Positions 1-64,000 of a DNA stretch of 64,000 nt are shown piece by piece (the first letter of the stretch is position 1; each line of letters begins with the position of its first letter). Both the position numbers and the translations under genes were made by a program. Source of the DNA: Phlegmacium glaucopus (Eukaryota; Basidiomycota; Agaricomycetes; Agaricales; Cortinariaceae); NCBI GenBank assembly GCA_015039465.1, contig MU130031.1:74243-138242 (forward strand), in the 5' to 3' direction. The notes beneath the pieces are model-generated. The model was not told where the DNA came from. It was given only the letters and a program-made list of their open reading frames with translations, and did no database searches.

Positions 1-1230
1 GTGTATGAGTCTACTCAAGAACATCGAACAGATCTGAGTTTTTGGAGTATCTACTAGGGTAGTCCCAAGTAGACTCAAACCCTATGGAGGTCCGTTCGAC
101 GATCACGAGTAGACTCCGACTATCTTTAAAAACCTTCCCGTCCTTCGGTGTTCTATCGTAACAAACAAAACGAAAGGTTTTTACCGTTATACGATTGCCG
201 AACTCGACGAGAGTTCGGTAGTGTTTGCCGGGGCCGAGTGCTCGGTCTCGGCTTCAATGCCGAGTCCTGGGACTCGACTCGGCACCCACTCGGTTCGACT
301 CGGCAATATTTAGCAACAACAACAACATATATTTGAGGTTGGTCTCTCGTTACCTGATCAGAAATTCAGTTTTCGGAGGAACAACAAGCAAATCCCTTCC
401 ATATTGGAATCTGAACATAGTGTGTCTCCATCCCCCACTCTTATCTCTACTCTTCCTACTCCTACTTACTCCTTCTCAGAAGTCATTCTGATATCGTCAA
501 CTGTCATCCAACTGTCATTCCCTGACCTTTTTCGCTTGAATCTCCCTAATTCCTTCTCCTACTCCTTCTTATTCTCCTTCAGAAGTCGTTCTGATATCGT
601 TAACTGTCACCCCTATCTAACTGTCAATTTCCGTCTTTTTCGCTTGAACTCCTTCCTTAAGTGACCTTAAGTTGACTCTACTACTAACAACCCCCCATTC
701 TTACTTAACTTGACTTGATGGATAGGACCATGTTTTCTCGTCATAAATATGGGATTCCTACTCCGATACATTTTGTTATTTTTCTTTCTTCATGCATATG
801 GATTCCGTACTCCGATACATTTTGTTATTTTTCCTTGTTTCATGCACGACAGTTTCCTTCTTTCTATTTTTCTCCTGTCGACGCTCTTCTTTTCTTGTTA
901 CCTTTTCTTCTTCCTTGTTATTTTTTTAGACGTTTCACAGTTTCACGCTCTCTTTTCTTCTCTTCCGTCACATGTATCAGGTTATCGTTTTTATATAGCT
1001 AAGGTATCCGCACACCAGTACAGTTTTTACACTTTCCAGGACTCAGTTGTGAACTTTCCGCGTCGGAACAAGGGCTCTTTTGTGATGAACGGGTACTAGG
1101 GTACAGCACGTCGGAACTATTGTGAACTGTGTGACGCTCTTATTAGGAGACGACGACTAAGTAGACGTTAAGGACGAATCTTCATGTCTCTGCTGTTTGT
1201 TTTTGAAGAATGAGGTATTGGCTTATTCCT
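1..1230. other. Mirror-polarity segment A (complement-only homology)
   Basis: Read normally this T-rich stretch has no recognisable gene. Its plain complement, not its reverse complement, matches 27656-28486 from about 304 to 1180. Positions 691-787, complemented base by base, equal 28042-28138 at all 97 positions. The complement of about 5-40 also resembles a degenerate unit of the 1285-2555 satellite. The block is therefore written 3'->5' relative to its relatives. The right limit lies between about 1181 and 1280; the left limit is outside the window. ORFs at 148-1099 are artefacts of wrong polarity. Likely an assembly error. Confidence 0.88.
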
Positions 1231-1284
1231 TCAGTATTATTTCTGATTTTATTGACACCAAAATAGCTCCTTCACATTAAATGA

Positions 1285-2555
1285 GCCCGGACAAGCTACA
1301 AGAGCTCGTCTGGGCCCCTCTTCAACCTCTCTTCCATCCACCACATTCAAACTAGCCCAGACGAGCTACAAGCGCTCGTCTGGGCCCTCTTTGACCTCTC
1401 TTCTATCCACAATGTTCAAAGGTGCCCAGACGAGCTACAAGAGCTTGTCTGGGCCCCTCCTTGACCTCTCTTCCATCCACCACGTTTAAACGAGCCCAGA
1501 CAAGCTACAAGCGCTTGTCTGGGCCCCTCTTTGACCTTTCTTCTATCCACCACCTTCAAATGAGCCCAGACAAGCTACAAGAGCTCATCTGGGCCCTCTT
1601 CCACCTCTCTTCCATTGACAACATTCAAACGTGCCCAGACGAGCTACAAGTGCTCGTCTGGGCCCCTCTTCAACCTCTCTTCTATCCACCATGTTCAAAC
1701 TAGCCCAGACAAGCTACAAGAGCTTGTCTGGGCCCTCTTCCACCTCTCTACCATCTGCAACGTTCCAATGTGCCCAGACGAGCTACAAGTGCTCGTCTGG
1801 GCCCCTCTTTGACCTCTCTTCCATCCGCCATGTTCAAACGTGCCCAGACGAGCTACAAGCGCTCGTCTGGGCCCCTTCTTGACCTCTTTTCCATCCACCA
1901 CATTCAAACAAGCCCAGACAAGCTACAAGCACTCATCTGGGCCCCTCCTTGACCTCTCTTCCATCCACCACATTCAAATGAGCCCAGACGAGCTACAAGA
2001 GCTTGTCTGGGCCCCTCCTTGACCTCTCTTCCATCCACCACATTCAAACGGGCCCAGACAAGCTACAAGCACTTGTCTGGGCCCCTCTTTGACCTCTCTT
2101 CCATCCACCACCTTCAAACGTGCCCAGACAATTGTCTGGGCCCCTCTTTGACCTCTCTTCCATCCACCACCTTCAAATGTGCCCAGATGAGCTACAAAAG
2201 CTCGTCTGAGCCCCTCTTTGACCTCTCTTCCATCCACCACATTCAAAGGGGCCCAGACGAGCTACAAGCGCTCGTCTGTGCCCTCTTTGACCTCTCTTTT
2301 ATCCACGACATTCAAACAAGCCCAGCTGAGCTACAAGTGCTCGTCTGGGCCCTCTTCAACCTCTCTTTTATTCACCATGTTCATACAACCCCAGACAAGT
2401 TTCAAGTGCTCATCTGGGCTCCTCCTCAACCTCTCTTTCACCCACCATGTTTAAACAGGACCAGACAACCTCCAACTACTCCTCTGGCCCCCTTCTCAAC
2501 TTCTCCTTCACCCACCACATTCAAACAAGCTCATATGAGCTGCAACTTGTGTTTA
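1285..2555. repeat. Hairpin satellite, ~70-bp unit, ~18 copies
   Basis: Units begin at 1285, 1355, 1424, 1494, 1564, 1633, 1703, 1772, 1842, 1912, 1982, 2052, 2122, 2181, 2251, 2320, 2389 and about 2459, so the period is 69-70 bp, with one short unit. Each unit opens with an inverted repeat of about 12 bp: CCCAGACGAGCT, a 5-nt loop (ACAAG), then AGCTCGTCTGGG. A pyrimidine-rich linker (cctctcttccatccaccac) follows. Substitutions inside the arms are often matched on the other arm (cgag/ctcg against caag/cttg), although mixed units also occur. The unit at 2122 has lost most of its loop. Copies decay towards 2555. Confidence 0.93.
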
Positions 2556-2625
2556 CATCCTAGAGACATACTTAATATTGCCATATCTTACTATTGTCCT
2601 ATTGTACATTGTTATTACATATTCA

Positions 2626-3496
2626 TCAGATATATATATCTTCATCTTCTTCCACATTTTCACTGTTTTCCTCCAACTCAGTAACAAGCTGCTCTTCCAG
2701 TGCCCCCATGCTAGTCTTCAAGTCATCCAATGCATCTATCAAATCATCTGAGTCATACTCAGGTTCCTCTAGGCTACGCCCATAAGCCTCTGGATCACCT
2801 AGAGGGGCTGTCCTTGCCACCAACTCAAATTCCTTCAGTTCTTCACTCCAAGACATGCCTTCTGTGAATTTCAACAGTCTACCTTTTCGAATGGAAAACT
2901 TCAAGATCTGCAATGCTTCCATCAGTTGACCTGAAATACAACTTCTTCGAGGTGCCATAGTCTGCTTTCCAGATGAGAAGACCCGTTCACAGGGGACACT
3001 TGAGGCTTGAATGGGTATGATATCTACTGCAAGATTGAAAATGCGAGGATATTGATGTTGATGTTCCTACAATACATATTAGCAAAAAATCAAGCACAAG
3101 TCATGAAACTCAGAACAACCTGCCAAAAATCCAGAATACCTGTTCCTTCATTTGGATTACTGAGATATTGATCCACCTCCATTTCCAGAGACATAGTCTG
3201 CTTTCCTGAGGTTCATTGTCGTTTTAACCTTAGAATGCCTGCTGCTGTTGGCTGAGATGGGTTTGATGGTGCAGGTCAATTCTGGACAGTGGATGATTTA
3301 TCTTCAGAACAAGAATCACAAATCTTGTTATAATAAATATTAGAATCATATAATCTACAAATAAAATAGACATACTGCTTTCAAAAATATTCTTTTTGAT
3401 GTTTCAAATTTTCTATCATCAAATTCATCATCACGGTAAAACCTGAGCTTGTTTCCTGGATCAATTGCTATATTTATGCTAATTCAATAATAATTC

Positions 3497-3530
<34 letters not shown>

Positions 3531-3704
3531 TAAATCTCACCCATAGCTAGAATATGTGCATCATTAAGTCTATCCACATAGTCCTCCAGCTTGAATAGAC
3601 CTGGTTGAATAATATTCTCCCATTCTGGCTTATCTTCTACAAGTTGAGTCCAAAGATTGATGAATGATTGAAATGCTGGAATGGAGTAACATAGGGTAGG
3701 TGTG

Positions 3705-3708
<4 letters not shown>
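2626..3708 (-). pseudogene. hAT transposase, C-terminal part
   Basis: The last exon (3066 down to 2626) begins EHQHQYPRIFNLAVDIIPIQ and continues ASSVPCERVFSSGKQTMAPRR, the hAT C-terminal dimerisation region, followed by an acidic tail. It is spliced through a 53-nt intron (3067-3119) to an exon ending YLSNPNEGTGILDFWQ. Further upstream, separate exons read AIDPGNKLRFYRDDEFDD (about 3397-3475) and TPTLCYSIPAFQSFINLW with LEDYVDRLNDAHILAM (about 3540-3708). The order fits the hAT family. The reading frame runs into a poly(A) tract at 3709, and roughly 50 residues normally between the catalytic core and TPTLCYSIPAF are missing. The N-terminal half lies in the mirror-polarity block to the right. 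Confidence 0.85.

Positions 3709-3742
<34 letters not shown>
3709..3742. repeat. 34-nt poly(A) run at the mirror-block junction
   Basis: An uninterrupted A run from 3709 to 3742 separates normally oriented hAT coding sequence on its left from mirror-polarity sequence on its right. It interrupts the hAT reading frame where an exon is expected. It may be a real homopolymer that broke the assembly, or filler at a contig join. Confidence 0.7.
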
Positions 3743-3745
<3 letters not shown>

Positions 3746-4359
3746 ACAATGTGTGAATAGGTTCCTGTGGAGTCCTGTTGGATCCTGTCGTATCTATTTC
3801 AAAACTCACAGTGGGTAAAAGAGTCCTGTGGAAATCACATAGGACCACGTAACTGGTAGACCTAATTTAGTGTAGTCCTCCGGGACCCTCAGGGAATCTT
3901 AAATACTTAAAACGATCTTTTAGAAATTGGTGGCGCAGGTCCTTTCATAAAACGTCAAAAGAGTTATTCCTCTCGACGATAATTATATTAAATTTGTATA
4001 AGTCCCAGGATTTTGTTAAGAGATGGTAGAAATTTTTTAAAGGAAAAAACCTTAAATACATTAGATGGGACTGGGTCGTGGTATACGAACTTTAGTACGA
4101 ATAGACACTAGTACACTGGTTACCAGACACGCGGTAGGTTTTCTATATATTTGTTGGGTGTTAAAACAAAAGAATAAAGGATGAAGGGGGTCATAATATG
4201 ATCATATAAATACATAGTGATAAAATGAAGTAATATAATAATGATCATATATACTACAAATCTTATTAACTTATATTAAAATAATAATAATAATAATAAG
4301 ACAACACACTCTGGTGAGTTTATAGACCAAATATATACAAAAGATCGTAGTCTAGGTTT

Positions 4360-4600
4360 CCCTGATTCCGACGGAGTCCTACGAGAGTCCAACGGAGTCC
4401 TACGAGAGTCCAACGGAGTCCAACGGAGTCCTGCGAGAGTCCAACGGAGTCCTGCGAGAGTCCAACGGAGTCCAACGGGGTCCTGTCGGATTCTGAAAAG
4501 TATGTATCCATTGAACGTGGGGTCCCGCTGGAGAACTGGACTCACGGGACTCGACGGACCCCGTGGGGTCCTGTAAAGTCCTGTCGGATCCCGTCTTCAG
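4360..4600. repeat. Short tandem motif inside mirror block B
   Basis: As printed, AGTCCAACGGAGTCCTACG-type units of about 20-25 bp repeat some six to eight times and then become irregular near 4560-4600. In the corrected polarity the motif is caggatgctctcaggttgcc-like. It probably belongs to the subterminal repeat region of the hAT element. No gene is visible between 3743 and 4360 in either polarity; that part is AT-rich. Confidence 0.6.
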
Positions 4601-4639
4601 TAAAAAGGACTACAACTGGAGAGAGAGTAGGTGACTCAA

Positions 4640-5640
4640 TTTTACTCGGGTCTGTTCGAAGTTCACGAGCAGACCCGAGGAGAAACTGGAGAGAAAGTGA
4701 TTTTTGTAACGTACCCCGGGTCTGTTCGATGTTGACGAGTAGACCCGGGGAGGAACTGGAGAGAAGGTGGTTGATGTAAGTTTGTTCCGGGTCTGCTCGA
4801 CGTTCGCGAGCAGACCCGGGGAGGTGGAGAGAAAGTGGGTGGTGTAAGTTTGCTCGGGTCTGTTCGAAGTTCGCGAGCAGACCCGGGGAGAAGTTGGAGA
4901 GAAAATGGGTGGTGTAACGTGTCCCGGGTCTGTTCGATGTTGACGAGCAGACCCGGGGAGGAGTTGGAGAGAAAATGGGTGGTGTAACGTGTCCCGGGTC
5001 TGCTCGATGTTGACGAGCAGACCCGGGGAGGAGTTGGAGAGAAGGTGGTTGATGTAAGTTTGTTCGGGTCTGCTCGACGTTCGCGAGCAGACCCGGAAAA
5101 AAACTGGAGAGAAAGTGGGTGGTGTAAGTTTACTCGGGTCTACTCGAAGTTCACGAGCAGACCCGGGGAGAAACTGGAGAGAAAGTGGGTGGTGCAAGTT
5201 TGTTCGGGTCTGCTCTAAGTTCACGAGCAGACCCGGGGAGAAACTGGAGAGAAAGTGGGTGGTGCAAGTTTGCTCGGGTCTGCTCGAAGTTCGCGAGCAG
5301 ACCCGGGGAGGAGCTAGAGAGAAGTGGTTGATGTGAATTTGTGCGGGTCTGCTCGAAGTTCGCAAGCAGACCCGGGGAGAAGTTGGAGGGAAAGTGGATG
5401 GTGCAAATTTGCCCGGGTCTACTCGAAGTTCGCGAGCAGATCCGGGGAGGAGGTGGAGATAAGTGGGTGGTACAAGTATACTCGGGTCTGTTCGAAATTC
5501 ACGAGCAGACCCGGAGAGGAGGTGGAGATAAAGTGGGTGACGTAGAGCAGACCCGGGGAGGTGGAAAGGAAGTGGTGGTGTAAGTTCACTCGGGTCTGCT
5601 CGATGTTCGCGAGCAGACCCGGGAAGGAGTTGGAGAGAGA
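4640..5640. repeat. Second hairpin satellite array, mirror polarity, ~15 copies
   Basis: As printed, each unit of about 70 bp has CGGGTCTGCTCG, a 5-nt loop (AAGTT or ATGTT) and CGAGCAGACCCG, followed by a ggagaaactggagagaaag linker. Complemented without reversal this becomes gcccagacgagc, loop ttcaa, gctcgtctgggc and cctctctttcacccacc, which is the satellite of 1285-2555. The two arrays look like unrelated families only because one is written 3'->5'. Hairpins are centred near 4660, 4732, 4800 and so on to about 5600. Confidence 0.9.
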
Positions 5641-6119
5641 GTGGGGGGGGAAAGTATACATGAAACACAAAAGAAATAGGGTCTCGCGAACAACGAAGAA
5701 AGGTACCAAGAGTCCGTCATAAAAATATAAATATATCTACATAAATATGAAAACATAGTAATCATCACAATATTTAGTAAAATATAAATCAGGACCCAAG
5801 AGCCTCGACAAGTGTACAGTATGGCCGAGGAAAAGACAGTGAATTCCCTACTATAGACACCGTAGCAGAAAGGAAGGGAGGGGAGTAGTAAGTAAGAAAA
5901 GATAGAGTAACTTGTGAAAAGAGGTTACGGGGGTTTCTTTTTATGTGTTTTCTCTTTCCTTTGACAACAACTCGACGGAGTACCACGGGAAGTCTGTTGG
6001 AAACGAGAACTATCATTCATAGTAGACAAGTTAAATTAAAAAATAGACAGATTAAACGATATCTAGGTGGACCATATATCAAAATTTAACAGTTAAGTAC
6101 ATATAAATCTTAAAGGGAG

Positions 6120-8390
6120 AGTCTAGGACGAGGATGAGCAGTTGATTAAGGAGTTTTCCGACGTGGACGTGACCTCTAATCATACAATTGGAATTTAAAT
6201 GTGTTATTTAAAGTTTAATTAAAGTGATAAATTGATATCTATTTTTGTTGGGAGGATTATGGTAACGGTGACCCGAATTAGGGAGTCCGGTTCCATATAG
6301 TAATATTTAAACAGGAATTATTAATTTTAAATAAATTTGTTAAAATAGAAATCGATGTGAGTTAGGAGTTGTAGTTAGGAGACCATATATGGTTAGTTAT
6401 ATATATACATAAAGGAAGAATTTTAAAGAGATCGAGAACTTTCGGCATAAGCGTTTGGGAGTTTCGCTGTTGTTCCTTATCTAGGAGAAGAAGGATATTG
6501 TGGACGGTCTGGGTTCCGAAGATGATCCTGTTAGGGTCAAGGACAAGGGGGTTGTAGAAAACGAAGGGCAGTCTAAGTTCAAAGAGTCTTGGTTCATCGT
6601 CGATGACAAAACAAATGTGGAGTACGATCCGTTGTAGTAGTATGTCCAGGTCAAGGTCGGATAGTAGGTGGTTGTTGAGGGTGAGGTGATCCCCGAGGAT
6701 TTGGACAATGTAGGAATAGTAGTTTGTCGTCAGGTAGTCTAAGTCTTCAACTTCTACTTCACTCTTAACCTAACCTCTCCGACCTGAATTTTAGGGTTAG
6801 TCCAAGGGTTAGTCCAAGGGTTAGTGGGGCACGTCCCGGAGTATCGTTCGTCGCATTCCAATGTAGTTCTGGATCTCCACCCCGGTTCCTACAGACCTAG
6901 AAAAAACTCTTTAGAAGACTAGCGGTGTGGACAAACAATACGTTCATACAGTTTATAGAAAGAGTATCGATACATATATAAACTAAACCAAACATCTGTT
7001 CGAGTACGATGGCTAGGGTCGGTAGTACAAAGTCTGAAATCACAGTGGTGATCATACAGTCCAAATACCTTCGTGGAGAAATGTCTAGTATAACGTCTTA
7101 CCTAGTGAAGTACACTACTAGAGTTATAAGGGTAGTGACGACGACGACGTCGTCTTCGATAGGCGTTCAAGACCTTTCTTGGTCTTTGATGTGGAGACCT
7201 CAGACTTGTGGGAGTTATAAGTTTTCTCCGAAAATAACTACGCTATCAACTGAAACACCAACCCCTACTGGACCACACAACATTTAAAATAAGGTACTAA
7301 TTCTATATTATTAGTCCTATGTCAGTGAATTATATTAACTTAGGGGTGTCAACTTCTTCTAGAAAAACGAGGAGGTAGTTCTCGAATTCCTCAGACTGTA
7401 AGGTCCGGCGTGTTGTTATACGTTTTTTTAACTCTTCCGTATGGTCCTAATAAATTTCGTCGAACTCCTTCTTTACCGTCAGACATTTAAATAAATAAAA
7501 TTACCATTTTTATGACTGATCCAACATCTTTAGTCACCCCTTTTATAGAAAGTGGTGACTACGTACCAGACTAGGTTTAGTTTGAAGGAAATACCGACAC
7601 TGTCGAGTAACCTAGGTCCGGTAATTACTTTTCTGTAGATGTCCTAACTTCTTCTTCGAAGCAGAATCCCGTCTAGACTAACCTAAAGTGTTCAATGGTC
7701 CTGCTGTATGACCACTTGTGGAACGAGTAACAAAAAACAAGTAGTGTCTAGCGTAATTTCAGTGTAGTTTTCATTCACTCGAACAAAAATAAGTGTAGAT
7801 TATATAGATGTAATTGATTATCTAACCTACCTAATGTACGTTGTTACGGAGGTTATTGGTCTGTTACTACCTCAGAAACGTTATAGAAGAGACTTTCGCG
7901 TTTTAGTTTAAATCAACAGAACTCGTTTCTTATGTCAATCTTTTAACCTAAACAAATGTTATAAATAAAAATTAAATAGACAAATCCACGAAAGGAGTGT
8001 ATCAGTTAGAACGAACGTTTCGACAGTATTAACGGTAGTGAAGGGAGTTTATGTAACTACTATGACACCTTCCGATACTTCTAATACTCGGACCACACAT
8101 AAGGTCTCTGACATAACGATAACAAGCCAGTGACCAATTAAGTCGAGAAAAAAACTATAACAAACCAGTGACCAATTAAGTCATTCACGGTAAATACTAA
8201 TTTAAATTAATTATAATTTTTTTTATATCTAAACATTGTCGTTAGAGTTTTTTGTTGCTAAGAGTCTTATACAAGTTCTTATAAACCCCGTCCTAATAGT
8301 TGATGAAGCACTACATGGGTGGTCCACCAGGAGTTGGGATAACTACTAATCGTCTCGAGAGTTCAACTTTCTCCATTTAAGGTGTGTATG
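6120..8390. pseudogene. hAT transposase, N-terminal and central part (in mirror polarity)
   Basis: Read the plain complement left to right. Exon pieces give DPAPTRQLIPQKAAPALEI (near 6125) and a Pro/Ser-rich leader (6440-6790). A BED zinc finger follows: AKDVWIFFEKSS with CLLC, an intron, then SMSGLWKHLFTDH (6850-7100). Next come KESDIPGRTTICKKIEKAY (near 7400), the first catalytic block KISFTTDAWSDPNQTSFMAV (7540-7600), LRADLIGFHKLPGRHTGEHL (near 7690), NNASNN (near 7840), RCFPHIVNLACKAV (near 8000) and DVPTRWSSTLLMISRALKL (8310-8380), ending at a GTAAAT donor. Introns of about 55-80 nt have GT-AG ends in this polarity only. At least one in-frame stop (near 7890) suggests decay. It should join the 2626-3708 tail. 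Confidence 0.87.
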
Positions 8391-8415
8391 GAATATATAA
8401 GAATGAATTTTTACC

Positions 8416-8520
8416 TGTGCTGCTCTAGGATGTCCTGGGGTGTCCTGGGGTGTCCTGGGATGTCCTGAGTAGTGATGTGATACTAACAAATTACCCAAGG
8501 CTACCTAGGGCCAAAATCAT
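8416..8520. repeat. TGTCCTGGGG short repeat
   Basis: Four to five copies of tgtcctgggg/tgtcctggga lie at 8428-8478. Their reverse complement matches motifs at the other side of the restored mirror block, so they are probably hAT subterminal repeats. They mark the approximate right edge of block B. Confidence 0.55.
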
Positions 8521-8528
8521 TTTTCCTG

Positions 8529-8650
8529 ATGAAGGAGGAGCCCAGACGAGTGCTTGAAGCTCATCTGGGCTCATTTGAACATGGTGGGAGAAAGAGAGGT
8601 CAAAGCAGCGCCCAGACAAGCGCAGGCAACAGAATTTGCCCAACATGGCT
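8529..8650 (-). repeat. Isolated relic of the hairpin satellite
   Basis: GCCCAGACGAGTGCTTGAAG and the following atctgggctcatttgaacatggt form 1.5 units of the 1285-2555 satellite in true reverse complement. This shows that sequence right of 8.5 kb is in normal polarity relative to that array. Confidence 0.8.
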
Positions 8651-9998
8651 ATGGCCAAAATGGCTCAAGCGGCTCGGAGTGGCCCAATTTAGGAAGCAGA
8701 GCTCCTTTAAGCCATAAGCAGAAAACCTGACTCCGCTCGCCCCTGGCAACAGCTTGGCTGGACAGCTTTTGGCTCTGAGCTGAGTTGGTGGCAACACTAA
8801 TTCCCAGTCCTTGCCTGAAAAGACCAGGAATGGCAGGAATATTCCTCAGGAATCCACCAGGACTCTGCCAGGAATCCTAGGTATTAGAATTAATATTATT
8901 CATTACTATAAGGTTGCAATGTCTTGTTGCCATCACAATTTTGCATTTTGTTCAGCTCACCAGGTGGTCATGTGACCACATGTGTACTAGCAGCTCATCT
9001 TCTGGTTCATCTCACACCATCACTCTTACATAACACAACAAACAACTACTATAACAACAAAGATAGACAATGGACCAAACAATAACAACAACAAATAACA
9101 AACAGCAGATAACAAATAACAAATAACAAATAACAAATAACAAATAACAAATAACAAATAAAATAAAATAAAATAAAATAAAATAAAATAAAATAAAATA
9201 AAATAAAATAAAATAAAATAAAATACAAATGACAATGACAATGACAATGACAATGAAAAAGTGACAAATAATAACAAACAATGATGAGAGCTCCCTGGGG
9301 GTTTTTTATTTGTTTTAATTTTTCTTAATTTCACTTTAGCATTACCACCATGTCACTTTGACCTTCCTTTGAACAGATAGTAGACAAACAATGACAAACA
9401 ATAAACAACAATAATATCAAATAACAATGATGGACAATGGATGTCAGACAATAAACAATACACCATAGATGACAAACAAATAATAAATAACAATAAACAA
9501 TACACAATGGACAAATGACAAATGACAAACAATGATAATGATAGCAACCTCACTGAGGTATTTTTATCACTAGATTACACAACATTTTCAAACTCAGCTC
9601 AAAAAACCCATCAGAACAATATATAACATCACTGTATTTCCTAAATGGGAATGAGGTAGGACCAAACTAGGAATGGTGTAGCAATGGCCAGGACAATGGT
9701 GAGAATGACCAGGACAATGCCAGGACTCCTAGGACTATACCAGGAATAGCAGGACTATACCAGGAATCCTAGTGGAGTCTGTCAGGACTTGGTGGTGGAG
9801 TAGTCCAATTGGACAGCTGACCTGGTTTTGTATGGTGGTTGCGAGGTAGAAGAGGTGATTTGTCACCTGTGCGTGCCCCTTTTGGGTTTGCCGGCGCTGA
9901 GTCTGTAATCTACTTGATATCTGTTCTAGTTTCTAATCCAATATCTAATCCGTTGTCCTGAGATGCCCACTTGCACTGCCACGTGTGCCCACCCATCA
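8651..9998. other. Non-coding stretch with AGGAATCC-type motifs
   Basis: No gene is visible. AGGAATCC/CCAGGAAT motifs cluster at 8815-8885 and again as CCAGGACTCCTAGG and CCAGGAATCC at 9700-9800, resembling the subterminal motif of the element at 27059-30395. A degraded element of that kind may span them, but I could not find matched ends. The Gypsy 3' LTR would be expected here and was not recognised. Confidence 0.45.
9106..9545. repeat. Microsatellites
   Basis: About eight copies of AAATAAC (9110-9165) run into about 13 copies of AAAAT/TAAAA (9158-9225), then CAATGA hexamers (9230-9260). Looser ACAATGACAA/ACAATAAACA repeats run at 9385-9540. The ORFs over them (ILFYFILF-type) are simple-repeat artefacts. 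Confidence 0.9.
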
Positions 9999-11632
9999 TT
10001 AAGCAATGTCCTTGTTGTGTCCACCTCGACTGTCCACCTGTGCCTGTCTGTTGTTGTTCGCCCCAGTACCAAGGGGTTCATTGACCTGGTTCTTTGGCTC
10101 CTCCTCCTTGTCCCCATGTGGCACAGCCGAGGAATTCCCATCGATGTCGACCTGCGTTTCCAGCTTCTTTTCCTCTCCCACGTCTCCTTTGAACTCCCTG
10201 TTTCCCCCACTGTCCTCACCTCCTGCCTCCTCTCGTCTAAGCCATTCCTCCTCTAGTGCCTGCTGTGTCTCTTCCAGTTCTGTTCCTCTCCTGGGTATGA
10301 ATAGCCTTAGCCTCCTCGAGCTGAACCTGCCCACTATGGGCAATCCCTCTAAAGTCTCAAGGTAGTAGGAATGGAGGTTTTGCCTTGTGATTCATTGCGG
10401 TGCAGAGAATTTTGGCATGAGTTTCCTATCTGTGCTAACCATGAAATCCAAATCACTCCTATAGACTTGCATGAGGTCGCCTATTCTGAAGGTGACCTTG
10501 CATGGCGGTCAAGCCAAGACCCGCTTGTCAAATGCTGCTTTGCGTTTGGAGGCATGTTCAAGCATGTTAGCATACCCTTCAAACCGCTATTGGTCAATGT
10601 ATGCCATCTGCATTTCTATTTCATCATCAGATGGTGAGGCTGATATGTTTGCAGGTGGTGTTGGCCTCGTGTTGACAACCATGCCAAGGAGGAGTTTGTT
10701 AGGTGAGTATTTCAGATTTGGGAGGATCCTGTTGTTGATGTAGCATATGGCAGCCTCCAGGTGGTCTGGCCAATCAGCTGGCACTTCCATCCTCGCGTGC
10801 TCATCTTCCCCCAAATCCGGCACACACATCCTCTTCAACCGTTCCAGCAAGATTGTGTTTATGCCCTCAAGTAGTCTGTTGACCCACGGTGAATATGCTG
10901 GGCAGATCTCCAGCTTTGTTCCTCTGCTGGCGCACTTGTCCCTCAACTCTCTATTATTGAACTCAGGTCCTCCATCCACCATTAGTGTCTCGGGTGCTGT
11001 GAAGATGTCACATATATCACCAAAGCTCTTCCTCGATGACCATGAGCTCAAATGGGTGCTGCCTTGTTATAGGCTCTAGCAGGGAATGCAGGTGCGTTGC
11101 ACCGAAGCTTTTACATTTTCCGCAGTCCATAATTGCCTTCATGATAGACTGGTCTTGGGGCTTGTGATTTTGTCCAGCAGTTTTGCCTTGATGTTGTCCC
11201 TGTGGAAATGGCGGTGATTACGGTGTTCCTCCCAGGCAAGTGCTGTTGTTTCCTCCTGCGTCACACATTCTAACCGTGCCCTAGCCCTTGATGATCCACC
11301 CCCCACCTCCCATAACCACCTCTCCTCTATCATATACCCTTTTGCTTTGTGCCGCGCCCTCTTCTGCATGCGCAGGCTCTTCCCATGGTCAAGTTCTAGC
11401 AATGAGTTGGTGATGTGTATAAAGAATTTTTTATTTGCAAAACATGTTCATAGAGCTGTGTACGTGGACTCTAGTTGCATTGCTTGGATTTGGAAGACGT
11501 CATTGGCAAATTTGGTGCGTGCCTCCCAGTCCTTGCTTACAGTCCATTAGTGACCGTCTCCTGACTCTACAGGTAGATTGACAAACTTGTGGCTGAGGCT
11601 GTCAGCCACAACATTGAGATGTCCCAACCAGT
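9999..11632 (-). pseudogene. Gypsy-type integrase, 3' end of pol
   Basis: Reading right to left, HWLGHLNVVADSLSHKFVNL continues the RNase H end from the other side of the KDZ insertion. An HHCC zinc-binding region follows (EEHRNHRHFHRDNIKAKLLD, then MDCGKCKSFGATHLHSL, 11110-11230). The core shows APETLMVDGGPEFNNREL (catalytic Asp) and CPAYSPWVNRLLEGINTILL (E of DDE) at 10800-11000. The tail has GPREV-type and GLPIVGRFSSRRLRLFIPRR motifs, then an acidic/Gln tail ending at 9999. Frameshifts and stops break it (for example at 11139 and 10587). It lies in the same orientation as the RT and gag at 17.5-21.4 kb and was one element before the KDZ insertion. Confidence 0.85.
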
Positions 11633-11637
11633 GAGGT

Positions 11638-11765
11638 CTTTACACTCCCTGGGTTAATCCATATGGAATCCATCACCCATTCCATGGATTCCATATGGAA
11701 TCCAACTTCATTCCATATGTATCCATATGGATTCCATAATAAAAATCCATGGATTCTATGGATAG
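11638..11765 (+). repeat. KDZ copy 1 left TIR and subterminal array
   Basis: The TIR is 11638-11673. The following 90 bp repeat CCATATGGAATCC and ATTCCATGGATTCC in both orientations. This is the GAGG end of the element (5 bp GAGGT before CTTTAC). Confidence 0.93.
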
Positions 11766-11784
11766 ATATACAAAAATTAATTTT

Positions 11785-11856
11785 GCAACCTACATGAACT
11801 GAACCCTCAACCTCAGCAGTATCATCCAGTGCTCCAGCCCACTGAGCTATACCGGC
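11785..11856 (-). repeat. tRNA-like segment (SINE-type head)
   Basis: On the minus strand, 72 nt start GCCGGTATAGCTCAGTGGGC (A-box TAGCTCAGTGG) and contain GGTTCAGTTC (B-box) at the usual spacing. The acceptor 3' half does not pair with the 5' half, and the anticodon loop lacks T33. It is therefore a tRNA-derived pseudogene or SINE head rather than a functional tRNA. It sits just inside the left subterminal array of the KDZ element. Confidence 0.5.
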
Positions 11857-12517
11857 TTGTATATGTATGAAAATAAGGTCTACTTAACCCATCACCGGTC
11901 AAGGCTCATGACATCTTTTCCACACTGACCTTTGCCCTTTGCCCACTGTTGTCACCATCACATTGTCACCTTTGCCCTTTGCCCACCATCACCATCACCT
12001 CGTCGCCATCACCACTTTCACCTCCCACCATTGTCACCACCATCCGTCCCTATGCCTCCTTGCACTCGGCCTGATACCGCCACCACCACCACCACTTCAG
12101 CCAACTGTAGTGGCCACGTATGCACCCCACAAACGCAGCCCCTAAAACACTGACAAGCAGGTGAATAAGCGCCAGAAAAAGAAAGAGTCAACCCAATCCC
12201 GATGAGCAGGAGCAGGTACAGGACGACGCAGCAGTGGGGCAGGCCAAAGAGAAAAAGAAAAAGAGAGGTAAAAAGCAATGGTACGCACCTTCACCCCCAT
12301 CCATCTTGATCACCATTGATTAAGGATTGTTCCCCCCAATTGCAGGAAAACAAGTGCTGCCAAGGCTGCCAAGGATGCAGCCCAGTGGTCTCCTGTAAAG
12401 CCTACCCCATAAGTCCCTTTCCCCCCATTTTACATTGTCTGCTGACCCAGGCAGGGCTGAGAAAAGCTCATCAACAGTGCCATCCCCATTTCACCCCCAG
12501 AATGGGTTTGAGACCCC

Positions 12518-15206
12518 ATGGCATCCCATATGCCACTCCAACAAGCCATTCCAACAACCCGCAAGCGGCAAGTCGACAACAACAACAACAACCTCCCCAC
12601 AACTCTGACTAAGTCACGCAGGGAGGTCCACAACAACAGCAGCTGCGATACCACTGCCTCCAGCAATGAAGACAGCAGTGACAACAACCACAGCAACATT
12701 GCCTCCACCCATGAGCCATCCGCTGAGCCTGTCAGTGACGAGGACACCAGTAGGCATAGCAACAACGCCACCACCCTTCAGCCTTCCCCTGAGCTCATCA
12801 ACAACGCCACCACCCTTCACCCTTCCCCTGAGCTTGTCAACAACACCACCACCCTTCAGCCATCCCATGAGCATGTCAGCAGCAATGACTACAGCTGCAA
12901 CACCAATGCCAGCAACCCCGCTCTTGAGCCACCCCCTCAGCATGTCAGTAGCAACAACTATGGCTGCAACGTCAATGCCAGCAACCCTGCTCTTGAGCCA
13001 CCCCCTCAGCACGTCAGCAGCAACGACTATGACTGCAACATCAGCACCAGCAATGTCAATGCCAGCAACCCTGCCCTTGAGCCATCCCCTGTGCATGTTG
13101 GTGGTAACGACTATGATTGCGATGACGACAACAACCACAACAACCGCAACAACAACTGCAATGATGACCACAACAATGACATCAGCAACCACGGAAGTGA
13201 TGCTGCCCCCAGGCCATCCTCTGACCAGCCTGAATTTACCCTTACCCCCAAGGACAACAGTGAAGCATTATCTTTGTTTTTATTTAATTTTATTGACTTG
13301 CTTGCTATAGACATCAATATGGAAATTGATTCAAGTCCACCAGCCCTTGGGGCTTCATGTACTATTGGTGGTGCTTTGTGTGGAAATGCATATGGAAATG
13401 TTTCTAACCATGCTGACTACCCTAGAGTTCACCCTGGTAGTGTTCTCTTTGCAGACAAAGCCCAGGTGGACTACAAAGTCTTTGCTTATCTGGTTTATGA
13501 TGATCCAGTTAAGCTTGATGTGACTGTTGATCCTTTGCTTTGTCCCAAGACTATGTTCTGTGTCTCTACTATCCCCCCTCTTGAGTCTGTGACTGTCTTG
13601 AAGAAGGTTGTGGATTGTCTTGAGGGTGCCATAAGTAAGGAAAATTATTTATTATTATTATTATTATTGCTGATTATATTTAAGCTGCTCATGTTTTTGT
13701 ACTGTCAAATATGTCTGGTCCTTGGCAGTGGAACTTGCTGGGTCACTATGAACATGTCTTAAAAGACAATGAAGATCTTGATTACAATGAAAATAATGAA
13801 TGCCATGTTTTATTTGTAAGTCTTATTGATATTATTGATATTATTAATTTCATAATTTCATATTTTATTTGAAGTGTCTTCCACAAACTCCTTTCTTTTC
13901 TACAGGTTCTTCATATCCTCCTGGATCCTCATATCCCTCCTCAATTCACTTATCTGAATCTCATTCCCATCCTGACACTCCTACCCTATTATCTGGTCCT
14001 AAACAGACTCAGGTAGATGAAGAATTGCTCCATAAACTTAAAACAGCTGGGTTGATGATTGATAATTCTCTCTGCTATGATACAAACCCTACCCTCCAGG
14101 TTATGTATTGGCACTACATTCACATACATGAGATCCATGCCAAGATCTCTGATATGGTTAGTGAAAGATTATGGCCAAGAGAGCTTGGAAAGTCCCCAAA
14201 TCAAACAGATATCATTGGGCTTTTTGTAGCCAAGACTACATGGCATAATTTGTATGCAAAATTGTTTCCAATTGCAGAAGGATGTGAGGATATGAGAGCT
14301 TGGTTGGAGGGTGATATTGTCAAGTCAGATCTTGAGGTTTGGGGGGTTGTCAAATCAAAATACACTCTTGGGGACTTGTCAGAATGGATAAAGGAGCAGA
14401 AAAGCAAGAAGAAGCCTGCTGTGAAAAAAAGTATGAAGGAGAAGGAGAAGGAGAAGGAGAAGGAGAAGGAGAAGGAGAAGGAGAAGGAGAAGGAGAAGGA
14501 GAAGGAGAAGGAGAAGGAGACAGTTCTAAAGGAGGAAAAGAAGAGTCACAAGAAGAAGCCTGTTGCTGGTACTAGTGGGTAGGTAGATTATAACTTCTTT
14601 TTGCTTGGTATTTTACATGTGTTTATGGATTTACTTCTATTTTCAGAGGCTTCTTGCTGCTTCTGGAGGACTTTACACTCCCCCACATTGTCCGGCTGGA
14701 ATTCCGCCGGACTCCAGAAAAGTCCGGTCAGAGTCCGGTCAGAGTCCGGTGGAAGTCCGGTGGAAGTACAAAACATGCCTGTATCCCCTCCTAACCTAAG
14801 AACGTGCTACCGCACAGACAGAAAATATCCCCATCCCTAAATATTAATCCTAAGCCCTAAATCTAAATATAACCCTAAGCCTAACCTCTAAATCTAAATA
14901 TAACCCTAAATTCTATCAAAAGTCTGGCGGACTGTGACCAGACATACAGTCCAGGCATTTTTCTACTTTCACCAGACTCTGACCGGACTCTGACCAGACT
15001 TTTACCGGAATTTTAGTGGAGTCTGCCAGACTTCCACCGGACTCCGGCCAGACAACGTGGGGGACTGTAAAGTACACTGCTTCTGGTACATCATGCAACC
15101 TATACATTTTTGCATCTCTTCACAATTCTGCAAATGCTCAGCCCTCTCATGGTGCTATTGTTTTTGTGTCCTGGTGCAAATGCTGTGAAAAATGAACATG
15201 CATTTC
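12518..15206 (+). CDS. Unknown cargo gene of KDZ copy 1 (Asn/Pro-rich N-terminus, KE-repeat C-terminus)
   Basis: The first exon (from MASHMPLQQAIPTTRKRQVD at 12518) has imperfect tandem repeats of about 25-30 residues such as NASNPALEPPPQHVSSNDYD. A 51-nt intron at 13260-13310 (donor GTGAAG, acceptor TATAG) joins it to NINMEIDSSPPALGASCTIG. Later exons read WNLLGHYEHVLKDNEDLDY (13730-13820) and, from about 13906, a conserved-looking block with MVSERLWPRELGKSPNQTDI and MRAWLEGDIVKSDLEVWGVV. A GAGAAG microsatellite (14430-14520) encodes a KE run. After an intron ending at 14645 the last exon, RLLAAS, is split by the 412-bp element and resumes GTSCNLYIFASLHNSAN to a stop at about 15206. One exon junction near 13635 does not hold phase, so it may be decayed. 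I do not recognise the family. Confidence 0.55.
14666..15077. mobile_element. 412-bp non-autonomous KDZ-type element
   Basis: The left end is GAGGACTTTACACTCCCCCA and the right end reverse-complements to GTGTACTTTACAGTCCCCCA. TGCTTCTG flanks it exactly on both sides (14658-14665 and 15078-15085). Subterminal motifs are AGTCCGGT/GTCCGGTGGA on the left and ACCGGACT/CCAGACT on the right. The core (14830-14915) is rich in degenerate CCCTAA and CTAAATATAACCC units. There is no coding capacity. It interrupts the last exon of the cargo gene. Confidence 0.9.
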
Positions 15207-17317
15207 CAGATATCACATTTAAAGTGTTTAACAAGTTTGTTGAACAAAATTTCAGCTCAAAAATAACACTGTCAACTGATTTAATGCTGTTGTTTACCAT
15301 AACAGAGAATGTAGATCTGTTAAATTTGCATTGATGGCAACAAAATCTCCAACTTGCAGATGAAAAATGGGTGGATTTAAGCTCATGGATCAAGTCTCTT
15401 GCTCATGAAGTCCAAAAGCAGACCACAGAACCTAAATTGAAGACTTTGTTCAAAAACTCAGATAATCACAGGTTACTTCCTAATAATCAAGTTATAACCA
15501 AACTTGGAACCAAGCTAAATGGCCTTGCTGATATATTGGGTCTAAATTCCTTTGGGAGTGATGGAAAGCTGGTTCAGAAACTCCTGCCAATTTCAAAAAA
15601 AAATATTCAGCCAATTTTGATGATCTGCCCAGTATCAAATGTTTGTTCTGATATAAACTGTCGAGAACATGCAATTTTGCAACAATCAGATCCCAATCAA
15701 CTCACCCACACAAGTCTTATTAAAGGTTCTGAAATTGTCACAAATGTGACTGTCTTGAGTAGAATGTGTTCTCATTGAAAAACTCATTATTTTTCTGATC
15801 ATGAGAACTATCCACAAGTTGAAGGTCCTCAGAAAAGGGTATACCTTAACAATGCAAAATATTTGAAGGTAGGACAAAACCTACATGTTGATTGGATCTT
15901 TTCAAATGCTGTTATGAATGGAGTCTACAGTTTTCATGCCTCAACTGCTGCATATGCTGAGTTCTGGACTAATAGCTATGGACAACAACACTTGTTTAAA
16001 ATAAAAAGACACCAAGTGTGGCACACATTTGTCCAAGAATCAGTTTGTACCATTGCTCAAGCCTCTAATACTCTTTTTGAAACAATTGACAATGTATCAA
16101 TTGGAGATCTCACTTATGATGCATTTGCTATTCTAGGTGAGGAAGGAGGAATGAGACTGTCTGATAAGCATGCCTGCTCTGAGTGCACACATGAACATAA
16201 GGTAGTTGCAGATTTCTTACCTGTTGCCAATGATCCTGCAGCAGTTCTTGATGTTGATGAAAATCGGGATGTGCCTCAGTTGGTTGCTGATGCAGAAATG
16301 GCAAACTTTGCAGATGCAGATGATCATATGAATGTTGATGTTGAAGACAAAAAGGCAATAGTGAAGATGATCATAATGGATGGGATTGTTATGGGACCAA
16401 CACACTGTGCATTTGATAATTGCTCAAGAGCCCTCTTAAATGCTTGTGGACAGGGAGATTCATTTTGTCCTGTCCATGCAACTGAATTTCAGAATCGCTG
16501 CCATGTGCGTGATTGTGAGAATAACAGAGTTGATGGAACTCAAGCTTGTCAAGATCACCACAATGACTGGTATCAATATAAGCAGTCCCAAACAAAATCA
16601 AACTTGGCTGGAGTACGTCGAATGCTAAACCAACCAAATGAACATGTTGATTGGGATGAGCAGGGTTCAGGAACTGCCCAACCTCATGATGAGGAAGCCC
16701 CTGAGATAGAAAGCAGAAACTATTTCAGTCCTGGTCGCTTTTATTGTGTTGAAACAATCTGTGCACCTTGTGGTGTTGTGATTGCATGGACCAAGTTTGC
16801 CAAATCTGAGTCACCAACAAAGATTTTGAAGTTTTTGGCAGATACATATCCAAATGAAGCCACAAGACCAGATTATATATGCATTGACAAGGCATGTCTG
16901 GTTCTCAGAACAAGCATTCAAAATGGAAGCTGGGATATGTGGAACAGGACTAGTCACATCATTGTTGATGCCTATCATTATATCAATCATTGCACTACAG
17001 ATTGGATATGCTGAAAATATTGCAATCCTGCTCCTCTTGATGGATCAGCACCTAACTTAGTCATTGAAGCAGAGACAAAGGATGGTGAAAAATATTTAAA
17101 ATGAGCATTTAATACTCAAGCATGTGAACAGTTAAATGGGTGGATTGGAGGATTTGATTCAATTTTGAAAAGGATGACCATTGACAACTTCAATTGGTTT
17201 TTGCATGTGATGTTATTTTATCATACACAAAATGTTCTTCATAAGATAAAAGAAAGGGAGGAAAAAGAGATGAGAGGTGTAGATAACAATGATAGTGATA
17301 GTGAGGATGATGATTGA
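15110..17317 (+). pseudogene. KDZ transposase with CxC5/CxC6 cysteine clusters (copy 1)
   Basis: The frame runs from FPDITFKVFNKFVEQNF through LSSWIKSLAHEVQ. The CxC5-like region is ICPVSNVCSDINCREHA to MCSH. The CxC6-like cluster is FCPVHATEFQNRCHVRDCEN with GTQACQDHHNDW. The catalytic region follows: ETICAPCGVVIAWTKF, RPDYICIDKACLVLRTSIQN, IIVDAYHYINHCTTDWIC, NPAPLDGSAPNLV and NTQACEQLNGWIGGFDSILK, with an acidic end near 17317. At least four in-frame TGA codons (15332, about 15776, about 17012 and about 17101) break it. Three replace the Arg expected from family context, consistent with CGA to TGA decay. The N-terminal start is uncertain and overlaps the cargo exon. As printed it is inactive. 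Confidence 0.85.
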
Positions 17318-17513
17318 GACAATGTATGCAATGTTACTCTGGTAAATAAAAGGTCCAATTGTACAAATCCAATTGTAAATAGATAATTTATTATTGTGCA
17401 AGTTAAGTGAATTTAAGTCATTCCATACTCATTCCATGTGGATTCCATGTCTACATTCCATGGAATGAGTATGGAATCCATGTGCACATTCCATGGAATC
17501 TATCCATAATTGT

Positions 17514-17549
17514 ATGGATTCCATATGGATTAACCCAGGGAGTGTAAAG
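17514..17549 (-). repeat. KDZ copy 1 right TIR
   Basis: The reverse complement is CTTTACACTCCCTGGGTTAA and onward, identical to the left TIR for 36 bp. It is preceded at 17420-17513 by ATTCCATGTGGATTCCATG-type subterminal repeats. On the outside are the five bases TAAAC and then the 8-bp flank. Confidence 0.93.
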
Positions 17550-17562
17550 TAAACCGGCCAGT

Positions 17563-18990
17563 GGCGAACATCAATGATATTATGGGCCAGGACCACATCA
17601 CGCCATCTGTCATGGGTCAAGTTCAATGTTGTGTTGAGCAGGTGGTAGCGAAGGGCTTGGCAGTCTGTTTCAAGTTCTACTGGGTACCCCCATATGACAT
17701 TGCCAAATTTGTCCAAGCTGTGTTTCAAGGCTCCAAACTCAAGTATAAAGGGCTTGTATTTCTCCTCTGTGGCTGATGTGTGTTTCAATGTGAACCCTAT
17801 AGGGTGAGTGGTTGTCTTCTCTGTTCCATTCAGGAGTATGGTGGTGAACTTCTGTGTCAGCATTCCAGCAAAGCTGTATTTACAGCTGTCAGCTGTTACA
17901 ATGAAGGGTGTCCCATTGTACTTTGGCCCTTTAAGTACTGGCTTGCTTGTCAAGGCCACTTTCAACCTCAGGAATGCATGGTCATGCTCTCTCTTCCATA
18001 GCCCAGCTAATGAGAACCCTTTCATGGCCTGGGTGTATGCTGCCTTCCCTTTAAGCTTCGGCAGTTCAAGTTTTCGTGTGAGGTCGGTGAGCAGCTGTGC
18101 TATAGATGCATATCCTTTTATGAGAGGTTGGAAGTAGCCTGTTAGGCCCAGGAAGGATCCTAGGTTCTGTAAGTCTGTTGGGGTTTTCAAATCTGCGATG
18201 GCTGTTAACTTTGTAAGATCCGGCTTAATGCCATCTGGGCCAACCCTTCCTCCTGCAAATATGGCCTCTGTCATGAAGAACCTAGACTTTGCTGCTGAGA
18301 GGGAGAGACCTGTCTGACTGACCCGTTGTAGGAGCCGGTACATGTTGGCAAGCATGGTCTCGAAGTCGTCACCTGCATCATCAACAAACAGTTCAATTAG
18401 TGTCCCTATTAGGTTGCCTAAAGCGGTTGCTGTCATTTCTGCGAATGTTGACAGTGCGCCGGTGAGCCCAAACAGCATACATTTATAGGCAAAGTACCCC
18501 CTCCCTTCTACATAGAAACATATGAATGGTTGATGATCTGGTTCTATTTCGCAGGTGTAGAACCCATTGGCAAAGTCAAAGACTGTCACCCAGCGGTGGC
18601 TGCTTAGGTTTTGCTGTTTCAAATGGATGTCCCCTTGGGGCATTGGTGGTACCTTTGTGACCTGGTTTAACTCTGCAAAGTCCTGGCATACCCGCCATTT
18701 ATTTTGGGTCTGAGGAGAATTCTTGTTGACACCTTCCTCTTCTCTGGGCGGCAGCCCTTCAAACACAAATGGGAAGCCTGCTGCTATGCACTCATCATTG
18801 ACGCAGTTTTTCAACATGTCCAGTGTGAGCCCATCTCCTTCATGCGGCTTCTTAGCTAATGTTGTTGCCCCACAGCATTTGATGTCTTGATGTGCTATAG
18901 GTCTGATGATGTCTGCCGCAATCATCTTGTCTATGACGCCATTAAAGAACTCTTTCTGGGGCAGGCTCTGGCTGGGTTATGTGGATCTGT
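17563..18990 (-). pseudogene. Gypsy-type reverse transcriptase and RNase H
   Basis: Reading leftward: MIAADIIRPIAHQDIKCCGA, then NKWRVCQDFAELNQVTKVPP (RT block A), HRWVTVFDFANGFYTCEIEP, MLFGLTGALSTFAEM and the catalytic LIELFVDDAGDDFETMLANM (FVDD in place of YxDD). The connection domain has LGSFLGLTGYFQPLIKGYAS. RNase H shows FIVTADSCKYSFAGMLTQ and LELETDCQAL-like residues (VELETDCQALRYHL), ending LAHNIIDVRHW where the KDZ element enters. The 1497-nt ORF is intact except for about 30 residues of transposon-derived read-through at its C-terminus. Upstream it is frameshifted from the protease region. Confidence 0.9.
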
Positions 18991-19098
18991 CTTCCTCGTC
19001 AGAAGATTGGGTTCAAATGTCTTCACAATCTCTGGCTGTGCTATTCCTGGGTGTGCAGGGTGGTCTCCCACTACTGGATCTAGAAGCCATATTGCACT

Positions 19099-19950
19099 TC
19101 AATCCCCACTCTGTGTTCCTCTGTTTGACTCTGTGACAGCTGTTTCCTGATGCATATTAACATTAGTCAGGCATGGTTTGTGCTCATGAGGATGAAGGCT
19201 TGCAAGACTTCCCTCCGGGGGGATTGCAAATCCCCCGTGAAGTTTGTGCGTGTTCAGGTGTTCTGCTGTTTCTGCCCTAACAAGCTCCTTTGCCAGTTCA
19301 GATGATGTCGTCTCTGCTGTACTATCTGACATGTTAATGGGTTTGATATCGGGTGAACGGATGGCATGTGAGACTTCCCTCAAGGGGGATATCATTCTAT
19401 CCCCCGTCACATCTACAACTTGTTTGATGTCTACTGTGAGGTAGGCCAGGAGGTTTGCTGCGACACTGTGTGTGTTTGCAAACTGGTTGTCTAACGTCAC
19501 CCAGCTCTTGTTTAGGGGTAAGTGGATTACATCCTCAGAGTAATTGTGTATCACTTTGAATGCCTCTAGTAGTGGTTTCCCAAATAGGACTGCCCATGTG
19601 TTGTTGCTACTGAACACTTCAAAGACACCTTTGTGCTGGACCCCTCGGACTGTTACCCAACCTTTCCACACCCCTTTTGATGTGACCAGACGACCGTCTG
19701 CCATTTGGAGTATTTTGTTGAACATTCCAGTGCTGACAACCTGTTTCTAGATTCCTGGTATGACCTCGTCAATGGCATTGACCAGGGCACCATCATCAAA
19801 CATGCTGCAAAACCTCACTATTTTGCCCTTCATTCCAGCCAGCTCTATTCCATGCACAAAAGGTACACACATCTTGCCTGAGATTTTCTCTCTTGAGCTG
19901 TCAACAACGTACAGGTCAAAGATGTTTCCATTCTCTTCTTTGCTGCACAA
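19099..19950 (-). pseudogene. Gypsy-type aspartic protease region
   Basis: RFCSMFDDGALVNAIDEVIP carries a DDGA active-site variant of the D[ST]GA motif, followed after one stop (near 19747) by LQMADGRLVTSKGVWKGWVT, GVFEVFSSNNTWAVLFGKPL and LEAFKVIHNYSEDVIHLP. Fungal Gypsy polyproteins show this order. The remainder to 19099 is a low-similarity linker to RT. There is one in-frame stop and one frame change. Confidence 0.8.
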
Positions 19951-20133
19951 GCTATTGGTATCTGGGGTAACCGCTAACCGCTACACCTGCCAGTAAAGTA
20001 CCCTCCCCTCTCATTGGGGTATACAATTTGTTGACATGCCCTTCTCCATCCCCAGACAGTGGCTCCTCATGCCTAGGGACTGTTGCATCATCTCACTCTC
20101 TGCTATCTGGGGCCATCAATGGAGCCATCTGCT

Positions 20134-21374
20134 CTACACTGATGGCCCATCCACTTTTTCCTGATTTGCAAGCTGTTGAAGGTGGGCCAGCTCATCAGCA
20201 TTGTACATCTGGATTTTGTCTGACTCCAAGGCAACCATATTGACATTAGTAGCAGCAGCTGCTGCCGCTTCAGCCCTCTTCCATATGGTTTGTGCGATCA
20301 ACCTCCACTTTGCTTCAAAAGTTGGGACCACTGGTTGGGAACACGGTCTCGGGTGGTGTGAATGATATCCACATGTCCAGCATTTGCCAGATGCAACCAG
20401 GGCTGAACCTGGAGTAAGAGGGTAGGGCCAGGTCTCACTGGGTCCTTTCCCGTTCTGACTACGTGGCATGCCAGTTGGCTACCTGGTTGTTGTAGGTCGC
20501 TAACCCTTCCGGATTGTTAGGCTGGATGGGAAGAGCTTTGCTCAGCACATTGGTGAGCCATTTGTGTGCTGGTCTCTCAACAAATGTGCTGAAAGGAGTG
20601 CAGGCTGCTGGTTGGTTGCGCTGAGGCTGATATTGGCTGGCCGGGGGAGTACACTGCTGTGGAGCTATGTTGATGTTTTGGAAGGCCGCCCCAAAGGCTT
20701 TTGACAGAGTGTGTGGTGCCATTGGTGCATAGCAGGTTCAAGTCTCTCTCCTCCTTGACCTTTTCCATCAACTCCTCCAATGTTATGTCTCAAACGGTGT
20801 CCGCAAGTACCTTCCAGGTCATCAGCTTCAAGCCAATGAGTTTGATGATGGGCATGGGTAGTTTTCTATGTGTTGATGCAACCAATAAGTTATTGGTGTC
20901 TGGTATGTCAGCGGCTAGTCTTTTGACTTTGTCTGCCCACACTATGTGTGACAATTCCTCCTCCGCCCCTGTACTCACAACAACCCTCCTCCTCAGATTG
21001 CTCAGCTTCAGTACCGTTCCATCAAGAAGTGCCTGCTTCTCTGCCATTGTCTTCACCGTGATTGGCTTTTCTGGCCAATGGAGCTCAAATGCTGTCCTGA
21101 CTGCTGCAAATGATGCTTTGTCCGTGCTCGAGAGGGTTGAAAACCAGGCATCAGCAGGTGATTTTGTCTTCAACCAGAGCTGTAGGAACCTGACCTTTTC
21201 TGGCTCTGTAAGTCCGGTTTTCATTAATATGATATGTTCAAGCCGGTTCATGAAGTCCTGTGGGTCCTGATCTTCAGGTTTCCCAGTAAATGAAGGGCCA
21301 GTAATGTTGGCCATATCCACATTCTCAGAATGAGGTTTGGGGGTTGTGTTAGAGGATGTATGACCGGGAATCAA
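20134..21374 (-). pseudogene. Gypsy-type gag with zinc knuckle
   Basis: The ORF starting at 21374 (MIPGHTSSNTTPKP) contains a retrotransposon gag core: FTGKPEDQDPQDFMNRLEHI, FLQLWLKTKSPADAWFSTLS and FELHWPEKPITVKTMAEKQA. Frame changes near 20780 and 20470 lead to QRNQPAACTPFSTFVERPAH and then the knuckle CWTCGYHSHHPRPC (CX2CX4HX4C, near 20370). An ATNVNMVALESDKIQMYN tail follows. No single frame covers it. Confidence 0.85.
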
Positions 21375-21690
21375 GTTGAATACTTATCTTCGATAAGCAC
21401 CTTACACCTATATACTACAAGTGTGAGAGTAACTACATCCAAATACGGCTAGTACAGATAGAAGGCATATGGTGTGTCAAGATAACAAATATAGAAGTTG
21501 ACGTGTGACTGCAGTCAGGGACGTCATCGGCAGAGGGCATAACTACTACTACGATAAGGGGGTGTATGCAAGGTGTAGGATGGTGTAATGTGGTATGGAT
21601 ACAATTGTAGATATAAGTGAAAGTAGACATACTAAGCATACTAGAGGCGGACACAATGAGTGTCCCCTAACAGGTTGGGGATGGGGAGGC

Positions 21691-21705
21691 TTGTGAATTG
21701 CTCCA
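21691..21705 (-). promoter_or_regulatory. Probable tRNA primer-binding site of the Gypsy element
   Basis: On the minus strand, one base after the LTR end (ATATCA), TGGAGCAATTCACAA starts with TGG, as expected for pairing with a tRNA 3' CCA end. The tRNA is not identified. About 320 nt of leader then separate it from gag. Confidence 0.5.
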
Positions 21706-21706
21706 G

Positions 21707-23011
21707 TGATATGATTTAAATCTGCATAAGCATGGTTTTTGCAATTTTTATCTATTATTTCAGCATAAATATTAATTAATGCACCAATAACTGGTTAATA
21801 CAACTGATAATAAACAAGGGAATCAGAGTTGTCTACCCTACAACTGCTGATTAGACCTATTACTGTGTGACTTAAATGCATATAGTTAATAAGTGTGGTC
21901 AATAGACTATCATTTGTTACACTACAAATTGCATGTCTGGATTAAAAACCAATAAATCCATGAATATCCTTATAGACTTGGCACAGGAAAAGTTAAATAA
22001 ACAATATTGGGTTAGCAAATGTCATGGGGTGTGATTGTGGAGCAACAGAATATTATTAATAAATATTCAGGGGAAGGTTGGTGCCCTAGCAACAGTGGAA
22101 GCAGAATAACCAAGATAGTGGAACCATGTGATTGTGTGGGGATCATGATGATTAAGGATAGGGGGAGTGCTGAACAATCATAAAGATTGTTTCCAGGCAC
22201 AATAGGCACAGTTACCACCAAGAGGGGTGGAAACTACCTAAAATTAGCAACATGGGGCTAAAAATAGAACAACCCCTATGTTTCCAGGAACAATGAGTGC
22301 ACATGGTGCCAGAACCAAAGTAAGGGTACCAGGAACCAGTATATCTATTTTTGGACATTATCTATTTTTAAATATCTCAAATGTATAAAATACCTCCCAG
22401 GGTTTGTAAATAGTCAGAAAATTGGATTCTTTCTTTCCCCCCCTCAATTGCAACCTAGTACAGCTCACTGTCTTAGACATTGAGCAAGAACACTTGTCTT
22501 TGACTAGTGGACTTGAAAATAAATCAGTTTCTCCGAGTTGTTGGACTTGTTGCAATAATTGTTGAATTGTTGTAAAAGTTGTTGTTGTGTTAAAGTCATA
22601 GCAGAAGTTTGAGTCTTCTTGTGTATGCAATTGTGTTGAAGTCATAACAGAAGCAAGGGGTCTTCTTGTGTATGCAATTGTGTTGAAGCTGTAACAAAGT
22701 CTTGGACTTTTGTGTACACAAGTTTAAATCAATCAGTAAAGTCTTAGGAATTCTTTGACTGATTGTTGGTCAAGCCATAAATTGCAAAACCACTTTACAA
22801 GTTTGATCATCCTTTAATTGATCCAAATTATTGTTGTTGTTGTGTGTGTTTAGTTGAAGTGAATTCAAAATATTGGAAAGGTTATACTTTCTAGAAAACC
22901 CAACTTGCATTATTAAGATTGTATAAAGTATTGATTGAGTGATTGTTTTGAGTAGAGATTTATAATCTTGAAAATACACCTTTTCTCAACAACCTCTGTG
23001 CAGTTACATCA
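21707..23011 (-). repeat. Gypsy 5' LTR (~1.3 kb)
   Basis: It starts (minus strand) TGATGTAACTGCAC at 23011 and ends ATCATATCA at 21707. It is similar in length, ends and internal phrases (CAAGTTGGG near the start, gtggactt, both as printed on opposite strands) to the solo LTR at 33656-34978. It lies immediately upstream of the PBS and gag. No matching 3' LTR was found left of 9999, so the element appears truncated there or its partner has diverged. Confidence 0.7.
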
Positions 23012-23019
23012 CCGCTTGC

Positions 23020-23047
23020 ACTCCCACAGTGGGAGTGTAAAGTTCTG
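23020..23047 (-). repeat. Solitary KDZ-type terminus
   Basis: The reverse complement reads CAGAACTTTACACTCCCACT followed by GTGGGAGTGCAAG, giving a small hairpin (CTCCCACTGTGGGAG). It abuts the Gypsy LTR, which probably inserted into a KDZ-type element whose other part is lost. Confidence 0.6.
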
Positions 23048-23236
23048 CACAAATCAGGGTCCAGTCTCAAGGTCGGTTTGATGAATTGATATTGTATGGG
23101 ATGGAAGTTACAACCAAGCACAAATACTGTGGTTGGTGTGATGTCTGTCAAGGTTCAGCTTTATTGTGGTTTGTGCAAGAGTTTGGAATAAATGATGCAC
23201 AGAGGTGAAGATTTCCACATCTGTTAGACCTGCTGT

Positions 23237-24353
23237 TCACATTGGATTGGATTTAGGCCATTTCCCCTTGGGTGTTTTAAATGCCTTCTTGACTTTGGGT
23301 TCCACAACTGGTTTCTTGGTATTCAGCCCATCTGGGAAGAGGACCTTCCACCCCTCATCAGTGATTGGGTGATTGCCCAATAGACAATCATGTTCTCTGA
23401 GATCATCCTGCAGTTTCACTAGCTCAGTCCTTGCCATTTCATACAACAGACTCCCAACCTAGATTTTCCATAAGATATAACAAGTTACAACATTGTATAC
23501 ACATATTGAGGGACTCACCCTATCAGACACAATATGTCTATCACTTTCCAAGAAAACTGGGTCTTTCTCAATGCTAGAAAACAGTGCTGACAACACATTG
23601 CAAACTTTATTGGATGCTGTTGAGATTGAACTACCGATGAGGTCCCTTTCTGAACTGGTGCTAATTGGGTCAGGTTGATGTTTTCTTCCTGTTTCCAGGA
23701 CAGCTGAATATGATCCCAGGCAATTTTCAGGAAGCTGACCCAGTTGATGCTGGGTTCTTGCCATCTGAGAGGGATTGATAGAATTAAAAAATAATCATAG
23801 CTGTGTGAATTTATTTATCTTACCATAGCCTTGACTTTACTTAGTGACTGGAATACTTGATTATTCTCCCCCTCTTTGTAAATCACTAGGCCATCTCTAC
23901 CTTGCCCCTTGAAACTGTTGATATTTCTTGAGTTTTCAAAACAATAGCCAGGCGTCGAGTACAGGGAAAGCCCAACCTCTAGAATTCTGCACCCTGATAT
24001 TAGGCTGAGCACCTCACCTCGCCCTTAAGGCAGGTAGTTCTGAAAAGTGACATCCTTAACTCTTCCAACTTGCCCAGATAGCCATATTTTGAAAAACCTT
24101 GTTGGACCCTGAAAGAAATGGTCATTTTAGACAGCCTTGCTCTAGGATAAGATCTTATTAAATAGAGGCTATGGAAAATGAGCGATAGAAGTGAGAGCAA
24201 CTCTGGATACAATACCTTGAACAAGTGGAGTATCTGTGCACTACCCAAAGCATCTTCAATTTTTTCTACATTCTGGAATAAAATGGAGTAATGGAATGGG
24301 AGCTCTTGAAACAAGTAAGGCTGCTGAATTGAAAATAAGAGTTTGGGGTCCAT
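23237..24353 (-). CDS. Unknown spliced gene
   Basis: A candidate start at 24353 gives MDPKLLFSIQQPYLFQELPF, ending LHLFK at a GTATTG donor. An intron of about 110 nt ends TTTCAG. The next exon reads VQQGFSKYGYLGKLEELRMS. Further exons give GRDGLVIYKEGENNQVFQSL, then after an intron ending CCTCTCAG, ARTQHQLGQLPENCLGSYSA to FLESDRHIVSDR. After a GTGAGT...CTAG intron (about 60 nt) comes VGSLLYEMARTELVKLQDDL with a basic end KKAFKTPKGKWPKSNP. The join near 24010 needs a very short intron or has a stop (CLKGEVRCSA*), so it may be a pseudogene. The product is not recognised. It might extend upstream to ORF fragments at 26214-26471. Confidence 0.4.
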
Positions 24354-24359
24354 GATGTG

Positions 24360-26735
24360 GTTTGGTTAAGTTGCTGTTGGTGATGTGTTAGCAGTGTCAG
24401 CTATGTGTGACACCTGGGGGGACCCTAGTATAGGGAATGAAATAAAAAGCCAAAAGCTGAGTTCTTGCAAGCATAATATTCACAATTTACACTGCATCAC
24501 TGCTCTAGAAATAACATTACCAACCACCATTGCTATAATATGGTGTCAGTGCAATCTGACAGTATTCTTGTTAGATTTTTCTAAAGAGCATGTTGATATA
24601 GAAGATGAAGTTTTTGTAATAGTTAGATTATGGGGTATTAGAGCCTGAATGGTCCTCTGTCTATGCCAGCAGACATATTGTTTGTTGATGTTTTCTTGCT
24701 TGCAAGAGTTCTGACTTAGTCTTATATATGCTCAACTTTACTAAAAAAAGGCAAAGACTAGGGATATTTTAATAACCTATTATATTGTATTTCAGGTCCA
24801 TCATTCACCACTACTCAAAGTACCCCCAGTCTTCAAAGATTTAATGTAGCAAATGTCTTCAAAGAAAATTCTCTAAAAAAGGCAAATTTTATTAGTAGTC
24901 TAAGAGAAATTTCCAAAAACAGAAAAATTTATTAGTAGTAAAATAAATTGATTTAAAACTTTTGAACATATTAGTATAAATAGAAAATTTTCAAAATTTA
25001 TGCAATCAATCTATGAATATCTTCTATTTTATAAACTTAGTAGTTAAGATATTAATATAAGTTAACACTGATGCTTTTTCAATGGAAAATGTCCTGCCTC
25101 ATCCTAATAATAAAGCTTTCCTCATGTTAGCATTTTTTTCTTCCTATTACAAACCACAATACCTGTGCTAAACAGTTAACCAGAGTTATGCACTTTATTA
25201 ATCACAATGGCCATAAATTGTTCACTATAAATAGGATTAAATGCTTTAGTAGTATAACTAACTCTTTTCTGAGGACTTGTTGTAGGTGTGTGGTTATTTT
25301 TCTATAATATATATTCAAAGTTGGACTCAATGGCCTGAATAGAACCATTCATATTAATAACATAAACTAAAAAAGACAACAATATATTATTAAAGTAGCA
25401 ACAACAATTTTGTGATATTTAGACTGCTTCAACCTTGCCCAAATATCATCCCACCACATCTTCTGTTGAAATTTTGGGTAATCGGGCTAAAGTACACAGA
25501 CTAGCAGAGAGTACTAACATGGTGGGCTTAAAGCTAGAGGGGGAATACCATGTGTATTGGTTTCAACTGATGAGGAATACCATCCTTAAAAGTTTACTAC
25601 TTAAACATTCTACATACTCTGAGTAACTGATAGCTATTTATAAGTGGTATCTGCTATTAGTCAGTATTCCTAGCTATCTACTATGGTCTATATTCTACAT
25701 GTTTCAGCTCACACCAAAAAATATTCCAACATCTTCCAAGGTAAGGCAGTACATTAAAGGTAGGTGGAAGATATCTTTGTAATGAGAGGAATTTGAATAA
25801 CAATAACAGTTGGTATGTTGAGAATCTTTGAATCTCATTGCTTATTGTTTTCTAAAATAAAATAATTATATTTATCAGCAGAGATGCCAACAAGCACAGA
25901 ACTAATCCATATTCTATATATAACTTTCTAGAAAAGCACAAAATTAGAGTGTAAAATGTGAACCTTACCAGATACCAATTTAGTACTCTCTGTATTGGAT
26001 GCTTTCTTAACTGTCAGAGATGTTGGACCACCTCTCAGCTTTAAAATAGTCAGTTGCTCTATAGTCACCTTAGCTCAAGAAATGCTAGAAATACAAAGTA
26101 TACCAACCTGACAATTCCTTTACAGGTTCTTTAGTGTTTTATTCAATATTTAGCATTTGTGCTCTGGTTTCCTTTTGGTCCTATGATGGATTAGAGAAAG
26201 TAGAGGACAGTGGTTAAATATTGTGAAATAAACATGATGTTCCTTTTGTCCCACTATCACCACCCTTAGCTTGAGAAAGGTTGTTCTGCTTTTCAAGGTA
26301 TGAATCAGGATCATGAATGATAGAGCTATATATTTGGCTAGCTTGCTCAGGATCTGTGCCATTAGGATTCATCTTATTATTATTATTGGCAATCACATCA
26401 TATTTGTCAACTTCATCCTCTTCATAAGCTTTGGAAGTTAGGGCTATGTTATCTATGCTATCTGTATGCACACATCACCTACATTGTCTTGAATTTTGTG
26501 TCAGTTATGGGATTCTGAAAAAGAAGAGCAAAGATACTTTCTACCATTGTCAAAAGTGGTATCATTTATCCTGTCTTGCTATTTATAAATAATACACCCA
26601 GATAAAGACTGCTAAGCTCTCTGCTGAGGAAATTGGTTTAATGAAAGCACAAGTGCCCCAAATTCTCCTGGATGCTACATTTCAATATGAGTAGAGGTTA
26701 GGTCATTAGACAAAGGCAGGAATTGTAAATGCCTT
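24360..26735. other. AT-rich stretch without a recognisable gene
   Basis: Only short ORFs occur: 24385-24648 plus, 25435-25626 plus, and 26214-26471 minus (MHTDSIDNIALTSKAYEEDE, an acidic Asn-rich peptide). None matches a family I know. The minus-strand one could be an upstream exon of the 23.2-24.4 kb gene. No repeats of note were seen. Confidence 0.4.
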
Positions 26736-27038
26736 CATCAGAAAAAAATAACCTTGGCCTGGCTGGCTCTGGCTGCCCTGGCCAGCCCTGAACATCTTTG
26801 GCTAGGTTTAAAAATCTGAAAAAAGATCTAACAAATCACAGAAATATTTATAGATTGTTTAAAAATCTTGAATATCTCAGCATCTGTCTTATGTAAATGT
26901 TTACCTTTTTGGAATTAGGTACTATAAATATTTCTGTGATTTGTTAGATTTTTTTTCAGATTTTTAAACCTAGCCAAAGATGTTCAGGGCTGGCCAGGGC
27001 AGCCAGAGCCAGCCAGGCCAAGGTTATTTTTTCTGATG
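26736..27038. repeat. Long foldback hairpin, arms ~117 bp
   Basis: The left arm 26736-26853 (catcagaaaaaaataacc...) and right arm 26922-27038 are reverse complements with only about two differences: A7 against A6, and one G/A. The spacer is 68 bp. The arms contain GGCTGGCTCTGGCTGCCCTG. It has no coding capacity and no clear target duplication. It could be a foldback element or a source of hairpin RNA. Confidence 0.9.
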
Positions 27039-27655
27039 TTGTCCATTTATCAAATTCCCTGAACTTTACACTCCCCCACGTCTTCCTCCAGGAATCCACG
27101 CGGACTGCCCGGAATCCTGGAGGAATCCTCCAGGAATCCAGGAATTCCTGATAAATGAGAATATTCCTCACGGATTCCGGGTGGATTCCTGGGATTCCTA
27201 TCTAATTCCTGCCGGATTCCTAGTTAATTCCTGCCGGATTCCTGGTGGATTCCTGGTATTCCTGGTATTCCTAGTATTCCTGGTATTCCTAGTATTCCTG
27301 GTGGATTCCTGGTATTCCTGGTGGATTCCTGGTGGATTCCTGGCAAGTTCCTGGTGGAATTCTGGTGAAATCAGCTAAGTCATTGACTTGTTTTATTTAA
27401 TTTAATTTTTCCTTGATTTTTTTTATTGCAAGATATATATTGAAAATTATATACAAGTACATTAATCACTTATTAATAATGTATTAAATAAACTAAAATG
27501 TACCCCCATGAGGGGGTTATGATTGTAGTATATTAAAATTAAAATGAACCCCGGCAAGGGGGTTGTCGTCGTCGTCGTGTGAGGGCTGTGATAGTATATT
27601 AAATAAATAAACCCCCCCGTGAGAGGGGGGGTCGTACGCGTTGTCGTTCGTACGC

Positions 27656-28486
27656 GTTATAAATCGTTGTTAGTGTTGCTATATAACACCAACCAGAGAG
27701 CAATGGACTAGTCTTTAAGTCAAAAGCCTCCCTGTTGTTTGTTTAGGGAAGGTATAACCTTAGACTTGTATCACACAGAGGTAGGGGGTGAGAATAGAGA
27801 TGAGAAGGATGAGGATGAATGAGGAAGAGTCTTCAGTAAGACTATAGCAGTTGACAGAAGGTTGACAGTAAGGGACTGGAAAAAGCGAACTTGGAGGGAT
27901 TAAGGAAGAGGATGAAGAGGAATAAGAGGAAGTCTTCAGCAAGACTATAGCAATTGGTAGTGGGGATAGATTGACAGTTGAGGACTGAAAAAGCGAACTT
28001 GAGGAAGGAATTCACTGGAATTCCACTGAGATGATGAAAGTGGGGGGTAAGAATGAATTGAACTGAACTACCTATCCTGGTACAAAAGAGCAGTATTTAT
28101 ACCCTAAGGATGAGGCTATGTAAAACAATAAAAAGAAACAAAGTACGCGCTGTCAAAGGAAGAAAGATAAAGAGAGGACAGCTGCGAGAAGAAAAGAACA
28201 ATGGAAAAGAAAAAGGAACAATAAAAAAATCTGTAAAGTGTCAAAGTGCGAGAGAAAAGAAAAGAAGGCAGTGTACATAGTCCAATAGCAAAAATATATC
28301 ATAGACTCCATAGGCGTGTGGTCATGTCAAAAATGTGAAAGGTCCTGAGTCAACACTTGAAAGGCGCAGCCTTGTTCCCGAGAAAACACTACTTGCCCAT
28401 GGTCCCATGTCGCGCAGCCTTGATAACACTTGACACACTGCGAGAATAATCCTCTGCTGCTGATTCATCTGCAATTCCTGATTAGT
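27656..28486. repeat. ~830-bp repeat, partner of mirror segment A
   Basis: Starts near gttataaatcgttgtt and ends near ctgcaattcctgattag. Its plain complement corresponds to 304-1180. It contains an internal duplication: agtcttcagtaagactatag near 27829 recurs near 27930, and gactggaaaaagcgaactt recurs at 27877 and 27983. No coding potential was recognised. It sits inside the 3.3-kb element. Confidence 0.85.
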
Positions 28487-29079
28487 CGTGATCCTCCTGG
28501 ACTTCCTAAATTGTCATAAAGAGGGTGGGAAGGCTTCATGTACCGCGTGAATGATGGTTTTGGCAGTGAATGATAAGATAAGAGGTAGATAATTGAGGAT
28601 AGGGGACTGAGTGAGATCCAGGAGTGAGGGATGGCAAGATAGATGGCTGAGGGGAAGACTTGTGGGTCCATAGCCACAACAACGATGACAAAGCTTTGTA
28701 CATAATGGGAGATGTAGTTGATGCGTCCATAAAGGGGCCGTTCTTGAAATGATGGACCAAAGATACGATCAAACACGAGCCGATGACCGATGCGAATAGT
28801 AGATTGATCGCTTTGCTGGATCACTAGCCAAGGAACAAATGGATGGCGTATATGCTTAGGAGCATGTCAATAGTGAAAACAATGGAGAGCATAGTGTGAG
28901 ACATTGAGAGTATGATGAGCGATGGGGATGTTATCGTTGAACGAATGATTTTGTTGACCAGGAACACGATTCAGGGCTGCTTCCAAAATAGGTAAGTGAA
29001 TTTGAAGTCCGCTTATTTTCATGATGGCGACTTTTAAGCTTTCTTCTCACACTACCAATCAGTATTGGTGCGCGATAGC
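28487..29079. other. Interior of the 3.3-kb element without a recognisable gene
   Basis: Minus-strand ORFs at 28465-28824 and 28931-29164 are compositionally odd and match nothing I know. No repeats stand out. Confidence 0.35.
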
Positions 29080-29228
29080 GTTGTTCGTACGTGTCGTCGT
29101 GCGCGTGTGTTGTCGTTTGTACGCGTCGTCGTTTGTACATGTCGTCACTTGCGTGTGTCGTCATTTACGTGTGTCATCTTTGTACGTGTCGTCCGTACGT
29201 GTTGTTGTTTGGGTGTCGTCGTGGTGAT
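29080..29228. repeat. GTCGTC...GTACGTG tandem array
   Basis: About seven loose copies of an 18-20 bp unit, TCGTCGTTTGTACGCG-like, occur. Related single units are at 27630-27655 (gtcgttcgtacgcg). A similar GTCGTC/GTCATCCGTCC array occurs at 29700-29850. Confidence 0.75.
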
Positions 29229-30403
29229 TAAAATAAAGGATAAAAAATAAAATAACCCCCCCAGTGAGGGGGGGGTGGTCGTCGTCGTGCGTGGTGGTCG
29301 TCGTTGTGGTAGCTGGTAGTGTACTAAAATAAATTAAAATAAAATAACCCCCCCCCTGTACAGGGGGGGGGTAGCTGTCGTCATCCGTTGTTTGTTCGAC
29401 GTCGTTGTCGTTGTCCGTTGAAATACAATGAACCCCCCCATACAGGAGGGTAATCATTGTTGTCGTTGTCTGTTGAAATAGAATAAAAACCCCCCCCCCG
29501 GGGCAGGGGGGGGGGGTAGCTGTCGTCGTTCGAAGAATAAGAATTGAAGGGGGGGGTGAAAAGGTGGTGGTTTGTCGAGGTGGAGGATGGTGGTGGATGG
29601 GAGGGAGGTCGTCGTCGTCGTCGTACGCTGCAGGAATTCGTTAATGAAGAAATTAAAATAAAAGAATTTTTAAAAAAAAACCGAAAACCCCCCTGGGTAG
29701 GGGGGTAGCCGTCGTCATTGTCGTTGTCGGTTGTGATTGTCGTCCTCGGTCGTCCTCATCCTCATCGTCATCCGTCCTTGTCGTCATCCGTCCCCATTGT
29801 CATCCATCCTCGTCGTTGTGTCTTTGTTGTCGTTGTCGTAGTTCTGGGGTGGTGACGATTGTGATGGTGGTAGTTGTGAGGTGACAAAGTGTTACTAACG
29901 TTTGTTGATTTGGGAAATATTGTCACGTGTGAGGTCACATGACCACACCTCGCGGCCTGAACAAAATTCAAAATTTAAATGGCGGCAAGGCATTGCCACC
30001 TTTAATATATGAATTACAATTAACTCATATATAGTATGAATTACTGATGTTTTAGTATTTTACTTTTAAATATTAATAATACATAATATATAATGGTAGT
30101 ACCAGGAATTCCCAGGATTCCGGGTGGATTCCGGGTGGATTCTGTGTTGGGGATTCCTAAGGAATTCCGGGAATCCTGGTATCAATTTCATTGTGTACCA
30201 GGAATCCACCCGGAATCCTCCTGGACTGGGAAGAGCCAGGAATGTCAATTTCAGGGGAAATTGACTGGTGGGAAATTCCTCCTGGAATCCTGGTATTCCT
30301 ACCAGGAATGGTAGGATTCCTCCAGGATTCCAGGAGGAATAGGTAGGAATCCACCAGGATTCCTCCAGGAAGACGTGGGGGAGTGTAAAGACCTCCAAAT
30401 TCC

Positions 30404-30635
30404 CTCAGTTATTGGAGTCAAGGTGGACTCTATTTTATGTCTCTTGCACTTGAACCTCCTAAAGCTAATGACTTCATTCAGATAACTCTTCAGGACAACT
30501 TTGAGGCCCTCAAAGATTAGCTGACATTTAACAACAGCAATACAGCTGATTATCTACAAAATGTGCACAACAGCTGTAATAGCTTCCTATGAATCTTCCA
30601 GAAGTTTGAAGCTGGGGAAATAGGAAGGTAAGGGA
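30404..30635 (+). pseudogene. Gene fragment downstream of the 3.3-kb element
   Basis: Removing the element and one flank copy gives a frame reading NSLSYWSQGGLYFMSLALEP, then PKANDFIQITLQDNFEALKD, a stop, and LTFNNSNTADYLQNVHNSCN with another stop, ending near a GTAAGG donor. The product is not recognised. It is probably a decayed transposon or host gene that served as target. Confidence 0.35.
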
Positions 30636-30807
30636 TTCAAATTTGCTTATGTAAGCCCAAGTCATTGGCCATTGAATATTATTGAATAGCTAAACTAACT
30701 TACCAAGAATGCCATAAAATAATATTTAATGGCTACTCACCAAGTCAAATGCCATAGAAAAATAATTCTACAGTGTTAAAACTAAGTCACCAAGTCAAAC
30801 ATTATAT

Positions 30808-31000
30808 ATGTATTTTACAGTCCCCCACATTGTCCAGCTGGACTCCAGTGGACTTGACTAGACTCTGATGGACTCCAGTAAAATTCTGCCAGAGTCCAGT
30901 GGAAGTCCAGTCAAGTACAGTAATTTTGAAGTAGAAAAATGACCAGACTGTATGTCTGGTCAGATTCTGCCTGACTCTGGTCTTAATAAACAGATTCATA
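30808..31000 (+). repeat. Orphan KDZ-type terminus with CCAGTGGACT motifs
   Basis: ATGTATTTTACAGTCCCCCA begins a terminus like that at 31344, followed by CCAGCTGGACTCCAGTGGAC and related subterminal motifs (30835-30915) and a small palindrome at CCAGACTGTATGTCTGG (30952). No opposite end was found. Confidence 0.55.
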
Positions 31001-31343
31001 GCAATGACCATCAACTGATACCTTGTTCCAAACTGCCTAATAACAATTTTATGGATCTTGGTACATTTTATTTATCATTTTTCTTCTTCTTCTGTCTGAC
31101 CTTCTTTTTACAGACAAACTGATTGCTCCCATTCCAAAGTCAACAATGCTACTATCAATCACACTTGTGACACTATTTCTAATGCTATAATTGTCAATAT
31201 GATTGACAAAGATCCCAATTCTAAGATCTCTGTTAGAAATTCTCTTCATTATCAAATCATTGACAGTTGTTCTCATCTCTGAGTCAACCTGATTTCCATT
31301 GATCATCTCATGGAGCTTTTCAATAAATCTCTTGCCAAATATT

Positions 31344-32245
31344 CTGTACTTTACAGTCCCCCACATACTCTGCTGGACTCTAGCCAGACTCCACATAGTC
31401 CACCAGAGTCCACTGGACTATGTGGAGTCTGGTGGAGCCTGGTGGAATCTATCTCATTTATGCTAGAATACTATCAAAATTGAGCCTTTGCATTGTTACA
31501 TATTCATATATAAACAACTAGAAGAGAAGTTTTTACAAAGTATATTTAAAAATCACCACCAACACCACCAACATCATCATCTACATCTTCAGGATCTTCA
31601 AGATCTTTTGCCAGTCTTGATGCTTTCTCCTGCTTATTTAAAACATATAGTTAGAGGACACCTGATTTTTGACCAAACTACTGACTCTCAATCAGGCCCA
31701 AACCCTGCCTCAGTCCTAATCCCGAACAAACTCCTGATTCCACTCCCAAATCTACACCCAACTGTGGTCAAGTTAGTTTCAAAATATTCCATTATAAATA
31801 AAATACTCACCTGTGTGTTAAATGCTCTTTGCATCTGAAGCACACCATGCCCATCTTTGAAAATTTTCACCAAGTTAGAAGCTGATCCATCAGATGATAA
31901 AGGATTACAGTATTTTGCACATAGGCATCTGGAGCTTTGTGGTTGGTATAATGGTAGGAGTCAACAATAAAACAAGTTGTCTTCTTCCACTCTTCCCAAG
32001 ATCCATTGGCAATGCTGGTCCAGAGAACTAGGTGTGCTTTATCAATGCAGACATATGAAGGTTGAGATTCAGTAGTGGGATAAATAGTCCTGAGGAAATT
32101 AAGGATCTTGGTAGGAGATTTAGATTTGTCAAATTTGGTCCATGCAATTACAAAGCAACAATAGTTTCAATGCAATTATAGCAAGCAGGGCTGAAATAAT
32201 AGGTAAGGACACAATCTCTATTACAAGATCTGGAACACAAACTCA
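31344..32245 (-). pseudogene. Truncated KDZ element and transposase (copy 2)
   Basis: The left terminus CTGTACTTTACAGTCCCCCA at 31344 is followed by CTGGACTCTAGCC-type repeats. On the minus strand, a transposase fragment at about 31900-32200 reads IAWTKFDKSKSPTKILNFL, QPSYVCIDKAHLVLWTSIAN and FIVDSYHYTNHKAPDA, homologous to the catalytic region of copy 1. Part of ETIVAPCG is deleted. Copy 2 ends towards 32245 where the CxC2 copy begins. As in copy 1, the transposase 3' end faces the terminus lacking GAGG. Confidence 0.8.
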
Positions 32246-33655
32246 TATGTTATATTATGTATCATGTTACCTTGTCTTGCAATAGTGTTTTCCCATGACT
32301 TCCCACCAGCCTACAGTGACTGCATACAAGCAACCGAGGCGTTCAAAAAAAGGCAATCTGTCACTGCGTGAAGACGATGATGATACAATAGATACAGTGA
32401 CACATGAAGAGATTGAGATACATACAAGCAGGGGCCTAGTGACAAAGCGTGTGAAGGTCCCTCTCAGACCTCTGCCTAACAAATCCAGTGTATCCACAGA
32501 AGTACCACCGATCCCTAGAACCACTCCTTTCACCTGATTATGTTCTTGAATTTGTCGACCACGTTGACGATCTTCTCCAAGCACATTTGTCCTGAGAAGC
32601 ATGGCTGATTGATCAACAGAAGTGCTCCCACTGCACATTGAACAACTGGGCCCTCTGGAGGTGTACAGATTGCACACTGGCCCGCCTGGTGTGTCAGAGT
32701 TGCATGCGGCATACTCACAATGACAGCCCTTTGCATCGTATTGAGCGTTGGACTAGCACACATTTCCGTCGGGCAGCACTCTGGGAGGTCAGCACCTATA
32801 TTTTGGTCCGGCATCATGCAGGAATCAGGCTATGCGATAATCTGATGTTTCAAAGGGACTATCTAGAAAAATTCCAGGTACAGAAGGACAATGGCGAACA
32901 AGATGTTTGGCATCCAGGAGGATGTACCGGATCGGGATCAGCACCGGCCAACTCGGGATTACCATCAGTAGCAGATTCATGGGATGATGTTCAAATGTTG
33001 GATGTAGATGAAGAAAACAGAGGAATACATTCAGCGCAGAATGAAACGACAGGTGATGATCTATTCCTTCATTATCTGGAATCTCTCCGGCAGAAGCAGA
33101 CAGAAGGAGATGTATTGGATGAGTTTAATGAGGACTATGAAAACATGGACGGTGATGATGATGATGTCGGGCAGGATGCAGATGATGATATGGCTGGCCT
33201 ACCAGCCTATTTACCACCTATGCCTGGTGCTGATGACAGTGCCGACTATGCCGATGATGTGCCGCAGGCAGATGCTTTGAACAATGTGCATGTTCGGATC
33301 GTTCATACTAATGGCATCCACTACCTTATCAATGGTGGCCTGTCAATGCCAAGGCAACCATATCCTTCCTATGGATTTGATTGCCAATCGATTACTGCCA
33401 GCCAGCTTTGTCCAAATTTGGACTCTTTTCTCAGCACAGGTCCTTGACTACTTTTGGCTTTGCAATCTGGAACTGAAGGCATCCGCATATCAATTTTACC
33501 AACTCATTCGCCGCCTCACAATGCCGATGGCTCCGAGTAAAGTACTAAATCTTTACCATGAATTCCAACGGATGTCACGTCTGTGGCATTGAAAGAAGAA
33601 GATCAAGTGGGCAGGATATGGCCACACTGGCCAGGACCCTAAGAATCCTCCCCGG

Positions 33656-34978
33656 TGATAGGACTGAAAATTGAATACCTATGGATTATTCATTTTTCAT
33701 AATATTATTCTTCAATTGAATCAAAAAGATCAATAAACCAACCATGAATTAATCTACAAATTGGTAGTGTAAGGGTCAAAAGTGTTGACTACACTTGTTG
33801 ATTAAACTGGAAATTGCAAAGTTTTGAATGTTAACTCAGCAGATAACTATGATCTGAATTGATCTATTTATCATACTGTAAAATAACACTACAAAAAGTT
33901 CAGACTATAACCATACAAAAATCCATAATGGTCTAAATGAACAACTTGCAATCTAAAGTAACTATCAAGTCTACAACTGTGAAGAAATTTGTCATACAAG
34001 TCCTAGGACGATATCAGTAAACATCAATAAAGTTCCTGAAACAGTGAAACACTTTGTGACATTTTGTCACATCATGTAACATTTTTGTGACATTTGTGAC
34101 ATTATGACGTCATGAGACATATGATATCATAAAACAAGGCATGATATCATAAAACAAGGCATGATATCATAACAACCAAGGCATGACATCAAAAACAAGG
34201 CATGATATCATAACATAGACATGACATCACAGACTCTTACCTAATTTTGTTTCTCATTTATGTATATAAGTAACTAGAAAGCACCAGTAAAATTAGTGAA
34301 TTTGCACTCTTCCTTTCTTTCCCAAGTTTCAGCGCTCTGAATTGGCACAAGTTAGAATTGGAATTACAAGTGGACTTGCTTTGCTTCACTCAGTTCAAAG
34401 GGTATTAAATCCTAAAGGGGCTTACCTTTGTTCTGTGTAAACCAAGAATATTAAATCCTTTAGGGACTTGTCTTGGAAGCAAGGATATTAAATCCTTTGT
34501 CAGAGTCTGAGGAGAAATCCTTGTACTATAAAGCTGTCTCACAGTCTGCCTCAGGGACTTTAAATCATTTGTTGTGGATAGTCAAAGAATATTAAACCCT
34601 AAAGGGGCTTGTCTTTGTACTACCAAAATTGGTTATCATATAGACAAAGGATATTAAATTCTATAGGGACTTGCCTTTGTTCTATCAAAAAGCACTATAT
34701 AATAGTCTAAGAAATTGGACTATAAACTTGTTATCAGAATCATAGTCTAGAGAAATTTGGACTTTAAACTTGAATCATAGTCTAGAAAATTTGGACTTAA
34801 AAAGTGTATTGCTGCTTTATTCAAGAGTATACTGGTTATACTTTCAAGGAAACCCCAACTTGCACAAAAACAGAGTTTGTTGGTCATTAAAAGTTATTGG
34901 TTTCTGGATTTGTTGTAGACAAATTCCTAAAAACAGTAATCCTTTGATTACCTTGCAAAAACAAACTCAATCACATCA
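33656..34978 (-). repeat. Solo LTR (~1.32 kb) with 4-bp target duplication
   Basis: Ends are TGATAGGACTG and CACATCA as printed (TGATGTG...CTATCA on the minus strand). CCGG lies at 33652-33655 and 34979-34982. Removing the insert and one CCGG restores the KDZ frame as DPKNPPRAKNSNFCPACPQP. The interior contains repeated ATATTAAATCCTTTAGGGAC-like units (34395-34680), tandem CATGATATCATAA units (34115-34210) and TTTTGTGACATT repeats (34050-34110). It is related to the Gypsy LTR at 21707-23011. Confidence 0.88.
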
Positions 34979-36939
34979 CCGGGCCAAAAACTCTAACTTT
35001 TGCCCTGCGTGCCCTCAACCAGGTGTCAATTTAGCAGAGAACTGGAAGGATGATGTTAACCGGCAAGTATTCATTTTGTTTGATCGTTGAGGAATTAACA
35101 AGTAAGCAACACAGGTTTGTTTACAAACGGACCTTCGTGGCCGATGGGAATTTCAAAGCCAATCATATTTGCCAAAAGAGTCCTGAGGGTGATGTATGGC
35201 TTTGCGATGGTTCAGGGATGATGCCTAACCGTCAGGAATATTTCGACTTTCTGAAACAGGCCCAGGAAAAATCAACAGTAAGCATGAGAGTATGCAATGC
35301 CGATGCCGATGCTGGACTCACTTTCCATCGTAGAAAGCTCCCTGTGAAAGTACATTCAGAGCGATAACCAATGCCTTGCGGGGATCAAAGGCATGTGACA
35401 TTACAGGCATCATCGGCATTGCATGCGCACGGCATGGCTGCTATGCGCCGAATGCCTTGGTGGACTTGTTCAAAGGAGAACAACAAAATAACGTGGACTT
35501 TGCCTTTTTACAGGTGCTAAAAACAACTTCTGTATCCCCAGAACAAGGTGTCATGCTCATTTATGACATTGCGTGTCAATATTCTGTGCATCTACACAAG
35601 CGAATTGGCCACAAACTGCCATTCAGCCTCAGTGTGGATCATGTGATTGGCCTGTTCCATGTTCATTGTCATAAAGATGAATGTTTCCTCAGATTCGCAC
35701 CTTCATTCATACCAGGCCTAGGCATAGTTATAGGTGAAATCCTGGAGTCACTCTGGTCAAATCTTAATTCTATTTCCCCCACAGTCCAAACCGCGACCTT
35801 GCCACATCAAGCCAAGATGCTAGATGACCATGCCAGTGACTCTAATCACAAGAAAGCACTTGGAATAACCAACTCGTTAGTGGCCAGGTACTGGCAGGCA
35901 TCGGCAATGGCCGACGAGACCCAGACCTATTATCTCAAGATGACATCCATAGTGGAGGCTGAGAGAGTGAACACCTGGGAGGATGAAATATTGAAGGCCA
36001 AGTTAATGAGGGAGGCCGATCTGACGGTGATGGATATCTATCGTGCCCGAGTGCCCGATCAATTGTTGGATGATACCTCATCAGGATTGGGATTGGGATC
36101 GGCTATGCCGATATCTCCCGTTCATCAGTGGATTCAGTTTGCCTTGATGGTGGAAGAGAAACAGTGAGTGCTTGGCATTATATTGGCTCACACTGCTTAC
36201 CAAGATACAAAATTGATGTCCAGGACCGTGTTTGGCGACTCACCCGTTAGCCAACCGATGCTGATGGTCAATCTATTGAACAGGAATGGGAAAAGTTAGT
36301 CCAGCTTTTAGTTAAGTTGAAGGAACTACAAGAGGCTGCTGGAATTTCAGAATGCTTTCCTTGCATCGCAATGCAACAAGAGAGTGAGGTAGAGTTCAAT
36401 ATTGACATGGAGGCTGATATTGACAGGGAGGCCGACATTGATCCCTCAGCGTCAGCATCAGCATCAGCAGCGCCGGTGATTTTGGATCCATCGGAGGATG
36501 TACCAATCCCAATTGAACAAAAGATAATTTCCCTCCCATCGAATGGAAATGTAGAGGGTATTTTCAAGGCCATTGAACTCCCTTTCAGGATTAACCAAGC
36601 AAAGACATATCTCAATCAGCTCTGGGACCTAATCTCTGAGAAATTGTTTCAATATTCACATGTCGTGTGGGCAGCTCCGAGGAAGTCAGTCAGGACACAG
36701 GCCTGAAAGACAATCTATTCATTGAACTGTAAAATTGCCCTGCATTCCCAGATCTACTCCAGATGCTGAGCCCGGCTGGTTACACTCGGATGTGATGAGG
36801 AGACATTGAACATATTTTGTGCGTTGACAAAGGAGGATGTAGAAGGAAGTACAGTGATATTGAACCCCAATCTGCCTGGTTCAACCAAACTGCAGCTGTC
36901 ATGGCTCTGGGGAACTGGTGGTCTTGCCAGCACCTTCGG

Positions 36940-37251
36940 CAGTACTTTACCCACACATTCTGAGCAAGTCCGAGCAGGTCCGAGCAATCCGAGCAAATTC
37001 CGACCAAATTCCGAGCAATCCGACCAAATTCTGACCAACTTCTGACCTCATTTAGGGTTAGGTTAAGGTTTGGTTAGAGTCTATTTAGGGTTAGGATTAA
37101 GGTTTATTTAAGAGGTTAGGGCAGTATATTGATGCTAGGTGGTTATAATGAATTTGATGTAAAATTGGTTGGATTCTGCTTGGATTCTGCTCGGAGTTTG
37201 CTCAGACCCGCTCGGACCCGCTCGGAATGTGTGGGGGAGAGTAAAGACCTC
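36940..37251. mobile_element. 312-bp non-autonomous KDZ-type element
   Basis: The left end CAGTACTTTACCCACACATT has lost a few C/T bases. The right end reverse-complements to GAGGTCTTTACTCTCCCCCA. Flanks are ACCTTCGG (36932-36939) and ACCTTTGG (37252-37259), 7 of 8 identical. Subterminal motifs are GTCCGAGCAGGTCCGAGC on the left and GACCCGCTCGGACCCGCTCG on the right. The core (37045-37125) repeats TTTAGGGTTAGG. It interrupts the C-terminal part of KDZ copy 3. Confidence 0.88.
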
Positions 37252-37621
37252 ACCTTTGGAGCTGAGGTCCACCCCAATGCCGATCATGCGACTGTTCTGG
37301 AATGTATGTTTTCTGCCACTTGTAATGTTGCTCACTTATAGTGAATTAGTCAGGTGAGTTCACTGGCTGTGTGCTCATGCACAGAAACACAGATGGCAAG
37401 AAGAACTCATTTTGGTTACATATGAAATGCAGTGGACAGTTTGTTACTTTGTCCAAGCTCGTGAGTGGACCTTGGGCCTGCCGAATGTTGATGTTAGCGC
37501 CGGTGCCAAGGCATATGCCACTCGGCAGGAGACAATATGGCGACGATTAGCATCAGCTGCTGATCGGGCCTTTCAGCAGGTTAATAGCCAATATGTCTCA
37601 CCACTGATTGGAATTATGTAA

Positions 37622-38165
37622 TGTGAACAGGATCAAAACTCAGCTACACTCATCTCTACCAAAACACTTGTACTCTAGTAGCACTGTCCACATGTCTCAT
37701 ATTCTTAATGCTTTTCACCCTTTTTCATTGCAATCGGGATCTCCACACAGGAATTATGTCAGATCGCAAGAAGTTATACACTACGGAGAGTCCAGATTCC
37801 ATCATGCATTACTGATCATCAGCAAAGCAGATGCTGATATGCAACGATGGATGCAAATGTATCTTCAGTCTGAGTTGGCATGTCTTGGGTTGCATATACT
37901 AGCATGATTACTGATGTTGCAACAGATGTTTGTCCTCTCCTATGTTGGTGCTGCCTCCACCGTTGGGCAGGTCATCAATGTTCCCATCATCATCCGATCT
38001 TTGGCCGCTACTATGGCACATGTTGCCGAGGAACACTTGCCTATGGCCTTTCATCCTAATCTCCTCGCAGTATTGGACGTTGGCACAGATAACGACAAAC
38101 CAACCTGCTTAGTTGACTCCTACGCTTTGGCATGGTGAAATTCCAATAAGCAGCCTGCCCCTGAC
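37622..38165. other. Spacer between KDZ copy 3 and the repeat protein
   Basis: Short plus-strand ORFs (37608-37907, 37914-38138) read through in several frames, for example LSYVGAASTVGQVINVPIII. They may be remnants or upstream exons of the 38166 gene. No confident gene is visible. Confidence 0.35.
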
Positions 38166-40541
38166 ATGATTCTCAACATCAACAACCTAGAGAGGTGTCT
38201 GATGAAGCATTGGCAGAATAAATTGCTGGCTTCTCTGCATGAATCCAGTGACGTCCGGATGTCTGTTGACGAGGAGGACAGGCTGACTGATCTTGCTGGT
38301 CTCAGCGCTGATGACATGACAGCTGATATACCAAGTGCCAATGTGCCGATGTCCAACATGCCGATTCACCTTGCGGACTGCCTCAGATGCCGGTCATTGG
38401 AGACATTAAGTCACAATATTTTGGCCGAATTACATGGTATTCTTCAATTTGCAACTTCTATGGAAGTGTCCACGTCAAGCCGTTCCAATGTTTCCATGCG
38501 ACGGGCCGCTGGATTTCATCTCCTTCATGAGCATGCCTTGTTGACGGAATCAGCATCGGCACCAGTACTGGACATCTCCACATCCTCATCCACCTCTGCC
38601 CTCCACACCTCCAAACGCATCAAACATCCTTGGACCACTAAGCAGAAGTCCCAACAAGTTACCCATAATGCAACTGCTGAACTTCAAAGGCTGAGAAGCC
38701 TTCCAGCCAATTCCTATAAGTGGGTATGGGGGACTGATCTGACAGAGGCGGATGTGAGAAACATCATCCCCATAGCAATACAAGAGCAGGGGATCCATTC
38801 GGGGTATAATGTTTCCTTGCCACATGGATGGCAGCTTGGCTATGACACTCCCACAGCATCAGCCCATGCATCAGCCCAGACTACCACCGCGGCCTTCACA
38901 TCCCTTGCACCTGATATTGTCAGTATCCCTGAGTTGCCTCAAGCAATGCTTGATCCTGCTATGGCAGCCACCAATGCCTGGATGGCCTGTCAGCAGTCTG
39001 ATGCAGAGATTGGACCATTCAATCCCGATGCCGATTTGGAGCCAGGATCCAATGCCGAATCCATGGCCGTTGCATTGACATCTCCAAATGCCGAATCCAT
39101 GGCCATTGCATTGACATCTCCAAATGCCGGGCCTATGCCTTGTAAGGATCCATTATCAAAGGCTGACGTGTTGGCCGTGGCAGATGCCTGGCCTGTCAGT
39201 GAGTCCGAGGAAGCTAGTGACGAGTCTGAGCCCAAATACAGGGCCGAGGAGGAGACGCCGTCCAAAGCCGATGCATGGCCTGTTAGTGAGTCTGAGGAAA
39301 CTACTGAACCAGGATACCAGGCCGAGGAGGAGACATTGTCCAAGGCCGATGCCTGGCCTGCCAGTGCATCCAAACCAGAGTCAGTGGGAAATCCTAAGGC
39401 TCCCATATCAAAGGCCGATGTGTTGGCAGCGGCGACTGCCTGGCCTGTCAGTGAGTCCAAAGACACTAGTGACAAGTCTGAGCCAGAATACAGGGCCAAG
39501 CAGGAGACGCCGGCCAATGCCTGGCCTGTCAGTGAGTCCGAGGAAAGTAGTGCCGAGTCTGAACCAGAATTCCGGGCCAAGGAGGAGAGGTTGGCTAAAG
39601 ATCCCATATCAAAGGCTGATGCGTTGGCAGCGGCCAATGCCTGGCCTGCCAGTGAGTCCAAGGAAAGTAGTGACCAGTCTGAGCCCGAATGCGGGGCCAA
39701 AGAGGAGACACTGTCCATGGCCGATGCATTGGCAGCAGCCAATGCCTGGCCAGCCAGTGAATCCGAAGACACTACTCCAGAGGCACAGGCCAATCCCTGC
39801 CCAGCTTCTGGCCATTCATTTAACAACAATGCCCAGGATGAGGCACTGGCAGCGGCAAATGCCTGGCCGATTGCCGATGCATTCGAGGATGACGGTGCCG
39901 ACTCCAACAATGCTTCCCAGGCTGAAGCCATGCTTGCTTCAACTGTTCATGCTCAGGTCTCATTGGCAGCCGCCAATGCCTGGCTCATCAGTGATGAGTC
40001 CAAACACGACAATGCCGACTCCCACACCACTTCCCAGGCTGATGCTGGATCACATGCCAATATTGGGCTTGTGTCTAATGCTGAGGCCAATGCTTTTACT
40101 GCTGCCAATGCCTGGCCACTGGATGACAATTCCAATCATGCCAACAAGGTTACCACCCTTGATGCAGCTGGGGCATGGCTGTATGCCGAGTCCGATGATG
40201 ACCAAGTGGCTAACATCGGCCAAGATGCCGATACCGCTCGCTCGGCCACTGCTGGACCAGACCCTCACTTGATCTCAGCCGAGGATGTCGCCGATGTCTG
40301 GCCTGATGACAATGATGATGAGGGTGAGAAGGATGAAGAGGATGAAGTAGAGCAAGATGATGTGCATTCTGCTGGTCTGTCGAGTAGTCCCTCGGCAGCC
40401 ACTGATTTACTTACGACCCGGCTCAGTCAGATAACCATTCCTCAGTGTATCTATGGACCAGACGATTTTAGTTATGTAGATGAAAGCTGGTTGGTCGATG
40501 CGGATGACGAGGGTTCTGATTTGGAAGATTCTTTAGGATAG
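38166..40541 (+). CDS. 791-residue acidic repeat protein, unknown
   Basis: This is a single open frame from MILNINNLERCLMKHWQNKL to SYVDESWLVDADDEGSDLED. The first 270 residues are non-repetitive, with ANSYKWVWGTDLTEADVRNI. About residues 270-680 hold at least twelve imperfect repeats built on LAAANAWPVSESEE-like units with spacers KADALAAANAWP. An acidic stretch (DDNDDEGEKDEEDEVEQDD) precedes a short conserved-looking end. It is Ala/Ser/Glu-rich with no signal peptide or membrane segment, and I recognise no domain. The position just after KDZ copy 3 suggests an associated gene, but no shared element ends were found. The antisense ORF at 38990-39931 is a shadow. Confidence 0.6.
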   Translation: MILNINNLERCLMKHWQNKLLASLHESSDVRMSVDEEDRLTDLAGLSADDMTADIPSANVPMSNMPIHLADCLRCRSLETLSHNILAELHGILQFATSMEVSTSSRSNVSMRRAAGFHLLHEHALLTESASAPVLDISTSSSTSALHTSKRIKHPWTTKQKSQQVTHNATAELQRLRSLPANSYKWVWGTDLTEADVRNIIPIAIQEQGIHSGYNVSLPHGWQLGYDTPTASAHASAQTTTAAFTSLAPDIVSIPELPQAMLDPAMAATNAWMACQQSDAEIGPFNPDADLEPGSNAESMAVALTSPNAESMAIALTSPNAGPMPCKDPLSKADVLAVADAWPVSESEEASDESEPKYRAEEETPSKADAWPVSESEETTEPGYQAEEETLSKADAWPASASKPESVGNPKAPISKADVLAAATAWPVSESKDTSDKSEPEYRAKQETPANAWPVSESEESSAESEPEFRAKEERLAKDPISKADALAAANAWPASESKESSDQSEPECGAKEETLSMADALAAANAWPASESEDTTPEAQANPCPASGHSFNNNAQDEALAAANAWPIADAFEDDGADSNNASQAEAMLASTVHAQVSLAAANAWLISDESKHDNADSHTTSQADAGSHANIGLVSNAEANAFTAANAWPLDDNSNHANKVTTLDAAGAWLYAESDDDQVANIGQDADTARSATAGPDPHLISAEDVADVWPDDNDDEGEKDEEDEVEQDDVHSAGLSSSPSAATDLLTTRLSQITIPQCIYGPDDFSYVDESWLVDADDEGSDLEDSLG

Positions 40542-41344
40542 TGTCTCATCATTGTATGATATTTTGGGTCCTGAAATTTAATCCCTGATTGCCATTTATA
40601 CCTACAATGCCGATCTTTGGCTGAGGCCGAGGGCCCAATTCTGGCCGCCTGGAACCTGATAATATTTGTGAAAATTTTATTGAATTCATCCACCCTTTTA
40701 ATGTTAGGCTATGATGTCATATAGAGCTGGGCTGATTTACTTACATGCCAATGTCAGGCAACTGGCAAATTCCTGAGATGACCCATCTGATACAGGGAAC
40801 TCCTTGGCTTCAGACCCACATCTGTGCTGCTACCCCCTACTATCCTGATACACCCTCAATACAAGGCCAATGCCGAGCAGTGGCCAATGCCTATGTCCTC
40901 GTGGTGTCATATGGTGCCGGGGCCGAGGGGCTATTCTGGGTACATGGTCTTTGCGGGGGGGCAACACCCACACATACTGACAACTGCGGCCTGTCGTGGC
41001 CGACGGTTCTGTGTAACACTGCCTTGGTACATGTTCCGAGTTGTGGGTGAAGCCGGCTGCAGGCCTGGCCTTGTGCCAATAGAGTGCAGAGGCCTGGGGA
41101 ATTCGGCTTTGTGACCTACTCGATGCCTGATGCCGATGCCTATCTCCCCGAGTTGAGCCCGGTTGCCGAAGTCATCCAGGTATGGGCCCTGGTGAATTTG
41201 CTAGCCCTATACCATACACTACAGTGTAATATTTCCTGTTTGGGTAATATTCGCTAGAGTCCAGGGAAGCCGAATGGTACACTACAATGTATGCCTTCTC
41301 TCCACCGTATGATACATCACAATGTAACTTAACTATGTGCTACA
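40542..41344. other. Intergenic, GC-richer, no gene recognised
   Basis: Short ORFs only. GCCGATGCC/AATGCCGA phrases recur, resembling the codon pattern of the upstream repeat gene, so this may be its decayed extension. Near 41205-41335 three related phrases occur (tacactacagtgtaat, tacactacaatgtatg, tacatcacaatgtaac). Confidence 0.35.
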
Positions 41345-44300
41345 ACTACCATACAGCAATGTGGAAATTGTGGAAAGACCGGTCATACAGTTCCTACTTG
41401 TTTTGCTCCTGGCGGGGGTATGGAAGGACAATGTGGTGCTTACAAGAGGGATAAAGGGAAGTTTGTCGCATTATTGCTGGCAAACTTGGACGACTCTTAT
41501 AACTTGCCAGAGGATTCCACAGCATTCAAACATGATTCCCAACCCTTATCTCCTCCTCCTGATACTCTTGATGACCAGTCGTTACTACCTGCTATTGCCA
41601 ACTTAACTGTATTGTTGGTTACTGCTTCGAATGACAATGTGCACTGTGATCTCTACCCTATGTGTGAACGCTCTAAGTCACCTTACTCTTTTGCAGCCAC
41701 CACGCTACCAGACATCGATCAAGTCGCCTTCCTTTCTCTTTGGGAACAATTCAACTCATGTCTTGACTCGGGCTGTACAGATTATATTATTAGAGATCAT
41801 ACACTCTTTCAAATGTATGACACTTCTGGTGCTGTCAACATCAGTACTGCAAATTGCGGTTCACTTTCTGCAATAGCATCAGAAGACGTATCGTTTTGTA
41901 TCCCTTACAGGGATCGATTTGTCTTCTTTACTCTTCATGGATGCCTTCATGCGCCCGATGCGCCAATAAATTTATTATCTGTTGGTGCTATGAATGAGAG
42001 GGGTATCATCATCACTTTCCACCCTGATGCTCCAACAACACTGTCTTATCCTCCTGATGATCCTATTTTACCAGGATTCTCATTTTCGGCAACTGTTATT
42101 CGTTGTCTGTCATTCCTCAATCTCAATTTTATTCAACATCCAACCACTTCACACATCTCTCCTGTTTTCTCTGCCCTTACATTTCCAAAGACTAAGTTTA
42201 CATCGACGCTCTGGCACCGACGCTTTGGTTATCTTGGCATGGAGGCAACTAAGGATACCCTGATGAAGCACTATGTTGAAGGTGTCGAATTCATGGGTCC
42301 TTTCATCCATGAGAACTGTACTGCATGCATCATTGGTAAAAGCCCGCAGCACTCATAATGGGAATCGTGCCTCTGGAATTGGTGAACTCCTGCATATGGA
42401 TCTTTGTGGTCCCTATCCAACACAAACTCCTGATGGCAAACTCTATTTTTATGCTATACTCGATGACTACTCTAACTTCAGGTTCACACACTTATTACGG
42501 CTTAAGAATGAGGTTTTTCTGGTGTTTTGCGGCATTGAAGCTTTTCTTCTCCGGTCATATGGGAAGAAGATTATTGCTGTTCGTGTTGATGGAGCACTTG
42601 AACTTTCCAAAGGATCAATGGGCAAATACTTCACTTCCAATGAAATAGTCATTCAGAAAACTGCACTGCACGCTCACTCACAGAACGGGAAAATTGAACG
42701 CTATGTATGGACAATCGAAGAAGGTGGCCAGACACTTCTCACTGACTCTGGTCTTCCTACCTCTTTCTGGGGGTGGGCTGTACTAACGTCCCAATATCTT
42801 TGTAATTGACTGCCTACATCTACTCTTTCAACAAATGTTACACCTTTTGAAGTACTCACTAGGAAGAAACCTAATCTCTCACATCTACGCGTATGGGGAT
42901 GTCAGTGTTTCATTGTGATTCCTCCTGAATTGCTGACAAAAGCAGGTCCTCGGCGTTATGAGGCTATTTTCATTGGATATGAAGAAGCCCATGTTGGATG
43001 GACAGTACAAGACTTAAAAGGGGGTGTTCATTTCTCTCGGGATGTCATTTTCAATGAGGATATGTCTGGTTGTCTTGGCGTTCCTCGCTCATTATCACCT
43101 CGACCTACTTCTGATCGTCCTACTTCTCCTCAACCAATCCGCAACCGAGTACAGACACTGGCAGGTTGAGATTTCTCTGAAGTCCTCCGTTTGAAGAAAC
43201 TCAGGGCAACAGCACGCACAATGCAATGCAAAAGTCCATCAGGGGATGGAGGTGTTGATGATGTGGAGGTGGCAACAAATGGGGGTGTTGTTTTATGTCC
43301 GGTCTCTGTGGCATGAATATTGATGGGAATAGGGGTTTTGTACCTGCTGGAATGGGTGACCTAAATCCTACCAATGGTACAATTTACGATTACATATCTT
43401 TCCTTTCGCCCTTTGAATTTTTTCATCCAATCAATACCAAGTCATTTGATATCATGGAAAATGTGGCATTCTGCTTGATCACGCACTTTCATCTCAACAA
43501 GATTCCTCTCACTTACTCTGAAGCGATCGCACATCCTGATGCTTCAGTATGGCTGGAGGTGATGGAAAGGGAGAAGCGGAGTTTGGTTGAAATGGAGGCT
43601 TTTGTGGAGGAGGATTTACTGAAAGGCGAACGTACTGTTGGACTGAAGTGGGTCTATGATCAGAAGATGGACACAAATGGCTCACTTATCCAAGGGAAGG
43701 AGAAAGCTTGCTTGGTTGCTCAAGGATTTAATCAGTGTCCTGGTCAATACGATGAGACATATGCGCCCGTTGCTAAAATGGCAAGTGTTCGTATACTACT
43801 TGTGTGGGCCGCTGTCCATGATTTGGACATTTTTCAATTTGACTGCAAAACAGCTTTTCTGCATGCCAAACTGCGTCACCCAATCTACACTCAACCATTT
43901 CCTGGTTATACACCCACTAACCCCGGGAAAGTTCTTTGCATCCTTGTCACACTCTATGGACTTCGTCAATCTGCATACAAATTCTATAATTTGTTTATGT
44001 CACTCCTTTGCGACTTAGGAATGATACAGTGTGAGGTGGATCATGGCGTCTTCTACAGTGAATGGTTGCTACCCCCAGACCCCTCTGTATTGTCTCCTAC
44101 AAATAGGAAACTGCTTGTTCTCTATGTTCCTATCCATGTTGACGATGGTCTCGCCATCACCAACTCTCCCTCGTTATACCAATGGTTCCTTGATTCTCTT
44201 TCCAAACAACTATTGATAGTGGATCTAGGATCATGCTCCAAATTCCTCAGCGTAATAATCATCCGGGATCGCTTAACTCGTCGTCTATGGCTGTCATCTC

Positions 44301-45184
44301 ATGTCTACATCACTGCGTTATTGGACAAATGGAATATGTTGCTTTGCAAGCCTGCGTCGACACCTTTCCCTTATAAGATCACTGAAATGCCGCCTACTCC
44401 ACCAAATTCCCTTCCAGAAATTTCTGATGATGAACTCGTACCAAAATACCAACGCCTTGTAGGATGTCTTCTGTATCTTGCCATTTCTACTCGTCCCGAC
44501 CTCTCGTACTATGCAATGTGGCTTGGACAGTTCAACTCTAAACCTACCCATTTTCATTTCCTCGCTGCCAAGCATGTTTTGCAATATTTAGCCGGCACTA
44601 AGGATTTAGCTCTCTTATTGGGCTCACCTTCATCATCAGTTCCGTCAACTCTCTGCGCTTACATGCAAAATGTGGGTTGTTCTGATGCCGACTGGGCATC
44701 AGATGCTGTTGATCGCAAAAGTATATCAGGATATTCATTTTATTTTGAAGGTTCTCTCGTTTCCTGGTCTGCAGTGAAGCAGAAGTCCATTGCACTATCT
44801 TTGACAGAGGCTGAATACTACGCAATGACACACGCTTTCAAGGAGGCACTCTGGCTCAAAGTTTTTCTTGGTTTCCTCAAATTCCCCATTCCTCGTCCAT
44901 TTCCTATCTTGTCCGACAATCAAGCTGCTTGCTCTCTTTCAAACACACCTGCAATTTCAGCGCGCTCAAAACATATCAATATTTGACATCATTTTATTTG
45001 TTCTCATGTTTCCGATGGCTCTTTTTCTACCACTTGGATTCCTACAAGTGACATGCCTGCCGACATTTTCACTAAACCACTTCCTTTTGCTTTGTATAAA
45101 CAACATCGAGATGTTCTTGGACTTTCTGTTCCTCCCAAATTGTGATATTTTTCTATATTCTTGTTCTATCCGACCTGATGGGGG
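41345..45184 (+). pseudogene. Copia-type retrotransposon polyprotein
   Basis: It starts inside gag at the zinc knuckle CGNCGKTGHTVPTC (near 41355). Next are the protease (SCLDSGCTDYIIRDHTLF, near 41760), the pre-integrase HRRFGYLGMEATKDTL with CTACIIGKS, integrase (LHMDLCGPYPTQTPDGKLYF, ALHAHSQNGKIERY) and the downstream VWGCQCFIV region. RT follows (VGLKWVYDQKMDTNGSLIQG, FDCKTAFLHAKL, VPIHVDDGLAITN) and RNase H (GCSDADWASDAVDRKSISGY, LSDNQAACSLSNTPA, SKHINI). The end reads PADIFTKPLPFALYKQHRDV. A frameshift at 42358 and stops near 42807, 43167 and 43310 inactivate it. The 5' LTR and most of gag are absent, so it is 5'-truncated. Confidence 0.9.
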
Positions 45185-45186
45185 TG

Positions 45187-45450
45187 TGTTGACTTATAGC
45201 TAGTCAGGTCGTCTATCACCTCACGTGATACGCATCTTCATTTATCTCTCACACTTCTCCTTCTTTACTCCTCAGTTGTCAACTATCACTTCCCGACACT
45301 GAGGCAGTACATTTTTCCGTTTCATTACTATACAAATGTCTAGCTAACTCGCATCCTAGTATGCTATTCGCGTCTAGGTAAATATACATTAGTTGTCAAC
45401 TATCACTTCCCGACACTGAGGCATACGCTATTCGCGTCTAGATCAAAGAT
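45187..45450 (+). repeat. Copia 3' LTR region with internal repeats
   Basis: Directly after the purine-rich GATGGGGGTG, the sequence TGTTGACTTATAGCTAGTCA starts the 3' LTR. A 33-nt segment starting AGTTGTCAACTATCACTTCC occurs at 45274-45306 and again at 45391-45423. CTATTCGCGTCTAG occurs at 45364 and 45428. The exact LTR end is not fixed; it may be near GTTGTCAACT. Confidence 0.6.
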
Positions 45451-46008
45451 CAACAAAGGTAACGCAAGACTTGCCGGTAACTTCCGTAATTGCACGTGTT
45501 GATGGTGATGGCCATGTTTGCCGCGCGAGAACAATTTACTGGCGTCTTTAAGAAACTCAACACTCACGAAGACACTAAAAAGTACCAGTATAATCTCATT
45601 TGAAGGGACTCGTATATGCCACGCGCAGCGGTGGCCCTCACCCACAATTTCTAGGACAACATAGTCGTTGGACGTCAGACATACGATTGCAATTATGCTC
45701 AGCCACGCCCGTATGGATCGTCGAGAAAATCACGAGACCCAACACCTCGATTGCGTTAAAGACAATATTATTTCAATATTAGTGACAAGAAATGGGGAGA
45801 ATACTTATATCGTGTCCAAGCGTTCGCCCAACCTTTGTCCTTTAAGAATAATATCCCAGCGAATTTCTAGTACAAGGTTAAGCATGATTTGAAATAAGAA
45901 ATGAAGTCAGGCGAGAGCGACGTTATGTAACCTTGCAGGCCGAACTCGTTATGTAGGAATGCTTTTAATTTAGTGTAATTACGAGCACATATGGTGCTGA
46001 CGAAAAAC
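45451..46008. other. Downstream region of the carboxylesterase
   Basis: No gene recognised. The short ORFs here do not show coding features. It lies between the Copia relic and the 3' end of the esterase gene. Confidence 0.5.
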
Positions 46009-48604
46009 TCAAGAGGAAGAAATAAGCTGCAATGTGATGTTGTTCAGCAGGTTCATCCCGGGTACTCTGAAGTTGTCGAATGTGATGCTAACATTCGGAG
46101 CAGGGTCCAGAAAGGTCAAAAGCGGATGATTAGCTGACGAACCCCATGGTTGCCAGTCCACAGCGGAGAGGAGACTGTTAGGGTTGTGCGGAATAGTGGG
46201 TCTACCAGTATTGGCAAAATTGACTGAATAGTAGTAGTAACGTCGTGGTAAGTCAGCAGCACATAAATGGCAGCAAAGGCCTGAAAAACATACCAAGAGC
46301 ATCAGTTCCAATGAAGTCTGGAGCAACACCATTACCATAGAATTCGGGAATATCAAAACTGTGGAACGCTCCAAGCTTTGGAATAGATTTGCCACGTTTG
46401 AACACTAACAAAAAGATGTTTTAGAACGTGACAAATAAAGATGAGGGAAGCAGAAAAGAACATACAGAATGCGAATGCAGGTTGTGTCTTTGAAGCATTT
46501 TCCAAGAAAAATCGGCGAGGTGCTTGGAATTTAATGTCGCCTTGAATGGCAGCCAGCCGCTTAAATTCAGGACTGAGTATTCATTAGCCGAGTCACCTTT
46601 AAATAGTCTGATTTAACTCACGTTAAAGCGTTCAAGGTTCCAGTGTCGAAAGGAGATCCCTAAAGAAACATATCAGATAAATAAACGGGAATCTTTCCAA
46701 AGTAATAGGAAACAGAAGAGTCACCTGTGTTACGTCGTCAGGATATGCCAGGCCAATTTCAGTAAGCTGCTCTGTTGTAAGCAATCCATTGAAATAGCTG
46801 CCACGGATTTAGACGACCGTGTGTAGTAAACAGAAGCCATGTTACATACTTGGATTGAATGTAATCCAAGAATTCTGCGTTGTTGCTATTCATAAAGAAA
46901 AAAATTGTAAACAGGAGTGGGTGTTGTGGCGCACAGCAGGGGTACGTACGTAATATTGGTGGTCGCGAAAGAGAACAGGCTGCCAAAAATATCAATTCTC
47001 TGAATGTATTGATTGTTTCGGTTTACATACGTTCCCTCGTCATCGCAGTCACCGGTAACCAATGGGACCTATCAGATAATGTCCTCAACCTCATATCTCT
47101 GAAGCAAGTTAAGACGTACCTTCGCATATAGACCCTTTAGAATAGATACATAAGGATTACGAACGATGAGGTGACCGTCTACACTAGGTTGCCATCTAAG
47201 TCGAGTCGAGAATGAGAAATCGGTAGGGGATTTATTGACAGCTGTCATCAGAGCGCTGAACGGAACAGCGCGCAAGCAGGCGATCAGGTCAGCAGATCCA
47301 GTGCAGCTAGTGTCAGCCACGAGTTGGTCGAACAAGGGTTGTTGATCTGTAATGTCTTGGAGAGACGTGGGAGAACCGGACTCCTATAGTTTTTTTTTCT
47401 TTTCTTGTTTTATCAACAGAGATTTTCAGACATCAATCGTACCATGAACGCTCCGTGGAAGAGACCCTCGGGATTGCCATCGTTAAGGACGAGATGTAAA
47501 CCAATGGACTCGGCACCTGCACTCTCGCCCCAACTAGAATGAAAGAAAGATGTTCAATACTACCCCAGACTCCGGAACAGGTCTTGCTTGCGTACATTGT
47601 AACTCGGTCGGGGTCACCGCCGAAGGCACCAATGTGTTTCCGGACCCATTCCAATGCGAAACGCTCTACGTTTGATTAGCATAGTGTAATAATGCGACAG
47701 TGAGCGAGGTGCGCACGATCTCTGAGACCTGCATTTCCAATTCCTGCAGCTTGCACTTCCTTTCCTCCGAGGAATCCAAGAGCTAGATAGTTATCAATGA
47801 AAACGAGTCATCATCATCATACAAGAAGAAATCGTACCGCTGACTCGATAATTGGCAGATACATATACCACAGGCTCGTCTAAAGCTATAGAACGAGCGA
47901 CGACGGGGTCACCTGGGTTCGCAGAGGCATCCCCGTCTTCGAAGGCACCTAAGCAGAATGTTCTTTAAGTTATTGATGATGATAAGTGGCTTGAAGCTGC
48001 GAGATACAAACCGCCGTAAATCCACTAGAATGGATATTAGTCTTCAGTTGTAAAAATTAACGTTTAGGACCCTTACGAAAAGCACTGGCAGTTTCTTTCC
48101 TGAGGGAATGGTGGCTGGTTTAACGACATTGATAAAAAGACCTCAAGATGACATCATGTTAGTTAGAATATATCAAGGTAGTAAGTATAGGTGGCAGTCC
48201 TACAATCTTCAGAGATAGCGGCAGGACCGCCTGAGATTGAGCCTGAGCCTGGAATAATGGATATGTTCACTAGTTGCTGTGGGCAAGCTGCTCCAAAACT
48301 AGTAGCTTGGTGGACTCCAGCGAATTTTAGAGGCGGTTTCGGAAGAGCAAATCGGAGATTCCCAACGCTTTTCAAGAAAAAAGAGATTTTTGTCAACGTG
48401 GACACAAGCAAAATTTGAGTAGGATGCATACGGCGGGGCAGCGAACGGTATTCCCAGGAAGTTCACTAGATCGCCAGTTGCGTTTCCTTGGAACGATCCA
48501 TAACTCAACTGAACCACGGGTCCTGTATTGGAAACAGATAGAGCTCCAACACAACTTGAATAAAGCAGGAACGTGAGGAGGAGAAATTTTGCAAGAGCAG
48601 ACAT
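46009..48604 (-). CDS. Secreted type-B carboxylesterase / lipase
   Basis: The protein (about 540 residues) starts MSALAKFLLLTFLLYSSCVG, a signal peptide; an upstream ATG at 48619 would add five residues. Exons give LVNFLGIPFAAPP|VGNLRFALPKPP across the first intron (48368-48431), then GGPAAISEDCLFINVVKP, VWIYGGAFEDGDASANPGDP (oxyanion region), VYVSANYRVSALGFL, GLRDQRFALEWVRKHIGAFG and the nucleophile elbow IWGESAGAESIGLHLVLND. The acid is in DCDDEGTLFSF and the histidine in LGAFHSFDIPEFYGNG. It ends LLNNITLQLISSS. About a dozen exons are separated by 50-65-nt introns. All triad residues and splice sites look intact. It probably hydrolyses esters or triglycerides outside the cell. The exact substrate is unknown. 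Confidence 0.93.
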
Positions 48605-48619
48605 CAGATATACCTTCAA

Positions 48620-49159
48620 GTCGTGATTCCATAGTTGAGTTTTATATGAAACTGGCTTTGGCAGAGGACCGGCGTAGCTGTGTTGTCACACTGTGGGGCC
48701 TGTGCTGTTGGCATGGCAAATCAATGCCGGCAACTCGCACACCGATAAAATAACCCATTCTTGACTGCTAGTAACATATTAAGCGCCTTCCTATAAAGCT
48801 CAAAAGGCCTGGAGAAAACATCCGTTCGTAGTGGTCTGAACAAGAACCCGAGGGGGGCAGTCAACGACAGGCTAATGAGGCAAGTCCGCATGAGTCATGA
48901 ATGCATGACAGGTGGCACGGTGGTTGAAAGAATGCGTTAACGTCACCCGGAAAGTATTTGTCAGTGGTCGGGATGATTCTAACCAGAAACCCAATTTCCG
49001 GCGAAAACCCAGGGTTGTGAGGCGATGAGTCCTGAGCTCGCCGTTGCCGGTATTGTCAGTAATCATCGATCATCGATCGTCGTTGGCACTTTTGGGACAG
49101 CACGTGATATGTTCAAGGTTCTGCTAATCTGGAAGGTCGGACCTTGAATGGACATGGAT
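48620..49159. other. Promoter side of the carboxylesterase, intergenic
   Basis: This is the probable 5' region of the minus-strand esterase, with no gene and no clear TATA motif. Confidence 0.4.
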
Positions 49160-49202
49160 GTCGATTTTCAAACACTGGGTCCCCCAGTGTTTGAAAATCG
49201 AC
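49160..49202. repeat. Perfect 20-bp inverted repeat, 3-nt spacer
   Basis: GTCGATTTTCAAACACTGGG at 49160-49179 pairs exactly with 49183-49202 across TCC. It lies seven bases before the target duplication of the foldback element. Confidence 0.95.
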
Positions 49203-49217
49203 ACTTTTGCTTTATAT

Positions 49218-49887
49218 TAGCCTCGTGACCGTCCCTTCCTAAAGAGGAAGAACCCGGAGGGTTTCCTCGATAGAGGGCCTGGTGAAACTGAGTTTGAATT
49301 AGTAGGCAATCCCTTATGATCGAAATCAAGCATGGCGATCAGGCGGCATCGTTTGTCGTTTCCTAATAGAGGCAACCACATCAATTCTATTCCCATTTTA
49401 AGACACTTTTGGAGTGGGTCAAGATTGCTGTGCAAATATCCTCCTCCTCAATAGACTTATACCACATTAAATAACACATATATCTTTTCATTGATAGACC
49501 ATGGCCTCAAATATCTGAAAAAAACCACAGCAATGACTCTTTCAGCCCTCAGCCAAGACTTCATAGCAATACAAAGGCTTGCTTCAAAATTTTGGCCAAA
49601 ACTGAGGGACCTGGCTGTATTAAAGTCTTTCTAATGTATCTAGAATATGTATCGTAGCGAAATATGGAGGGAGAGGGCAAAGAGCAAAGAAATCTGTGAG
49701 ATGCATTCCCAAAACGAAATCGGCTTTGATCCTGTTACCTCTATTAGGAAACGACAAACGATGCCGCTTGATCGCCGGACTGATAAGGGATTCTCTACTA
49801 ATTCAAACTCAATTATACCGGTCCCTCTATCGAGGAGACCCTCTGGGTTCTTGTTTCCTCTTTAGGAAGGGACCGGTCACCGGTCTA
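49218..49887. mobile_element. Mutator-like foldback element, ~190-bp TIRs
   Basis: Left arm (49218 to about 49405) and right arm (about 49695 to 49887) are imperfect reverse complements, for example GCGGCATCGTTTGTCGTTTC in both. Ends are TAGCCTCGTGACCG and TAGACCGGTGACCG. GCTTTATAT (9 bp) flanks it exactly at 49209-49217 and 49888-49896. Long TIRs with a 9-bp duplication suggest Mutator-like elements. There is no transposase inside. Confidence 0.85.
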
Positions 49888-50948
49888 GCTTTATATCTCC
49901 ACACCTTAACATTTTCAAGGCCCAGGGTGCTGAGGAAAGATGTGAAATGGATTGGCGTGACGAAATGGTCAACAATCGGAGTCTGAAAATCCATCAGAAT
50001 CCGACCCTCCGTGACAACTAGTTCAAACACTGTGGCTTCTTCCGAAATAAAAAAATATAGCTGTGTAGCTGAGAAGCTAGGATTTCTGATAGTACAGCTG
50101 ACTTCCTCATAATGCATAACGTGATAATGCATATTTGTCATAATGCATGGGATTTTCGCGAAACGGAGTTGGTTTGCAGGGATTTGACATCCATAATGCA
50201 TAATGCATAACGCATAGGAATCAGGATTATTTTGGCAATATGCATTATCTGATTAGAGGAAATAGGAGATTTCTTAGATTCCCGTTGCATTTTTGTACTG
50301 ATAGTTTGCATATTTATCATTCAAAATGTATAAATTCAGTTATCACTTCAAGTTCTTCCATCACTGACTAACCCTCCGCGTTTTTAGGTCATGCAGAAAC
50401 GAACGATCATCAAGTGAGTTATTTATGTTTATTTCTCCAAGTTGGATTAACGTTGATAGAAGAGATCGGCAAATTATATCATGAGATAAGAGGTAGGGCG
50501 CTACCATCTAGGAAGATCGGGTCTTCCAACCATTTAAACTATTAAAAATACTGCTCCTTTCGAGTACAAAAGGTAAGACATAGATATAAGTGGAGTAAGA
50601 AGAGTGGTGCGTGAGTGGAGCGAAACGGGCGGAAGAACTGGCAGCGGCCCGGATCACTCAGCCCTGGATAAACAAATCACAAAACGAGTTCGAACAAAGA
50701 AAGAAAGACACGGACCTCCAAGTTATCCCAATGGTAACATCGTTTAAAATTGAAATACCCACATGAGTAAAAAAATCGGTTTTTGATTCGTTCCAAAAAA
50801 GTTTCATTCGTTGCCCCTCCATACAAAGGCAAGTGCCTCAGGAGAATCTATCTGTACCCAATAGTCAGAAGATAATTCGAGAGATTTAAGGTGTTTGAAG
50901 TCATCCCTCTGTGATTGTCGATGTAACAGCCGGTTAGGTGGAACAGTC
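49888..50948. other. Intergenic with a cluster of ATAATGCAT motifs
   Basis: A possible coding remnant on the minus strand (YFFISEEATVFELVVTEGRI, 49880-50060) is unassigned. At 50110-50255 about seven copies of TAATGCAT/ATGCATAA occur. Otherwise no gene. Confidence 0.4.
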
Positions 50949-51530
50949 TCACTTGGAGATTTTCCTTTGAAGATCCTTGATGGGGGCTATCATAGGCTTG
51001 GTTAAACCCTGGGCTCGCTGACAAAAATCACAAAGGCCACTTCCGGGAGTAGGAGGCTTGAGATCACTGGCGGCTGGCTTCCAGCATTGGTAGCGGCAGA
51101 CCTTCCTTCTTGAAAGTATATTCGCAGATGCATCGTTAAGCCCTAGAAGCAATAGAATAACAAATGGCTACTTAGGGTAAGGCAGCAGAAGCAGATATCC
51201 ATGCATAAATGGAAGGAAGAAGCTAGGGAAAAAGTAAGAGCGAAATTGAGAGAGAGTACGCACGAGCTTGGCTGGCATACGTTTATCAACAACCTCCACC
51301 ATAAGCGGCGAGAGTTATCGCCGGACCAAGTCGTATTACCCACGGCACAACAAGGTGTCAGATGAAGTAAACACAGGAGATTGGAAGAAGAACGTACGAC
51401 TAAATTAACTAGCCTTGAAAAGGAAGGCCTGAGATTACATCAGTAATAATGAGGCTTACCCGAAGGATATGGTTTGGCATCCATCCGGAACCGCGCCAGT
51501 AAAAAAGCCTGAGAAGGGAGGGACCACACA
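50949..51530 (-). CDS. Possible small spliced gene, unknown
   Basis: The last exon reads ARLNDASANILSRRKVCRYQ, then CWKPAASDLKPPTPGSGLCD and FCQRAQGLTKPMIAPIKDLQ, ending at 50949. It has two CxxC-like pairs (CRYQC, CDFC). It is preceded by an intron-like stretch (donor GTGCGT at about 51264, acceptor TTCTAG near 51130). An exon ARFRMDAKPYPS followed by GTAAGC lies near 51470-51520. The frame between them is not resolved (a stop near 51285). It could be a host gene downstream of the GATA gene or its 3' UTR. Low confidence. Confidence 0.3.
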
Positions 51531-51984
51531 AAACAAAAATAATACTTTTGGAAACTGACGGGATTATAGGAACATTGCGTACAAAAACGAAAGCAAAAAA
51601 AAAAAGAAGCCATCATAGATCACAAACGTTTAAACACAGCGAGTGAGAAAAGAAACAGAGGGCATGAGCCACCAGATGGAAAGCTTGAATGTGCATGGTA
51701 CAATGGTGTGGATAGCGATGTTGTGTGGAAAGACAAGGTGGATGAAGATAAAGGGTATGGGCCTAGATGTGCGTGAGGATACCGTACTCTTTGAAGATAG
51801 AGTGGATGACGTTTTGAGAGTGAGGGTGTAAGCAAAAGATTTAGATCAGGAAAGGAGAGAAAGAACATTAATGCCAGCTTTCGAATGAAAGCGCAATCAA
51901 GACCTCCAGCAATTCGAGCCTCTAAACAGGGAGCGACTAGCAACCAAGTGACCACACCGCCAGCAAACCACCAATTTTACCATA

Positions 51985-54900
51985 TCAAGATTCGGACTTC
52001 ATTCTCATGCGCTCTCCTCCATGCGAACTGCTACTATTTGCTTCTGCAGCATCCACAGCCTCCAAAAGTTCAGCATCAGCATCAGCATCAACCTCGCCCT
52101 CGCCATCTCCATCATCGCCTCCTTCCTCCTCTCCATCTGTTCGATCTCTTGAAGTAGCTGCCACAGCTCCTAAAATTTCAGCTTCAGCGTCTGATTCCAC
52201 CTCCGCCTCCGCTTCAGCGTCCGCATCTGCATCTGCATCCATTTCGTCGACTTCCATTGTTGGTGATCCAGACTCAACGCCGCCGCCAGCGACAGCAAGA
52301 GAAGACCCAAGTGGAGATCTTTTAGTAGGTGTTCCATTAAGGGTTGGAGTGTTATCGGAAGATCTAGTAGCGGGAGGTGTAGGTCGAGTTCCAGTTCCAC
52401 CACGAACGCGCGCATTACGTGAACTAGATCGACTAGTGGGTCCCGAGCCTCCTCGACCGACGTTAGAAATAGGCAATTGATCAGGATCGTGACGTTCATC
52501 ATCATCGTCCCGAGGTTCCTTTAAAGCAGCGATAGAAGGAGGTGGGCTTTGTGGGGGCTGTTGACGTTGGCTTGAGCCATGCTTTGTAGAATGAGAAGTA
52601 GAGGCGGAAGAAGACGGATGGAGATTGGATAATGAGGAACGTATGTTAGATTGGGTGTGCGACGATGATGAGGCATCGCGATCGCGGTTTGATTGTGAAT
52701 GAGGTTGAGACTGAGAGAAGGTGGCGGGACCATGAGATGGTTGATGGGTGAGAATCGTATCTGAACGATGTATGGACCGGTCTGAGCCCTGAGAGAGTGG
52801 CATATCCGGATGAGAAGGCTGACGTTGTTGGTGTTGCGGTTGTTGTTGCACAGACTGGCTCGCGACTTGTTGCTGTTGGTTTTCCAGAGTACCACGACGT
52901 TCTACCCGTTTCATTTTCTTTCGACATCTAAAATAATAGCAAAAGGGTTTAGTTCCGCGTTTGTGACATCACGGAAAATGGATCAAGCAAGATTTAGTGA
53001 TGAAACACGAGGATCCATCCAGAAAAGACAAAAAGGAAACAAATTGACAACTCGACATGTATGCCACCCATACAGTTGATTCAGGTAACGTAACCATCTT
53101 GACGTTTTCCGAAACAGAATAAAAACGGCTGTCGGGCGGGGCGCTCTCACACCACGCCCCACCCTCAAGCCCGAAAGAAAAGATGAGAAACCTCACCTAT
53201 CACAAACAGTACCAGGACCCATAGGACCGGGGCCCCATTTTTCAACACATTTACCATCTTTATACCTCCCAACCATACCGCATTGTCGACAGATTCGTTG
53301 TCCTGAATTGTTAGTGGACGCAAATGGAACCGTCACGGAGGGAGTTGAACCCGTATCTAATGATGGACCTGAACCTGAAAATGGAAACACGTTAGCGCAA
53401 TTTTTTTGTAGGGCAGGAGAGCGGGGAGAACGGAATGGACCCAAAATCAGAAGTTCTCAAAGTGGAAAGGAAAGATTGACGGGTAAAATTGTTAGGGCAA
53501 ATATAAGCTGGGAAAAACGTAACCAGTGCGAATAATAGAGAAAAAAAAAAGAACAGAAGCAAAAATGACATACCAGGTAAACCTACTCCACTTCCGGGAC
53601 CAGCCTGGATAGTGTTTGGGAACTTGGTCTTCTTCGTTGGTGCACCTGTCACCACTGGTGCAAATATATGAGTCTGAATAACCTGATTCTGACTGCTTTG
53701 CGCTGGTGCGCTCAGAGAGCTCATGACTGGCGCCGATTGGTTAGCTGGATAAGTGATATTGGAAGGATGTTGAGGGGGATAAGGGTTCGTAGCTGGTGTT
53801 ATATGACCGGGATGCAGATTGTTATTGTTGGCAGTTTGAGGCCTCGGCGAATCGCCGTCTCGTTCATTTCGACGACGTTGGTTGATGCCGAGGTGATGAT
53901 GGTGTGGAGAATCGATGTAGGGGGCTCCTGTACCATTGGATGTCCCTCCTCCGCCATGTTCGTCCCCTGTAGTAGCGCGTAGAAGCATCTCATCTACGTC
54001 TAAGGAACTGGTGCTTGAAGAACGTGAATGGCCATGGGAATCGGGACGCTGGGAAGGATGTTGGCCATGAGGGTCTGGATATTTTATAATCCGTGGAGCT
54101 TGGGAACGATGTATGAGCTGCTGTTGACGTGCTCGTGCCAATAGCTGCTCTTGGTAATCGCGAGAATCGGATGAAAGTTGCAGGTGCTGTTGTTGCTGCT
54201 GTTGCATAGTTCCAACGTACTAGATCTAAAGAGAGACATGAGACTTGTCGTTCTTTCAACAACGACGTTCATAAATACTCACAGAAATTTATAGAAAAGA
54301 CAAATGAGATATGAGGAATGAATCAATGATTGATCGATGTGATAGATGTCGAGAAAGTACCTACCGACTCGGAGTAAGACGGTCGAGTTTCTCTCGTTCG
54401 CTGATCATCGGTGCTGGAACGCAAGCGCTTTGGAGGAGGTTGAGCAGGGTTGTACAACCCGTCCATGCTAGGCGTCCGTGGCCTCCGGGTGCCCGCATTT
54501 GGTGAGGAATTTGGGTTGGGGTTCGGAATAGGATGAGGGGGTAGGACGGGAAACGCAGCAGACTGACGGTTTGATTGGTGCTGCCTTGAGTGTTGTCGAG
54601 GAACGTTCGGAGGAGCCATGATTTGGGAAGATGATGAAAGTGGGTAGGTTGCCCCTTCAGTACCGATATGTGGAGGAAGGGGTGGTAAGACGAGGGGTGC
54701 CACGGAACCCTCTGAGATACGAGTGAATGCAATTCTGGCATCTTTAGCTCTTGATTCAACGAGAGCGAGATAACGTTCGACTTGCTCCCAGCTTTCTTGC
54801 GCCACGCGTCTACGGCTCTCAGCTTCTTCGCGTGCTACTTCAGCTTGAGCGAGTCTGTCTTCATACTCGTCAATCAACAACTTCACCGTCTGCTTTTGTA

Positions 54901-55105
54901 CTTGTTGGTCTCCATTAGGATGAGCTGATGGTGGTGAACCTGTTGGGTCGAGATTGAGAGCTTGTAAGAGACGCTCAGCTCTCTCGGCACGTTTTCTGGT
55001 GACTGATAGTTCCCTCCTGAGAGAATCGACATCACGAAAGGCCTCTGCGAGTAGAGCTGCTAGCTGTGAGTTGGATGTCTGGGGTGAGACCTCTTGGGGG
55101 TCCAT
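51985..55105 (-). CDS. GATA-type zinc-finger protein with N-terminal coiled coil
   Basis: Four exons (55105-54365, 54219-53574, 53374-53197, 52927-51985) join in frame to 835 residues. The start MDPQEVSPQTSNSQLAALLA is followed by two predicted coiled-coil stretches (FRDVDSLRRELSVTRKRAER; DEYEDRLAQAEVAREEAES) and a Pro/Asn-rich region. Next is a Gln run (MQQQQQQHLQL) and DVDEMLLRAT. The finger is CRQC-(24)-CDRC, from RICRQCGMVGRYKDGKCVEK to TVCDRCRKKMKRVERR, with an intron inside the second CxxC. The C-terminus is Ser/Gln-rich and very acidic (DADADAEAEAEVESDAEAE). It is presumably a nuclear transcription regulator. The spliced frame shows that the ORFs at 53.4-54.2 and 54.3-55.2 kb are one gene. 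Confidence 0.88.
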
Positions 55106-58100
55106 GTGTGAGGTATACCGGGGGGGCGGGAAGTGGCAAACCGCATCTCGGATACAAGACGGGCGTTCTTCATAAACTTTTTTCAAAAGCAGAAATAATA
55201 ATAATAAAATAATAAAATAAACCAATTCAGCTCCAAGTGAACCGAACCGTAGAACGGCGGCTATGTCTAAACAAGTGTCTCAACAGCGCCGTTCCGTGTT
55301 TCCACAACTCAAGACCCCAGCTACTCCCCGAATTATGTAATCACCTCGCCTTGCTCCCGCCGCGTGTTTTGCAAAACCACTTCCGCCTGGTTCTTCTCGT
55401 CATCACACGCCACATCACACCCGTATCCCCGCCGTGCTCTGTCCGCCTCTACTAATACACCCGCTTTCGGGGTCTTCTGCCTCATGGCGCACCTGGGAAA
55501 GGCGCACAATCGTCATTCCCCATTAGATCACCCACACATGTCGGCCACAAGTCGCGTTTACAAAACGTCGCATCATGACTGCATGGCGATTTCACGCCAA
55601 ATGATAGATGCCTCATATTGCTATGTGGGTCCTCCACCAACCACAATTCCTCTTACTCTTACCTTGAATCCTTTTTCCTCGCATATCAATCCCGTTCATC
55701 AAGCATCAAAGTCGTATCTTCAGCGTTAAAAGCGCGTCTAATACCCCACATATCATCCCCAAACCTAATTTAGGCAAAAATCAGATTTGCTATGTTCTTG
55801 AGCGCGCTCAATGTCTATTTCGGAAAAAAGTTCTAGTCTCTTTTTGTCAATTAGGACACGGATTGACCTGCTCCTGTGTTTCGCCTCTCAGCCACAGGCA
55901 CCATCTGGTTCGGTTTTAGAAACTCATGGCTAAATATTTTTGTATTCGTCACCTCGCCTCCGCCGCGAGGTCTCGGGGCTTTGCTCCGTCTCATCTTTTT
56001 CACTGTCCATTTCGGGATGGTGATCTCGGTCATGACGAGGATATCTCCTCACCTCTTTTGATTCGACATTCCGAGTCAGCCGATTTCACCTCTATCAGTC
56101 AAAGGATTTTGTGCCTATGAGGACAAAATGCTGATAATTCTTATTTGTAGGCCAAAGTCACCTTGTTTTGTCTATGACATCGTCATATTTCCTATTTCAA
56201 AACTGTACACGGTAAGGCGCACTCGTTCTCTTTGGATTTCTGATCTCCTTCCTACATCCCGTCAACGGTTCTCAGTCAACCTCCCCAGGGCTTATTTTTG
56301 TCTCTTTTCGAATCTCGACCCGAGATGGCACGCAGTAAACCATCTAACATCTTCCGTTTATATCATACAAACAAACAATAAGAAAACTGTAAGCATTTTG
56401 CAGTTCGGGGGGCCTTGGGTTTCTAATCTGTTTACTGCTTCTAGGCGTGTTTTTTTCTCCACTTTGCTTCTGCAACGTGTTGTTTCCAAGTTTGAAAAAA
56501 AGCACTTTTCGGGAATGTCAATACTATGCAGGGTTCTGGCTGTTCACACTAAATCCTAAGGACGTGTAGGATGGAACACCTGTTTTCGTGCGTACTTCCA
56601 CGACTTTGACGGCTGTAGACCCTCAGGCTTCAAGCCTCATTCTGGTTCTAGCGCACAACAATTTTTATTTCTGCCGGGCCTCCTACTACCCACCGTATAA
56701 TTTTTTTTTTCGACAGATCGAGATAGAGTTACATCAGCGCGTAAGGTAAACAGACGATCCAAATGAGATAACGTGTTGTCGGATTACTGGGTGTTCAGGA
56801 TTGTCAACAGTCTTTCATCACGGGTCTGTCTTCGTTCATCCACTTTACGTTACCCCACAGGGGTCATAAATCGTCCGCACCTACCTCGATTTGTCGTTTC
56901 ATTCACTCATGTCATGTAAGTCCAAACCACAGCCAGCCCATCTTATTTTCACCAACATGTTGGATTATAGGTTGTCTATAAACAGACAGTAAGGCAACAG
57001 AGTAGCGTGACGGTTCTTTCTCGATATGGTTGATCGTCGTGCATCCGGAGGCTTTTGAGCACCGATTCGAGCTGAGATCCGGGCCATCACCCACTGTCGT
57101 CTTACACCACAGGGTCCTCGAATGATTCTCCCGAAGACCATGGCTTGTAGTTGGCTTTTTCATCGTTTATTATTAAACCTCGAGCCTACAAGTTGTGGTT
57201 CAGTCCAGGCTAGCACCATAACACTACTCGTCAATACTCCGGACAATAGACATGGATTGTATGATATTTCGGCCGAATCTTGCTAATGCATGGCTCGTCT
57301 GACCAGTTCTCAAACACTCTGCTGGGGGTCTGATGCGCCGCTGTCGGACATGGCTTAAAGTTATGACATGGAAAGCGGGCGGTAAGTGTATCTCAGTTTG
57401 GTTCGATTCAACAAAAAAAAGTCCATTTCGGGTGTTTTATAACTTGTACTTTTGATGGAGTCCATCTCGCTATGAAATATGACGACGGTTATTGTCATGT
57501 CAGTACTCTTCGCGGCTGGGAATAATACGCACAAGTTGGAGCTAATCTTTTTTACCGCAGTCTCGGTGTGTTCCTTGGGTGCGATACTTATTATACTCAT
57601 TTGAAGAACAAATCATTTGACACTGTTAGATCAAAAGAAAGGCGTCAAAGGCAAGTGATGCCAGTCCTGATGGACCCGCATGCAATTTCAATAGGAAACG
57701 CCTTGCACGAACATCAAAGTTGACACTTTCTTTTCGGCCTGCCTATCCATTAGGCAAAAAAGTCACCATTGACATTGATTATCAACAATGGCTGATGCGA
57801 TGTAATGTCAGAAAACTCGGGTTTGTCCGTTACTTCACGTTCATTTGTTGAAAAGTTGCCATCAATGTCTCTTCCGTGACCGCCTTCCTCAATTGCTGTC
57901 ATAAATCCCAGCAACCATCACCACGCCCCCGAAAAAAATGATATTCATGCTGATTTGTTTGTCCAAATCATCTCACGTATCCCTCATATATCGGGGTACT
58001 TGACATCGTTAAAGACTTGCCTAGACTTGCCTGTGCTCCGCCAATATCTATATATACCCTCGTCCCCGATGAATTCGCTTTCAAGAAGAAAAAAAAGAAA

Positions 58101-60100
58101 GGATCACTTGGCATTTCTCTCATGACGTCTTAAATTAATTTTCCAGTTCCGTTTCTCCACATTTGGATGAGAGGTTTCTGCGCTTTGAGACTCGACCCAT
58201 TGAATTTGTTTGAGTGTTATGTACGAGGCGTCAAATGTTGCCTTTTTTATCGATGTTATATCACTACTTGCAGCTTATTATATTGTATCTGCCTAGGGTG
58301 GTATTAAATAAATTGACAGGACCCGGTGGACAATTCAACAAGGTTAACGTAATTGATTTCATCATAAGGACAAGTCTGAGAGCACACAAAAACTTAAAAA
58401 TACATACACTTTGTTCCCCCCCCACCATGTGATCTTGCGAAAATCAGCTTTTTGACGTTATCGATGGGACCGATGAAGGGACTTACTACTTAGGAGCATA
58501 CACGATGCGCTCTATGTTTGTTTTTCTACTCCCCCCGTGAATGACTCCTTGCGCTTCCCTGAATCTATCTTCTTATTAGGAAAACATAGCCCCTTACTGC
58601 GGCTCGTGTACATAATTTTGGGAGAGTCCTGTCCCGCGACTCACACTAAGCCTTTTTCGTTGAACGAAAGGTGGTCCTCCGACAGCCAGGCAGTGAGTAA
58701 GTAATCAAGATGCGCAAATGCTTCCTTCATCCTTTACCTATCGCCGCACCATTACCCACCCCTCATGACCCTTAGTTTTAACTTGGCCATTCGGCGTCAT
58801 GTGAACCAGAGCAACTCTTCCCATCAGCCCGCGCCATCAGGAATGAACTCCTCGGCGATGGAGCCACAGCCTAGCCCATGGGCAATTTCTGACATAGGAC
58901 ACTGCGAACCACGCGTACAACAGCAGACATGATGCTAGCCGATCATTAACCGCCGTTTTCCTTTCCAAAAACGTTAACCTGTCCGGGGTACGACCATCAT
59001 CCATTCAGCACTACCCGTCACTCAAAGTCCATCTGGTCATAGACCAGGGTTTAACATGCTGCGGCCCACCCATCGTATCTACCTCGAGGGCGACTCTAAC
59101 CAGAACATACTCTTTACGCGGCGAGGAAGCCTCGTGAAGGGACCGTTGTTTTTACGTCGCAGTTCTTCTTTGGAGTTAAAGTGTGCTATCAATGTACTTG
59201 TTAACCCCCCGAATATGTCCTTTTCCTATCTCACATGCCTTTTTATTTTCTCAACTTGAACAATTGAAGTAGGCTCATCTGAGGAAATCATAACCGACCT
59301 TCTGGCTCTAAGCTTCGATTTTTCCAGCCGATGAAAGGAATTCTTTGGGATTACCACCGAGTCGTTCTGGTTTCGGTTCGTGAAGTTTGAATTGTGATCC
59401 ATTCACTCGGTTTGCAACCGCGACGGACTGCCAGGGAGAGCCTATTTGACCCACATAACGATTTTAGAAAAATTATGGCGTTAAAAGTCACTCCAAATTC
59501 AAGAGTAACGAGCTCCCCTGTCGGTCCGACCACCTCGATAAAATCAGCATTTGACATCGCTATCGTCGGATGCGTGCTTCACGCAATTTTCAAGACATAT
59601 ATTACCCCGACTCATCCCGACTAACGTACTTTATCATGAAACCACGATTACGATATGCCACTCTTGTTGTACATGTCTTCCAATACATGACAGTCCGTAC
59701 TATGTCGTAAGCTTGTATATGAAACAACTAGTAATCGCGGCTTCAAGTTCAAAAAGCCAAACGAAGCCTTTTATGATAGTTTAGGGTTTGGAAGTGGTTA
59801 AATGACGGCAAAATAATCAGATCCCCATCTTATGTGGTCACTTTTGTTGGTTTGCCCGACCAATGTCCCATGCAATGGGAAAAAAATTACACTTTTGAGG
59901 AACTGAGAGGTATTCCCGATATGTTGGGTTGATTTACAATTACAGAGCACGGAAGCCATAGCAGTGGAGCTGATGTTTCCTGAATAGCATTGATTTAGGT
60001 GTTTGAGAACATTGGTTTATGATCAAACGACTAGATATATGGCCTTCTACGGTAATTAAAAATGCACGGTGAGGACGTCTAGGTTCAAAATCAATGCCCC
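55106..60100. other. Long non-coding upstream region of the GATA gene
   Basis: About 5 kb upstream contain only short, unsupported ORFs on both strands, in normal or plain-complement reading where I spot-checked. C/T-rich stretches at 55230-55480 and 55620-55720 fit a promoter or 5' UTR. A long 5' region would suit a regulator gene. Confidence 0.45.
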
Positions 60101-62095
60101 ATTGAAGTTATGTACAGGTGCTAATAATAACGCTTCAGGCCTTCAGGCCTCAGGCTGAACCCCTGATTACAGAGCTTGAGCCAAAGTATCCAGCTGTTAT
60201 CTGCTATACCACGGTACAAGTGGCGCGACGCGCCACTGAACAGCTGACAAAATAAACTTTGCTGCGGTTTCAAACTTGAACAAAATATTACAGTTTTCAA
60301 GTTACTAGTGGTGACTCTTTGCTCAGCTGATCTGAGATCAGGGCTGCTTGTACTGAGCATATGTTGAGACTCAAGTATTCTGCGCTGAGAATCATAATGG
60401 CACAGTGTATGGGAAGTACCATCCGAGGATAGAGGTTACATTAATTAAGCTTCAGGAGACACTGCTGCTATATTTAGTTACCAATTCAGTAGTCGGTACG
60501 AAGCAATTGAATAAAGATGTATTCCTGGCCAGTCATCTCAATCTATACTGCGTAGTATCAGAATGTTTCGATTGTCGAATGAGAACTTGTTACATACGGA
60601 TCCTCAAGTCTCTGCCGACGGGAAAATACTGAGTGCCGTTGTATTTTTCTGCCATGAGATTCTTATGAGAAAGAATCTACTTTTCCGATTTCATCTTGTC
60701 AGTGAAGAAAATTCAACTAAGATACTTTAATTGGCTTTATTACTTCTTGAGAGAATGTTACTACATTTAACGGTTTATTTGGGGATAAACCGGTTTGTTG
60801 TTCGAAAGAAACCTTCGTGAGAGCCTTGATACAGAAGAACGACCAACAATTTAGTAAACTCATCTGATTTAACACAGCCGTACTTGTACTATGTGACTAT
60901 GTAAATACGAGCAGCCGGAAATTAGAATGGAGGAAAGAGAAGAGGTCTGGCGTTAGTATAAATACCAGTAGACACTAGTAGTTTCCTAGCTACCGGCGGT
61001 AAAAATCCTTTGAAGACGGAATGCAGAACCTGTGCCAGTGGTAACAGGGAAAATATTGGCCGATAGTCAACATATCTCGAACAATCAGTGAAGGTCTCCT
61101 TGGGATTGGATAGGTCGGACCAGCGGATCTAACCTGGACTTACATAGCCCACTGGATATTGATGAAAGTGATTAAGTTGAATTGACCACATGTAGATGTG
61201 GAGCAGACTCTCTGGTATTGCTCTAGTATAGATATTCCAGGAGGTCGGGCTTGAAAATTTCCTAATCCAATGAGCCGTTATGCATAGGCTCGCGCCAGGC
61301 CTATGTTCAAGAGTGATCCTTTACATTAACAGGGAACCGAGGTGAGGGGATTAATTGAAGCACAGCGGCTTAGGATCACCCATCATGCACCCGATCGTCG
61401 AAAGAACCGGCACAGAGTATTCGTACTCGGTACAGCGAGGAATCATTAATCATCCGCCGATGTTCAACATCGAAAGCGCATAAAATCCCTATCCAAAGAG
61501 GTGAAAATTTATCACCACCGCAACGATGTGAGCCTTTTGATGAAACAAAAAGGTAGCATACACGCAGAATACGAGAAAAGTGAATGGTTACCCACTGGTC
61601 CGCCATCGTCCGCTATAGCTCCCAAGTGGAATTTGAACGTTGGGTACTGGGTAGTTAAGTTAGTAATGTTTATTATCATAATGTGTACGGTATCGATGAC
61701 CTTATGTTCGAGCGGAATGTGATGTGATAGCTCAAGGCTAGGAGGGTAGAGGCAATATTCCGAACCACGAAAACGGAGAGCCTGTGGGCAAATTTTTTCG
61801 TCATGCACATGATAGGACTGGTTCTAATGGCAAATTCTCTTCGTACTTTGGAGCCGGTAGTACATTTCTTCAAGGTACTGAACAACTTTCGTTACAAGGT
61901 CTCAGATGCCAACCCATGATCATAAAATCTCCTATTTCATGATTTGTACAACGTCAAACAAAAAGGGGATCGATAAAAGATAAAACAGCTACCCCGAAAG
62001 CAAGTCCATGAGGTTCAAGTCTACACCTATCGTCCTCCACACATCTTGATGGAAGCCCTTAGCACAACGGTACAGCTAGCCTCGATGATGCTCCT
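60101..62095. other. Non-coding region, no gene recognised
   Basis: Short ORFs only. Near 60135 ggccttcaggcctcaggct forms a small repeat. A perfect palindrome lies at 60219-60237. Nothing resembles a known family. Confidence 0.4.
60219..60237. repeat. 19-bp palindrome AGTGGCGCG-A-CGCGCCACT
   Basis: Arms of 9 bp around a single A, GC-rich in an AT-leaning context, flanked about 30 bp away on the left and closely on the right by CAGCTG. It could be a dimeric protein-binding site or chance. Confidence 0.8.
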
Positions 62096-62626
62096 TCAGA
62101 TACAAATGATAACGACCAGCTTCGACCCATGAAGGTACTTCGTCCTTGTCCTGGCTTGAGAACAAAGGCGGTTTTGACTCAGCAGATTCCCCAGCCAGCG
62201 TTGGGCAGGTGGCAGCGGTGGGTATACAATGATCGCCTGGTGATCCAAGAGCTTGAAGACCAGAGTCCTAGAACCGAGGAGAAATAAATACAAGAACCAG
62301 AAACAAAGTTACGATGTCGCATACTTTATAATAGCTGCAAGTATGTTCTGGCAGGTTGGAGTTGGACGAAAGGTATCTGATTCAATGCGTGAGTTACAGT
62401 ATAGCAGCGGTTACCCTCCATTCTTTACTCACATGCATTCAAATATAGAATAAAAGGACTCGAATCCTATCGCATGCGGACGTTTCACCAACGGTTGTGA
62501 TAGTTTATCTGTGGTTGGGCATGAGAATGAACAAGGGGATTTGGCATTATCTTGATCTTGTGCAATGACAATGCACGGTAGTAGTGCTAAGGATACCGAA
62601 AACAACAACAATCGTTGTGCGAGCAT
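62096..62626 (-). CDS. Candidate small secreted protein
   Basis: A start at 62626 gives MLAQRLLLFSVSLALLPCIV followed by IAQDQDNAKSPCSFSCPTTD, a convincing signal peptide with a short Cys-containing mature part (SQPLVKRPHAIGFESFYSIF). The frame ends at a GTGAGT donor near 62429. A possible acceptor TTCTAG near 62277 leads to either TLVFKLLDHQAIIVYPPLPP or, in another frame, DSGLQALGSPGDHCIPTAAT. The second adds two cysteines and a stop near 62075. Which splice is used cannot be decided here. Function unknown. Confidence 0.4.
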
Positions 62627-64000
62627 GGTATGATGTTCGTTTGGGAAGAAGAGGCTCGGGATCAATTACATAATACCGATACTGCCTGCAACCTCGAACT
62701 ATGTATAAAATAAAATCTATTTGGGTTCATTTGAGGACATGTATAAGTTATAAATTGGAGTTGACGCTCAGGACTCTACTTATTGCTAGCTAGTAGCATT
62801 GCAAATCCAATTTCAATTGTGACTAATAACTACTTACCAGAGAGAGATCTTTCAATTTCGTATTTGACAGGTAATGCATAGTACATGCAGGAAGTATATT
62901 TGAAGCTACTGCAGTTTGACTATACTTACTAAGGATGAAGGCGAGCATGGAAGGCGAGCATAATGGACAGCAGTATTACTAAATAATGTCGTAATGCCTT
63001 TCTCACCAACGTGTTAATATGTTATTATTTGGACTGCATGGAGAAAGAAAGGTTGTTGTTGATGATGGTTGGCTTGATGGTACGCAGTGATTATCGAAGG
63101 TTTTGTTTGAACTGACATGGCAGTGGTGATAAGCGCAGTTTAGGTTGGCTGTCGGCAGTTTTGAGATGAACAGCGACCATGAGTTTACCGCGAGCCTCCA
63201 GATTTTTGGCCATGCAATGCAGTGCTTGAATATATCCGTCCGACCTGTTGCTGTTCACAGCGGATCAATCGAACTAGGATAGAAGGCCGTTCTATGAAGG
63301 GATAACGTAGTAAGGAATTAGTAAGATCAAAGACGAAGCGAGGAAGAGAACGTACCGTGTTTGTTTAAGCTACTGACTTCGCTGGAAGATGCGGGGGAGT
63401 TTGGAGTCGTTAATAATCTAAAGTCGAATATAATTAGCGAGGAGACAATTTTGATCTGAAATTGAGCGCAACAAAACAGAACGAAGTACTCAGATACCGT
63501 TGTAGTGAAGGTTAACTCACAGCATCGCAAGGATGCTCGTGGTAAACAGTAAAGACAATTGTCATCATTGGACGTTGGATAGGCGAGATGAAAGAAAGAG
63601 GAAAAGCAAACTAACAGTAGACTTTTACCTAGACTGTAAAGCTGCAGTTTAGGAGGTTGAATAAATGGTTACGACACTAGAGCTGATACGGAGAAATAGA
63701 TGAAAGTTAGAAGCAAGAGAGAGTAACTATTTCAATTTCTCACTCACTTTTATCGCCAACGTTAGGCACCGCAGAGACCACCATCGTTTGAAGCAATATC
63801 CTTGGAGAACCTAGGAAAAAAAGGATCGGAATGATAAAGTCAGCGTCGATAACCAATCGAAATAAATCGCATTAGAAAGTTAAGAAGCAGGCGTCAGCTA
63901 CCGTTGTAGATGATGACTTCATCGAACGTACACAAAACCCGTTTTCACGGGATGCAAGTCCGATTCAGATAGTGTGAATATCATTGTAATCATGGCCATG
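62627..64000. other. Non-coding end of the window
   Basis: Only short ORFs are present (for example 63327-63530 minus). No motifs or repeats were recognised. A gene may begin beyond the right edge. Confidence 0.4.

Follow-up and report, generated by a model that had tools for sequence, protein, structure and literature searches.

A block reversed without complementing, very probably a faulty gap fill, splits a hAT transposase gene on a Phlegmacium glaucopus contig

We analysed a 64,000-nucleotide stretch (the window) of a Phlegmacium glaucopus contig (MU130031.1, here C26; window at positions 74,243 to 138,242) and found that its positions 3743-8415 are a string reversed in place, with the bases left uncomplemented. 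We regard this block as an assembly artefact, neither biology nor a new kind of rearrangement, with a probability of about 0.93; very probably, it arose during gap filling, when gaps were closed or extended and part of the fills came out as half a reverse complement. The fault conceals an ordinary transposon gene.

The initial annotation had described 3743-8415 as reversed without complementing, and this reading is borne out by peptides, by base composition and by alignment. Each of the three hAT peptides quoted there appears in the window's plain complement, starting at 7541, 7664 and 8311, and none in its printed, reverse complement or plain reverse reading. The dinucleotide bias is mirrored: rho for CG and GC was 0.97 and 0.32 inside the block versus 0.56 and 0.94 outside, and for CA and AC 0.80 and 1.18 versus 1.24 and 0.90, the outside set still containing window 1-1272. 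With a polarity score trained without the copy of the element on contig C130, the normal minisatellite and the C26 homologues known from mirror hits, the block reached +109, whereas equally long sliding windows from normal sequence of the contig (n=1,350) did not exceed -21. Under the same training, the block minus its minisatellite (5660-8415) scored +88, the maximum among 1,427 normal windows being +0.4. An earlier cross-validated score of +285 was inflated, because its training set had taken in the copy on C130 together with the normal minisatellite. Leaving homologues out lowered the block from +285 to +109 and the wrong-polarity tiles scoring positive from 18/18 to 15/18, and left the conclusion unchanged.

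Reversal in place also re-establishes continuity with the flanks. The reversed block aligned to a normal-polarity hAT copy on C130 with 94.7% identity over 3,805 columns; the unreversed tail aligned to the same copy with 97.0% identity over 1,720 columns, collinear with the reversed block. The sister copy on contig C35 is normal as far as AACTTGAATT, after which a wrong-polarity piece extends as far as a run of N. From that edge backwards, this piece begins CATGTAGGTCTTTG, and the C130 copy goes on TTGAATTTATGTAGGTCTTTG, with one C/T difference at the join, so that in-place reversal recovers continuity to within a base or two. In the window, the left border lies directly after a run of 34 A (3709-3742, plus strand), where a different sequence of about 195 bp stands in the C130 copy; these 195 bp are still missing after reversal, and their absence is unexplained by the gap-fill account. 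The right border lies within 8405-8415, in almost mirror-symmetric sequence, with an uncertainty of about 10 bases. Borders drawn from composition only were rough (3805 and 8378 by the cross-validated score, 3723 and 8411 by a polarity hidden Markov model, HMM).

The claim that the plain complement encodes a hAT transposase stands. Exons of hAT type, readable only in the plain complement, occupy 6120-8390, and their joined 521-aa protein matched hAT proteins of agaricomycetes, at best with E 7e-107 and 41% identity over 88%. It had 34 matches at E<=0.001, several of them named hAT or carrying PF05699, and homologues carry PF27041/PF27039. After in-place reversal, the exons are read from the minus strand and lie immediately upstream of the open reading frame (ORF) 2629-3066, which bears out the proposed continuation of the gene into 2626-3708. 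This C-terminal exon of the same gene, minus strand and of normal polarity, lies outside the block and matched the Pfam hAT dimerisation domain PF05699 (41.6 bits, E 1.1e-10, cut-off 21.4; also detected as C26:77141-77308). The hAT profile check suggested earlier thus succeeded for the tail, but neither the five exons tested from the block nor their joined protein had a hAT or BED match at E<=1 in the Pfam version used, so that the hAT homology of the block rests on the DNA alignment and the protein search. This copy, whose predicted splice path contains an in-frame stop, is probably decayed.

These matches bear on the thought that the block reflects chance mirror symmetry of low-complexity DNA. 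Short microsatellites are indeed mirror-symmetric, and small polarity calls elsewhere behave as noise: under homologue-free training, positive scores also came from 20 of 306 tiles of 500 bp in normal sequence. A 3.8-kb alignment to C130 at 94.7% identity together with a homologous protein of 521 aa, however, rules chance out for all practical purposes.

The block is not alone: the initial picture of one reversed block was right about the block itself but not about its uniqueness, as further wrong-polarity blocks are present in the window and elsewhere on C26. The second one in the window (1-1272, inner border at about 1180-1272) extends the right edge of an N run, C26:62698-74242, which ends directly before window position 1. 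Within it, 303-1180 is the plain complement of a dispersed repeat at 27655-28485 (plus strand, normal polarity; 90.7% over 882 columns by mirror alignment). By composition alone the second block is weak, its score of +19.6 being exceeded within a set of 1,501 normal 1.2-kb windows, which reached up to +29.8. Read backwards, it brings a minisatellite-like unit beside the array (by eye). By self-comparison, that array, of a roughly 70-bp unit, has normal polarity at 1273-2545 (plus strand), and the same minisatellite recurs in mirror polarity at 4616-5645, inside the first block. Outside the window, wrong-polarity extensions lie at N edges at C26:61520-62697, C26:176410-179271 and C26:14161-15385. 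Mirror hits mark the second of these: C26:177292-178144 has a normal-polarity counterpart in the window at 34104-34942 (plus strand; mirror alignment, 94% over 857 columns), and reading backwards from C26:179271 onto 176409 lets a tandem array resume (91% mirror hits; join by eye). The third is called from composition and N contact alone, with no mirror hit in support. A further 229-bp piece of C26 is likely also of wrong polarity. Two HMM calls, the longest (C26:6869-15385 and 61520-75422), were trimmed to their non-N ends because both pass through N. Short calls at 29123-29371, 41193-41697, 56679-56887 and 63236-63405 were rejected as noise, as they lack mirror hits and 41193-41697 overlaps an open plus-strand ORF; the HMM also flagged short pieces outside the window.

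Of the non-N bases of C26, the only contig analysed over its whole length, 6.7% belong to the five blocks (two in the window, three elsewhere), and these stand in a polarity that has no counterpart in the cell. Among distinct mirror self-hits of C26, 67 of 69 pair a wrong-polarity with a normal stretch and none pairs two wrong-polarity stretches; the ordinary self-hits (n=268) comprise 250 normal-normal and 18 wrong-wrong pairs and no mixed ones. The fault recurs on other contigs, where mirror copies of repeats are also present: the HMM called the repeat mirrored in 7/7 wrong-polarity loci on seven contigs (L030-L036) versus 0/7 normal loci (L038-L044).

Since the blocks abut N runs and the fault recurs on other contigs, a gap-filling step is indicated as the source. 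On C26, 4/5 blocks abut N runs, and 4 of the 7 N edges score as wrong polarity, the other 3 as normal; on C35, the HMM gives wrong polarity on either side of the N run. N was found within 1.5 kb of 4/7 wrong-polarity repeat loci, being absent from that distance at the other three, versus 0/7 normal ones. Normal-polarity N edges would be predicted by a strand-dependent fault, and equally by edges left unfilled. We infer that the N runs represent gaps of the assembly and that gap-filling software was the agent, although some of the runs may not be gaps; C26 itself starts with 14,160 N, which is odd for a scaffold. In the reading we favour, the contig would originally have been gapped inside the hAT transposon with its neighbouring minisatellite. 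Later gap filling would have recovered the correct sequence and written some fills as half a reverse complement, either reversed only or, as antisense, complemented only. Spanned gaps would then have become closed blocks, as 3743-8415, which we read as a fully closed assembly gap, and unspanned ones would have been extended in wrong polarity from one edge or from both, as in the other four blocks.

The initial annotation had thought an assembly or data-handling fault likeliest, and the in-place geometry, the N contact and the recurrence across contigs agree with it. A fault of file handling after gap filling (patch post-processing, scaffold editing or storage in the collection) seems improbable: any step that pastes fragments could produce it and some N runs may be collection masks, but the blocks lie against N edges and, once reversed, are correct for their place, which argues for a step that had the right gap sequence as separate pieces. 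That a real mirror copy of parallel polarity arose in the cell hardly merits belief. Nothing beyond the printed letters speaks for it, and it would need to favour N edges, leaving there locally correct sequence in mirror form; we know of no polymerase or joining reaction that makes parallel-polarity copies.

Within the gap-fill reading, the tool could tentatively be PBJelly, or the JGI hybrid route of ALLPATHS-LG plus PBJelly, with a strand-handling fault in part of the fills, though we think this identification rather unlikely to be the right one. As far as the available part of its description goes, PBJelly closes spanned gaps and otherwise extends the flanks and shrinks the gap, which are both patterns seen here (PMC3504050). 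In a large JGI collection of mycorrhizal genomes, the hybrid assemblies came from ALLPATHS-LG and were patched with PBJelly, according to the part of that paper available (PMC7550596), and our protein matches are consistent with an agaricomycete. Against this, we found no report of such a polarity fault in the open-licence literature, and other gap fillers may act alike. The available part of the firefly paper does not mention one. In a separate homologue search aimed at the species, most matches were proteins without names, and the one with a name came from Amanita at 39%.

In such blocks the usual means fail to annotate genes and repeats or to map reads. More speculatively, and with the odds somewhat against it, a strand-handling fault of a widely used gap-filling route may have left mirror sequence at many gaps, in this genome and in further public ones, where it would have escaped notice since BLAST and gene finders skip the plain complement. 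If so, a polarity composition test together with mirror self-alignment would find and delimit mirrored fills without reads; and should a common gap filler be at fault, further assemblies would be affected too, and screening them would be cheap.

The blocks resemble the products of long-read gap closers (PBJelly, LR_Gapcloser, TGS-GapCloser) in that faulty sequence stands in closed or shrunken gaps, and the available part of the DENTIST benchmark gives the inserted sequence of such gap closers as lower in identity (PMC8848313). Here, in contrast, the letters of the fill are nearly correct but mirrored, a pattern not found in the published accounts in so far as these were available. An ordinary inversion or inverted misassembly likewise makes a block read the wrong way round; its product, however, is the reverse complement, whereas 3743-8415 is the plain reverse. 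The concealed gene is itself close to the hAT transposons of other agaricomycetes (homologues from Pleurotus, Mycena, Armillaria and Candolleomyces): its complement protein is 41-45% identical over 70-88% to the best four matches, and its dimerisation exon carries PF05699. It differs only in that it is split by the polarity fault and probably decayed.

We searched for the three peptides from which the initial annotation had concluded that positions 3743-8415 of the window (C26:77985-82657, C26 being the contig that carries it) are reversed without complementing and encode a hAT transposase. When all frames of the printed, reverse-complemented, plain-complemented and plain-reversed window were examined, all three were found in the plain complement only, from 7541, 7664 and 8311. 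Dinucleotide composition, a test independent of homology, agrees with the peptide result. Outside the block CpG is depleted (rho 0.56 versus 0.94 for GpC) and CA/TG stands at 1.24 versus 0.90 for AC/GT, whereas inside 3743-8415 the bias is swapped (CpG/GpC, 0.97 versus 0.32; CA/AC, 0.80 versus 1.18); reversal of the block restores it (0.32/0.97 and 1.18/0.80, respectively).

Polarity was also scored as the log-likelihood of the reversed over the forward string, with a strand-symmetric order-5 Markov model trained on normal-polarity C26 sequence and applied to held-out folds. In a stricter run, C26 homologues of wrong-polarity segments, as known from mirror hits (matches to the plain reverse, as opposed to the reverse complement), were removed from training. 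The block then scored +108.8, against a mean of -124 and a maximum of -20.9 in 1,350 same-length sliding windows of normal sequence; without its minisatellite (5660-8415) it scored +88.1, where none of 1,427 windows exceeded +0.4. The looser run gave +285, a value inflated by the presence in training of a normal-polarity copy on another contig, C130. With that copy, window 3746-7544 of the block reversed in place aligns at 94.7% over 3,805 columns; the adjoining stretch 2001-3708 aligns collinearly on the same strand, at 97.0% over 1,720 columns. Peptides, dinucleotides, polarity score and the C130 copy thus bear out the reversal, and the block is not a biological feature. At its left border, 34 A (3709-3742) stand in place of ~195 bp of other sequence in the C130 copy, a piece still missing after in-place reversal, through a possible deletion or faulty fill.

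In-place reversal puts the transposase exons on the minus strand of the block, running straight into the tail ORF 2629-3066, which matches PF05699 (Pfam); the proposed continuation of a hAT transposase into the tail therefore stands. The expected hAT profile match was obtained for this tail ORF, but neither the joined protein nor any of the five block exons gave a hAT match in the Pfam copy used. Of 7,992 candidates scored against the joined protein (521 residues, assembled by hand from the block exons), 34 reached E ≤ 0.001; the top-ranked comes from Pleurotus pulmonarius (E 7e-107, 41% identity over 88%), and further ones, several annotated as hAT or containing PF05699, belong to Mycena, Armillaria and Candolleomyces. 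An in-frame stop terminates one exon along the predicted splice path, which makes decay of this copy probable. A 70-bp minisatellite within the block (4616-5645) is the mirror image of an array outside it at 1273-2545.

When the window was compared with its own string reversed, a second wrong-polarity block emerged at window 1-1272. It holds, in mirrored form, a high-copy dispersed repeat of ~830-880 bp: the plain complement of 27655-28485 matches 303-1180 at 90.7% over 882 columns. Fetched tiles and the window cover C26 in full (195,469 bases, 28,257 of them N). Its wrong-polarity segments are C26:14161-15385, 61520-62697, 74243 to ~75514 (the window start), 77985-82657 (the block) and 176410-179271, together 11,221 of 167,212 non-N bases (6.7%, taking the right end of the third as 75525). 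Mirror homology within C26 backs four of the five, the exception being 14161-15385. In the stricter run 15 of 18 500-bp tiles in these segments scored positive versus 20 of 306 normal tiles (looser run, 18 of 18 versus 24 of 306). Composition is weak evidence for segments of ~1.2 kb: compared with a top value of +29.8 in 1,501 normal windows, 14161-15385 (+32.2) and 61520-62697 (+38.0) score higher but the window start (+19.6) lower, and the wrong polarity of the latter rests on mirror homology.

Self-hits of C26 fall into two classes, although many lie between minisatellite units and so are not independent, and segment borders were drawn with mirror hits in view. Of 69 distinct mirror hits, 67 pair wrong with normal sequence and none wrong with wrong, while 268 ordinary self-hits comprise 250 normal-normal, 18 wrong-wrong and no mixed pairs. 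Both remaining mirror hits involve C26:43770-43998, likely a sixth, small wrong-polarity patch; a run of A is nearby, as at the block, and the original gaps may stem from homopolymer runs.

N runs occupy C26:1-14160, 36750-38871, 62698-74242 (ending one base before the window) and 179272-179701. A scaffold does not usually open with 14,160 N; this first run may be a gap, the place of an end contig that was removed, or withheld sequence. An N run adjoins four of the five segments; the exception is the block, as expected of a closed gap. Among seven N edges, four score as wrong and three as normal polarity. On contig C35, a sister copy of the transposase region is normal until ...TCAACTTGAATT, then gives way to ~0.54 kb of wrong-polarity sequence reaching an N run (C35:57812-65500); read backwards from the N edge, this piece starts CATGTAGGTCTTTGAATTC. 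The C130 copy continues TCAACTTGAATTTATGTAGGTCTTTGAATTC at the matching point, with one C/T difference from the reversed piece; the C35 extension thus carries the sequence that belongs at this edge of the gap, reversed in place. By eye, reversal at the C26:176409|179271 join lets a tandem array resume (91% mirror hits), and to the right of the large N run a minisatellite-like unit comes to lie beside the array once the window start is reversed.

The fault extends to other contigs. The 303-1180 repeat gave at least 42 matches in printed, wrong polarity (40 of 67 first-look candidates scored; 66 candidates with a shorter query) and at least 43 in normal polarity (40 of 802 scored); the ratio of the two candidate counts is a rough guide only, since candidates are not confirmed matches. 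A polarity HMM found the repeat mirrored in 7/7 fetched wrong-polarity loci (L030-L036, on seven contigs) and 0/7 normal-polarity loci (L038-L044); N lay within 1.5 kb of 4/7 and 0/7, respectively. The hAT stretch occurs at two loci in printed polarity (C26, C35) and two in normal polarity (C130; C60, three pieces counted as one). A dispersed coding repeat (35376-36167), which we take to be a KDZ-type transposon, has 20 normal-polarity loci, including the window's own, and two mirror-polarity loci (C41, C247). Copies of the 303-1180 repeat at C129:489843-490850 and C132:261625-262612 adjoin short pieces of themselves in inverted orientation, which may be fold-back fills or genuine inverted duplications. 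Window 41420-44986 contains ORFs presumably resembling a Copia-type retroelement.

These results support the earlier view of an assembly or data-handling fault as the likeliest cause, and sharpen it to the gap-filling step. In the simplest account, a gap filler would have closed some gaps, lengthened the flanks of others and, in a share of the fills, performed only half a reverse complement. If the fault depended on strand, the fills of one strand would be correct; the four wrong-polarity N edges of seven fit this, without proving strand dependence. Our searches of open-licence papers listed no report of such a gap-fill polarity fault. The fault is of interest for the scale on which it silently escapes the usual tools, and for the cheap screen available for such errors. 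As to the responsible program, PBJelly is a lead only: its published description has it either close a gap or lengthen the flanks so that the gap shrinks (PMC3504050), and another paper has it applied to ALLPATHS-LG assemblies of JGI mycorrhizal fungi (PMC7550596).
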